This document shows, in pieces, positions 1-64,000 of a stretch of DNA of 64,000 nucleotides. A program made the position numbers and the translations under genes. Source of the stretch: Coffea arabica (taxonomy: Eukaryota > Streptophyta > Magnoliopsida > Gentianales > Rubiaceae); assembly GCF_036785885.1 (NCBI RefSeq), contig NC_092310.1:1116001-1180000 (forward strand), in the 5' to 3' direction. The stretch's first letter is position 1. Every line of letters starts with the position of its first letter. The notes below the pieces were generated by a model. That model made no database searches and was not told the origin of the DNA. It saw nothing but the letters and a program-made list of their open reading frames with translations.

Positions 1-672
1 TTGTCTGTGTACGTAACTTAGAAAGTGGATGGACTTTTTCTTTCTTTTTATGTTTTCAAAATCTACTCTAGACTTGCGTATATGCAGATCGGTAAGTTCT
101 AACGTCTAGTGATTGCTTTTTAAATCACCTTGGTTTATTATTGCCATATTTTATTTAAGCTGTTAAATGTTGAAGAAAATATAGATGTAACCCTTGATTA
201 GTTTTCCAAATTTTGGATGAAACGGATTTTCATTTACTCATTCAATTCAATACCGGCCAACAGCCTCTTGGGGATAAAGGAATCAAACCTTGCCTCCCAC
301 CCGTCACTACCAGCCACTATATGTGGCTTTGTCCGACGGTGGTTCCCATGCTACAAACAAATTTATTTCAATTCAATACCAGATTTTACACCTGTGTTTG
401 TAGCCACATTCTGTGGCTTCCTTCATGGTGGTTCTCGTGCGACAAAAAAAAAATTTCAATTCAATACCAGATTTTACACCATGCTCGTATATTTACCCAA
501 TCAAAGTTCATAGCAGTGTTTTGATATTTTCGTTTACTTCGTAGATTTGAATAGTTAAAGTTAAAATTAGAAACTATCTTAATCATTTGTATGATGTATT
601 CCTTGAACAGACCTTGGCTTGAAAATTTGGGGAAATTTTCTTGTAAAAATTGAGATAATGAATTAAGTTTTT
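1..672. repeat. Promoter-side spacer of a B-type GLP gene (left array edge)
   Basis: This AT-rich stretch matches the DNA upstream of B1 (from about 21165), B2, B3 and B4 nearly base for base. It is therefore the distal upstream flank of another B-type GLP gene, whose coding part should lie a few hundred bases left of position 1 on the minus strand. Short frames here come from low-complexity sequence and I see no gene. It differs from the central copies at scattered sites, as expected for an older edge copy. Confidence 0.8.
241..480. repeat. Small repeat cluster with a three-times repeated target-like sequence
   Basis: TTCAATTCAATACC occurs at 241-254, 367-380 and 455-468. The last two copies are parts of a 26-bp perfect direct repeat (367-392 and 455-480). 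The DNA between them ends in an A run, and two half-related segments both contain GCCAC..TGTGGCT and GGTGGTTC. The A-type spacers lack it, so it entered the B spacer after the A/B split. It looks like one or two short SINE-like insertions at one site, but I could not fit Pol III boxes and a tail on the same strand. The same cluster sits upstream of B1-B4. Confidence 0.4.
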
Positions 673-837
673 GATAGACTGCAATTTATCTATTTATTTT
701 ATTATTATTTCCCCTATTACCTGACTTGATGTGGATTAATTGCTGGATTCTACTCATTTTTCTTAATTTACGTATATTTCAGGGAGTAAAACGAAAATAT
801 GATAACAGGTGCCAAATTGACAGGAAAAGAATTCCAG
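673..837. mobile_element. Fragment resembling the start of a Tat-like LTR
   Basis: Absent from the four equivalent spacers. It begins TGATAGACTG and shares a run of landmarks with the first part of the LTR at 51732 (TGATAGG start, TTTCCCCT, GGATTCTACT, GGTGCCAA), so it is a diverged LTR piece. It is flanked by a direct duplication of about 53 bp of spacer: 620-672, and 838-856 continuing after the Reina-like element. That is far longer than the 5 bp made by LTR integration and suggests break repair with filler DNA. Confidence 0.5.
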
Positions 838-856
838 GAAAATTTGGGGAAATTTT

Positions 857-1140
857 TGTTATGACCCAATTCCAGAAATGAAGAAAAGAATTGAGGTGGG
901 GTTTAGGGAAGAGATTAAAGTCAGAAATTAGGGAGAATGAGAAAGGCTTATTGATTTCATCTTCCAGAATGAATCCGTAGTACACGGGAGAAGCTTATTT
1001 ATCAAGCTTCTAGTCACTTCCTATAACAGAATAACTACTTGCTACTCTAGTCGGTTGAGCTGTAACTTCTCCAACTATCCTATGATATCAGAATATTGCC
1101 AAAACATAGCACTAATGGATTTATTATACAAGGCATAACA
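857..1140 (-). repeat. 3' LTR of the Reina-like element
   Basis: 284-bp direct repeat of 6104-6387 with TGTTATG/CATAACA inverted ends. A purine-rich tract (minus-strand AAGGGGGGCAA) sits directly next to it at 1141-1151. Confidence 0.93.
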
Positions 1141-2167
1141 TTGCCCCCCTTAAGAATCCTAGCCCCTACTCCCTAGGATTAAAATCTGGGAATTGTCCCT
1201 TGAGCACCGTCCAATCTTCCCATGTTGCTTCTGCAGGAGGCATGTTCACCCAATGCACCAGTACTTGAGTGATTGCAGAGTTTCCCCTCTTTATCATTCT
1301 TCTATCCAAGATGGCTTGAGGGGCCACCTTCACAGTGCCATCATCCATAACTTGAGGCAAACTACCACTCACGGATACACCCTTAGCAGTCCTTTTCAAC
1401 ATAGATACATGGAATACCGGATGAATGAGAGCATCTGCCGGTAACTCCAGTTTGTAAGCTGCCGGTCCAATCTTCTGTAAAATTTTAAAAGGCCTATAGT
1501 ATTTGGATGAAAGCTTCAGATTTCTTCTAAGTGCTATAGAGCTTTGTCTATATGGTTGAAGCTACAAGTACACCTTATCTCCTACTTCAAAACTTCTCTC
1601 CACCCTATGCTTATCTGCATTCTGCTTCATCCTATTCTGAGCTACCTCCAGATTTTCCTTCAACAGTCTATCCCAATCTTGTCTTTCCTTCACCCAATTT
1701 GCAGCAATTGAGGGGTTTTCTGCAGATGGCAACAAGCTAATTTGAGGGGGAGGATAACCATAAAGAGCCATGAAAGGAGTCATCTGTAAAGCCGAGTGGT
1801 AATTGGTGTTATACCACCACTCAGCTGCAGTCAACCATTGTCTCCATTTGGTGGGCTGCTGGAAGGTCATGCATCTTAGATAGGTCTCTAAGCACCTATT
1901 CAATCTTTCTGTCTGTCCATCAGATTGTGGATGGTAAGCAGATGATAAGCATAACTCGGTACCCACTTTTGAGAATAAGTCCTGCCAAAAAGCACTGGTA
2001 AAAACCTTGTCTCTATCTGAGACTATGCTAAGAGGTAGGCCATGTAATCTGTAAACATGATCAAAGAAGAGCTGAGCTACATCTTGAGCTGTGTAATTGC
2101 TAGTAAGGGATATGAAATGTCCATATTTGGAGAATCTGTCAATGACCACCAGAATGGTGTCATGCCC

Positions 2168-2563
2168 ATGGTTTAAAGTCACGGTCGCGGTCGCGGGCAC
2201 GGCCCGGAACGTTCCACATCGGTCTCGGCATATCAGTCGCGGTTTCGGTGAGACGCAAATTTTAAAGTATTTAATATTCTAAAAATTGTTAATAATATAA
2301 AAAAGTAGGCTAAATAAAAAAAATTAAAAAATAGCAAAAGAAATAGCCAAGTCAATCCGTCGCGGTGTGACTCGGCTGATTTCTCGTCTTGACTCGGGAT
2401 AACTCGGAGTAACTCGGTGTGACTCGGCCGAGTCAATCCGTCGCGGTGACGACTCGGCCGATTTCTCGGCGAGGCAAGTATTTCGGTATCGTTTCGTCAC
2501 GGTATCGCATCGGTAGGGGCCGACACGGTGACGTCTCGGTCTCGGCCGAGACTTCGAACCATG
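2168..2563. mobile_element. Nested GC-rich TIR element, Mutator-like MITE
   Basis: A 396-bp insertion in the integrase region of the Reina-like element. A perfect 9-bp duplication, GTCATGCCC, flanks it at 2159-2167 and 2564-2572. The ends are inverted: ATGGTTTAAAGTC at the left and ATGGTTCGAAGTC read inward from the right. A 9-bp duplication points to the Mutator superfamily. The inside is two GC-rich arms full of CGCGGT, ACTCGG and CTCGGCCGAG words around an A/T-rich centre. It has no coding capacity. A hAT or other superfamily is possible, since the termini do not match a family I can name. Confidence 0.75.
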
Positions 2564-5500
2564 GTCATGCCCCTTAGATTTGGGAAGTCCTTCTATAAAA
2601 TCCAGGGAAATATGCTGCCACGCTTGTTCAGGTATTAGTAAGGGTTGTAGTAGTCCCAGATATTTTCCTGACTCTGCTTTACTCCTTTTACAAGTATCAC
2701 AGGCCTGCACCATTTGTTCCACATCTCTTTTCATTCCTGGCCAGTAAAAATACAGCTTCATTCTATGATAGGTGCCACTATTACCGGAATGACCACCAAC
2801 TGGAGAATCATGCATGCATTCCATCAGCTTCCTCCTCAGATCAGTAGCATTCCCCACAAAAATTCTACCCTTGAACTTGATGATACCATGCTCATAAGTA
2901 TAATCTGTCGAAGAGACTCCATTAGTGGACAGATTTAGCAATAGTTCCTTAGCATTAGCATCTCCATTGTAGCTCTGAGTAACTTCCTGGAGCCATGCAG
3001 GCCTCACTACTGATATTGCATTCAATTCAATTTGCTCATTTTCACCCCTTCTTGACAAGGCATCAGCAACAATATTTTCCCTTCCCCTCCTGTACTGAAT
3101 CTCATAATCCATTCCCATCAGTTTAGAGAGCCATTTTTGTTGTAAGGGAGTAGTGATTCTCTGGTCTAGCACATATTTGAGACTTTCATGGTCCGTCTTA
3201 ATGATAAAATGTGCTCCCATCAAATAATGCCTCCATTTGGTCACTGCAACAATTAGGGACAGCAACTCCTTCTCATATATTCACATCCCAAGATTTTTAT
3301 TTGCTAGTACCTGACTCATATATGCTATTGGTCTTCCTTGTTGCATCAACACAGCTCCTAGAGCTTTTTGGCTGGCATCAGTCTCTAGGATGAAAGGTTT
3401 AGTAAAATCCGGTAATGCTAATACAGGGGTAGAACTCATGGCACATTTCAACTGGCAGAAAGCATTCTTAGCTTCGGTACTCCACTCAAAGGAATCTTTC
3501 TTTAACAAATCAGTCAAAGGTTTAGCTATCAACCCATAGCCCTTAACAAACCTTCGATAATACCCGGTCAACCCAAGAAAACCCCTTAATGCTTTGACAG
3601 AATCAGGTCGTGGCCAGGATACCATGCTCTCTACCTTTGTAGGATCAGTTACTACTCCATCCTTGGTGACGATGTGTCCCAAGTACTCAACCTGTGGCTG
3701 ACCAAAAGTGCATTTGGAGAGTTTGGCATAAAGTTTATGATATCTGAGAGTGTCCAGAACTTGTTTAAGGTGAATAAGATAGGTAGTCAAATCTGGGCTA
3801 TATACTAAAATATCATCAAAGAAGACTAATACGAATTTTCTGAGGAAAGGGCTAAAAATTGAATTCATGAGTGCTTGAAAGGTTGTCGGGGCATTAGTAA
3901 GCCCAAATGGCATAACAAGGAATTCAAACAATCCAGTGTGAGTTCGAAAGGCTGTTTTGGGTATATCATGGGGATGCATTCTGATCTGGTGATAACTAGA
4001 TCTGAGATCAATTTTGGAAAATACTTTGGAACCATGGAGCTCGTCCAAGAGATCATCAATGATAGGGATGTGAAATTTGTCCTTAATGGTGATTTCATTT
4101 AACTGTCTATAATCAATACAAAACCTCCAGGTTTCATCTTTTTTTTAACTAGCAAGACAGGTGAAGCGAAAGGGCTATGACTAAGCTGAATAATGCCATT
4201 AACTAGCATTTCCTGAACTTGTTTTTCAATTTCATTCTTATGAGTATGGGAATATCTATAAGGAATCAACTTGAAAGGTTTAGAATCTGGCTTAAGGGGT
4301 ATCTTGTGATCTAATTGTCTAACAGGGGGTAAGGTGGAAGGTTCTCCAAACACATCAGTATAATCAGCCAAGAGTGCACTTATGGAGTCATCAGTGTGAG
4401 ATGTTACCTCAGGAGTATCAACTGCTAGAACACAGGGCCTGCGGGAGAGTTTCTTTCTTCTTCCGTCTCAGAAACTTTTGGACAGTTTTTCCCTTCCTCA
4501 GTTTGATGTCTGTCTCTCTCAAATCTCCTTGTAGCTTCACTTCCTGCCCTCCTTGATTAAAGGAGAATTGTAGATGCTTGAAATCAAAAGTTACAGGACT
4601 GTGCTCTCTCATCCAATCGACCCCCAATACCATATCGTACGGCTCAATTGCAAGCACATATGCATCATGAGTGAATGTATGCCCTTGCATTTCCCAGGTC
4701 ATCCGTGGAACCCAGCTATTACACTGTAGCACCTGCCCATTAGCCACCTTGACTGCGAACAGTTTCCTTGGTACTACTAATTGAGGATTTTCCTCGAACA
4801 CTGAAGCTTTAACAAAAGTGTGAGAACTTCCTCCATCCAAAAATATTGAGAGCGGTTTCCCATTAAATTTCCCCTTCAGTTTGATAGTGCCCTGCAGCAG
4901 TTCACCAGTCATAGAGTGGATGGAAAATTCTACATCTTTATGACTACTGGCCCACTATATTCTATCACTTCCCCTTCGGTCAAGATTGATTCCTCCAATT
5001 TCCCTTTGTCTTCATCATCAACGAGTAACATGTGGATCCCCTTCCTACTACATACATGCCCGGGCCCATATCTATCCCCACATTTGAAGTACAAATTATT
5101 GGCCTTTCTGTACTGCAATTCTGATGGGGATATTTTCTGGAACATAGAGATCCCCCTCTTTTACTACTCTCGGCTCCTTCGAGAGCATGATTAACTCTAG
5201 GTGAAGGCAGAGCGAAGCTCTTGGGAGCCATCTTCTGTTTCTTGGTGAATAATTCAAAGGTCTTTTCCTGCATTCTCGCTGTCTCAAAGGCATCTAACAG
5301 AGTTCTTGTGCATTTTGACGGATATCTTGAGCTCTTCAGATAACCCACTCAAGAAGCAAGAGATAAAGAAAGGTTCTGTAAGTCCTGGGGTCTTGATCAA
5401 AACTCTAGCCTTGAGCTCTTCGAATTTCTCCTGATACGTTAAAACGGTGGAGGTTTGCTGCAATTTACTGAACTCTTCTACTGCATCATCTTGTCCCACT

Positions 5501-6089
5501 TCTCCAAATCTCTTTATGAGTGCTTCTTCAAACTCAGGCCAAGAAAGCTTACTTAGACCCATCTTGAACCCTTGAAACCATATATCTGCCTTATCCTCTA
5601 AATGCATTTCTATCACATCGAACCATTGTTCCTCTGCCACATGATATATATGAAAATATTTGATACATTTCCTCAGCCATTCTCGGGGATTTCCCCCTCT
5701 GAACAGAGGAAATTCCACCTTAGGAACAGGGGCGTGAAAATTCTTCCTTACTCCACGTTCTTGATGAGGCTCGTCCAACCAAATTACGTTCCGATTACCC
5801 GATCGATTTGGAGACTTCTCTGCGTTACTGCCGGGACCCAAAATTCCCTTATCTCCATTGATGGTTCGCATGAGATTGCCATATTGAGTAAACACAGTTG
5901 CTACTAGGGTCTTCAATTCTGCAGTGATAGTCTCCAGTCGTTCATCAGTCTGCTTCCTATTCAAAAGAGAATCTTCAATGAATTCCTGCAGTTTGTTCTC
6001 TTGACGTTTGATCTGTTCCTCCAGAGCTTTGAATCTTGTACCTTCGGCCATGATGGGCAATCAAAAGCTACTGAATCCGAGGATCAGTA

Positions 6090-6101
6090 GCTCTGATACC
6101 A
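6090..6101 (-). other. Primer binding site of the Reina-like element
   Basis: On the minus strand this reads TGGTATCAGAGC, complementary to the 3' end of plant initiator methionine tRNA, two bases inside the 5' LTR. It fixes the orientation of the element. Confidence 0.9.
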
Positions 6102-6103
6102 AA

Positions 6104-6387
6104 TGTTATGACCCGATTCCATAAATGAAGAAAAGAATTGAGGTGGGGTTTAGGGAAGAGAGAAAAGTCAGAAATTAGGGAGCATGAGAAAGGCTTATTG
6201 ATTTCATCTTCCAGAATGAATCCGTAATACATGGGAGAAGCTTATTTATCAAGCTTCTAGTCACTTCCTGTAACAGAATAACTAGTTGCTACTCTAGTCG
6301 GTTGAGCTGTAACTTCTCCAACTATCCTATGATATGAGAATACCGCCAAAACATAGCACTAATGGATTTATTATACAAGGCATAACA
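6104..6387 (-). repeat. 5' LTR of the Reina-like element
   Basis: 284-bp partner of 857-1140, followed by the second copy of the ATTTT target duplication. Confidence 0.93.
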
Positions 6388-8229
6388 ATTTTCATGTAAA
6401 AATTGAGATAATGAATTAAGTTTTTATGAATATTCATTAACCAACGTTGTAGAGAATTAGCACATGTATCAATATATCAATTATAGTATTTATCAAACTT
6501 AGTTACTCATATATGATTAAAATAATAGTTCAAATGAAAAAAAAAATGACACTTCTTGTCCCCCAATGTTAACGAGTTGTAAAATTTCCATCCCTAGTGT
6601 TTCATTGAAAGCACATTTAGTCCCTATAATTTCAATTTGCTACCAATTTATTAGAGCAAATCAACCAATTTGGATGGGAAGTTTTTTGCAAATAACTCAT
6701 TTAGTCCTTTTACATTTTATGTAAAGTATCTTTAGTCCATGGTCTTTTATTTTGTCTCACTTAGTCTTTTTACATTTTTTATAACACTAAACTTAGTTCT
6801 TATTTCACTTCCACCACCCAGCAGCGTTAAAAAGTTTTGATCAGAATTTCAACTTTCTCCTCAACAAAAAATTCTTTAATTTTTTGGCAAAGGAAGGGTA
6901 AGATTTAAGAAACCGGGGGGGGGGGGAAGATGTTTTGAACCTAGGGCTAATTAATACGGTTTAAATCTTAACACTACATTAAAGCCTCCTTGGCAAACTT
7001 TCTTCTCTTTTCTTTTGTTTTCTTTTGTTTTAATATTATTTTTATTTTTAGTTTTTACTTTGTTCAACTATTTTCCTTTCTTAACATAATTTCTTGTTTT
7101 GCTCTAGTCCCCATTCTTTTTTTTGCATTTAGCACTTTTACTATTTTTTTAAGCACCAAAACTTCCTTTGCAGAAAAACTTTTTTCACCTTCAAATTAGG
7201 TAGCTTTAAAAGCATGACAAAAGGTTCGACTATTCTTTAGAAAAAAAATCTTTTCTTTTTTGTCATTTCTTTTCAAATATTCTTTTTCCCTTTTTTTTAA
7301 AAACTATTTTCAACTATTTTTTGCTATTTTTTGAATTAATCTTTTTTGTATTGTTAGTGTAGCAATTTTATTACACTAGCTAGTGTAGATGTATGCCAAA
7401 TAATCTTTATTCAAATTTCAAATTCTTTCATTTGCACATATGGCATGTGTTCCAGTTTGCTTGTGTAAAAAAATTGCTACACTAATAATATAGAAAAGAT
7501 TAATTATTATTTCTCTATAATTTCTTCCTTTTCTCTTTTATAAAAGAGGAGGACGAAGAGTAACACGAATGAGAGACACATAGAAGATAAAGAAAGAGAG
7601 GGAGAGTGAGAAAGAGAGGGAAGCTGCCGAGACTAAATGTGTTCAAGAAAAGCTGAAAATGTGAGTAATTGAGATACCCCAAATTGGTCCAAATCAAAAT
7701 ATAGGGTAACTTACCTGAAATTTTGAAAATGGTTGTGTTATCCGAATATAGTTGACATAAATAGGTTGGAATATTGTTTTTAATTTTTTTAAAACAATGG
7801 TCATTTGAACCTACCTATATATGTGTATATGATTGGTTAGGGTAAAAATTCAATCTCTAACTATTTAATCATTTACTTGCAAATTAAGTTAGGAGATCCA
7901 TTGCACATTTATATTTTCTTTTTGACTTATGAATTAAACCAGTAAATCTTAACTCTCTGTTACATTTTTCAAATGTTACATTCATTGTCACTAATTCCAT
8001 TCACTCCACTACTCTTGGTACTTTTCCTCTATTCAAAATTACTTTTCCTTGCTCATTTTTTTTATTGACCTATCCTGTTTGGTTGTGGAGCAACCTACTG
8101 TCGTTGAAAAATGGCTTGGTAGTTTTAAGAAATGGAGAAAAGGAAACAAAATGTTTAGAATATTCAGTATTTTAGTTATGTTATGTGCATAAATTATGTA
8201 ATATTTTAATCATGTATTTTGTTGATGAG
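6388..8229. repeat. B-type spacer, continued
   Basis: Resumes the array spacer after the Reina-like element and matches about 21812-24569 upstream of B1. It is AT-rich with long T and A runs and a G run near 6917. I see no gene. It lacks the 860-bp TIR element found at 23226, 32432 and 41639, so this copy keeps the empty site (near 7797). Confidence 0.85.
7351..7488. mobile_element. 138-bp MITE with about 24-bp terminal inverted repeats
   Basis: Left end TTAGTGTAGCAATTTTATTA and right end GCTACACTAATAA are mutually complementary over about two dozen bases. Copies sit at the same place in every B spacer. A decayed version is recognisable in the A spacers (around 18780-18920), so the insertion predates the A/B duplication. 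Superfamily not resolved. Confidence 0.6.
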
Positions 8230-9979
8230 TGACGGGTATTTTACATACGTGCAAGCTAAAAAAATACCGAATTACACCCGTTCACTGCAAGTATACAGAT
8301 CAACTAGTAGTTTAGGGTATATATCGGGTCGATCCCACAAGGAAGAGTGAACAATTACCGGTATTACTAAAGCTTCTCTATTATTTAGACTATCAACGAA
8401 TTATAGCAAATTAAAACCTATTGAAATTATACAAGAAAATAGCAAATAAAAGCTCCTTAGGTTGTGGCATCCCTAACTACTCATGCAAGTGCTATATTTG
8501 GATCATTTAGTACTACATCTAGGCTAGTTATGGTGTAATTTCTTTATGCATTTGAAACCTACTTTCGTAGTGAATCAACTATACTCATAACTAATCCATA
8601 CCTATTTTCATGGTTATGAAATTAGCTACAAGTTCATTTCTTCAATGAAATTACATGAAATGAATCACTAAAAACCACATAAGTGCACCTCTACTTTCGT
8701 GAGTGTACTCCTTATGTTTAGCACTTCTTGAACTAGTGTTAAATCTCAATTTTCATTGCAGAAACAACACCTTAGATCATCACAATCAATGGTACCAGAT
8801 TAATCATGATTTAAGAAGCCAAAGTGCTAAATAACTTGCTCAAATCATAGCAATCAAATAACCAAATAATAAACACTAACAATTATAGGAAGTTCAACCA
8901 AACCCAAGGCTTAAACTTTAGATACACATATTACACACAAAATCCAGAACTTGTATATTAACTAAACTTGGAATCAAATACAAAAGATAAAGAGTTTGGA
9001 AGGAATACAACCCTTGTCACATGAGCTTTCTTCCTTGCCTTCTTCATCCTCCATCTTCATCCTAATCTAGATAATAAACAAGAATGGATGAACTATACTA
9101 CTCTATACTAAGCTAAACTAATACTAGGAAGATGAAAGAGCTACATTTCTGCAGCTTCAAGCTTTCTCCCGTAGCTCACTCTCTATTTTTCTGCTATGAA
9201 CTCCAATCTCTGCTATCTACTCCAATCTCTTGCTCTATATTATTGGATCCCCTTCAATCTTGCAATCTTGGCTATTTTATGATGAAATATGGTCAAGAAA
9301 TGAGGATTACATCTCCCTTTTACAGCTGGGAATGTTTCTCACATGTATAGCATCACATGTGAGTTGGTGGAGGTGAAATTGAGTTTTACGCGTACAAAGC
9401 AGCCTTTTCTGACCACAATCCGGCCAGGAATAGCTCTGCTCCGATTTTGACTCAACTTCAACTGAACTTTTCTTGATGATAAAAGCTGATTTAGCTCTTG
9501 ACCAAAACATAAAACTTGTAGCCCTTTGAGTTAGCTTTCCAATGCATCAAGAATCACCTCATTTGGATCTGTGTAGGCTGAGAAATGACCGAAATACCCT
9601 TACCTGCTCATTGCCCTGTTCCAGTTTCGACCAGTAGAAATTTGCTATTGTAATTCGGCATTTTGACCTGGAAAACCTTCAAACTGGATTTAGATGTCTT
9701 CACCAAAGTTGTAGATCTATCTCTTATCTTCAAATTGGTTCAAGAATCATCTTAATCCGATCACTGTAGCTCAAGTTATAGCCGAAATACGAAAATGTGT
9801 CAAAACTGTCAAAATACACAAAATCCAAGTAAAAAGTGATAAAAACCTCATTTAATCACTTAAAAGCATTTTTCACCAATTATAGCCAAAATGATTCATA
9901 TTCTTCCAATAATATAACCAAAGTGACTAAAAATAATATAAAATATCATACAATTATTACGTAAATTAGTCACTTATCA
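8230..9979 (-). repeat. Complete 3' LTR of element T1
   Basis: 1750 bp, TG...CA termini, bounded by the ATGAG duplication on one side and a polypurine tract on the other. A TATA-like TAGTATAGTT (minus strand, around 9090-9100) lies 33-40 nt before position 9060, where the shared part with the right-hand repeat begins. This makes 9060 a reasonable transcript start (start of R). Confidence 0.8.
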
Positions 9980-10017
9980 AACTCCCCCACACTTAAATCA
10001 TTGCTTGTCCTCAAGCA
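9980..10017 (-). other. Polypurine tract and conserved GAGGACAAGC motif of T1
   Basis: On the minus strand this reads TTGAGGACAAGCAATGATTT then AAGTGTGGGGGAGTT, directly before the LTR. The same arrangement occurs at 57314-57350 in the second Tat-like element. Confidence 0.75.
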
Positions 10018-10336
10018 ATTCACACATAATCAAATGCAATGATTCAAGAGGTGAAACAATATATGCACTTTGTCCAATTTAATTCCTCAAGACTTGGAAA
10101 ATAATCATTATACAATTATTCAATTTACACTAAATACTCATAATATCAAGTAAAGGAAGATAATTATACCCTAAATTCAACAAGTTAAACTTAATCTCTT
10201 ACCCTAACTTAATTTTACAAATAAGCAAATCACATAGTCGATTTATAGCCTTTCTCCTCCTATAATCATCTTTTTCTCAAAATTTTACATCTAAGAGGGA
10301 TTTATTCATACTAATTTTACTTAATTAGTGAGAATG

Positions 10337-10480
10337 CCTTTTTACGCGAAAATCGACACTTTTAGGTGAAGATCCCCGGTTACTCAACATTTCACTTATT
10401 CAAGTTGCTAATGCATACTCTTAATTCAAGTACCTTTTTACGCGAATGTCGACATTTGTAGATGCCAACCCCCGGTTACT
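10337..10480 (-). repeat. Paired GTAACCGGG...TTCGCGT motif in T1
   Basis: Two blocks about 96 nt apart, each reading on the minus strand AGTAACCGGGG, a short gap, GTGTCGA or ATGTCGA, then TTCGCGTAAAAA. They occupy about 10337-10385 and 10432-10481. The same pair occurs at 56790-56928 in the second element, where the surrounding sequence is otherwise poorly conserved. Function unknown. Confidence 0.65.
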
Positions 10481-11094
10481 TGGTACGAGAATCATTGGAG
10501 TAGAACAAATTTTTTTTTTTTTTTACTTTCTTTTTTTCTCTTTTTTTTTCTTTTTTTTTTAATAAAAGACAATAAATAGATGTTCCCTCTTAGAAAATAT
10601 ATAAGACTACTCAAAGGAGGAGTATAACCTTATCGACTATATCAATCACTTACTTGCAAAATTAAGTAAAGAGAAGAAATCTCATTAAACATGTAAAATT
10701 ATAGGCATAATTTTCCTCACTTTATCCAATATATTTTCTAAAATGCAAAAATCCTAATTGCATAATACTATTTCCAAGTTAAATGAGGACTAAACCTTCC
10801 AAAATACATATAACATTTCAACAATTGGAAGAATAAGGTTGGAACAATTAGCCCTTTTTGAATGAAAATGCAAGAATTTGAAGAACTTTTGGGCCATAGT
10901 GAAATATTGGAAAAGATTTTAGAAAAATTTTTACAGAGTTTCTCCTTATAAATGGAAGAAAACTCCCTGCCAACAAACCTATTTTCTAGCAAATTATCCA
11001 CATGGCAAGCATTTCAAACACAATTCCAACATTTCCAAGCATTTAAATCCACAAAATATCATCACCTAGCAAGTAAATGCAAGTTTAAATATTT

Positions 11095-11131
11095 CCTCCC
11101 CCACACTTAAACTTCACATTGTCCTCAATGT
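11095..11131 (-). other. Second, internal polypurine-like motif of T1
   Basis: On the minus strand it reads ACATTGAGGACAATGTGAAG then TTTAAGTGTGGGGGAGG, a near copy of the tract beside the LTR about 1.1 kb away. A counterpart lies at 56319-56355 in the second Tat-like element. Confidence 0.6.
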
Positions 11132-12367
11132 GAGAAAAGGAAAATAAATAAAGAGTAAAAGAAAATACTGCTCAATTGAACTTGCGCAATCCGAATTCAT
11201 GTCCAAGTGATGAATTTCCAACCGTATTTGAGAAAGAGTGGAGAGTTCACTTATTGCACCCTGAAAAAGACAAAATCAAAACAAATAAATTTCTTAAAAA
11301 TAAAAGGTTGCAATCAACAAAATCATGCAATTCAAGGAAAAAGGAAAAATGATCAAGCATGTGGAACCATACAATGTTCAAGGGATAAAAACATGAAATG
11401 AGCTAATCTTTGCTAATCAAATATATGCATTAGTATCCAAAGCAAAGGGAAGCTAATTTCACACAAAAAATCCACAATCATGAACAAAATAAGTTCCATT
11501 TATACATTTTGTCATCAATGATCAAATCCCCGCAAGTACAAAAGCAATCTCAAAATGGAGACAAACACACCAAGCCAAAATATAAATGACCTTCTTGAAA
11601 ATTCATGAAATACTAAAAACTATTGAACCACAAGGATTATAAGTGCATTTATGAATTTCATCAATTAAGGCCATCTTCTCTTCTTTTAGAATTACCTAAG
11701 AATTCAAGAAATTATTCAACCAAACACCTTTTCATTCATTAGGTAATCTAAATTACTCACATGAATATCATAAACTCCCACAAAGCTAATTAAAATGCTA
11801 CATTGGCCACTTAATATGCAACTTGGTTATCAAGCCAAATTAAGCATAAAATTAGCAAAAATTCACCAAATAAGTACAATAAATGCAAATCACAAAATAT
11901 AGTTATCACTAACAATCACCAATAGCATCAATAAGCTCAAATAAATGCACTTAACTTCACATATTAAAAATTGCCTAAAAATGGCAAAATTCAAATAACA
12001 AAGTTAGGTGAAGAATTGTTACCTCAAGGTGGTTTGGTGATGTTTAGAGATGAATATGATGTGAAAACCCCCAAGAAACTTTCTCCAATTTGACCTCAAT
12101 TGAGTGATTTCAAGAAAGTAGAACCCTAACTAATGGTAAGCTTGAAACCACTTTAGAGTTGTTTTTGAAAAAATATGAACTATGAAATTCACTCTAGAGG
12201 ATGGAAGAAAGTGATTTGGTGAAGGTTATTTGAAGATTAAATGGTGAAAAGTGGTGTTTTAGTGAGTGGTGTGTGTTTGAGGTGTTAGTATGTGAGTTGG
12301 GTTGAAGAAGAAGGGAGAAAAATTGTGAAGAATCCGTGAAACGGATTCATCTTACGCTGGTTACTGT

Positions 12368-12690
12368 TCACAATCCGGCCAAAAATTGGAGGGATTCGTG
12401 GAGGGATTGCTGGAGGGATTCTGGGCAGAAATTTTTTTTTTTTTTTTTTTTTTTACTGTTGCATATCCGGCCAGTTTCTGGCCGGATTTCCCGCCGGATT
12501 TGCTACAGTGGATTTTTTTTTTTTTTTTTTTTTTTTACAATCCGGCCAGTTTTTGGCCGGATTTCAGGCCGGATTTTCGGCCGGATTCTGTCCAGAATGC
12601 TCGAAAAAATTTTCTTTTCTCCCCTAACTATCCGGCCTTCAATCCGGCCAACATTTGGCCGGATTTATGGCCGGATTTACTGCAGAAAAA
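12368..12690. repeat. GGCCGG-rich inverted/tandem motif cluster inside T1
   Basis: Four related blocks built from ATCCGGCCA..TGGCCGGAT inverted pairs and further GGCCGGATTT words, separated by T runs of 19-23 bases (near 12432 and 12513). Each CCGGCC/GGCCGG pair could fold into a short hairpin. It is non-coding and unlike the AT-rich surroundings. Confidence 0.7.
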
Positions 12691-13028
12691 GCTGTTTTCT
12701 GCAGTTTTTCCTCCCAATTTGCTTGGCCAACCTTCCACATTCAACCTACTTCATGTTCTTTGAATGAAATTCAAATTTAACATGATCATGCATGAATATA
12801 ACTTAAACATGAAACACCTTAAATGCATGAAATGCAGCAATTGAACATGAAAACTCCCTTTTTGCCTTAATATAAACACCTTTGCAATTGAGATCATTTG
12901 CATGAACTCTTGTCATTGCCACCTACAAAACACACAAAAACATTAATCGAACAACTAAAACTTACTAAAAACAAGCCAACATGAAGAAAAGTGGAGTTGA
13001 AAAGTGATCCAAGCCTTCGTTTTTAAAA

Positions 13029-13165
13029 GGATCCGAGGTCGTTTTAGAAAGGATCCGAGGTCGGATCATGATGATTGAGCTCGGATCAAGAAGCTCGAAT
13101 TTTTTCTGATTGCAGAAGTGGATCCGAGGCCTTGGATCCATATGGATCCGAGGCCTTGGATCCAT
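13029..13165. repeat. GGATCCGAGG tandem motif cluster inside T1
   Basis: Repeats of GGATCCGAGGTCG and GGATCCGAGGCCTTGGATCC, the latter partly palindromic and present twice in a row. It lies in the non-coding part just 3' of the gag-like frame in element orientation. Confidence 0.65.
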
Positions 13166-13544
13166 TGAATCTGCACTTATTGCAGAATTTTTGCAATTTT
13201 CAGTTTGACCTCAATTCTTCAAAATACACCATAGATCATTTCTATGTCAAAATAAACCATTCACGCACATGTAAAATGATCTAAACATGCATTCTAAACC
13301 TCTTTAATGCATCAAAAACCATAATTACTGAATTTGAGGTATTGAGATCTTTGATCAAACTTCGCCCTTTTCACCTCATTTGGTCACTTTTTCAAAACCT
13401 ACAAATGAAAAACAACAAAATTACTCAAACTTATACTTTAAACATAAAATCACTCCAAAGTAACACCAACTTAAACAAACATTGGGTTGCCTCCCAATAA
13501 GCGCTTCTTTAAAGTCAATAGCTTGACTATTTCTCCTCATTTTT

Positions 13545-14702
13545 TCAAGGAGGCTTTGTTAGCGAATAATCCACCATTTTTGGTCTTGGTGGATCATTAA
13601 ATGGTGACTTTATAGCAAAAGCCACATGATCTAATGATGTGAGAAATGAAAGTGACTTACCTATACCAAGTGTTTCATAGATATTACCTTGAATATGCAC
13701 CACTTGAGAACTTAACAAATGAAATGCCATGAAAGTATCTTGGGCAGGAATATCTTTAAAACCTGTACTTTTTATACACTCCTCAAGAGGGGTGAAAATT
13801 GAGCCATTAAAACTCACCTCTTGAGGTTCAAAGTTAGTTCCAAAGATATTATCATGTGAAATGGATATTTGCTCATTAAAACACTCTTGAGATTCATCAT
13901 TTTCATCAAAATGCAACCCATTTTCACATACAACATTCCCACCATTCATGCTAGGATCATTTTGCACATTATTAGAGGAAATAACTTCACACAATGCACT
14001 CAATTGCTCATGTATTCGACCAAAGTGAGAAGCTAATTCATCTATTCTTTCCTCAATCCTATCAAAACGATCGGAAGTTGCATTTGCTAGCTTTTCTAAT
14101 GCTAAATCAAATTGATTAGAAAAATTTTCTACAGCTAGCTCCCAAGATGCATTAGAATCATTAGCTAATGGTTCACTTTCTAACTCCCAAGGTAGAGGTG
14201 TATTAGCTAACTTCTCTATTGCCAACTCCCAAGATGGTTTTGATTCATATTGGACACTTTCAGGTTGGTGATCATAAAAATATGAATTATCACTATAAGT
14301 ACATTGATTATTCCAACCATAAGCAGGAGAATTGCTCCAATTAGCACTATATCGATCAAAACAGGGATTGTAATGCTCTAATTCATCATAATAATCCACA
14401 TTTTGTACTTGCATACATGTATTAGTAACATGATGACCTCCACACAAGTCACAAATCACATAATAAGAATTAAAAGCATTAACATTCCTCCCTTGCTCAA
14501 TTTCATGCATAATTGTGTCCATTTGAACTTGTAACATGATTACATCAACTTTTTCCTTTAAACACTTCAAACCATCTTCATAAGACATACCTCTAGTAAT
14601 TTCTTGGTTACCTCTATTGAAAGAGCTTTGCACTTGGTAACCATCCATTTCCAATCTTCCACTTCTCAAGCATTGTCCTCCAAATTGACCTACCCTTCTC
14701 AT
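13545..14702 (-). CDS. Gag-like protein of element T1
   Basis: An open frame of 385 codons in a fossil element. A zinc-knuckle-like motif, CDLCGGHHVTNTC (C-x2-C-x3-H-x4-C), sits at residues 84-96. It is followed by an acidic Asn/Ser-rich region and a repeated stretch with ANxxWELxxEKL-type words (about residues 150-215). It corresponds in position and general design to the frame at 53343, but overall similarity is low. No protease or polymerase follows it, which is why the element is called non-autonomous. The exact role of these short Gag-like proteins is not known to me. Confidence 0.6.
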   Translation of the reverse strand: MRRVGQFGGQCLRSGRLEMDGYQVQSSFNRGNQEITRGMSYEDGLKCLKEKVDVIMLQVQMDTIMHEIEQGRNVNAFNSYYVICDLCGGHHVTNTCMQVQNVDYYDELEHYNPCFDRYSANWSNSPAYGWNNQCTYSDNSYFYDHQPESVQYESKPSWELAIEKLANTPLPWELESEPLANDSNASWELAVENFSNQFDLALEKLANATSDRFDRIEERIDELASHFGRIHEQLSALCEVISSNNVQNDPSMNGGNVVCENGLHFDENDESQECFNEQISISHDNIFGTNFEPQEVSFNGSIFTPLEECIKSTGFKDIPAQDTFMAFHLLSSQVVHIQGNIYETLGIGKSLSFLTSLDHVAFAIKSPFNDPPRPKMVDYSLTKPP

Positions 14703-14718
14703 TACCTAAAATTGCTTT

Positions 14719-15431
14719 TGAACAATTACCGGTATTACTAAAGCTTCTCTATTATTTAGACTATCAACGAATTATAGCAAATTAAAACCTATTGAAATTA
14801 TACAAGAAAATAGCAAATAAAAGCTCCTTAGGTTGTGGCATCCCTAACTACTCATGCAAGTGCTATATTTGGATCATTTAGTACTACATCTAGGCTAGTT
14901 ATGGTGTAATTTCTTTATGCATTTGAAACCTACTTTCGTAGTGAATCAACTATACTCATAACTAATCCATACCTATTTTCATGGTTATGAAATTAGCTAC
15001 AAGTTCATTTCTTCAATGAAATTACATGAAATGAATCACTAAAAACCACATAAGTGCACCTCTACTTTCGTGAGTGTACTCCTTATGTTTAGCACTTCTT
15101 GAACTAGTGTTAAATCTCAATTTTCATTGCAGAAACAACACCTTAGATCATCACAATCAATGGTACCAGATTAATCATGATTTAAGAAGCCAAAGTGCTA
15201 AATAACTTGCTCAAATCATAGCAATCGAATAACCAAATAATAAACACTAACAATTATAGGAAGTTCAACCAAACCCAAGGCTTAAACTTTAGATACACAT
15301 ATTACACACAAAATCCAGAACTTGTATATTAACTAAACTTGGAATCAAATACAAAAGATAAAGAGTTTGGAAGGAATACAACCCTTGTCACATGAGCTTT
15401 CTTCCTTGCCTTCTTCATCCTCCATCTTCAT
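14719..15431 (-). repeat. Partial right-hand end repeat of element T1
   Basis: 713 bp matching 8348-9060 with a single difference (near 15227), directly followed by the second ATGAG. It represents the middle (R-like) portion of the 1750-bp LTR. Confidence 0.85.
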
Positions 15432-15436
15432 ATGAG

Positions 15437-16015
15437 TTTCTAGAGTGGTCGACTGTAGGCTCTTGTTTAATTTGGACAAGTATTGTATTATTTTTTTAGA
15501 TATTTCTATTTTTTCCATCTAATTATATGAGGGTTAGATTACCCTGTACACCCAACATTTTAGATGTTTTGGGCTTTGCAAACTTTTTTTTTTCCCATTT
15601 TTTCTTCAAAGGGTGAGATTTTGATACACTTTGAACACTTGTTACAAGAGCTCCAAAGGTTTTATATTGAACAATTAAAATTTAAAGTATTGGTAGAGAA
15701 AGTTCATCCAGTGCGTGGAGATGCATGATGCATTCCTTAAGTCTAACAGGGTTCATCTTTCCTGTATGCAAGGGTAAAAGGAAAAAACAAATGTTCTTCA
15801 CAAATTGATTATAATTCAGGTACAAATATTAAGAAAAAAATTGTATTTTCCCGAAACACGGAAAATGCAATGTATTATTGTTCATAGAATTAGTGCACTA
15901 ACAAAGGTTCCAAAATAATGTATGATTTGGAGTAATTTAGTCAGGAGATCAATGTGTAAACTAGGGATCCAATTATTTATGCACCCTGAAGCTCCTTTGG
16001 AGGGTTTTACCCATA
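15437..16015. other. 3' flank of GLP A1
   Basis: AT-rich DNA downstream of A1 (minus-strand gene), matching the flanks of A2-A5. It contains the expected 3' UTR and no other gene. The B-gene 3' flanks (for example 19680-20080) are diverged relatives of it. Confidence 0.6.
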
Positions 16016-16849
16016 TTATGGGTAGTAGTGGTTATCCCTCCAAAATTGTGACTGAAGATATTTGACGACATTCTTGTCAACCTGGAATGCTTTAGTGAGA
16101 ACATCACGAGAAATGGGAGGCTTTGATCCGAAAACAGCATTAGCAATGGTGATGACTCCAGGATTCTGGCTGCTTAGACCAGCAAAAGCAACAGCATTGG
16201 AATGTCCCTTATTGAACTGAAAATGAATGAGGCCTTCAGGGAACACAAACACATCTCCTGGATTCAAAACCTTGGTGAAGAGCTTATTCTTCATGTTCAT
16301 GCCTGGATTCGAAGTAACGAAACCCACAAGAAGAGTGCCCTCTAAAACTACGAGGATCTCGGTAGCACGGGGGTGAGTGTGGGGAGGGTTCAAACCATAA
16401 GGTGCAAAATCGATGCGTGCTAAGGAAACACCTAAAGTGTTGAGTCCTGGAATCTGGTTGACATTAACTGCTGTTACATTCGATCCGAGCGGATTTGATG
16501 TGCTTCCAGGCTCCTTAAGCCCTGGAAAGAAGAAATCTTTGGCTTCCACAAGCTTTGGATCCTTGCATATCTTTCCATTGACAAATACTGCATTAGCCAA
16601 GACAAAAAAAAAAAAAAAAAGTTAGTATGTCACACATTAACTGGAATATTAGTGTTTTTTTTTTTTAAAAGTAATATAATGGCACCAATTAAGACAGTCA
16701 TGAAAATTTTAAAAACAATATAGTTTACCGCCAGCATTGGCATCAGGAACTGCGACACAAAAATCCTGCAATGGACTTGGATCAGAAGCATGGACAATTG
16801 TAAAAACAAGTGCCAAGATGGCTGCAGCTATGTGGAAGCGAAAAGCCAT
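16016..16849 (-). CDS. Germin-like protein A1
   Basis: Exons are 16849-16729 and 16587-16016, with a 141-bp phase-1 intron (GTAAAC donor, AATGCAG acceptor) splitting a Val codon. The product is 230 aa. Residues 1-21 form a signal peptide ending VHA before [11 protein letters not shown]31 and C48 are the usual germin disulfide pair. The cupin motifs are [13 protein letters not shown] (H110, H112, E117) and [19 protein letters not shown] (H162), the four Mn ligands of the family. N77-V-T is a likely glycosylation site. Germin-like proteins are secreted hexameric cupins of the cell wall, and some have superoxide dismutase or oxalate oxidase activity; which applies here cannot be read from sequence. 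As an edge copy it differs from A2-A4 at several residues ([26 protein letters not shown]). Confidence 0.95.
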
Positions 16850-16944
16850 GGTTATCAGAAAGGAAGTATCAAACTATATCAGCTAGTTCGAAAGATGAAA
16901 AGTTGTTTCTTCTCAGATTGTGGATGAATATGTGGTAAAGATTC

Positions 16945-16953
16945 CTATTTATA
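16945..16953 (-). promoter_or_regulatory. TATA box of GLP A1
   Basis: TATAAATAG on the minus strand, 96 bp upstream of the ATG. The same element stands at the same distance in every copy of the array. Confidence 0.7.
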
Positions 16954-16969
16954 GCTATCTTTGGTTGAA

Positions 16970-19300
16970 CCAGTCATTATGTTTTCATGTCTCAACGATT
17001 AGAAAAATGCCACTTTGTCTTCCTAATCTATTTTTGTACAAGTCAACCAACGAATGATTCAGCAACAACTACCTGCTACTTCACATTTTCTTTCCTCTTG
17101 CACGTACGGCAAGACTGATTTGGTCATTTAGGACATCAGGGTTCACGTAAATATTTCCTTGTTTACCCTATATGCTATACATTTCCCACAAAGTGGTACA
17201 GTGATACAAGGTGTTGACGGACCAAGTAACTGGTAAGACCTTTTCTTGAAGAGACGGCCTTTGATATTTCTTGCTTCCAGATGTTTACTTTCTGACCTCA
17301 GTAAAATGATGCATTAGTTGCAACTAATCAGTTTGAAATTCGCAGGCTCAATCCAACTTTACAAAGTAGCATCTGGGATTAGCGCAAAAGAATCAAATAT
17401 ATGGTAATCGTCTGGGAGTAGAGGACCTAATTACTTCAGATAGACCTCTTTTCATTACCTGTTTCTTGTCCGTGTAACTCAGCGCATTTCTGGACTTTTT
17501 CTTTCCAAAATCATCTCAGAACTTGCCAAATTGCAGCTTGGAAGTTCAAAGTTAATTCTACCTTCTAAGTGACTGCTTAACCTTCTTAGTTTGATATTGC
17601 CGTGTTCTATTTAAGCTATTAAATATTGAAAAAGAAAGGAAGATGTAACCCTTGATTAATTATCCAAAATTTTGGATGAAACCAATTTCAATTCACTCAA
17701 TTCAATTTAAAATCCAGATTTCAAACCCATTAATTACCCTATTAATTATTGGAGTAATTTATATTTTCATTTACATCAAAATGAGTGAATTATTTGAAGT
17801 TAAAATCAGGTTTATGGTTCGACGACTGGGTTTGATAACTGGAAGTAGAAATGGTGTAAAAAGGGATGGGAGGGTTAAAAAGAATATCTGAAGCTAAAAT
17901 CATAAATTATCGTGCTCATTTATATGATTTGTTCATCTTGAACAGACATTGACTTGAATACTTAGGAAAATTTTCTTGTAAGACTAAAAGAACTAATTTT
18001 AAAGAATATTCATATTAAGCACACTTGTAGAGAATTATCATATGTATTAATCAATCAATTATAATATTTATTCAACTTAATTTATACGATCAGGAAAAAT
18101 AGTTTGAAAGGGAAAATGATACTTTTCCTCTCCAATATTTAGTGGTTGGAAAAATTTCATCCACAAAGTTTCGTTGCGAATACATTTAGTTCCTACAAAT
18201 TTAATTTATAGTCAATAGTACAAGTGACAGCAAATCAACCAATTTGGGTAGAAAAAAAATTGACAAATAGCTCGTTTAGTCCCTCAACTCTTTTTTTTCT
18301 GTAAATTATTTTTTTCTTAATAAATAAAAAATGATATTTTATTTTATCCTGTTTAATGCTTCTATTTTTTTTTCCAACCCCCAGAAGTACTTTTTTATTT
18401 CACTTCCTTCAACCTTCAAATGCGACAATGTTGGTGAATATGACCAAAATTTCAAACTTTCTTTAAAAAAAGAAAAACTTCACTTTTCTTGTTGTTTTTT
18501 TTAAATTTTCTTTTGTACATAAATTCTTTGTTTTCCTTTTTACTTTCTTTTGCTATTTTTGACACTTTCCTTTCTCCTTTTTCTCTAGTCCCTGATTTTT
18601 TTTTCTATTTAGTCCTTTTATTTTTTCCCCTTAAATACCATTTGCCAGAAAACTTTTTCCATCACCAGACTCGGTGGCTTAAAAGGGCATGACAAACTGT
18701 TCATATTCTCTTTCAAAATAAGGAAATCTATAATTTTTTTTGATTTCTTTTTATGTTATTCCTTCATTTTCTTTTCTGCATTCTTAGTTTAAGAATCTTA
18801 TTAAATTAGAACTATAGATGCGTGTTAAATAATATTTACTCAAATTTAAAAATTTTCATTTGCACATGTAGCATGCATTCCAATCCCACTCATATTTAAA
18901 AAAAAACTACTACACTGAAAATGTAAACATTATTTCTTTTCTTTTTACATAATTTTTTTCCTTTTCTTTTCAAAAGAGGAAGAAGAGGCAGCACGAGTGA
19001 TAGATGCGGAGTAGATAAAGGAAGAGTCTGAATTATTGAAAAGGGAGAGAGAAGCTGCCAAGATTACTTTACAGATGATGGACATAGATGATTTTGTTCT
19101 CTCTCTAATTTGAGATTGAGCTTGAGGACAATCTAATGGCTACATCTTAGTTGTTAGGTGAATTTCCAATTATACCTCTTTTCAGTATATTGAATATATT
19201 TCAATTGTGTTAACAAACTCACATATTGATATTTTTGTTTTCGCAATGGTTTTTATTATTTATTAATTTTTTTGGTGTGAGATTTTGTAGCGCTTTGAAT
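16970..19300. other. A1-B1 spacer (A-type promoter side and B1 3' side)
   Basis: AT-rich, no gene seen. It is homologous to the other A-B spacers but distinct: it lacks about 170 bp present near 26530-26690 and has extra bases near 17140. Around 17650-18100 it aligns with the B-type spacer at 200-670, which shows that A and B spacers share an ancestor. Confidence 0.7.
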
Positions 19301-19672
19301 TAAGGGTGCAAACGAATCGAATCGAATCGAGTTTTGGTCTAATCGAATCGAGTCTCAACTTAGTTTTATGAAACTTGAACTCGAGCTCGAGTTTGACGAG
19401 TTCAAAATGTAAAGTTCGAGTTCGAACTCGACTAAAATTTGAGTCAAGCTCAAACTTAAAAAATTAATTATTTTATTTTAAAAAATGAATAAAATAATAA
19501 TTTTTCAAAATAATATATATATAATCTAGTTAGCTTGCGAGTTAATGGGTTGAATATATAATCTAGTTAGCTCGCGAGTTTGACTTGAATATCTTTGAGT
19601 TCGAGTTTGACTTGATCAGTTCAAGCTCGGATTCGAGCTGCTCGCGAGCTGTTTGATTCATTTGCAGTCGTA
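19301..19672. mobile_element. hAT-like MITE (GAGCTCGAGTTTGA-rich), copy 1
   Basis: Imperfect terminal inverted repeats: GGGTGCAAACGAATCGAA at the left, and CTGCAAATGAATCAAACAGC read inward from the right. The subterminal parts are dense in GAGCTCGAG/GTTCGAG words. It is flanked by CTTTGAAT and CTTCAAAT, a decayed 8-bp duplication. The related A-gene 3' flank (15626) has the uninterrupted site. The 8-bp duplication and GGGTGCAAAC end fit non-autonomous hAT elements. Confidence 0.6.
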
Positions 19673-20080
19673 CTTCAAATACTTCTTACAAGTGCTCCAA
19701 AGGTTTTTCATTGCACAATGAAACTATGGTAAGAACAATTCATCCAATCTGTGGAGATACGTTCTTTTAATCAGACAAAATTCATCTTTCTAGAATCCAA
19801 AAATAAAAGAAGACAAATGTGGTTCATATATTGATTATATCACAGGGTACAAAAAAATTAAGAAAAGAGGTAGTGATTTATAAATTGCATTTTCCTGTAA
19901 GGTGGGAAAATGCCAATGTATTAATCTATGTAGAACCATTGTAGTAACAAAGGGGCCGAAATAATGCTGGATTTTGGAGTAATTCCATATGGAGATCAAA
20001 GTGGAAATGACCCAATTATTTATGCTTCAACACATTACTGTTGCACCCCGAATCTCCTTTGGTTTCAAGAGTTACCCATA

Positions 20081-20872
20081 CTACGGGTAGTTGTTATCCC
20101 ACCAAAATTGGGACTGAAGTTTTTTGATGACATCGTTTCCAACCTGGAATGCTTTGGTAAGAACATCAGGAGAAATCGGAGGATCTGATCCGAATACAGC
20201 ATTAGCAATGGTGATGACTCCTGGATTCTGGCTGCCTAAACCAGCAAAAGCAACAGCATTTGAATGTCCTTGGTTGAATTGGAAATGAATGAGGCCTTGG
20301 GGGAACACAAACACATCTCCTGGATTCAAAACCTTGGTGAAGAGCTTATTCTTCATGTTCATGCCCGGATTCGAAGTAACGAAACCAACAACTAGAGTAC
20401 CCTCCAAAACAAAGAGGACCTCGGTAGCGCGAGGGTGAATGTGGGGAGGGTTCAAACCATAAGGCGCAAAATCGATGCGTGCTAAGGAAACACCTAAAGT
20501 GTTGAGCCCTGGAATTTGGTTGACATTTACCGCTGTTACATTGGACCCGAGTGGATTTGCTGTGCTTCCAGGTTTGTTAAGCCCTGGAAAGAAGAAATCT
20601 TCGGGTTTCACAAGCTTTGGATCCTTGCATATCTTTCCATTGACAAATACTGCATTAGCCAAGATTCGACTAAGTTAGTTTGTCAAACATAGTTAGGATT
20701 CAAGTATATAACATGCAAGAGTCAAGAAATTTTTGAAGTAATCTAGTTTACCTCCGGCATTGGCATCAGGAACTGCCACACAAAAATCCTGCAGTGGACT
20801 TGGATCGGATGCATGGACAACTGTAAAAACAAGTGCCAAGATGGCTGCAGCAATATGGATCCGAACTGCCAT
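20081..20872 (-). CDS. Germin-like protein B1
   Basis: Exons are 20872-20752 and 20649-20081, with a 102-bp intron. The product is 229 aa and begins at the ATG of [10 protein letters not shown]; an in-frame upstream GTG is not used in plants. The signal peptide ends VHA, and C31/C48 are present. Germin box 1 is [13 protein letters not shown] (H110, H112, E117) and box 2 is [19 protein letters not shown] (H162). Compared with A, it has [25 protein letters not shown] and the tail FWWDNNYP, and one residue fewer. All B copies (B1-B4) encode the same protein. A secreted apoplastic Mn-cupin is expected; enzymatic activity is not deducible. Confidence 0.95.
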
Positions 20873-20967
20873 GGTTATCACAAAAGAGGTATCAAACTAT
20901 GTGAACTAATTAGAAAGATGGTAACTTGTTTCTTCTCTGGTGGTGGAAGGACATGTGGGAAAGATGC

Positions 20968-20976
20968 CTATTTATA
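20968..20976 (-). promoter_or_regulatory. TATA box of GLP B1
   Basis: TATAAATAG on the minus strand, 96 bp before the ATG, in a context (GGCTATAAATAGGC) that differs slightly from the A promoters. Confidence 0.7.
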
Positions 20977-20979
20977 GCC

Positions 20980-23225
20980 ACTTTTGGTACGTTGAACTGG
21001 TCATTACATTTTCTCATCTTAAAGATTAAAAAAGGCCGCATTGTCTATGTGTACTATTTTTGCACAATTCAACCGACGAAAGATTCTGCAACCACTGCTT
21101 TCGACTTTGTCATTTTCAGTAGGACTGATTAATAGCATGTAAATGGACCTTTTCATTTCCTGTTTCTTGTCTGTGTACGTAACTTAGAAGGTGGATGGAC
21201 TTTTTCTTTCTTTTTATGTTTGCAAAATCTACTCTGGACTTGCGTATATGCAGATCGGTAAGTTCTAACGTCTAGTGATTGCTTTTTAAATCACCTTGGT
21301 TTATTATTTCCATATTTTATTTAAGCTGTTAAATGTTGAAGAAAATATAGATGTAACCCTTGATTAGTTTTCCAAATTTTGGATGAAACCAATTTTCGTT
21401 TAATCATTCAATTCAATACCGGCCAACAGCCACTTGGGGATAAAGGAATCAAACTTTGTCTCCCACCCGTCACTACCAGCCACTATATGTGGCTTCGTCC
21501 GACGGTGGTTCCCATGCTACAAACAAATTTATTTCAATTCAATACCAGATTTTACACCTGTGTTTGTAGCCACATTCTGTGGCTTCCTTCATGGTGGTTC
21601 TCGTGCGACAAAAAAAAAAAATTCAATTCAATACCAGATTTTACACCATGCTTGTTTATTTACCCAATCAAAGTTCATAGCAGTGTTTTGATATTTTCGT
21701 TTACTTCGTAGATTTGAATACTTAAAGTTAAAATTATAAACTATCTTAATCATTTGTATGATGTATTCCTTGAACAGACCTTGGCTTGAAAATTTGGGGA
21801 AATTTTCTTGTAAAAATTGAGATAATGAATTAAGTTTTTATGAATATTCATTAACCAACGTTGTAGAGAATTAGCACATGTATCAAAATATCAATTATAG
21901 TATTTATTAAACTTAGTTACTCATATATGATTAAAATGATAGTTCAAATGAAAAAAAAATGACACTTCTTGTCCCCCAATGTTAAGGAGTTGTAAAATTT
22001 CCGTCCCTAATGTTTCATTGAAAGCACATTTAGTCCCTATAATTTCAATATGCTACCAATTTATTAGAGCAAATCAACCAATTTGGATGGGAAGTTTTTT
22101 GCAAATAACTCATTTAGTCCTTTTACATTTTATGTAAAGTATCTTTAGTCCATGGTCTTTTATTTTGTCTCACTTAGTCTTTTTACATTTTTTCTAACAC
22201 TAAACTTAGTTCTTATTTCACTTCCACCACCCAGCAGCGTTAAAAAGTCAGAATTTCAACTTTCTCCTCAACCAAAAATTCTTTAATTTTTTGGCAAAGG
22301 ACGAGTAAGATTTAAGAAACGAGGGGGGGGGGGGGAAGATGTTTTGAACCTTGGGCTAATTAATACGGTTTAAATCTTAACACTACATTAAAGCCTCCTT
22401 GGCAAACTTTCTTCTCTTTTCTTTTGTTTTCTTTTTTCTATGTTATTTTTATTTTTAGTTTTTACTTTGTTCAACTATTTTCACTATTTTCCTTTCTTAA
22501 CATAATTTCTTGTTTTGCTCTAGTCCCCATTCTTTTTTTTTTTTTTTTTCCATTTAGCACTTTTACTATTTTTTTAAGCACCAAAACTTCCTTTGCAGAA
22601 AAACTTTTTTCACCTTCAAATTAGGTAGCTTTAAAAGCATGACAAAAGGTTCGACTATTCTTTAGAAAAAAAAATCTTTTCTTTTTTGTCATTTCTTTTT
22701 AAATATTCCTTTTCCTTTTTTTAAGAAAACTATTTTCAACTATTTTTTGCTATTTTTGAATTAATCTTTTTTGTATTGTTAGTGTAGCAATTTTATTACA
22801 CTAGCTAGTGTAGATGTATGCCAAATAATCTTTATTCAAATTTCAAATTCTTTCATTTGCACATATGGCATGTATTCCAGTTTGCTTGTGTAAAAAAATT
22901 GCTACACTAATAATATAGAAAAGATTAATTATTATTTTCTCTATAATTTCTTCCTTTTCTCTTTTATAAAAGAGGAGGAGGAAGAGTAACACGAATGAGA
23001 GACACATAGAAGATAAAGAAAGAGAGGGAGAGTGAGAAAGAGAGGGAAGCTGCCGAGACTAAATGTGTTCAAGAAAAGCTGAAAATGTGAGTAATTGAGA
23101 TACCCCAAATTGGTCCAAATCAAAATATAGGGTAACTTACCTCAAATTTTGAAAATGGTTATGTTATCCGAATATACTTGACATAAATAGGTTGGAATAT
23201 TGTTTTTTATTTTACAAAAACATGG
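20980..23225. other. B1 promoter-side spacer
   Basis: AT-rich and without genes. It holds the TTCAATTCAATACC cluster (about 21415-21650), a G run near 22323 and the 138-bp MITE. Confidence 0.7.
22776..22913. mobile_element. 138-bp MITE, B1 spacer copy
   Basis: Same inverted-repeat element as at 7351, in the orthologous place of this unit. Confidence 0.6.
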
Positions 23226-24085
23226 GGGTGTTTGGAACCCAAGTTTTTGAGTAAGTTTGTTTGCTACTAGTTTTTATACAACTTTTGCTACAGGAACCCC
23301 AAAAAACTCAAAAAAACTCACGTTTGTTCCCTTGTTAGTCTTTTAGCAAAACGATGTCGTTTTGCCGCATCTTCTTTTGAAACCCCACGATTTGCCGAAA
23401 ACACTGCTTGGACTGTTCCTCGTTTTTTCAACTCACAGAAGCGGTGCCCTGTACAGCAATTTACCCGGCTCACCTGCGCAATTTGGCCATTCGACATGGA
23501 GGTGATCGGAGCTTGGAGAAGCGGCGGGAAACAACTGCAGCTCTAACCTGCAGAGTAGAGGCGCTTGATTGGAAGGTGAACGAAGGTTCGGCTTAGCTGA
23601 TTCAGTCCCTCCGACAAACGGCTGTGCCAGTCCAAAAGCAAAAGACTGCCGTGCTTCCGTTTAGGAAAGTTCCCCTCAGCCAGTAGCATAGATTTGAGCC
23701 AGCCACGCTTCAATTTTTGGAACTGAAACCGCAGCAAGCCAGAAGCATTTTCTGGATTTTTTTTGTTGATTACTCGTATATGGCGTGCTGCGGTCTTGGA
23801 TTCTTTAAGGTTTTGGTATTAAATAAGCCAAAATTTGGAGAAAGGCTGCTGAGTTAATTGCCCTCCCCTCCGTTGATTTGTTATACTTGGTGTCAATTTC
23901 GGACAGAGTTGAAAGCTCCGTGTTGATTAATTTGGGTAATGTGTTAATTAATTCTTTAACATTGGTCTGTTAGAATTAATTTGAGTAAAGTTTTTAAAAA
24001 ATTTGTGCAGTAAATTTTTTTACAACTTCTACAGTGACCTACAGTAAAGTTTTAGACAAACTTCAAAAAAACTCAGGTTCCAAAC
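23226..24085. mobile_element. 860-bp TIR element, copy 1
   Basis: Begins GGGTGTTTGGAACC and ends GGTTCCAAAC, so at least ten terminal bases are inverted repeats, with weaker pairing further in. The spacers at about 7797 and 50818 have the uninterrupted ATGGTTATTT-like site. Only GG is duplicated, so the superfamily is unclear (Harbinger- or hAT-like). The centre is less AT-rich than the spacer. Its 60-odd-codon frames show no known domain. Confidence 0.75.
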
Positions 24086-25146
24086 GGTTATTTGAACCTA
24101 CCTATATATGTGTATATGATTGGTTAAGGTAACCAGTACCCAAAATTCAATCTCTAACTATTTAGTCCTTTACTTGTAAATTAAGTTAGGAGATCCATTG
24201 CACATTTATATTTTCTTTTTGACTTATGAATTAAACCAGTTAATATTAACTCTCTGCTACATTTTGTCAAATGTTACATTCATTGTCACTAATTCCATTC
24301 ACTCCACTACATTCATTGTACTTTTCCTTTATTCAAAATTACTTTTCCTTGCTCATAATATCAATATGTGTTTATTTGCTCTACTTACTTTTGTTTTTAA
24401 AAAGTTTTGACCTATCCTGTTTGGTTGTGGAGCAACCTACTGTCGTTGAAAAATGGCTTGGTAGTTTTAAGAAATGGAGAAAAGGAAACAAAATGTTTAG
24501 AATATTCAGTATTTTAGTTATGTAATGTGCATAAATTATGTAATATTTTAATCATGTATTTTGTTGATGAGTTTCTAGAGTGGTCGACTGTAGGCTCTTG
24601 TTTACTTTGGACAAGTATTGTGTTATTTTTTTAGATATTTCTATTTTTTCCATCTAATTATATGAGGGTTAGATTACCCTGTACACCCAACATTTTAGAT
24701 GTTTTGGGCTTGGCAAACTTTTTTTTTTCCCATTTTTTCTTCAAAGGGTGAGATTTTGAAACACTTTGAGCACTTGTTACAAGAACTCCAAGGGTTTTAT
24801 ATTGAACAATTAAAATTTAAAGTATTGGTAGAGAAAGTTCATCCAGTCCGTGGAGATTATAATGCATGATGCATTCCTTTAGTCTAACAGGGTTCATCTT
24901 CCTGTATGCAAGGGTAAAAGAAAAAACAAATGTTCTTCACAAATTGATTATAATTCAGGTACAAATATTAAGAAAAAAATTGCGAAACACGGAAAATGCA
25001 ATGTATTATTGTTCATAGAATTAGTGCACTAACAAAGGTTCCAAAATAATGTATGATTTGGAGTAATTTAGTCAGGAGATCAATGTGTAAACTAGGGATC
25101 CAATTATTTATGCACCCTGAAGCTCCTTTGGAGGGTTTTACCCATA

Positions 25147-25980
25147 TTATGGGTAGTAGTGGTTATCCCTCCAAAATTGTGACTGAAGATATTTGACGAC
25201 ATTCTTGTCAACCTGGAATGCTTTAGTGAGAACATCACGAGAAATGGGAGGCTTTGATCCGAAAACAGCATTAGCAATGGTGATGACTCCAGGATTCTGG
25301 CTGCTTAGACCAGCAAAAGCAACAGCATTGGAATGTCCCTTATTGAACTGAAAATGAATGAGGCCTTCAGGGAACAGAAACACATCTCCTGGATTCAAAA
25401 CCTTGGTGAAGAGCTTATTCTTCATGTTCATGCCTGGATTCGAAGTAACGAAACCAACAAGAAGAGTGCCCTCTAAAACAACGAGGATCTCGGTAGCACG
25501 GGGGTGAGTGTGGGGAGGGTTCAAACCATAAGGTGCAAAATCGATGCGTGCTAAGGAAACACCTAAAGTGTTGAGTCCTGGAATCTGGTTGACATTAACT
25601 GTTGTTACATTCGATCCGAGCGGATTTGATGTGCTTCCAGGCTCGTTGAGCCCTGGAAAGAAGAAATCTTCAGCTTCCACAAGCTTTGGATCCTTGCATA
25701 TCTTTCCATTCACAAATACTGCATTAGCCAAGATAAAAAAAAAAAAAAAAAGTTAGTATGTCACACATTAACTGGCATATTAGTGTTTTTTTTTGGATAA
25801 GTAATATAATGGTACCAATATAAGACAGTCATGAAAATTTTAAAAACAATATAGTTTACCGCCAGCATTGGCATCAGGAACTGCGACACAAAAATCTTGC
25901 AATGGACTTGGATCAGATGCATGGACAATTGTAAAAACAAGTGCCAAGATGGCTGCGGCTATGTGGAAGCGAAAAGCCAT
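25147..25980 (-). CDS. Germin-like protein A2
   Basis: Exons are 25980-25860 and 25718-25147. The product is 230 aa, with germin box 1 HTHPRATE and box 2 [13 protein letters not shown] intact. Relative to A1 it has [12 protein letters not shown], an extra Thr in NVTTVNV and Leu for Val in box 2 (VFLFPEG). A2, A3 and A4 encode the same exon-2 protein. The gene is complete, with standard splice sites and promoter, so expression is plausible. Confidence 0.95.
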
Positions 25981-26075
25981 GGTTATCAGAAAGGAAGTAT
26001 CAAACTATATCAGCTAGTTAGAGAGATGAAAAGTTGTTTCTTCTCAGATTGTGGGTGAATATGTGGTAAAGATTC

Positions 26076-26084
26076 CTATTTATA
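26076..26084 (-). promoter_or_regulatory. TATA box of GLP A2
   Basis: TATAAATAG on the minus strand, 96 bp before the A2 ATG. Confidence 0.7.
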
Positions 26085-26089
26085 GCTAT

Positions 26090-28532
26090 CTTTGGTTGAA
26101 CCAGTCATTATGTTTTCTTATCTCAACGATTAGAAAAATGCCACATTGTCTTCCTAATCTATTTTTGCACAACTCAACCAACGAATGATTCTGCAACAAC
26201 TACCTGTGACTTCTCATTTTCTTTCCTATTGCAAGTATAGAAAGACTGATTTGGTCATTTAGGACATTTCCCACAAAGTGGTACACTGATACAAGGTGTT
26301 GACGGACCAAGTAACTGGTAAGACCTTTTCTTGAAGAGATGGCCTTTGATATTTCCTGCTTCCAGATGTTTACTTTCTTACCTCAGTAAAATGATGCATT
26401 AATTGCAACTAATCAGTTTGAAATTTGCAGACTCAATCCAGCTTTACAAAGTAGCATCTGGGATTAGCATGAAAGAATCAAATATATGGAAATCGTCTGG
26501 GAGTAAAGGACCTAGTTACTTCACATAATTATACAAAGATGGCTTAGAACTTGAATTTCAAACTTCTTTGGCAAAACCTATGATATGTAATTATATGTGC
26601 ATATTTTAGCAAGCTGGAATACCAAGCATTCATTTCCTGTTTCCTGTCTGTGCAAATAATTCCTGCTTGCAGGTGACCTCTTTTCATTACCTGTTTCTTG
26701 TCCGTGTAACTCAGCGCATTTCTGGACTTTTTCTTTCCAAAATCATCTCAGAACTTGCCAAATTGCAGCTTGGAAGTTCAAAGTTAATTCTACCTTCTAA
26801 GTGACTGCTTAACCTTCTTAGTTTGATATTGCCGTGTTCTATTTAAGCTATTAAATATTGAAAAAGAAAGGAAGATGTAACCCTTGATTAATTATCCAAA
26901 ATTTTGGATGAAACCAATTTCAATTCACTCAATTCAATTGAAAATCCAGATTTCAAACCCATTAATTACCCTATTAATTATTGGAGTAATTTATATTTTC
27001 ATTTACATCAAAATGAGTGAATTATTTGAAGTTAAAATCAGGTTTATGGTTCGACGACTGGGTTTGATAACTGGAAGTAGAAATGGTGTAAAAAGGGATG
27101 GGAGGGTTAAAAAGAATATCTGAAGCTAAAATCATAAATTATCGTGCTCATTTATATGATTTGTTCATCTTGAACAGACATTGACTTGAATACTTAGGAA
27201 AATTTTCTTGTAAGACTAAAAGAACTAATTTTAAAGAATATTCATATTAAGCACACTTGTAGAGAATTATCATATGTATTAATCAATCAATTATAATATT
27301 TATTCAACTTAATTTATACGATCAGGAAAAATAGTTTGAAAGGGAAAATGATACTTTTCCTCTCCAATATTTAGTGGTTGGAAAAATTTCATCCGCAAAG
27401 TTTCATTGCGAATACATTTAGTTCCTACAAATTTAATTTATAATCAATAGCACAAGTGATAGCAAATCAACCAATTTGGGTGGAAAAAAAATTGACAAAT
27501 AGCTCGTTTAGTCCCTCAACTCTTTTTTTTTTTTTTGTAAATTATCTTTTTTTCTTAATAAATAAAAAATGATATTTTATTTTATCCTGTTTAATGCTTC
27601 TATTTTTTTTTCCAACCCCAGAAGTACTTTTTGATTTCACTTCCTTCAACCTTCAAATGCGACAATGTTGATGAGTATGACCAAAATTTCAACCTTTCTT
27701 TAAAAAAAGAAAAACTTCACTTTTCTTGTTTTTTTTTATTTTCTTTTGTACATAAATTCTTTGTTTTCCTTTTTACTTTCTTTTGCTATTTTTGACACTT
27801 TCCTTTCTTCTTTTTCTCTTGTCCCTGATTTTTTTTTCTATTTAGTCCTTTTATTTTTTCCCCTTAAATACCATTTGCCAGAAAACTTTTTCCATCACCA
27901 GACTCGGTGGCTTAAAAGGGCATGACAAACTGTTCATATTCTTTTTCAAAATAAGGAAATCTATAATTTTTTTTATTTCTTTTTATGTTATTCCTTCATT
28001 TTCTTTTTTGCATTTTTAGTTTAAGAATCTTATTAAATTAGAACTATAGATGCGTGTTAAATAATATTTACTCAAATTTCAAAATTTTCATTTGCACATG
28101 TAGCATGCATTCCAATCCCACTCATATTTAAAAAAAAACTACTACACTGAAAATGTAAACATTATTTCTTTTCTTTTTACATAATTTTTTTCCTTTTCTT
28201 TTCAAAAGAGGAAGAAGAGGCAGCACGAGTGATAGATGCGGAGTAGATAAAGGAAGAGTCTGAATTATTGAAAAGGGAGAGAGAAGCTGCCAAGATTACT
28301 TTACAGATGATGGACATAGATGATTTTGTTCTCTCTCTAATTTGAGATTGAGCTTGAGGACAATCTAATGGCTACATCTTAGTTGTTAGGTGAATTTCCA
28401 ATTATACCTCTTTTCAGTATATTGAATATATTTCAATTGTGTTAACAAACTCACATATTGATATTTTTGTTTTCGCAATGGTTTTTATTATTTATTAATT
28501 TTTTTGGTGTGAGATTTTGTAGCGCTTTGAAT
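26090..28532. other. A2-B2 spacer
   Basis: AT-rich, no gene seen. It carries a segment of about 170 bp (26530-26690) missing in the A1 spacer and present in A3-A5. Long T runs near 27521 and 27605 vary in length between units. Confidence 0.6.
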
Positions 28533-28880
28533 AAAGGGTGCAAACGAATCGAATCGAATCGAGTTTTGGTCTAATCGAATCGAGTCTCAACTTAGTTTTA
28601 TGAAACTTGAACTCGAGCTCGAGTTTGACGAGTTCAAAATGTAAAGTTCGAGTTCGAACTCGACTAAAATTTGAGTCAAGCTCAAACTTAAAAAATTAAT
28701 TATTTTATTTTAAAAAATGAATAAAATAATAATTTTTCAAAATAATATATATATAATCTAGTTAGCTTGCGAGTTAATGGGTTGAATATCTTTGAGCTTG
28801 AGTTTGACTTGATCAGTTCAAGCTCGAGTCAAGCTCGGATTCGAGCTGCTCGCGAGCTGTTTGATTCATTTGCAGTCGTA
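28533..28880. mobile_element. hAT-like MITE, copy 2
   Basis: Same element as at 19301, but shorter because copy 1 has extra bases near 19550-19600 (a repeated ATATAATCTAGTTAGCT segment). Same decayed 8-bp flanks. Confidence 0.6.
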
Positions 28881-29288
28881 CTTCAAATACTTCTTACAAG
28901 TGCTCCAAAGGTTTTTCATTGCACAATGAAACTATGGTAAGAACAATTCATCCAATCTGTGGAGATACGTTCTTTTAATCAGACAAAATTCATCTTTCTA
29001 GAATCCAAAAATAAAAGAAGACAAATGTGGTTCATATATTGATTATATCACAGGGTACAAAAAAATTAAGAAAAGAGGTAGTGATTTATAAATTGCATTT
29101 TCCTGTAAGGTGGGAAAATGCCAATGTATTAATCTATGTAGAACCATTGTAGTAACAAAGGGGCCGAAATAATGCTGGATTTTGGAGTAATTCCATATGG
29201 AGATCAAAGTGGAAATGACCCAATTATTTATGCTTCAACACATTACTGTTGCACCCCGAATCTCCTTTGGTTTCAAGAGTTACCCATA

Positions 29289-30080
29289 CTACGGGTAGTT
29301 GTTATCCCACCAAAATTGGGACTGAAGTTTTTTGATGACATCGTTTCCAACCTGGAATGCTTTGGTAAGAACATCAGGAGAAATCGGAGGATCTGATCCG
29401 AATACAGCATTAGCAATGGTGATGACTCCTGGATTCTGGCTGCCTAAACCAGCAAAAGCAACAGCATTTGAATGTCCTTGGTTGAATTGGAAATGAATGA
29501 GGCCTTGGGGGAACACAAACACATCTCCTGGATTCAAAACCTTGGTGAAGAGCTTATTCTTCATGTTCATGCCCGGATTCGAAGTAACGAAACCAACAAC
29601 TAGAGTACCCTCCAAAACAAAGAGGACCTCGGTAGCGCGAGGGTGAATGTGGGGAGGGTTCAAACCATAAGGCGCAAAATCGATGCGTGCTAAGGAAACA
29701 CCTAAAGTGTTGAGCCCTGGAATTTGGTTGACATTTACCGCTGTTACATTGGACCCGAGTGGATTTGCTGTGCTTCCAGGTTTGTTAAGCCCTGGAAAGA
29801 AGAAATCTTCGGGTTTCACAAGCTTTGGATCCTTGCATATCTTTCCATTGACAAATACTGCATTAGCCAAGATTCGACTAAGTTAGTTTGTCAAACATAG
29901 TTAGGATTCAAGTATATAACATGCAAGAGTCAAGAAATTTTTGAAGTAATCTAGTTTACCTCCGGCATTGGCATCAGGAACTGCCACACAAAAATCCTGC
30001 AGTGGACTTGGATCGGATGCATGGACAACTGTAAAAACAAGTGCCAAGATGGCTGCAGCAATATGGATCCGAACTGCCAT
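29289..30080 (-). CDS. Germin-like protein B2
   Basis: Exons are 30080-29960 and 29857-29289. The product is 229 aa, identical to B1 over exon 2 and with the same exon 1 and intron. I saw no base difference in the coding part, so the copy is very recent or has been homogenised by gene conversion. Mn-ligand residues H110, H112, E117 and H162 are all present. Confidence 0.95.
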
Positions 30081-30175
30081 GGTTATCACAAAAGAGGTAT
30101 CAAACTATGTGAACTAATTAGAAAGATGGTAACTTGTTTCTTCTCTGGTGGTGGAAGGACATGTGGGAAAGATGC

Positions 30176-30184
30176 CTATTTATA
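30176..30184 (-). promoter_or_regulatory. TATA box of GLP B2
   Basis: TATAAATAG on the minus strand, 96 bp before the B2 ATG. Confidence 0.7.
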
Positions 30185-30189
30185 GCCAC

Positions 30190-32431
30190 TTTTGGTACGT
30201 TGAACTGGTCATTACATTTTCTCATCTTAAAGATTAAAAAAGGCCGCATTGTCTATGTGTACTATTTTTGCACAATTCAACCGACGAAAGATTCTGCAAC
30301 CACTGCTTTCGACTTTGTCATTTTCAGTAGGACTGATTAATAGCATGTAAATGGACCTTTTCATTTCCTGTTTCTTGTCTGTGTACGTAACTTAGAAGGT
30401 GGATGGACTTTTTCTTTCTTTTTATGTTTGCAAAATCTACTCTGGACTTGCGTATATGCAGATCGGTAAGTTCTAACGTCTAGTGATTGCTTTTTAAATC
30501 ACCTTGGTTTATTATTTCCATATTTTATTTAAGCTGTTAAATGTTGAAGAAAATATAGATGTAACCCTTGATTAGTTTTCCAAATTTTGGATGAAACCAA
30601 TTTTCGTTTAATCATTCAATTCAATACCGGCCAACAGCCACTTGGGGATAAAGGAATCAAACTTTGTCTCCCACCCGTCACTACCAGCCACTATATGTGG
30701 CTTCGTCCGACGGTGGTTCCCATGCTACAAACAAATTTATTTCAATTCAATACCAGATTTTACACCTGTGTTTGTAGCCACATTCTGTGGCTTCCTTCAT
30801 GGTGGTTCTCGTGCGACAAAAAAAAAAAATTCAATTCAATACCAGATTTTACACCATGCTTGTTTATTTACCCAATCAAAGTTCATAGCAGTGTTTTGAT
30901 ATTTTCGTTTACTTCGTAGATTTGAATACTTAAAGTTAAAATTATAAACTATCTTAATCATTTGTATGATGTATTCCTTGAACAGACCTTGGCTTGAAAA
31001 TTTGGGGAAATTTTCTTGTAAAAATTGAGATAATGAATTAAGTTTTTATGAATATTCATTAACCAACGTTGTAGAGAATTAGCACATGTATCAAAATATC
31101 AATTATAGTATTTATTAAACTTAGTTACTCATATATGATTAAAATGATAGTTCAAATGAAAAAAAAATGACACTTCTTGTCCCCCAATGTTAAGGAGTTG
31201 TAAAATTTCCGTCCCTAATGTTTCATTGAAAGCACATTTAGTCCCTATAATTTCAATATGCTACCAATTTATTAGAGCAAATCAACCAATTTGGATGGGA
31301 AGTTTTTTGCAAATAACTCATTTAGTCCTTTTACATTTTATGTAAAGTATCTTTAGTCCATGGTCTTTTATTTTGTCTCACTTAGTCTTTTTACATTTTT
31401 TCTAACACTAAACTTAGTTCTTATTTCACTTCCACCACCCAGCAGCGTTAAAAAGTCAGAATTTCAACTTTCTCCTCAACCAAAAATTCTTTAATTTTTT
31501 GGCAAAGGACGAGTAAGATTTAAGAAACGAGGGGGGGGGGGGGAAGATGTTTTGAACCTTGGGCTAATTAATACGGTTTAAATCTTAACACTACATTAAA
31601 GCCTCCTTGGCAAACTTTCTTCTCTTTTCTTTTGTTTTCTTTTTTCTATGTTATTTTTATTTTTAGTTTTTACTTTGTTCAACTATTTTCACTATTTTCC
31701 TTTCTTAACATAATTTCTTGTTTTGCTCTAGTCCCCATTCTTTTTTTTTTTTTTTCCATTTAGCACTTTTACTATTTTTTTAAGCACCAAAACTTCCTTT
31801 GCAGAAAAACTTTTTTCACCTTCAAATTAGGTAGCTTTAAAAGCATGACAAAAGGTTCGACTATTCTTTAGAAAAAAAAATCTTTTCTTTTTTGTCATTT
31901 CTTTTTAAATATTCCTTTTCCTTTTTTTAAGAAAACTATTTTCAACTATTTTTTGCTATTTTTGAATTAATCTTTTTTGTATTGTTAGTGTAGCAATTTT
32001 ATTACACTAGCTAGTGTAGATGTATGCCAAATAATCTTTATTCAAATTTCAAATTCTTTCATTTGCACATATGGCATGTATTCCAGTTTGCTTGTGTAAA
32101 AAAATTGCTACACTAATAATATAGAAAAGATTAATTATTATTTTCTCTATAATTTCTTCCTTTTCTCTTTTATAAAAGAGGAGGAGGAAGAGTAACACGA
32201 ATGAGAGACACATAGAAGATAAAGAAAGAGAGGGAGAGTGAGAAAGAGAGGGAAGCTGCCGAGACTAAATGTGTTCAAGAAAAGCTGAAAATGTGAGTAA
32301 TTGAGATACCCCAAATTGGTCCAAATCAAAATATAGGGTAACTTACCTCAAATTTTGAAAATGGTTATGTTATCCGAATATACTTGACATAAATAGGTTG
32401 GAATATTGTTTTTTATTTTACAAAAACATGG
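30190..32431. other. B2 promoter-side spacer
   Basis: Copy of the B1 spacer with the same small repeat cluster and MITE; no gene seen. A T run near 31741 is shorter than in the B1 copy (22532). Confidence 0.6.
31982..32119. mobile_element. 138-bp MITE, B2 spacer copy
   Basis: Same inverted-repeat element as at 7351. Confidence 0.6.
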
Positions 32432-33291
32432 GGGTGTTTGGAACCCAAGTTTTTGAGTAAGTTTGTTTGCTACTAGTTTTTATACAACTTTTGCTACAGG
32501 AACCCCAAAAAACTCAAAAAAACTCACGTTTGTTCCCTTGTTAGTCTTTTAGCAAAACGATGTCGTTTTGCCGCATCTTCTTTTGAAACCCCACGATTTG
32601 CCGAAAACACTGCTTGGACTGTTCCTCGTTTTTTCAACTCACAGAAGCGGTGCCCTGTACAGCAATTTACCCGGCTCACCTGCGCAATTTGGCCATTCGA
32701 CATGGAGGTGATCGGAGCTTGGAGAAGCGGCGGGAAACAACTGCAGCTCTAACCTGCAGAGTAGAGGCGCTTGATTGGAAGGTGAACGAAGGTTCGGCTT
32801 AGCTGATTCAGTCCCTCCGACAAACGGCTGTGCCAGTCCAAAAGCAAAAGACTGCCGTGCTTCCGTTTAGGAAAGTTCCCCTCAGCCAGTAGCATAGATT
32901 TGAGCCAGCCACGCTTCAATTTTTGGAACTGAAACCGCAGCAAGCCAGAAGCATTTTCTGGATTTTTTTTGTTGATTACTCGTATATGGCGTGCTGCGGT
33001 CTTGGATTCTTTAAGGTTTTGGTATTAAATAAGCCAAAATTTGGAGAAAGGCTGCTGAGTTAATTGCCCTCCCCTCCGTTGATTTGTTATACTTGGTGTC
33101 AATTTCGGACAGAGTTGAAAGCTCCGTGTTGATTAATTTGGGTAATGTGTTAATTAATTCTTTAACATTGGTCTGTTAGAATTAATTTGAGTAAAGTTTT
33201 TAAAAAATTTGTGCAGTAAATTTTTTTACAACTTCTACAGTGACCTACAGTAAAGTTTTAGACAAACTTCAAAAAAACTCAGGTTCCAAAC
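32432..33291. mobile_element. 860-bp TIR element, copy 2
   Basis: Same length, ends and site as the copy at 23226, so it was copied along with the unit and did not insert independently. Confidence 0.75.
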
Positions 33292-34352
33292 GGTTATTTG
33301 AACCTACCTATATATGTGTATATGATTGGTTAAGGTAACCAGTACCCAAAATTCAATCTCTAACTATTTAGTCCTTTACTTGTAAATTAAGTTAGGAGAT
33401 CCATTGCACATTTATATTTTCTTTTTGACTTATGAATTAAACCAGTTAATATTAACTCTCTGCTACATTTTGTCAAATGTTACATTCATTGTCACTAATT
33501 CCATTCACTCCACTACATTCATTGTACTTTTCCTTTATTCAAAATTACTTTTCCTTGCTCATAATATCAATATCTGTTTATTTGCTCTACTTACTTTTGT
33601 TTTTAAAAAGTTTTGACCTATCCTGTTTGGTTGTGGAGCAACCTACTGTCGTTGAAAAATGGCTTGGTAGTTTTAAGAAATGGAGAAAAGGAAACAAAAT
33701 GTTTAGAATATTCAGTATTTTAGTTATGTAATGTGCATAAATTATGTAATATTTTAATCATGTATTTTGTTGATGAGTTTCTAGAGTGGTCGACTGTAGG
33801 CTCTTGTTTAATTTGGACAAGTATTGTGTTATTTTTTTAGATATTTCTATTTTTTCCATCTAATTATATGAGGGTTAGATTACCCTGTACACCCAACATT
33901 TTAGATGTTTTGGGCTTGGCAAACTTTTTTTTTTCCCATTTTTTCTTCAAAGGGTGAGATTTTGAAACACTTTGAGCACTTGTTACAAGAGCTCCAAGGG
34001 TTTTATATTGAACAATTAAAATTTAAAGTATTGGTAGAGAAAGTTCATCCAGTCCGTGGAGATTATAATGCATGATGCATTCCTTTAGTCTAACAGGGTT
34101 CATCTTCCTGTATGCAAGGGTAAAAGAAAAAACAAATGTTCTTCACAAATTGATTATAATTCAGGTACAAATATTAAGAAAAAAATTGCGAAACACGGAA
34201 AATGCAATGTATTATTGTTCATAGAATTAGTGCACTAACAAAGGTTCCAAAATAATGTATGATTTGGAGTAATTTAGTCAGGAGATCAATGTGTAAACTA
34301 GGGATCCAATTATTTATGCACCCTGAAGCTCCTTTGGAGGGTTTTACCCATA

Positions 34353-35186
34353 TTATGGGTAGTAGTGGTTATCCCTCCAAAATTGTGACTGAAGATATTT
34401 GACGACATTCTTGTCAACCTGGAATGCTTTAGTGAGAACATCACGAGAAATGGGAGGCTTTGATCCGAAAACAGCATTAGCAATGGTGATGACTCCAGGA
34501 TTCTGGCTGCTTAGACCAGCAAAAGCAACAGCATTGGAATGTCCCTTATTGAACTGAAAATGAATGAGGCCTTCAGGGAACAGAAACACATCTCCTGGAT
34601 TCAAAACCTTGGTGAAGAGCTTATTCTTCATGTTCATGCCTGGATTCGAAGTAACGAAACCAACAAGAAGAGTGCCCTCTAAAACAACGAGGATCTCGGT
34701 AGCACGGGGGTGAGTGTGGGGAGGGTTCAAACCATAAGGTGCAAAATCGATGCGTGCTAAGGAAACACCTAAAGTGTTGAGTCCTGGAATCTGGTTGACA
34801 TTAACTGTTGTTACATTCGATCCGAGCGGATTTGATGTGCTTCCAGGCTCGTTGAGCCCTGGAAAGAAGAAATCTTCAGCTTCCACAAGCTTTGGATCCT
34901 TGCATATCTTTCCATTCACAAATACTGCATTAGCCAAGATAAAAAAAAAAAAAAAAAGTTAGTATGTCACACATTAACTGGCATATTAGTGTTTTTTTTT
35001 GGATAAGTAATATAATGGTACCAATATAAGACAGTCATGAAAATTTTAAAAACAATATAGTTTACCGCCAGCATTGGCATCAGGAACTGCGACACAAAAA
35101 TCTTGCAATGGACTTGGATCAGATGCATGGACAATTGTAAAAACAAGTGCCAAGATGGCTGCGGCTATGTGGAAGCGAAAAGCCAT
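34353..35186 (-). CDS. Germin-like protein A3
   Basis: Exons are 35186-35066 and 34924-34353. The product is 230 aa, with exon 2 identical in protein to A2 and A4. The signal peptide, both Cys and all cupin ligands are present. The 3' flank differs from A2 and A4 at one site (GAGCTCC near 33989, against GAACTCC), which agrees with copy 2 being the odd one of the three units. Confidence 0.95.
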
Positions 35187-35281
35187 GGTTATCAGAAAGG
35201 AAGTATCAAACTATATCAGCTAGTTAGAGAGATGAAAAGTTGTTTCTTCTCAGATTGTGGGTGAATATGTGGTAAAGATTC

Positions 35282-35290
35282 CTATTTATA
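35282..35290 (-). promoter_or_regulatory. TATA box of GLP A3
   Basis: TATAAATAG on the minus strand, 96 bp before the A3 ATG. Confidence 0.7.
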
Positions 35291-35295
35291 GCTAT

Positions 35296-37739
35296 CTTTG
35301 GTTGAACCAGTCATTATGTTTTCTTATCTCAACGATTAGAAAAATGCCACATTGTCTTCCTAATCTATTTTTGCACAACTCAACCAACGAATGATTCTGC
35401 AACAACTACCTGTGACTTCTCATTTTCTTTCCTATTGCAAGTATAGAAAGACTGATTTGGTCATTTAGGACATTTCCCACAAAGTGGTACACTGATACAA
35501 GGTGTTGACGGACCAAGTAACTGGTAAGACCTTTTCTTGAAGAGATGGCCTTTGATATTTCCTGCTTCCAGATGTTTACTTTCTTACCTCAGTAAAATGA
35601 TGCATTAATTGCAACTAATCAGTTTGAAATTTGCAGACTCAATCCAGCTTTACAAAGTAGCATCTGGGATTAGCATGAAAGAATCAAATATATGGAAATC
35701 GTCTGGGAGTAAAGGACCTAGTTACTTCACATAATTATACAAAGATGGCTTAGAACTTGAATTTCAAACTTCTTTGGCAAAACCTATGATATGTAATTAT
35801 ATGTGCATATTTTAGCAAGCTGGAATACCAAGCATTCATTTCCTGTTTCCTGTCTGTGCAAATAATTCCTGCTTGCAGGTGACCTCTTTTCATTACCTGT
35901 TTCTTGTCCGTGTAACTCAGCGCATTTCTGGACTTTTTCTTTCCAAAATCATCTCAGAACTTGCCAAATTGCAGCTTGGAAGTTCAAAGTTAATTCTACC
36001 TTCTAAGTGACTGCTTAACCTTCTTAGTTTGATATTGCCGTGTTCTATTTAAGCTATTAAATATTGAAAAAGAAAGGAAGATGTAACCCTTGATTAATTA
36101 TCCAAAATTTTGGATGAAACCAATTTCAATTCACTCAATTCAATTGAAAATCCAGATTTCAAACCCATTAATTACCCTATTAATTATTGGAGTAATTTAT
36201 ATTTTCATTTACATCAAAATGAGTGAATTATTTGAAGTTAAAATCAGGTTTATGGTTCGACGACTGGGTTTGATAACTGGAAGTAGAAATGGTGTAAAAA
36301 GGGATGGGAGGGTTAAAAAGAATATCTGAAGCTAAAATCATAAATTATCGTGCTCATTTATATGATTTGTTCATCTTGAACAGACATTGACTTGAATACT
36401 TAGGAAAATTTTCTTGTAAGACTAAAAGAACTAATTTTAAAGAATATTCATATTAAGCACACTTGTAGAGAATTATCATATGTATTAATCAATCAATTAT
36501 AATATTTATTCAACTTAATTTATACGATCAGGAAAAATAGTTTGAAAGGGAAAATGATACTTTTCCTCTCCAATATTTAGTGGTTGGAAAAATTTCATCC
36601 GCAAAGTTTCATTGCGAATACATTTAGTTCCTACAAATTTAATTTATAATCAATAGCACAAGTGATAGCAAATCAACCAATTTGGGTGGAAAAAAAATTG
36701 ACAAATAGCTCGTTTAGTCCCTCAACTCTTTTTTTTCTGTAAATTATCTTTTTTTCTTAATAAATAAAAAATGATATTTTATTTTATCCTGTTTAATGCT
36801 TCTATTTTTTTTTCCAACCCCCAGAAGTACTTTTTGATTTCACTTCCTTCAACCTTCAAATGCGACAATGTTGATGAATATGACCAAAATTTCAACCTTT
36901 CTTTAAAAAAAGAAAAACTTCACTTTTCTTGTTGTTTTTTTTAAATTTTCTTTTGTACATAAATTCTTTGTTTTCCTTTTTACTTTCTTTTGCTATTTTT
37001 GACACTTTCCTTTCTTCTTTTTCTCTAGTCCCTGATTTTTTTTTCTATTTAGTCCTTTTATTTTTTCCCCTTAAATACCATTTGCCAGAAAACTTTTTCC
37101 ATCACCAGACTCGGTGGCTTAAAAGGGCATGACAAACTGTTCATATTCTTTTTCAAAATAAGGAAATCTATAATTTTTTTTATTTCTTTTTATGTTATTC
37201 CTTCATTTTCTTTTTTGCATTTTTAGTTTAAGAATCTTATTAAATTAGAACTATAGATGCGTGTTAAATAATATTTACTCAAATTTCAAAATTTTCATTT
37301 GCACATGTAGCATGCATTCCAATCCCACTCATATTTAAAAAAAAACTACTACACTGAAAATGTAAACATTATTTCTTTTCTTTTTACATAATTTTTTTCC
37401 TTTTCTTTTCAAAAGAGGAAGAAGAGGCAGCACGAGTGATAGATGCGGAGTAGATAAAGGAAGAGTCTGAATTATTGAAAAGGGAGAGAGAAGCTGCCAA
37501 GATTACTTTACAGATGATGGACATAGATGATTTTGTTCTCTCTCTAATTTGAGATTGAGCTTGAGGACAATCTAATGGCTACATCTTAGTTGTTAGGTGA
37601 ATTTCCAATTATACCTCTTTTCAGTATATTGAATATATTTCAATTGTGTTAACAAACTCACATATTGATATTTTTGTTTTCGCAATGGTTTTTATTATTT
37701 ATTAATTTTTTTGGTGTGAGATTTTGTAGCGCTTTGAAT
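35296..37739. other. A3-B3 spacer with A1-like tract
   Basis: AT-rich, no gene. Between about 36726 and 37030 it carries variants of the A1 spacer (TTTTTTTTCTGTAAAT, CCAACCCCCAG, GAATATG, TTTTTTTTAAATTTTC, CTCTAGTCCC) where A2 and A4 spacers have others. Confidence 0.7.
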
Positions 37740-38087
37740 AAAGGGTGCAAACGAATCGAATCGAATCGAGTTTTGGTCTAATCGAATCGAGTCTCAACTT
37801 AGTTTTATGAAACTTGAACTCGAGCTCGAGTTTGACGAGTTCAAAATGTAAAGTTCGAGTTCGAACTCGACTAAAATTTGAGTCAAGCTCAAACTTAAAA
37901 AATTAATTATTTTATTTTAAAAAATGAATAAAATAATAATTTTTCAAAATAATATATATATAATCTAGTTAGCTTGCGAGTTAATGGGTTGAATATCTTT
38001 GAGCTTGAGTTTGACTTGATCAGTTCAAGCTCGAGTCAAGCTCGGATTCGAGCTGCTCGCGAGCTGTTTGATTCATTTGCAGTCGTA
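37740..38087. mobile_element. hAT-like MITE, copy 3
   Basis: Same element and flanks as at 28533. Confidence 0.6.
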
Positions 38088-38495
38088 CTTCAAATACTTC
38101 TTACAAGTGCTCCAAAGGTTTTTCATTGCACAATGAAACTATGGTAAGAACAATTCATCCAATCTGTGGAGATACGTTCTTTTAATCAGACAAAATTCAT
38201 CTTTCTAGAATCCAAAAATAAAAGAAGACAAATGTGGTTCATATATTGATTATATCACAGGGTACAAAAAAATTAAGAAAAGAGGTAGTGATTTATAAAT
38301 TGCATTTTCCTGTAAGGTGGGAAAATGCCAATGTATTAATCTATGTAGAACCATTGTAGTAACAAAGGGGCCGAAATAATGCTGGATTTTGGAGTAATTC
38401 CATATGGAGATCAAAGTGGAAATGACCCAATTATTTATGCTTCAACACATTACTGTTGCACCCCGAATCTCCTTTGGTTTCAAGAGTTACCCATA

Positions 38496-39287
38496 CTACG
38501 GGTAGTTGTTATCCCACCAAAATTGGGACTGAAGTTTTTTGATGACATCGTTTCCAACCTGGAATGCTTTGGTAAGAACATCAGGAGAAATCGGAGGATC
38601 TGATCCGAATACAGCATTAGCAATGGTGATGACTCCTGGATTCTGGCTGCCTAAACCAGCAAAAGCAACAGCATTTGAATGTCCTTGGTTGAATTGGAAA
38701 TGAATGAGGCCTTGGGGGAACACAAACACATCTCCTGGATTCAAAACCTTGGTGAAGAGCTTATTCTTCATGTTCATGCCCGGATTCGAAGTAACGAAAC
38801 CAACAACTAGAGTACCCTCCAAAACAAAGAGGACCTCGGTAGCGCGAGGGTGAATGTGGGGAGGGTTCAAACCATAAGGCGCAAAATCGATGCGTGCTAA
38901 GGAAACACCTAAAGTGTTGAGCCCTGGAATTTGGTTGACATTTACCGCTGTTACATTGGACCCGAGTGGATTTGCTGTGCTTCCAGGTTTGTTAAGCCCT
39001 GGAAAGAAGAAATCTTCGGGTTTCACAAGCTTTGGATCCTTGCATATCTTTCCATTGACAAATACTGCATTAGCCAAGATTCGACTAAGTTAGTTTGTCA
39101 AACATAGTTAGGATTCAAGTATATAACATGCAAGAGTCAAGAAATTTTTGAAGTAATCTAGTTTACCTCCGGCATTGGCATCAGGAACTGCCACACAAAA
39201 ATCCTGCAGTGGACTTGGATCGGATGCATGGACAACTGTAAAAACAAGTGCCAAGATGGCTGCAGCAATATGGATCCGAACTGCCAT
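38496..39287 (-). CDS. Germin-like protein B3
   Basis: Exons are 39287-39167 and 39064-38496. The product is 229 aa, the same protein as B1, B2 and B4. Splice sites (GTAAAC donor, AATGCAG acceptor), signal peptide and metal ligands are intact. Confidence 0.95.
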
Positions 39288-39382
39288 GGTTATCACAAAA
39301 GAGGTATCAAACTATGTGAACTAATTAGAAAGATGGTAACTTGTTTCTTCTCTGGTGGTGGAAGGACATGTGGGAAAGATGC

Positions 39383-39391
39383 CTATTTATA
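39383..39391 (-). promoter_or_regulatory. TATA box of GLP B3
   Basis: TATAAATAG on the minus strand, 96 bp before the B3 ATG. Confidence 0.7.
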
Positions 39392-39396
39392 GCCAC

Positions 39397-41638
39397 TTTT
39401 GGTACGTTGAACTGGTCATTACATTTTCTCATCTTAAAGATTAAAAAAGGCCGCATTGTCTATGTGTACTATTTTTGCACAATTCAACCGACGAAAGATT
39501 CTGCAACCACTGCTTTCGACTTTGTCATTTTCAGTAGGACTGATTAATAGCATGTAAATGGACCTTTTCATTTCCTGTTTCTTGTCTGTGTACGTAACTT
39601 AGAAGGTGGATGGACTTTTTCTTTCTTTTTATGTTTGCAAAATCTACTCTGGACTTGCGTATATGCAGATCGGTAAGTTCTAACGTCTAGTGATTGCTTT
39701 TTAAATCACCTTGGTTTATTATTTCCATATTTTATTTAAGCTGTTAAATGTTGAAGAAAATATAGATGTAACCCTTGATTAGTTTTCCAAATTTTGGATG
39801 AAACCAATTTTCGTTTAATCATTCAATTCAATACCGGCCAACAGCCACTTGGGGATAAAGGAATCAAACTTTGTCTCCCACCCGTCACTACCAGCCACTA
39901 TATGTGGCTTCGTCCGACGGTGGTTCCCATGCTACAAACAAATTTATTTCAATTCAATACCAGATTTTACACCTGTGTTTGTAGCCACATTCTGTGGCTT
40001 CCTTCATGGTGGTTCTCGTGCGACAAAAAAAAAAAATTCAATTCAATACCAGATTTTACACCATGCTTGTTTATTTACCCAATCAAAGTTCATAGCAGTG
40101 TTTTGATATTTTCGTTTACTTCGTAGATTTGAATACTTAAAGTTAAAATTATAAACTATCTTAATCATTTGTATGATGTATTCCTTGAACAGACCTTGGC
40201 TTGAAAATTTGGGGAAATTTTCTTGTAAAAATTGAGATAATGAATTAAGTTTTTATGAATATTCATTAACCAACGTTGTAGAGAATTAGCACATGTATCA
40301 AAATATCAATTATAGTATTTATTAAACTTAGTTACTCATATATGATTAAAATGATAGTTCAAATGAAAAAAAAATGACACTTCTTGTCCCCCAATGTTAA
40401 GGAGTTGTAAAATTTCCGTCCCTAATGTTTCATTGAAAGCACATTTAGTCCCTATAATTTCAATATGCTACCAATTTATTAGAGCAAATCAACCAATTTG
40501 GATGGGAAGTTTTTTGCAAATAACTCATTTAGTCCTTTTACATTTTATGTAAAGTATCTTTAGTCCATGGTCTTTTATTTTGTCTCACTTAGTCTTTTTA
40601 CATTTTTTCTAACACTAAACTTAGTTCTTATTTCACTTCCACCACCCAGCAGCGTTAAAAAGTCAGAATTTCAACTTTCTCCTCAACCAAAAATTCTTTA
40701 ATTTTTTGGCAAAGGACGAGTAAGATTTAAGAAACGAGGGGGGGGGGGGGAAGATGTTTTGAACCTTGGGCTAATTAATACGGTTTAAATCTTAACACTA
40801 CATTAAAGCCTCCTTGGCAAACTTTCTTCTCTTTTCTTTTGTTTTCTTTTTTCTATGTTATTTTTATTTTTAGTTTTTACTTTGTTCAACTATTTTCACT
40901 ATTTTCCTTTCTTAACATAATTTCTTGTTTTGCTCTAGTCCCCATTCTTTTTTTTTTTTTTTCCATTTAGCACTTTTACTATTTTTTTAAGCACCAAAAC
41001 TTCCTTTGCAGAAAAACTTTTTTCACCTTCAAATTAGGTAGCTTTAAAAGCATGACAAAAGGTTCGACTATTCTTTAGAAAAAAAAATCTTTTCTTTTTT
41101 GTCATTTCTTTTTAAATATTCCTTTTCCTTTTTTTAAGAAAACTATTTTCAACTATTTTTTGCTATTTTTGAATTAATCTTTTTTGTATTGTTAGTGTAG
41201 CAATTTTATTACACTAGCTAGTGTAGATGTATGCCAAATAATCTTTATTCAAATTTCAAATTCTTTCATTTGCACATATGGCATGTATTCCAGTTTGCTT
41301 GTGTAAAAAAATTGCTACACTAATAATATAGAAAAGATTAATTATTATTTTCTCTATAATTTCTTCCTTTTCTCTTTTATAAAAGAGGAGGAGGAAGAGT
41401 AACACGAATGAGAGACACATAGAAGATAAAGAAAGAGAGGGAGAGTGAGAAAGAGAGGGAAGCTGCCGAGACTAAATGTGTTCAAGAAAAGCTGAAAATG
41501 TGAGTAATTGAGATACCCCAAATTGGTCCAAATCAAAATATAGGGTAACTTACCTCAAATTTTGAAAATGGTTATGTTATCCGAATATACTTGACATAAA
41601 TAGGTTGGAATATTGTTTTTTATTTTACAAAAACATGG
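39397..41638. other. B3 promoter-side spacer
   Basis: Copy of the B1/B2 spacer with the same small repeat cluster and MITE; no gene seen. Confidence 0.6.
41189..41326. mobile_element. 138-bp MITE, B3 spacer copy
   Basis: Same inverted-repeat element as at 7351. Confidence 0.6.
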
Positions 41639-42498
41639 GGGTGTTTGGAACCCAAGTTTTTGAGTAAGTTTGTTTGCTACTAGTTTTTATACAACTTTTG
41701 CTACAGGAACCCCAAAAAACTCAAAAAAACTCACGTTTGTTCCCTTGTTAGTCTTTTAGCAAAACGATGTCGTTTTGCCGCATCTTCTTTTGAAACCCCA
41801 CGATTTGCCGAAAACACTGCTTGGACTGTTCCTCGTTTTTTCAACTCACAGAAGCGGTGCCCTGTACAGCAATTTACCCGGCTCACCTGCGCAATTTGGC
41901 CATTCGACATGGAGGTGATCGGAGCTTGGAGAAGCGGCGGGAAACAACTGCAGCTCTAACCTGCAGAGTAGAGGCGCTTGATTGGAAGGTGAACGAAGGT
42001 TCGGCTTAGCTGATTCAGTCCCTCCGACAAACGGCTGTGCCAGTCCAAAAGCAAAAGACTGCCGTGCTTCCGTTTAGGAAAGTTCCCCTCAGCCAGTAGC
42101 ATAGATTTGAGCCAGCCACGCTTCAATTTTTGGAACTGAAACCGCAGCAAGCCAGAAGCATTTTCTGGATTTTTTTTGTTGATTACTCGTATATGGCGTG
42201 CTGCGGTCTTGGATTCTTTAAGGTTTTGGTATTAAATAAGCCAAAATTTGGAGAAAGGCTGCTGAGTTAATTGCCCTCCCCTCCGTTGATTTGTTATACT
42301 TGGTGTCAATTTCGGACAGAGTTGAAAGCTCCGTGTTGATTAATTTGGGTAATGTGTTAATTAATTCTTTAACATTGGTCTGTTAGAATTAATTTGAGTA
42401 AAGTTTTTAAAAAATTTGTGCAGTAAATTTTTTTACAACTTCTACAGTGACCTACAGTAAAGTTTTAGACAAACTTCAAAAAAACTCAGGTTCCAAAC
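41639..42498. mobile_element. 860-bp TIR element, copy 3
   Basis: Third and last copy, with identical ends and site. The next spacer (50818) lacks it. Confidence 0.75.
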
Positions 42499-43559
42499 GG
42501 TTATTTGAACCTACCTATATATGTGTATATGATTGGTTAAGGTAACCAGTACCCAAAATTCAATCTCTAACTATTTAGTCCTTTACTTGTAAATTAAGTT
42601 AGGAGATCCATTGCACATTTATATTTTCTTTTTGACTTATGAATTAAACCAGTTAATATTAACTCTCTGCTACATTTTGTCAAATGTTACATTCATTGTC
42701 ACTAATTCCATTCACTCCACTACATTCATTGTACTTTTCCTTTATTCAAAATTACTTTTCCTTGCTCATAATATCAATATGTGTTTATTTGCTCTACTTA
42801 CTTTTGTTTTTAAAAAGTTTTGACCTATCCTGTTTGGTTGTGGAGCAACCTACTGTCGTTGAAAAATGGCTTGGTAGTTTTAAGAAATGGAGAAAAGGAA
42901 ACAAAATGTTTAGAATATTCAGTATTTTAGTTATGTAATGTGCATAAATTATGTAATATTTTAATCATGTATTTTGTTGATGAGTTTCTAGAGTGGTCGA
43001 CTGTAGGCTCTTGTTTAATTTGGACAAGTATTGTGTTATTTTTTTAGATATTTCTATTTTTTCCATCTAATTATATGAGGGTTAGATTACCCTGTACACC
43101 CAACATTTTAGATGTTTTGGGCTTGGCAAACTTTTTTTTTTCCCATTTTTTCTTCAAAGGGTGAGATTTTGAAACACTTTGAGCACTTGTTACAAGAACT
43201 CCAAGGGTTTTATATTGAACAATTAAAATTTAAAGTATTGGTAGAGAAAGTTCATCCAGTCCGTGGAGATTATAATGCATGATGCATTCCTTTAGTCTAA
43301 CAGGGTTCATCTTCCTGTATGCAAGGGTAAAAGAAAAAACAAATGTTCTTCACAAATTGATTATAATTCAGGTACAAATATTAAGAAAAAAATTGCGAAA
43401 CACGGAAAATGCAATGTATTATTGTTCATAGAATTAGTGCACTAACAAAGGTTCCAAAATAATGTATGATTTGGAGTAATTTAGTCAGGAGATCAATGTG
43501 TAAACTAGGGATCCAATTATTTATGCACCCTGAAGCTCCTTTGGAGGGTTTTACCCATA

Positions 43560-44392
43560 TTATGGGTAGTAGTGGTTATCCCTCCAAAATTGTGACTGAA
43601 GATATTTGACGACATTCTTGTCAACCTGGAATGCTTTAGTGAGAACATCACGAGAAATGGGAGGCTTTGATCCGAAAACAGCATTAGCAATGGTGATGAC
43701 TCCAGGATTCTGGCTGCTTAGACCAGCAAAAGCAACAGCATTGGAATGTCCCTTATTGAACTGAAAATGAATGAGGCCTTCAGGGAACAGAAACACATCT
43801 CCTGGATTCAAAACCTTGGTGAAGAGCTTATTCTTCATGTTCATGCCTGGATTCGAAGTAACGAAACCAACAAGAAGAGTGCCCTCTAAAACAACGAGGA
43901 TCTCGGTAGCACGGGGGTGAGTGTGGGGAGGGTTCAAACCATAAGGTGCAAAATCGATGCGTGCTAAGGAAACACCTAAAGTGTTGAGTCCTGGAATCTG
44001 GTTGACATTAACTGTTGTTACATTCGATCCGAGCGGATTTGATGTGCTTCCAGGCTCGTTGAGCCCTGGAAAGAAGAAATCTTCAGCTTCCACAAGCTTT
44101 GGATCCTTGCATATCTTTCCATTCACAAATACTGCATTAGCCAAGATAAAAAAAAAAAAAAAAAGTTAGTATGTCACACATTAACTGGCATATTAGTGTT
44201 TTTTTTGGATAAGTAATATAATGGTACCAATATAAGACAGTCATGAAAATTTTAAAAACAATATAGTTTACCGCCAGCATTGGCATCAGGAACTGCGACA
44301 CAAAAATCTTGCAATGGACTTGGATCAGATGCATGGACAATTGTAAAAACAAGTGCCAAGATGGCTGCGGCTATGTGGAAGCGAAAAGCCAT
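43560..44392 (-). CDS. Germin-like protein A4
   Basis: Exons are 44392-44272 and 44131-43560, with a 140-bp intron that is one base shorter than in A2 because of a T run. The product is 230 aa, the same exon-2 protein as A2 and A3, with all cupin ligands present. Confidence 0.95.
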
Positions 44393-44487
44393 GGTTATCA
44401 GAAAGGAAGTATCAAACTATATCAGCTAGTTAGAGAGATGAAAAGTTGTTTCTTCTCAGATTGTGGGTGAATATGTGGTAAAGATTC

Positions 44488-44496
44488 CTATTTATA
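44488..44496 (-). promoter_or_regulatory. TATA box of GLP A4
   Basis: TATAAATAG on the minus strand, 96 bp before the A4 ATG. Confidence 0.7.
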
Positions 44497-44501
44497 GCTA
44501 T

Positions 44502-46944
44502 CTTTGGTTGAACCAGTCATTATGTTTTCTTATCTCAACGATTAGAAAAATGCCACATTGTCTTCCTAATCTATTTTTGCACAACTCAACCAACGAATGA
44601 TTCTGCAACAACTACCTGTGACTTCTCATTTTCTTTCCTATTGCAAGTATAGAAAGACTGATTTGGTCATTTAGGACATTTCCCACAAAGTGGTACACTG
44701 ATACAAGGTGTTGACGGACCAAGTAACTGGTAAGACCTTTTCTTGAAGAGATGGCCTTTGATATTTCCTGCTTCCAGATGTTTACTTTCTTACCTCAGTA
44801 AAATGATGCATTAATTGCAACTAATCAGTTTGAAATTTGCAGACTCAATCCAGCTTTACAAAGTAGCATCTGGGATTAGCATGAAAGAATCAAATATATG
44901 GAAATCGTCTGGGAGTAAAGGACCTAGTTACTTCACATAATTATACAAAGATGGCTTAGAACTTGAATTTCAAACTTCTTTGGCAAAACCTATGATATGT
45001 AATTATATGTGCATATTTTAGCAAGCTGGAATACCAAGCATTCATTTCCTGTTTCCTGTCTGTGCAAATAATTCCTGCTTGCAGGTGACCTCTTTTCATT
45101 ACCTGTTTCTTGTCCGTGTAACTCAGCGCATTTCTGGACTTTTTCTTTCCAAAATCATCTCAGAACTTGCCAAATTGCAGCTTGGAAGTTCAAAGTTAAT
45201 TCTACCTTCTAAGTGACTGCTTAACCTTCTTAGTTTGATATTGCCGTGTTCTATTTAAGCTATTAAATATTGAAAAAGAAAGGAAGATGTAACCCTTGAT
45301 TAATTATCCAAAATTTTGGATGAAACCAATTTCAATTCACTCAATTCAATTGAAAATCCAGATTTCAAACCCATTAATTACCCTATTAATTATTGGAGTA
45401 ATTTATATTTTCATTTACATCAAAATGAGTGAATTATTTGAAGTTAAAATCAGGTTTATGGTTCGACGACTGGGTTTGATAACTGGAAGTAGAAATGGTG
45501 TAAAAAGGGATGGGAGGGTTAAAAAGAATATCTGAAGCTAAAATCATAAATTATCGTGCTCATTTATATGATTTGTTCATCTTGAACAGACATTGACTTG
45601 AATACTTAGGAAAATTTTCTTGTAAGACTAAAAGAACTAATTTTAAAGAATATTCATATTAAGCACACTTGTAGAGAATTATCATATGTATTAATCAATC
45701 AATTATAATATTTATTCAACTTAATTTATACGATCAGGAAAAATAGTTTGAAAGGGAAAATGATACTTTTCCTCTCCAATATTTAGTGGTTGGAAAAATT
45801 TCATCCGCAAAGTTTCATTGCGAATACATTTAGTTCCTACAAATTTAATTTATAATCAATAGCACAAGTGATAGCAAATCAACCAATTTGGGTGGAAAAA
45901 AAATTGACAAATAGCTCGTTTAGTCCCTCAACTCTTTTTTTTTTTTTGTAAATTATCTTTTTTTCTTAATAAATAAAAAATGATATTTTATTTTATCCTG
46001 TTTAATGCTTCTATTTTTTTTTTCCAACCCCAGAAGTACTTTTTGATTTCACTTCCTTCAACCTTCAAATGCGACAATGTTGATGAGTATGACCAAAATT
46101 TCAACCTTTCTTTAAAAAAAGAAAAACTTCACTTTTCTTGTTTTTTTTTATTTTCTTTTGTACATAAATTCTTTGTTTTCCTTTTTACTTTCTTTTGCTA
46201 TTTTTGACACTTTCCTTTCTTCTTTTTCTCTTGTCCCTGATTTTTTTTTCTATTTAGTCCTTTTATTTTTTCCCCTTAAATACAATTTGCCAGAAAACTT
46301 TTTCCATCACCAGACTCGGTGGCTTAAAAGGGCATGACAAACTGTTCATATTCTTTTTCAAAATAAGGAAATCTATAATTTTTTTTATTTCTTTTTATGT
46401 TATTCCTTCATTTTCTTTTTTGCATTTTTAGTTTAAGAATCTTATTAAATTAGAACTATAGATGCGTGTTAAATAATATTTACTCAAATTTCAAAATTTT
46501 CATTTGCACATGTAGCATGCATTCCAATCCCACTCATATTTAAAAAAAAACTACTACACTGAAAATGTAAACATTATTTCTTTTCTTTTTACATAATTTT
46601 TTTCCTTTTCTTTTCAAAAGAGGAAGAAGAGGCAGCACGAGTGATAGATGCGGAGTAGATAAAGGAAGAGTCTGAATTATTGAAAAGGGAGAGAGAAGCT
46701 GCCAAGATTACTTTACAGATGATGGACATAGATGATTTTGTTCTCTCTCTAATTTGAGATTGAGCTTGAGGACAATCTAATGGCTACATCTTAGTTGTTA
46801 GGTGAATTTCCAATTATACCTCTTTTCAGTATATTGAATATATTTCAATTGTGTTAACAAACTCACATATTGATATTTTTGTTTTCGCAATGGTTTTTAT
46901 TATTTATTAATTTTTTTGGTGTGAGATTTTGTAGCGCTTTGAAT
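44502..46944. other. A4-B4 spacer
   Basis: AT-rich, no gene. It agrees with the A2-B2 spacer at most variable sites and has a private change near 46284 (ACAATTTGCC for ACCATTTGCC). Confidence 0.6.
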
Positions 46945-47292
46945 AAAGGGTGCAAACGAATCGAATCGAATCGAGTTTTGGTCTAATCGAATCGAGTCTC
47001 AACTTAGTTTTATGAAACTTGAACTCGAGCTCGAGTTTGACGAGTTCAAAATGTAAAGTTCGAGTTCGAACTCGACTAAAATTTGAGTCAAGCTCAAACT
47101 TAAAAAATTAATTATTTTATTTTAAAAAATGAATAAAATAATAATTTTTCAAAATAATATATATATAATCTAGTTAGCTTGCGAGTTAATGGGTTGAATA
47201 TCTTTGAGCTTGAGTTTGACTTGATCAGTTCAAGCTCGAGTCAAGCTCGGATTCGAGCTGCTCGCGAGCTGTTTGATTCATTTGCAGTCGTA
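46945..47292. mobile_element. hAT-like MITE, copy 4
   Basis: Same element and flanks as at 28533. Confidence 0.6.
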
Positions 47293-47700
47293 CTTCAAAT
47301 ACTTCTTACAAGTGCTCCAAAGGTTTTTCATTGCACAATGAAACTATGGTAAGAACAATTCATCCAATCTGTGGAGATACGTTCTTTTAATCAGACAAAA
47401 TTCATCTTTCTAGAATCCAAAAATAAAAGAAGACAAATGTGGTTCATATATTGATTATATCACAGGGTACAAAAAAATTAAGAAAAGAGGTAGTGATTTA
47501 TAAATTGCATTTTCCTGTAAGGTGGGAAAATGCCAATGTATTAATCTATGTAGAACCATTGTAGTAACAAAGGGGCCGAAATAATGCTGGATTTTGGAGT
47601 AATTCCATATGGAGATCAAAGTGGAAATGACCCAATTATTTATGCTTCAACACATTACTGTTGCACCCCGAATCTCCTTTGGTTTCAAGAGTTACCCATA

Positions 47701-48492
47701 CTACGGGTAGTTGTTATCCCACCAAAATTGGGACTGAAGTTTTTTGATGACATCGTTTCCAACCTGGAATGCTTTGGTAAGAACATCAGGAGAAATCGGA
47801 GGATCTGATCCGAATACAGCATTAGCAATGGTGATGACTCCTGGATTCTGGCTGCCTAAACCAGCAAAAGCAACAGCATTTGAATGTCCTTGGTTGAATT
47901 GGAAATGAATGAGGCCTTGGGGGAACACAAACACATCTCCTGGATTCAAAACCTTGGTGAAGAGCTTATTCTTCATGTTCATGCCCGGATTCGAAGTAAC
48001 GAAACCAACAACTAGAGTACCCTCCAAAACAAAGAGGACCTCGGTAGCGCGAGGGTGAATGTGGGGAGGGTTCAAACCATAAGGCGCAAAATCGATGCGT
48101 GCTAAGGAAACACCTAAAGTGTTGAGCCCTGGAATTTGGTTGACATTTACCGCTGTTACATTGGACCCGAGTGGATTTGCTGTGCTTCCAGGTTTGTTAA
48201 GCCCTGGAAAGAAGAAATCTTCGGGTTTCACAAGCTTTGGATCCTTGCATATCTTTCCATTGACAAATACTGCATTAGCCAAGATTCGACTAAGTTAGTT
48301 TGTCAAACATAGTTAGGATTCAAGTATATAACATGCAAGAGTCAAGAAATTTTTGAAGTAATCTAGTTTACCTCCGGCATTGGCATCAGGAACTGCCACA
48401 CAAAAATCCTGCAGTGGACTTGGATCGGATGCATGGACAACTGTAAAAACAAGTGCCAAGATGGCTGCAGCAATATGGATCCGAACTGCCAT
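47701..48492 (-). CDS. Germin-like protein B4
   Basis: Exons are 48492-48372 and 48269-47701. The product is 229 aa, the same protein as B1-B3. Coding part and promoter belong to the homogeneous core, although its distal upstream spacer (after 49223) is of the older type. The gene therefore straddles a repeat-unit boundary. Confidence 0.95.
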
Positions 48493-48587
48493 GGTTATCA
48501 CAAAAGAGGTATCAAACTATGTGAACTAATTAGAAAGATGGTAACTTGTTTCTTCTCTGGTGGTGGAAGGACATGTGGGAAAGATGC

Positions 48588-48596
48588 CTATTTATA
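48588..48596 (-). promoter_or_regulatory. TATA box of GLP B4
   Basis: TATAAATAG on the minus strand, 96 bp before the B4 ATG. Confidence 0.7.
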
Positions 48597-49222
48597 GCCA
48601 CTTTTGGTACGTTGAACTGGTCATTACATTTTCTCATCTTAAAGATTAAAAAAGGCCGCATTGTCTATGTGTACTATTTTTGCACAATTCAACCGACGAA
48701 AGATTCTGCAACCACTGCTTTCGACTTTGTCATTTTCAGTAGGACTGATTAATAGCATGTAAATGGACCTTTTCATTTCCTGTTTCTTGTCTGTGTACGT
48801 AACTTAGAAGGTGGATGGACTTTTTCTTTCTTTTTATGTTTGCAAAATCTACTCTGGACTTGCGTATATGCAGATCGGTAAGTTCTAACGTCTAGTGATT
48901 GCTTTTTAAATCACCTTGGTTTATTATTTCCATATTTTATTTAAGCTGTTAAATGTTGAAGAAAATATAGATGTAACCCTTGATTAGTTTTCCAAATTTT
49001 GGATGAAACCAATTTTCGTTTAATCATTCAATTCAATACCGGCCAACAGCCACTTGGGGATAAAGGAATCAAACTTTGTCTCCCACCCGTCACTACCAGC
49101 CACTATATGTGGCTTCGTCCGACGGTGGTTCCCATGCTACAAACAAATTTATTTCAATTCAATACCAGATTTTACACCTGTGTTTGTAGCCACATTCTGT
49201 GGCTTCCTTCATGGTGGTTCTC

Positions 49223-51726
49223 GACAAAAAAAAAAAAATTCAATTCAATACCAGATTTTACACCATGCTTGTATATTTACCCAATCAAAGTTCATAGCAG
49301 TGTTTTGATATTTTCGTTTACTTCGTAGATTTGAATACTTAAAGTTAAAATTATAAACTATCTTAATCATTTGTATGATGTATTCCTTGAACAGACCTTG
49401 GCTTGAAAATTTGGGGAAATTTTCTTGTAAAAATTGAGATAATGAATTAAGTTTTTATGAATATTCATTAACCAACGTTGTAGAGAATTAGCACATGTAT
49501 CAAAATATCAATTATAGTATTTATTAAACTTAGTTACTCATTATGATTAAAATGATAGTTCAAATGAAAAAAAAATGACACTTCTTGTCCCCCCAATGTT
49601 AAGGAGTTGTAAAATTTCCGTCCCTAATGTTTCATTGAAAACACATTTAGTCCCTATAATTTCAATTTGCTACCAATTTATTAGAGCAAATCAACCAATT
49701 TGGATGGGAAGTATTTTGCAAATAACTCATTTAGTCCTTTTACATTTTATGTAAAGTATCTTTAGTCCATGGTCTTTTATTTTGTCTCAGTTAGTCTTTT
49801 TACATTTTTTCTAACACTAAACTTAGTTCTTATTTCACTTCCACCACCCAGCAGCGTTAAAAAGTTTTGATCAGAATTTCAATTTTCTCCTCAACAAAAA
49901 ATTCTTTAATTTTTTGGCAAAGGAAGGGGAAGATGTCTTGAACCTAGGGCTAATTAATACGGTTTAAATCTTAACACTACATTAAAGCCTCCTTGGCAAA
50001 CTTTCTTCTCTTTTCTTTTGTTTTCTTTTTTTTTTATATTATTTTTATTTTTAGTTTTTACTTTGTTCAACTATTTTCACTATTTTCCTTTCTTAACATA
50101 ATTTCTTGTTTTGCTCTAGTCTCCATTCTTTTTTTTTTTTTTTTTCATTTAGCACTTTTACTATTTTTTTTTAGCACCAAAACTTCCTATGAAGAAAAAC
50201 TTTTTTCACCTTCAAATTAGGTAGCTTTAAAAGCATGACAAAAGGTTCGACTATTCTTTAGAAAAAAAATCTTTTCTTTTTTGTCATTTCTTTTTAAATA
50301 TTCCTTTTCCTTTTTTTAAAAAACTATTTTCAACTATTTTTTGCTATTTTTTGAATTAATCTTTTTTGTATTGTTAGTGTAGCAATTTTATTACACTGGC
50401 TAGTGTAGATGTATGCCAAATAATCTTTATTCAAATTTCAAATTCTTTCATTTGCACATATGGCATGTGTTCCAGTTTGCTCGTGTAAAAAAATTGCTAC
50501 ACTAATAATATAGAAAAGATTAATTATTATTTTCTCTATAATTTCTTCCTTTTCTCTTTTATAAAAGAGGAGGAGGAAGAGTAACACGGAGGAGAGACAC
50601 ATAGAAGATAAAGAAAGAGAGGGAGAGTGAGAAAGAGAGGGAAGCCGCCGAGACTAAATGTGTTCAAGAAAAGCTGAAAATGTGAGTAATTGAGATACCC
50701 CAAATTGGTCCAAATCAAAATATAGGGTAACTTACCTCAAATTTTGAAAATGGTTATGTTATCCGAATATACTTGACATAAATAGGTTGGAATATTGTTT
50801 TTTATTTTACAAAAACATGGTTATTTGAACCTACCTATATATGTGTATATGATTGGTTAGGGTAACCAGTACCCAAAATTCAATCTCTAACTATTTAGTC
50901 CTTTACTTGTAAATTAAGTTAGGAGATCCCTTGCACATTTTTATTTTCTTTTTGACTTATGAATTAAACCAGTTAATCTTAACTCTCTGTTACATTTTTC
51001 AAATGTTACATTCATTGTCACTAATTCCATTCACTCCACTACTCTTGGTACTTTTCCTCTATTCAAAATTACTTTTCCTTGCTCATAATATCTATATCTG
51101 TTTATTTGCTCTACTTACTTTTGTTTTTAAAAAGTTTTGACCTATCCTGTTTGGTTGTGGAGCAACCTGCTGTCGTTGAAAAATGGCTTGGTAGTCTTAA
51201 GAAATGGAGAAAAGGAAACAAAAAGTTTAGAATATTCAGTATTTTAGTTATGTAATGTGCATAAATTATGTAATATTTTAATCATGTATTTTGTTGATGA
51301 GTTTCTAGAGTGGTCGACTGTAGGATCTTGTTTAATTTGGACAAGTATTGTATTATTTTTTTTAGATAATTCTATTTTTTCCATCTAATTATATGAGGGT
51401 TAGATTACCCTGTACACCCAACATTTTAGATATTTTGGGCTTTGCAAACTTTTTTTTTTTTTCCATTTTTTCTTCAAAGGGTGAGATTTTGAAACACTTT
51501 GAACACTTGTTACAAGAGCTCCAAAGGTTTTATATTGAACAATTAAAATTTAAAGTATGGTAGAGAAAGTTCATCCAGTCCGTGGAGATGCATGATGCAT
51601 TCCTTTAGTCTAACAGGGTTCATCTTTCCTGTATGCAAGGGTAAAAGAAAAAACAAATGTTCTTCACAAATTGATTATAATTCAGGTACAAATATTAAGA
51701 AAAAAATTGTAGTGACCACAAATTGT
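49223..51726. other. B4 promoter-side spacer, older type, and start of the A5 3' flank
   Basis: AT-rich, no gene. It resembles the left-edge spacer (1-8229) more than the core spacers: no 860-bp element, AAAAAGTTTTGATCAGAATTTC retained near 49861, and GGTTAGGGTA near 50855. From about 51300 it becomes the 3' flank of A5, then is interrupted by the Tat-like element. Confidence 0.7.
50371..50508. mobile_element. 138-bp MITE, B4 spacer copy
   Basis: Same inverted-repeat element as at 7351, with a few private changes (ACACTGGC, GCTCGTGTAA). Confidence 0.6.
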
Positions 51727-51731
51727 ATTTT

Positions 51732-53230
51732 TGATAGGTTATAATTTGTTACTACATTTATAATTATTTTTCCCCTTTATTTTAGCCAAATATTATTTTA
51801 ATTGTCGGATTCTACTTATATTTGATTAATGGTGCCAATTGTAGGAAAAGGAGCAAAACGTGATTAAAAGTGGCATTTTTCCAATTAATTTGATGGTGGC
51901 ACGTTCGGGATCGATTTCCAAGTTCGATTCAAACTCTGGGCAGCTTTAAAGGAAGATTTGGAAGACTTGAATTCTAATTACTAGTCTTATTGTTGAATTA
52001 GGAAACTTGAAATACTTTCTTTTGTGGTTTATTTTGCTATTTAGGAAACTAGTTCTATTTGGTAGTATTTTTTCATTAGGAAACTAAGGAGAAAAAGCCA
52101 CGGTGGTGGACCTTTGTATTTGGGGCTTTGGCTAATTTGGGAGAAAACAAAGCAAAGAAAAGAAAAAGACGGATTCGCGGGATTGGTAGCAGCAGGGCCA
52201 GTTAAGAAGTTGGGTCCACGTGAACCAGATGCATGGGATTAGGACCCTTAGACAAAGCCTAACTCCCAGACGTTTTTACTTCTCTGCTGGCGGCGCTACT
52301 TGGAGAATATAAAAAGGAAAAGCCAGATTCACGTTTGGGGCGATTAGCTTTTAGTTTTCTTTCTCCCTGTCAGACGCCTTTTTCCTTTTGACTTTCTCTC
52401 CGCAGCCGACTTTTGGGAAGGGAGAAAACATTAGAAAAGCTGGGATTGTTTTATTTTCGCACGGCTGGTTCTCCATTAATGGAGAACTAGCTTCCTAATT
52501 CTGGTTAAGGGACAATTGAAGATTTGGTTCGACAATTACTGTGAGATCTAAATTATTTTAATTATTTTCTTCATTTATTGGTATTTATATGTTTCCTATT
52601 TTTAATTGCTATAGCCTTGTGTATGATTGATTAGTGCGCAATAATTAATTATTCATATAGGCTATTTTGCTAAATAGGGGTAATTGAATCCGTAATTGTT
52701 CGTTATCTCTGTCTTAGTAGCAACTGGCATAATTGGGTTTATGTCAGGGGAACATACGATCTATCTTAAACAAACCCTCTTAGCGTGTTTGTTAGTTAGG
52801 ATTGGGCCTTTCTAATTCTTAATGCAATCTAGAAATTAAATCCTACGGTCGTACCTAGGGTTGTTTTTAGATTAGAGAAATAGCTAACGGTCGTACCTTA
52901 TCTATCGATAAATTAAGGAAGGGTTGGTTGTTTATCGCGTGCATGACAACTATAACTAATCTATTAATAAATGTGGAATTATCTGCGAATCGATGATCAG
53001 TGCATGAATCATTTCTGAAGTGTACCATTGGCTAAAGTTTCTCTTAATCAATTATTTTCTGCAGTTAATTTATTTAGTTAGTATTTAATCCAAAAACCCC
53101 TAATACTTTGGACTTTAGAAGAAACGAATTATCCCCAGTCCCTGTGGATTCGACCCTACTCATCGCTATATACAAAATCTGTATTTTTCTCGAGTAGGTA
53201 TTTATTATTGTACAGGTTCGGCACCTGTCA
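51732..53230 (+). repeat. 5' LTR of element T2
   Basis: 1499 bp with TG...CA ends. It contains GGAGAATATAAAAAGG near 52300, a good TATA box for the element's promoter. Confidence 0.92.
52303..52315 (+). promoter_or_regulatory. TATA box in the T2 LTR
   Basis: AATATAAAAAGG in the 5' LTR; the same sequence occurs in the 3' LTR near 57923. It places the U3/R border shortly downstream. Confidence 0.55.
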
Positions 53231-53235
53231 ATTTT

Positions 53236-53253
53236 TGGCGCCGTTGCCGGGGA
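53236..53253 (+). other. Primer binding site of T2
   Basis: TGGCGCCGTTGCCGGGGA, five bases after the LTR. This primer site is typical of the Tat/Athila group of plant Gypsy elements. Confidence 0.8.
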
Positions 53254-53342
53254 CTGGTGCCAGATTAATTTGTTTCTTTTTGGGTTCATCTTGTTTTTAT
53301 TTTTTTATTTATATTTTTTTCTTATTTTTTTCATTATAGTTT

Positions 53343-54401
53343 ATGGCTTCTAACACTCCGTATTTTGGTGATATAATGGATTTTGTTTCCGGGGAAGGCG
53401 ATGAGACTAGTTTTTTTGCTAAGTTTGCATATGCAGAGGCAATAAACTCTATTAGAGAAAGAATGGCTGCTGCAACCTGTAAAATTTGTTATGCCAGGGA
53501 TCATTCAACCGGTATGTGCCCCGAATATCAAGATAATCTGAGTGTCCCACTCAATAATTATGGAGATTTTTCACGCTGGTCTCAAACGTGGTATGACCCT
53601 TATTCAAATGGGTATGAGCAAGGATGGTGGGATGATTCCAATTTTAATTATCAACAAAGGCCAATAGATTTTCAACAGCTAGAGTCTCAAGAACCGTCAT
53701 CCATGTCAGGTATGTCTCTTGAAGAAATGGTTGAATTAATAGCTACTAACACATATCAAATTCAACAGGAGGTACATCAACTTCAACAGGAGACACAAAA
53801 GATGAGTGAAGAGATGAAAGAAAGAAGGCGTGAATGGGCATCTAAAATGAGCAAATTGATTTCTCCAGTTTATGAAGAATTGCCCTCACCGACTATTATC
53901 GACCATGAGGAAGATGAGAGTGCAATTATTCTGACAAATAACATGGTACTGCAAGAGTTTCAAGAAGAAGAATCTAAAGATGCAGTTGAAAAGAAAGTTG
54001 AAGCGCAAGAATTGAGACCCCAACATCAAATCACTCAAGTGAATGAATCCAGTGAACAATCTCCAAATGCGGTGACATCTCCTCCATTCCTTGATCAATA
54101 TTTTCCTGACTCTTATTCTTTAATTCCTGTTAGTGAGATTGATTTTATTATACCAGAAAATTTTGAGTTTCATGCCAGGAATAAGTTAAGAGTCATGATG
54201 GCAAAATATCTCAAACCAGTAAGTGCTTGTGATGGAGGAGTGAATGAAGATTTGAGGTCATTACTTGGTTGTTTGGCGCCATCTACTAGTCCATGGAAGA
54301 CCGTAGCTCGTGTGCTCAAGAATTACTCTATTTACGAGAGCTATCAGGATTACATAAAAGATGAAGCACTGAAGCGAGCTACGCGATTTTATCCTCCATG
54401 A
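53343..54401 (+). CDS. Gag-like protein of element T2
   Basis: An open frame of 352 codons in a fossil element. The zinc knuckle CKICYARDHSTGMC (C-x2-C-x4-H-x4-C) is at residues 46-59. A Tyr/Trp/Asp-rich stretch follows (about 70-105), then a Gln/Glu-rich coiled coil (about 130-170) and an acidic region. A pyrimidine-rich run ending TTTTTTCATTATAG directly precedes the ATG and looks like a 3' splice site, so leader splicing before gag is possible. The frame is the counterpart of the one at 13545-14702 but only weakly similar. Confidence 0.6.
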   Translation: MASNTPYFGDIMDFVSGEGDETSFFAKFAYAEAINSIRERMAAATCKICYARDHSTGMCPEYQDNLSVPLNNYGDFSRWSQTWYDPYSNGYEQGWWDDSNFNYQQRPIDFQQLESQEPSSMSGMSLEEMVELIATNTYQIQQEVHQLQQETQKMSEEMKERRREWASKMSKLISPVYEELPSPTIIDHEEDESAIILTNNMVLQEFQEEESKDAVEKKVEAQELRPQHQITQVNESSEQSPNAVTSPPFLDQYFPDSYSLIPVSEIDFIIPENFEFHARNKLRVMMAKYLKPVSACDGGVNEDLRSLLGCLAPSTSPWKTVARVLKNYSIYESYQDYIKDEALKRATRFYPP

Positions 54402-54552
54402 ATAAACAGGACAATGTCTAGCCAAAGACATTAAAGAAAGGCGCTACTTGGGAGGCAACCCAAGACTATTTGTTTCAGTTTTCATGCATTTTTGAAGTTT
54501 TAGTTAAGTGTTAGTGTCAATTAATAGTTTGATGTTTGGTGGCAGGAAAATA

Positions 54553-54815
54553 GCAGTTGGACGTGCCCACGCCAGGTGGTCACGCCTGAGGGAAAGAAAT
54601 TTTCGTTCAGGATCTGCGGATTCTATAGCAGTTGGACGTGCCCATGCCAGGTGGTCACGCCTGAGGGGAAGAAATTTCGTGCAGGTTCTGCGGACTCTAT
54701 AGCAGTTAAGCGTGCCCACGCCAGGTGATCACGCCTGAGGGGAAGAAATTTCGTGCAGGTTCTGCGGACTCTATAGCAGTTAAGCGTGCCCACGCCAGGT
54801 GGGGCACGCTAAAGA
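54553..54815 (+). repeat. 75-bp tandem repeat inside T2
   Basis: Units start at about 54553, 54628, 54702 and 54776 with GCAGTTGGACG or GCAGTTAAGCG followed by TGCCCACGCCAGGTG and a CACGCCTGAGG block. A decayed extra half-unit lies near 54853. Tandem arrays after the coding part are common in Tat-type elements. Confidence 0.85.
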
Positions 54816-55014
54816 GCCAAAAATTTTCGACGGATGGTCAAATGACTAAGGGCAGTTAGGCATGCCCACGCCTGAGACAGGGGTTGCTTGTCTCTAACAA
54901 AAAAAAAAAAAAAAAAAAAATTCTTCAAAGGGCACGAAGCCCTACTCTTTTCTTCTTCTTCTTCTTCTTTCTTTTTCTTTCTTTTTCCCTTTCTTTCTTT
55001 TTCTTCTTGCATCT

Positions 55015-55460
55015 TTCTCGGCCGCCACTTGCGCGCCGCCGCCGCTCGCCCACCAACCAGCAACCTCGTCGCGCGCCGTGCCTCCTCCGCCGGCGGCTGT
55101 CCGAGCGCCATCCTCAGTGCGCGCTGTCAGCACTCACCCAATCTCAGCGCGCCCCCTCGCAGCAGCCAGTCCGCGCGACTCAGCCCTTCGTTCAGCAACC
55201 AGGCGACCATCGCGCGGCAGCAGCCAGCGCGCGCAATCCAGGTGCAAGACCCAGCTGAGCCAGCAGCAGCAGCGCGCGCATGACCAGAGCAGGGACCATC
55301 AGCCGCAACAGCCATCAGCAACCTGCCACGTGCAACTCCAGCTCCTCTCCAGGCGCAGGCCAGCAGACCCCTTGCGCACTCCTCTGCGCCTCTGCCCACG
55401 CGCGTGGCTCTTACGCGCGTCGCACCTTTCTCCTCCACTGCTCTCTTCACTGTCATCCAC
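55015..55460. other. GC-rich stretch inside T2, possible captured host DNA
   Basis: About 450 bp of strongly GC-rich sequence with many GCGCGC, GCCGCC and CAGCAGCAG words, following an A run (54899-54920) and a CTT microsatellite (54950-54990). Frames are open in several phases on both strands, as GC-rich low complexity allows, so no coding claim is made. T1 has nothing equivalent. Confidence 0.55.
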
Positions 55461-55947
55461 TGCCTACTCCAAACCTCCGGTGAACTCTTTCTTTATTTTT
55501 CTGTCGCTAAGTAGCTGAGGCCAGATTACTAGCTTTTATTAGCTGATGTCAGATTTTAATTTCTTAGCTGAGGCCAGATTTTTGATTTGCTAGCTGAGGA
55601 CAGAAAATTTGTGCTTGTTTGGGTGCTGTGACATATCCATGGATTGATTGTTGATTATTTGGTTAACGTTGTGCCCAACCAGTGATATTTGGGGAAAGTT
55701 TTTACTCTAGTTGCCTGTTTTGTGGGAATTTTGCTATGTTTATCTAATTAATTTTTGGGTTGAATTGGTAGTATTTGGGAAAAATTTGTCGTTCACAGGT
55801 TTAATTAGTTTTTGGGGTAAGTTTATTATCCGTTTCTGCACTTGGTTGTGATTGGGAGTTGTGACTGGGGATCATTTGCCTTGTTGGTTATTTGTTGACA
55901 TATTTTGAACACCATTACTTTGCCTTTGTCTTGTCCACTGATCTCCA

Positions 55948-56244
55948 ATGACCAAACCCAAGAACAAAGGCAAGAGCAAACCTTCCATCTCTACCCCACA
56001 GCCCACAGTCCCCTTGCGTGGATCTGCCCCCCCTCGACTGGGCCGGGAGGACCCCGGACTGTCCTCTGCGGCACCTCCACCATCTTTCTCCGCCGATAGC
56101 CAGCCTGCAGCCCTTCGGCTCCAGATGCAGCACATGGACACTCGCATGGAGCGGATGGAGCGTCAAATGGGCGGGATGGCCCAGAATTTAGCACAATATC
56201 TCCATCACGTGGGTTTCCGCCCACCTTTCCCTCCCCAGCCGTAG
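55948..56244 (+). CDS. Short coiled-coil frame in T2
   Basis: 98 codons: a basic N-terminus (MTKPKNKGKSKP), a Pro/Ser-rich middle, a heptad-like segment QMQHMDTRMERMERQMGGMA (about residues 61-80) and a C-terminal FRPPFPPQP. It may be the end of a second element-encoded protein or chance. There is no known domain, and an in-frame start at the first Met is assumed. Confidence 0.35.
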   Translation: MTKPKNKGKSKPSISTPQPTVPLRGSAPPRLGREDPGLSSAAPPPSFSADSQPAALRLQMQHMDTRMERMERQMGGMAQNLAQYLHHVGFRPPFPPQP

Positions 56245-56318
56245 TTCAATTCTGCCCTCCTCCGTTTTAAGGGAAGTGTCGTTGCCCCAATATCCCTGTT
56301 TTGCTCTTTCTTTGCTTA

Positions 56319-56355
56319 CATTGAGGGCAATGCAAGATTTAGGTGTGGGGGGAGT
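56319..56355 (+). other. Internal polypurine-like motif of T2
   Basis: ACATTGAGGGCAATGCAAGA then TTTAGGTGTGGGGGGAG. Near copy of the terminal tract (57314-57350) about 1 kb downstream and of 11095-11131 in T1. Confidence 0.6.
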
Positions 56356-56789
56356 AGTATATTGGCATTTTATTGAAAAAGTGCAAGTGTAGGCATTTTT
56401 GTTGGAATTTTTTGTTTGACTTAGTTGAATTTTATCTAATTTTTGCCTATCTTTGTGCATATTTGTGATTATTCCTGATAAACGATGGTTAGATGTCTCC
56501 AATTTTTCTACTGCCAAGATTTTATACTCTAAGGTGTTAAGTATGACATGGTTAAGTTTAAGGGTATCTCTTTGGTGAATATTTGAGACTTTGTGACTTT
56601 TGCACTTTTTGGTTAACTCTTCTAAGCATTGTAAATATTTGTCTAGCATTTTTTTTGTGCAAATTGGTTCAACTATTAATTTTAGTTCTCCATGTTTAGG
56701 AAATGAAGCGGGTTTGTGTGGTATTTAGTTTTATTTTTGGTGCTTATTTATGAATAGTATTAGGCTATACTCCGCTAGTATCGTTGCCT

Positions 56790-56928
56790 AGTAACCGGGA
56801 GTTTTCACCACAAATGTCGACTTTCGCGTCAAAAAGCGACGATAGCTATGAGTATGTGGTTTTTAAGCGATGATGGCTGAGTAACCGGGCTCCTTCATAT
56901 GGCCAATGTCGGAGTTCGCGTCAAAATG
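56790..56928 (+). repeat. Paired GTAACCGGG...TTCGCGT motif in T2
   Basis: Two blocks about 90 nt apart: AGTAACCGGGAG, gap, AATGTCGACTTTCGCGTC (56790-56835) and AGTAACCGGGCT, gap, AATGTCGGAGTTCGCGTC (56880-56928). They match the pair at 10337-10480 of T1. No frame is shared, so conservation is at nucleic-acid level. Confidence 0.65.
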
Positions 56929-57313
56929 CTTGAATGGCTAAAAACTAAGCGTTCCCCCTAAAAAAAAAAAAAATCATCATTCATGTGTGGGGATATTCTA
57001 GAAAAAAAATATGTGCTAATAGTGAAAAATATGGAAGTGTTTGAATGAATTGTTAACCCGCTGATCCCTGAATTTTAATGTTGAGATTTTGCTTGATAGT
57101 TGAACCATTTGCTTTTGGATGCGGGTTGTATATTTTATATCCTTAGATTAGTTAGTCATAAATTGAAAGAGTTCTTGATCTTGAAAGCTAACTGGAGAGA
57201 TATTTCTTGCAAATTGCCACTAATACTTGATATGTATTTTAATTGTATTTTGGCAATAGAAGATTTGAGCAATAGTCATTGTTTGAATTCGATTGCTTGA
57301 TTTGTTGTTCTCA

Positions 57314-57350
57314 TGCTTGAGGACAAGCATGGTTTAGGTGTGGGGGAAAT
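57314..57350 (+). other. Terminal polypurine tract of T2
   Basis: TGCTTGAGGACAAGCATGG then TTTAGGTGTGGGGGAAAT, immediately before the 3' LTR; CTTG..CAAG can pair as a small hairpin. Confidence 0.8.
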
Positions 57351-58848
57351 TGATAGGTTATAATTTGTTACTACATTTATAATTATTTTTCCCCTTTATT
57401 TTAGCCAAATATTATTTTAATTGTCGGATTCTACTTATATTTGATTAATGGTGCCAATTGTAGGAAAAGGAGCAAAACGTGATTAAAAGTGGCATTTTTC
57501 CAATTAATTTGATGGTGACACGTTCGGGATCGATTTCCAAGTTCGATTTAAACTCTGGACAGCTTTAGAGGAAGATTTGGAAGACTTGAATTCTAATTAC
57601 TAGTCTTATTGTTGAATTAGGAAACTTGAAATACTTTCTTTTGTGGTTTATTTTGCTATTTAGGAAACTAGTTCTATTTGGTAGTATTTTTCCATTAGGA
57701 AACTAAGGAGAAAGCCACGGTGGTGGACCTTTGTATTTGGGGCTTTGGCTAATTTGGGAGAAAACAAAGCAAAGAAAAGAAAAAGACGGACTCGCGGGAT
57801 TGGTAGCAGCAGGGCCAGTTAAGAAGTTGGGTCCACGTGAACCAGATGCATGGGATCAGGACCCTTAGACAAAGCCTAACTCCCAGACGTTTTTACTTCT
57901 CTGCTGGCGGCGCTACTTGGAGAATATAAAAAGGAAAAGCCAGATTCACGTTTGGGGCGATTAGCTTTTAGTTTTCTTTCTCCCTGTCAGACGCCTTTTT
58001 TCCTTTTGACTTTCTCTCCGCAGCCGACTTTTGGGAAGGGAGAAAACATTAGAAAAGCTGGGATTGTTTTATTTTCGCACGGCTGGTTCTCCATTAATGG
58101 AGAACTAGCTTCTTAATTCTGGTCAAGGGACAATTGAAGATTTGGTTCGGCAATTACTGTGAGATCTAAATTATTTTAATTATTTTCTTTATTTATTGGT
58201 ATTTATATGTTTCCTGTTTTTAATTGCTATAGCCTTGTGTATGATTGATTAGTGCGCAATAATTAATTATTCATATAGGATATTTTGTTAAATAGGGGTA
58301 ATTGAATCCGTAATTGTTCGTTATCTCTGTCTTAGTAGCAACTGGCATAATTGGGTTTATGTCAGGGGAACATACGATCTATCTTAAACAAACCCTCTTA
58401 GCGTGTTTGTTAGTTAGGATTGGGCCTTTCTAATTCTTAATGCAATCTAGAAATTAAATCCTACGGTCGTACCTAGGGTTGTTTTTAGATTAGAGAAATA
58501 GCTAACGGTCGTACCTTAGCTATCGATAAATTAAGGAAGGGTTGGTTGTTTATCGCGTGCATGACAACTATAACTAATCTATTAATAAATGTGGAATTAT
58601 CTGCGAATCGATGATCAGTGCATGAACCATTTGTGAAGTGTACCCTTGGCTAAAGTTTCTCTTAATCAATTATTTTCTGCAGTTAATTTATTTAGTTAGT
58701 ATTTAATCCAAAAACCCCTCATACTTTGGACTCTAGAAGAAACGAATTATCCCCAGTCCCTGTGGATTCGACCCTACTCATCGCTATATACAAAATCTGT
58801 ATTTTTCTCGAGTAGGTATTTATTATTGTACAGGTTCGGCACCTGTCA
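57351..58848 (+). repeat. 3' LTR of element T2
   Basis: 1498 bp partner of 51732-53230. Confidence 0.92.
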
Positions 58849-59023
58849 ATTTTCCCGAAACACGGAAAATGCAATGTATTATTGTTCATGGAATTAGTGC
58901 ACTAACAAAGGGTCCAAAATAATGTATGATTCGGAGTAACTTAGACAGGAGATCAATGTGTAAACTAGGGATCCAATTATTTATGCACCCTGAAGCTCCT
59001 TTGGAGGGTATTACGTACCCATA

Positions 59024-59850
59024 CTATGGGTAGTAATGGTTATCCCACCAAAATTGTGACTGAAGATATTTGACGACATTCTTGTCAACCTGGAATGCTT
59101 TAGTGAGAACATCACGAGAAATGGGAGGCTTTGATCCGAAAACTGCATTAGCAATGGTGATGACTCCAGGATTCTGGCTGCTTAGACCAGCAAAAGCAAC
59201 AGCATTGGAATGTCCCTTATTGAACTGAAAATGAATGAGGCCTTCAGGGAACACAAACACATCTCCTGGATTCAAAACCTTGGTGAAGAGCTTATTCTTC
59301 ATGTTCATGCCTGGATTCGAAGTAACGAAACCAACAAGAAGAGTGCCCTCTAAAACAACGAGGATCTCGGTAGCACGGGGGTGAGTGTGGGGAGGGTTCA
59401 AACCATAAGGCGCAAAATCGATGCGTGCTAAGGAAACACCTAAAGTGTTGAGTCCTGGAATCTGGTTGACATTAACTGCTGTTACATTCGATCCGAGCGG
59501 ATTTGATGTGCTTCCAGGCTCGTTAAGCCCTGGAAAGAAGAAATCTTCGGGTTTCACAAGCTTTGGATCCTTGCATATCTTTCCATTGACAAATACTGCA
59601 TTAGCCAAGATAAAAAAAAAAGTTAGTATGTCACACATTAACTGGTATATTAGTGTTTTTTCTTTTGATAAGTAATATAATGGCACCAATTAAGACAGTC
59701 ATGAAAATTTTAAAAACAATATAGTTTACCGCCAGCATTGGCATCAGGAACTGCGACACAAAAATCCTGCAATGGACTTGGATCAGATGCATGGACAATT
59801 GTAAAAACAAGTGCCAAGATGGCTGAAGCTATGTGGAAGCGAAAAGCCAT
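59024..59850 (-). CDS. Germin-like protein A5
   Basis: Exons are 59850-59730 and 59595-59024, with a 134-bp intron. The product is 230 aa and A-type overall ([25 protein letters not shown]), but residues 54-58 read VKPED and the tail reads FWWDNHYYP, both as in B. The nucleotide sequence around 59523-59562 also follows B, suggesting a short A/B gene-conversion tract or retained ancestral states. The signal peptide has HIASAIL. All Cys and metal ligands are present. T2 lies about 175 bp past the stop codon, so normal 3' end formation may be affected. Confidence 0.95.
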
Positions 59851-59945
59851 GCTTATCAGAGAGGAAGTATCAAACTATACGAGCTAGTTAGAAAGATGAA
59901 AAGTTGTTTCTTCTCAGATTGTGGATGAATATGTGGTAAAGATTC

Positions 59946-59954
59946 CTATTTATA
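59946..59954 (-). promoter_or_regulatory. TATA box of GLP A5
   Basis: TATAAATAG on the minus strand, 96 bp before the A5 ATG. Confidence 0.7.
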
Positions 59955-59959
59955 GCTAT

Positions 59960-62206
59960 CTTTGGTTGAACCAGTCATTATGTTTTCTTATCTCAACGAT
60001 TAGAAAAATGCCACATTGTCTTCCTAATCTATTTTTGTACAAGTCAACCAACGAATGATTCTGCAACAACTACCTGTGACTTCTCATTTTCTTTCCTCTT
60101 GCAAGTATAGAAAGACTGATTCGGTCATTTAGGACATTCCCACGAAGTGGTATACTGATACAAGGTGTTGACGGACCAAGTAACTGGTAAGACCTTTTCT
60201 TGAAGAGATGGCCTTTGATATTTCTTGCTTCCAGATGTTTACTTTCTTACCTCAGTAAAACGATGCATTCGTTGCAACTAATCAGTTTGAAATTCGCAGA
60301 CTCAATCCAGCTTTACAAAGTAGCATCTGGGATTAGCACGAAAGAATCAAATATATGGAAATCGTCTGGGAGTAAAGAACCTAGTTACTTCACATAATTA
60401 TACAAAGATGGCTTAGAACTTGAATTGCAAACTTCTTTGGCAAAACCTATGATATGTAATTATATGTGCATATTTTAGCTAGCTGGAATACCAAGCATTC
60501 ATTTCCTATTTCCTGTCTGTGCAAATAATTCCTGCTAGCGGGTGATAAATATTCCAATCAATAGCACCTAAATATATGGACCCCTTTTCATTACCTGTTT
60601 CTTGTCTGTGTAACTCAGCGCATTTCTGGACTTTTTCTTTCCAAAATCATCTCAGAACTTGCCAAATTGCAGCTTGGAAGTTCAAAGTTAATTCTACCTT
60701 CTAAGTGACTGCCTAATCATCTTAGTTTGATATTGCCGTGTTCTATTTAAGCTAGTAAATATTGAAAAAGAAAGGAAGATGTAACCCTTGATTAATTATC
60801 CAAAATTTTGGATGAAACCAATTTCAATTCACTCAATTCAATTTAAAATCCAGATTTCAAACCCATTAATTACCCTATTAATTATTGGAGTAATTTATAT
60901 TTTCATTTACATCAAAATGAGTGAATTATTTGACGTTAAAATCAGGTTTATGGTTCGACAACTAGGTTTGATAACTGGGGAGTAGAAATGGTGTAAAAAG
61001 GGATGGGAGGGTTAAAAAGAATATTTGAAGCTAAAATCATAAATTATCCTGCTCATTTATATGATTTGTTCTTTTTGAACAGACATTGTCTTGAATACTT
61101 AGGAAAATTTTCTTGTAAAACTAAAAGAACTAATTTTAAAGAATATTCATATTAAGCACAGTTGTAGAGAATTATCACATGTATTAATCTATCAATTATA
61201 ATATTTATTAAACTTAATTTATACGATCAGGAAAAATAGTTTGAAAGGGAAAATGATACTTTTCCTCTCCAATATTTAGTGGTTGGAAAAATTTCATCCA
61301 CAAAGTTTCATTGCGAATACATTTAGTTCCTACAAATTTAATTTATAATCAATAGTACAAGTGATAGCAAATCAACCAATTTGGGTGGAAAAAAAATTGA
61401 CAAATAGCACGTTTAGTCACTCAACTCTTTTTTTTTTTTTTGTAAATTATCTTTTTTTCTTAATAAATAAAAAATGATATTTTATTTTATCCTGTTTAAC
61501 GCTTTTATTTTTTTTCCAACCCCAGAAGTACTTTTTGATTTCACTTCCTTCAACCTTCAAATGCGACAATGTTGGTGAGTATGACCAAAATTTCAACCTT
61601 TCCTTAAAAAAAAGAAAAACTTCACTTTTCTTGTTGTTTTTTTTTTATTTTCTTTTGTACATAAATTCTTTGTTTTCCTTTTTACTTTCTTTTGCTATTT
61701 TTGCCACTTTCCTTTCTTCTTTTTCTCTAGTCCCTGATTTTTTTTTCTATTTAGTCCTTTTATTTTTTCCCCTCAAATACCATTTGCCAGAAAACTTTTT
61801 CCATCACCAGACTCGGTGGCTTAAAAAGGCATGACAAACTGTTCATATTCTTTTTCAAAAAAAGGAAATCTATTATTTTTTTTGATTTCTTTTTATGTTA
61901 TTCCTTCATTTTCTTTTCTGCATTCTTAGTTTAAGAATCTTATTAAATTAGAACTATAGATGCGTGTTAAATAATATTTACTCAAATTTAAAAATTTTCA
62001 TTTGCACATGTAGCATGCATTCCAATCCCACTCGTATTAAAAAAAAAACTACTACATTGAAAATCTAAACATTAATTCTTTTCTTTTTATATAATTTTTT
62101 CCCTTTCCTTTTTCAAAAGAGGAAGAAGAGGCAGCACGAGTGATAGATGCGGAGTAGATAGAGGAAGAGTCTGAATTATTGAAAAGGGAGAGAGAAGCTG
62201 CCAAGA
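59960..62206. other. A5 promoter-side spacer, right edge of the array
   Basis: AT-rich, no gene. It is a full A-type spacer with private changes (an extra ATAAATATTCCAATCAATAG near 60545, ACGTTAAAATC near 60932). Similarity to the other units continues to GCCAAGA at 62200-62206 and stops there. Confidence 0.75.
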
Positions 62207-62265
62207 CACTACAAAAAATTATTTTTTTCGTGACAAATTTTTCATGGAAAACTTGTTCTTGCGTG
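62207..62265 (+). mobile_element. CACTA (En/Spm) transposon terminus
   Basis: CACTACAAAAAATTATTTTT is a typical CACTA-superfamily end, followed by a TTCGTGACAAATTTTTCATGG subterminal-like stretch. It starts exactly where array similarity ends. In all other units the sequence reads GCCAAGA|TTACTTTACAG, so the target would be AGA, a 3-bp duplication as CACTA elements make. The opposite end (TTTTTTGTAGTG) is not in the window. Confidence 0.65.
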
Positions 62266-62327
62266 TGAAGAGTTGAGAATTCTGCACATGTACATATAAA
62301 ATTGATTTGCTAGCTCGTTTTTGGCAG

Positions 62328-62929
62328 AATGGTGCAGCAGTCTGGTGCATCAGCTTTCGGAAAATTCAGGGTCAAGGATTGACTATTCTTGGAGGTGAGT
62401 CCTTGACAGGTTCAGTTCCCATTGGGCAGATATGACTTGTAAATTGCAAAATGAAATATTACTATATGAGCAAAATGGGTCCTATATTTTGGATTAACTC
62501 GAGAGTAGATCCAAACTTACGGTGCAATGTTCACATCTAGGTGTGCTAGACGCTTGTCTTGTGTCGAACATTTTTCCTGATTTATCCTGGTTATTTGTCT
62601 TTCAGTTTTTTGTCATACATGTGATGGGCAACCGGCTTTCAACAATTTTATCTACTACAATTTTCTTTCATTTTTCAATGTCTGAAACCTTGTTAAGGAT
62701 TCATCTCTGATTGATCATTTAGTATGAGTCTTCAATGTGATGGCAGAGATACATGTTCAGTGTTTCTGGTTTGTCCTCTTGTTTTGTCATGAAAGTGTCT
62801 GAATGAAACTGGAATTTGTTTCCTATTTTTCTTCATTATTTGTTTCCTTTCATGCAGACCTTGTTCTGAAAGACAAGATTGTTGTTTATGATTTGGCTGG
62901 CCAAAGGATTGGATGGGCTAACTATGACT
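62328..62929 (+). pseudogene. Aspartyl protease (pepsin family A1) 3' exons, partial gene
   Basis: Exon 62328-62394 encodes NGAAVWCISFRKIQGQG then LTILG, with GTGAGT as donor. Exon 62858-62929 (CATGCAG acceptor) completes the Asp and continues [20 protein letters not shown] then NYD, ending at a consensus GTAAGT. This is the C-terminal lobe of plant aspartic proteases (family signature ILGD..L.. and IGWA.YDC). Both catalytic Asp motifs and all upstream exons are absent: only 120 bp separate the first exon from the CACTA end. A following last exon is expected but I could not place it. It is most likely a captured or truncated gene fragment. Confidence 0.75.
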
Positions 62930-64000
62930 GTAAGTTCCCATATCAAGAGCATTTTCCAGCCGTTGGCTTGATTTTTACAGTGCCTTCTATTCATCATTAT
63001 CTGATTGGATTAAAAGGGGAAACTTGGATTAAAAGTGAAATTGTTTTCTCTGATACAGATACACTTGAAATTCAGTTTTTAGTTCAAGATTCGCAGAATT
63101 TGGGAGGTTTGGGTTTTAATATGGGAATAGTCACATTGACAGATTGGCACAGGTCTAATTTAATATAGGACGTGGGAGCAATTCACGCAATAATGCGACA
63201 CAGTCAAGTGTATTTTAGATTTTTTGGCTAAGGGCCCCTACTTATAAATTTGGAGCTGATCTCAAGGATAAATATTTATGGTGAAGTTGGCTAGTTTGAT
63301 ATTATGTCATGGGGAGCATTAAAAATTTGTACCAGACGAAAAATGCATCAGCAACTGGCCTATATTGTTAGGGGCTTTTATCTATTGGTTTGGGTATTTG
63401 GAGTCTATGGTGAAAATGGACCATCTGGTTTTAGAGGTTTGGTTGGAATGGGAGCTTTTGGTTCTTTTTGTTAAGAGGACGGCTATACATCCATCGTGTC
63501 CAACTAAATCCATGCAAGAAATGTAGGGAGTAACATCCAAAAAAAAAAAACAGTTTCACAATCATTGGCTCTTTCTGGTTTTCTGAAGTACTATAATATC
63601 CTTGCAAGTTTTATACCATAGGTTTTTTATGCCAGTTTTCAGTTAGCATTAGTAGGCAGGAAAAAGAAGGGAAACGTAAAGAAGTGCAGCACTTGTAAAT
63701 TCTTTATCTAGTGTGACAACTTGATTATTACTCCTATTGGACAAAAAGTGATAGAATGTGACTGAACCACTACTGTTTGTCTTCCTTGCTATAGTTCCTA
63801 ATCCATAACTTGACATGTTCCAAAAAAAACTAGCCCGCCATCAATTACTGAACCCAAGTAACCTAGCTAGCTAGTTGGAATGGATCTTTGAATGTTCTAA
63901 GTTTCAGAAGAAATCTTGATGATTTAATATGGATCCTTATCCAAAGTCAATCCTGTTCACAATAAAATAGTTTTCAGTCTACCTCAGCAGAGAAATATCT
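62930..64000. other. Unassigned DNA right of the aspartyl protease exons
   Basis: Probably begins as intron. It contains no array similarity, no further exon I can defend and no transposon end. The open frame running to 63168 is a read-through of the 62858 exon past its splice donor and has no family resemblance after NYDC. Confidence 0.4.

What the first reader, a model, noticed from the sequence alone, without database searches (positions are those of the whole stretch)
9980..11131. Shared 3' module in two Tat-like elements: double polypurine motif enclosing a conserved motif pair (T1 copy)
In element T1 (minus strand) the terminal polypurine tract (9980-10017) has a near copy 1.1 kb inward (11095-11131). 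Between them lie two AGTAACCGGGG...TGTCGA...TTCGCGTAAAAA blocks 96 nt apart. T2 has the same order and spacing (see 56319-57350). The rest of the internal sequence of T1 and T2 is poorly conserved and no frame covers the module, so selection on RNA or cDNA function is likely. Candidates are a second plus-strand priming site, a packaging or dimerisation signal, or a border left by an ancestral LTR. I do not recognise it from described elements.
Basis: partly seen in the sequence, partly recalled or inferred. Interest (0 to 1): 0.72.

Follow-up and report, generated by a model that had tools for sequence, protein, structure and literature searches.

The report
Conserved RNA rod in plant retrotransposons
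The 3' non-coding end of a group of plant retrotransposons is predicted to fold, as RNA, into a long rod topped by two near-identical small hairpins whose base pairs were kept by compensating mutations, which points to an RNA signal that the elements probably need in order to move.

Summary
T1 and T2 are coding-depleted elements best placed in the Athila lineage, not Tat. Between two polypurine units lies a ~1 kb non-coding linker that differs almost completely between T1 and T2. In both, and in four further families, the sense RNA is predicted to fold into one long imperfect hairpin. A structure learned from some families predicts pairs in others, and changes that keep pairing on the sense strand (G-U) outnumber the mirror class (A-C), 37 to 8 columns in the largest split. 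So selection acts on RNA structure. An element with gag, RNase H, integrase and ATHILA-ORF pieces carries the same module; T1 and T2, without recognisable pol, keep it whole, so it probably acts in cis. A sister group (5 elements) has the double PPT and a structured linker with other hairpin boxes. The extra PPT was already known; for the rod and twin hairpins I found no description (Rfam; 10 searches of open-access papers; the key 2002 paper was not readable). Function is inferred. One plant genome only.

The parts
9980..10019 (-). T1 terminal PPT unit: mini-hairpin ATTGCTTG-AGGA-CAAGCAAT (10000-10019), then the purine tract (9982-9993); the LTR starts at 9979
10050..10312 (-). T1 right arm of the long hairpin (limits approximate, read from the fold)
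   Evidence: fold; group B covariation
10326..10396 (-). T1 apical hairpin 2 (core 10344-10384)
   Evidence: model R1 85.6 bits, (member of the training set)
10422..10492 (-). T1 apical hairpin 1 (core 10440-10480)
   Evidence: model R1 76.7 bits, (member of the training set)
10510..10560 (-). T1 A-rich tract at the apex of the rod
10570..10837 (-). T1 left arm of the long hairpin (limits approximate, read from the fold)
   Evidence: fold; group B covariation
11092..11132 (-). T1 internal PPT unit: mini-hairpin CACATTG-AGGA-CAATGTG (11115-11132), then the purine tract (11092-11108)
8230..9979 (-). T1 3' LTR
13545..14702 (-). T1 gag-like ORF with a zinc-knuckle-like CxxC..H....C; no Pfam match
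   Evidence: 'gag-like' rests on the knuckle-like motif and position only
51731..53230 (+). T2 5' LTR (98.5% identical to the 3' LTR)
53236..53253 (+). T2 primer binding site TGGCGCCGTTGCCGGGGA, 5 nt after the LTR
   Evidence: complement of tRNA-like sites in this genome
53343..54401 (+). T2 gag-like ORF with a zinc-knuckle-like motif; no Pfam family above its cut-off
56317..56354 (+). T2 internal PPT unit: mini-hairpin TACATTG-AGGG-CAATGCA, then the purine tract
56475..56790 (+). T2 left arm of the long hairpin (limits approximate)
56778..56847 (+). T2 apical hairpin 1 (core 56790-56829)
   Evidence: R1 66.6 bits, (training set)
56868..56939 (+). T2 apical hairpin 2 (core 56880-56921)
   Evidence: R1 66.2 bits, (training set)
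57055..57285 (+). T2 right arm of the long hairpin (limits approximate)
57312..57349 (+). T2 terminal PPT unit: mini-hairpin CATGCTTG-AGGA-CAAGCATG, then the purine tract
57350..58853 (+). T2 3' LTR

Best explanation
Supported by computation: the linker between the two PPT units of these Athila-lineage elements is under selection to fold, on the transcribed strand, into a long imperfect rod-like hairpin. Two small hairpins, 90-96 nt apart, stand at its apex. Each has an outer stem of free sequence, an invariant internal loop (AGUA opposite four or five mostly A's), a stem with tandem G-U pairs and a bulged C, a UU/UC internal loop (varied in some copies) and a CA..UG closing stem. Inferred: it is a cis-acting element of the genomic RNA. 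The rod presents the twin hairpins as a two-site dock for an RNA-binding protein. Most likely that protein takes the full-length, unspliced RNA through export or stabilisation (works like a constitutive transport element, about 0.35) or through Gag packaging or dimerisation (about 0.3). Each PPT unit at the ends of the linker has its own AGGA-loop mini-hairpin; the terminal one should prime the plus strand before the LTR, and the internal one may prime a second plus strand ahead of the structured region. Confidence that it is a selected RNA structure acting in cis is about 0.9; the figure below is for the whole statement, including a protein dock serving export or packaging.
For: Fold energy against 40 dinucleotide shuffles each: z -10.2 (T1), -7.4 (T2), -7.9 (L037). 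Consensus fold of 9 modules (59-95% identical): -182.1 against -52.7 +/- 5.0 in 16 column shuffles; 145 pairs spanning over 250 nt against 31; 31 of them with changes on both sides against 4.7 (max 9). Group B (T1+T4, 12 modules): -254.8 against -118.5 +/- 7.4 (8 shuffles); two-sided long-range pairs 15 against 4.6 (max 9). Held-out test: 115 long-range Watson-Crick pairs learned on T2/T3 are paired in T5/T6 in 556 of 663 cells (84%), slid by 1-3 nt 36-46%; the reverse split gives 169 of 198 (85%), slid 36-53%. By columns, G-U outnumbers A-C 37:8 (p 1.5e-5), 16:2, 17:7, 35:11 and 36:15; 6:4 in the smallest split. Block hairpin, 42 sequences, 19 pairs: 93.7% of cells paired against 31-46% when slid; covariation 0.447 against at most 0.120 slid and 0.227 shuffled. 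L085+L087 carry gag, RNase H, integrase and ATHILA-ORF pieces upstream of the module; T1, T2 and L083, with no recognisable pol in 4.1-4.7 kb internal regions, keep the module whole.
Against: No experiment; one plant genome only. The alignments were made by sequence and the families share ancestry, so cells are not independent. Part of the G-U excess is base composition: in slid controls G-U to A-C by cells is about 2.7 and 2.5 to 1. T2's sense and antisense folds have similar z (-5.3 and -5.5 with 16 shuffles). In the sister group (L084, L088-L091) two-sided long-range pairs do not exceed the shuffles (5 against 5.1). None of these five has an AGTAACC hairpin by model R1, so the blocks are not universal in Athila. 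Block control (a): the number of pairs with two-sided change (9 against 8.4) and of pair types (31 against 31.1) is not above shuffles; only the cell-based measures are. Nothing here separates export from packaging, stability or translation.
Confidence: 0.55

Rival explanations
1. Reverse-transcription element: the linker and its two PPT units serve plus-strand synthesis; the rod brings the PPTs together, or the internal PPT primes a second plus strand with a central-flap-like product.
For: Two PPT units flank the blocks at all 19 distinct places fetched by block pattern alone. Each unit has its own AGGA-loop-like mini-hairpin, the full stem intact in 10 of 15 internal and 12 of 15 terminal copies tabulated. 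An extra PPT is reported for Athila4 and Calypso (PMC2829016, passages).
Against: It does not explain why two apical hairpins with an invariant internal-loop face are kept; the internal PPT is not followed by an LTR-like TGATA start in the copies listed.
Confidence: 0.12
2. Packaging or dimerisation signal: element-encoded Gag binds the twin hairpins, and non-autonomous copies keep them to be packaged in trans.
For: Coding-depleted T1, T2 and L083 keep the whole module; a related clade uses other hairpin boxes at the same place, as expected if the partner is clade-specific.
Against: The module would also lie on any spliced env-like RNA, so alone it would not single out the genome (inference). 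Untested.
Confidence: 0.3
3. DNA-level palindrome or remnant inverted repeat (foldback insertion) without RNA function.
For: The arms are inverted repeats; the antisense strand also folds better than shuffles in T1, T2 and L083 (z -5.5, -5.5, -2.5).
Against: Compensatory changes, and G-U over A-C on the sense strand in held-out families; the arms of T1 and T2 show no similarity by blastn yet both keep the fold.
Confidence: 0.04
4. Translation enhancer in the 3' region, or an RNA-stability element like ENE.
For: 3' position; an ENE occurs in a long 3' spacer of the plant retrotransposon Evade and raises its mobility (PMC12501189, abstract start and passages). An A-rich tract lies near the apex in all 12 type-A modules listed.
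Against: U-rich/U-rich internal loops, which define ENE, are absent from the folds of 3 of 7 modules (L037, L013, L085); T1, L083 and L084 have one each and T2 four (positions not aligned with each other). No Rfam match of relevance at E <= 1.
Confidence: 0.15

Closest known systems
Extra PPT in the linkers of Athila4 and Calypso (Wright and Voytas 2002, as cited in PMC2829016; the 2002 paper itself not readable)
   Same: Athila-lineage element with a second PPT in the linker upstream of the terminal one
   Different: The passage seen mentions only the extra PPT: no rod, no twin hairpins. Whether the 2002 paper shows more I could not check.
Sirevirus conserved 3' junction (PMC2829016, passages)
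   Same: Conserved non-coding 3' motifs, multiple PPTs, an inverted repeat near the PPT
   Different: Ty1/copia; on average four identical octamer PPTs; ~28-bp inverted repeat spanning the LTR border; no kilobase rod or twin hairpins in the passages seen
Constitutive transport element of Mason-Pfizer monkey virus (PMC7551171, passages)
   Same: Retroelement RNA stem-loop with two internal loops; that each binds one receptor and that it lies between env and 3' LTR is recalled
   Different: 150-175 nt, one stem; here a rod of about 0.8 kb with two separate hairpins; no sequence link shown, partner unknown
RTE of IAP and MTE of musD (PMC12786077, passages)
   Same: cis RNA elements for export of full-length retrotransposon RNA
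   Different: Mouse elements; [quoted passage not shown]
ENE of Evade/Copia93 (PMC12501189, passages)
   Same: Fold-back RNA in a long spacer before the 3' LTR of a plant retrotransposon that raises mobility
   Different: Needs U-rich internal loops facing each other; not a constant feature here

Membership tests
Athila lineage (Ty3/gypsy) | PBS complementary to tRNA-Asp, starting 5 nt after the LTR (as in Diaspora/Calypso, PMC1142308 passages) | tested here: met
   T2: LTR-ATTTT-TGGCGCCGTTGCCGGGGA; L083, L086 and L087 have it with one change each. Its complement plus T-arm has 47 exact genome sites. In T1 no such PBS is found with up to 4 changes.
Athila lineage (Ty3/gypsy) | ATHILA ORF-1 domain (PF03078), present in 16% of Athila elements (PMC6317226, passages) | tested here: met
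   Of 92 scored PF03078 places I looked downstream of 6; all 6 have the double-PPT linker: 1 type A (L085), 5 type B (L084, L088-L091). Not found in T1 or T2 themselves (ORFs).
Athila lineage (Ty3/gypsy) | Reverse transcriptase clusters with Athila in a tree | not tested
   No RT found in T1 or T2; no intact RT domain among the L087 and L086 pieces scanned; no tree made.
   L087: only RT_RNaseH/RT_RNaseH_2, then Integrase_H2C2 about 0.3 kb on. Tested on one relative, not on T1 or T2.
Constitutive transport element | Structured cis RNA with duplicated binding-type sites in the 3' part of the genome | tested here: met
   Two hairpins 90-96 nt apart in 37 of 37 distinct block-bearing module sequences held; architecture only
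Constitutive transport element | Recruits an export receptor and exports unspliced RNA | not testable with these tools
   needs binding and export assays
ENE | U-rich internal loops facing each other, flanked by G-C pairs | tested here: not met
   None in 3 of 7 folds; one to four in the other 4, positions not aligned. Not met as a constant feature.
Any Rfam family | Match to a curated model | tested here: not met
   6 loci, 4,227 models, E <= 1: one irrelevant sub-threshold hit in L013 (27.9 bits, gathering 100)

The most novel reading that the evidence does not exclude
Athila-lineage elements carry a previously undescribed class of RNA element: a viroid-like, imperfect kilobase-scale rod with a pair of apical docking hairpins that acts as a constitutive export and/or packaging platform, the first such element known in plant retrotransposons. 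Different Athila clades swap the docking hairpins (AGTAACC type or GGCGTGCC type) while keeping the rod-and-double-PPT frame, and non-autonomous copies survive by keeping this module. The imperfect pairing of the rod may keep it from being diced.
Probability: 0.3. Interest if true: 0.85.

Novelty: new variant of a known kind. Interest (0 to 1): 0.64.

Why it matters
Athila elements are called plant endogenous retroviruses (PMC1142308, passages), yet how plant LTR retrotransposon RNA is exported has not been studied directly (2025 review PMC12786077, passages). A compact hairpin with 1,907 exact pattern matches in this genome, invariant loops and two copies per element is a ready bait for finding the host or element protein that handles this RNA. 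It also gives annotators a marker for coding-depleted Athila elements, which are hard to classify, and offers an explanation for why they keep their 3' linkers.

Tried and rejected
Tat membership: rejected (see membership test). Ancestral LTR border: not supported, because the linker is predicted as one fold bounded by PPT units. DNA palindrome: disfavoured. ENE: not met as a constant feature. Rfam: nothing relevant. Relatives outside this genome: viral contigs 0 matches; prokaryote contigs 14, judged chance. No plant genome other than the window's own could be searched. Literature: the block sequence is held by 26 papers, none relevant by title among the 20 listed; other searches. Reading miR854/Athila fold-backs as a related case led nowhere (one paper listed, not opened). 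PMC2410132 (How Athila survive) has none of the terms PPT, polypurine, non-coding, untranslated or packaging in its main text. Two false block matches in L002 were dropped before alignment A1; four first blocks missed by that pattern were added. In one search four of seven planned shuffle tests did not run because the script failed; 16-shuffle tests of L083 and L084 came later, L013 and L085 were never shuffled singly. The T1 window copy alone against other T1-family copies gives G-U:A-C 16:9, not significant, as expected for decay after insertion. For coding content only some ORF pieces were scanned: 7 of L087/L085, 4 of L086 and 3 of L083; for T1 and T2 one ORF each; T2 has further stop-free runs of up to 206 codons that were not scanned.

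Full report
WHAT IS THERE. The window is G000:C1:1116001-1180000 of an unnamed 1.2-Gb genome; that it is a plant follows from its elements and genes. T1 (minus strand, insertion about 8230-15431) and T2 (plus strand, 51731-58853) are LTR elements in which no pol was found. T2 has LTRs 98.5% identical, the LTR-ATTTT-TGGCGCCGTTGCCGGGGA junction and one gag-like ORF. T1 has a comparable ORF (weak similarity, BLASTP E 0.007) and a damaged 5' LTR.

NOT CHANCE. The block pattern has 1,907 exact matches in the genome and none for the reversed control. All 38 loci L001-L038, standing for 19 distinct places, have the blocks between two PPT units (9 of the 19 places are one tandem array). All 37 distinct block-bearing module sequences held have exactly two blocks, spaced 90, 91, 95 or 96 nt. 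The T1 and T2 modules have 3,815 and 2,938 first-look candidates; the 40 scored of each are at least 91% and 90% identical to the query.

THE BLOCKS ARE HAIRPINS. In the minimum-energy folds of T1 and T2 all four blocks take closely similar shapes. On 42 distinct blocks from six families (T1; T2/L038; L037; L013 and its array; L001/L002/L083/L086; L005/L085; module identities), a 19-pair hairpin is paired in 93.7% of cells, against 31-46% when the partners are slid by 1-3 columns. The covariation score is 0.447 against at most 0.120 slid and 0.227 +/- 0.012 shuffled. The outer stem has two-sided changes at 5 of 6 pairs, the inner stem at 4 of 13 (columns 23-25 and 31). Invariant or at least 90% constant are the internal-loop letters AGUA and AAAA, the bulged C and the CA..UG closing pairs; the tandem G-U pairs hold in 41 and 33 of 42. 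Two counts, pairs with two-sided change and number of pair types, do not exceed the shuffles; I report them as such.

THE REST IS A ROD. The region around the blocks, which looks poorly conserved, folds into one long imperfect hairpin with the blocks at its apex. Energies are far below dinucleotide shuffles: z -10.2, -7.4 and -7.9 for T1, T2 and L037, 40 shuffles each. For nine aligned modules the consensus energy is -182.1 against -52.7 +/- 5.0 in 16 column shuffles; 145 pairs span more than 250 nt against 31 in shuffles, and 31 of these changed on both sides against 4.7 (max 9). For 12 modules of T1 and T4: -254.8 against -118.5 +/- 7.4 (8 shuffles), and 15 two-sided long-range pairs against 4.6 (max 9).

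RNA, NOT DNA. Pairs learned on T2/T3 alone hold in 556 of 663 cells of T5/T6, slid pairs in 36-46%; the reverse split gives 169 of 198, slid 36-53%. Where one side changed, G-U (paired in the sense RNA) beats A-C (its mirror on the other strand) in 37 against 8 columns, and in 16:2, 17:7, 35:11 and 36:15 in other splits; the smallest split gives 6:4. Base composition favours G-U on this G- and T-rich strand: in slid controls the ratio by cells was about 2.7 and 2.5 to 1, so part of the excess is composition. The sense strand is the more stable one in all 11 modules folded both ways. By z score (16 shuffles) sense against antisense is -11.0/-5.5 in T1, -10.7/-2.5 in L083, -3.7/-0.7 in L084, but -5.3/-5.5 in T2, which shows no strand difference.

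PPT UNITS. Each PPT is preceded by a mini-hairpin with an AGGA-like loop: CATTG/CAATG before the internal tract, GCTTG/CAAGC before the terminal one, with outer pairs varying; the full stem is intact in 10 of 15 internal and 12 of 15 terminal copies tabulated.

WHICH ELEMENTS. Of 92 scored PF03078 (ATHILA ORF-1) places I looked downstream of six; all six have the double-PPT linker. One, L085 with its upstream neighbour L087, has gag, RNase H, integrase and the ATHILA ORF (24.5 bits, cut-off 20.2) and the full type-A module; the frames are interrupted and no intact RT domain was found in the pieces scanned. The other five (L084, L088-L091) form a sister group: PPT units 1.3 kb apart and a long structured linker, but no AGTAACC hairpin by model R1. 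In its place are GGCGTGCCCACGCC boxes, two of them 84-94 nt apart in four elements and one in L091. Their consensus fold is better than shuffles (-248.0 against -191.4 +/- 5.1, 8 shuffles; long-range pairs 217 against 73), but two-sided long-range changes are not (5 against 5.1), so the RNA case is weaker there. The share of each type in the genome is unknown.

HOW IT PROBABLY WORKS. The module is non-coding, lies on the genomic RNA in front of the 3' LTR, is kept by elements without recognisable pol, and shows a conserved loop face twice. This is the anatomy of a cis-acting RNA dock. Export or stability, as with the MPMV CTE or IAP RTE (PMC7551171, PMC12786077, passages), and packaging or dimerisation are both open. 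I put export/stability slightly ahead because the element sits in the 3' region that any spliced RNA would share, and packaging close behind because the dock differs between clades. The internal PPT may prime a second plus strand; an extra PPT in Athila4 and Calypso is known (PMC2829016, passages).

LIMITS. That the rod and hairpins are undescribed rests and Rfam, which cover open-access papers only. Of the papers cited I saw the abstract and passages (PMC11963269) or passages only (PMC1142308, PMC2829016, PMC2410132, PMC6317226, PMC7551171, PMC12786077, PMC12501189).

Noticed in passing
13468-13553 (-), 54393-54480 (+); L087:7843-7895, L086:7838-7887, L083:~2640-2691: A second conserved non-coding island right after the gag-like stop codon in T1 and T2 and right after the integrase ORF in L086/L087: a small hairpin (AATGTC..GACATT in T2) followed by TTGGGAGGCAACCCAA, which can also form a hairpin. 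Looks like another cis RNA element at the pol/env-like junction.
   Followed up: partly
8230-15431: T1's 5' LTR matches only positions 9060-8348 of its 3' LTR (99.86% over 713 nt) and lacks the first ~0.9 kb and the U5 end; no Athila-type PBS follows. Yet ATGAG lies on both sides of the insertion. Could be a truncated cDNA or later deletions.
   Followed up: partly
G000:C10:40615315-40709972: Tandem array of T1-family modules, 15 copies listed at about 6.68-kb steps, probably elements sharing LTRs head to tail.
   Followed up: no
G000:C1:1208354-1279588 and ~3.3-kb step arrays at C1:16995277, 20385686, 25849082, 34877522: Tandem arrays carrying the blocks or the AGTAACCGGGG word: nine copies at ~8.9-kb steps, and several arrays at ~3.3-kb steps, hinting that the linker may seed satellite-like repeats.
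   Followed up: no
16000-51000 and 59000-60000: Tandem array with ~9.2-kb period carrying germin-like (cupin) genes on the minus strand (two of the nine ORF copies were scanned).
   Followed up: no
857-6387: A separate Ty3/gypsy element (gag, RT, RNase H, integrase pieces; minus strand) with 284-nt LTRs 95.8% identical, frames interrupted.
   Followed up: no
L088:2129, L089:2127, L090:1814, L091:2089: GGCGTGCCCACGCC-like boxes also occur about 170-210 nt after the terminal PPT, inside the 3' LTR of four sister-group elements, in addition to those in the linker.
   Followed up: no
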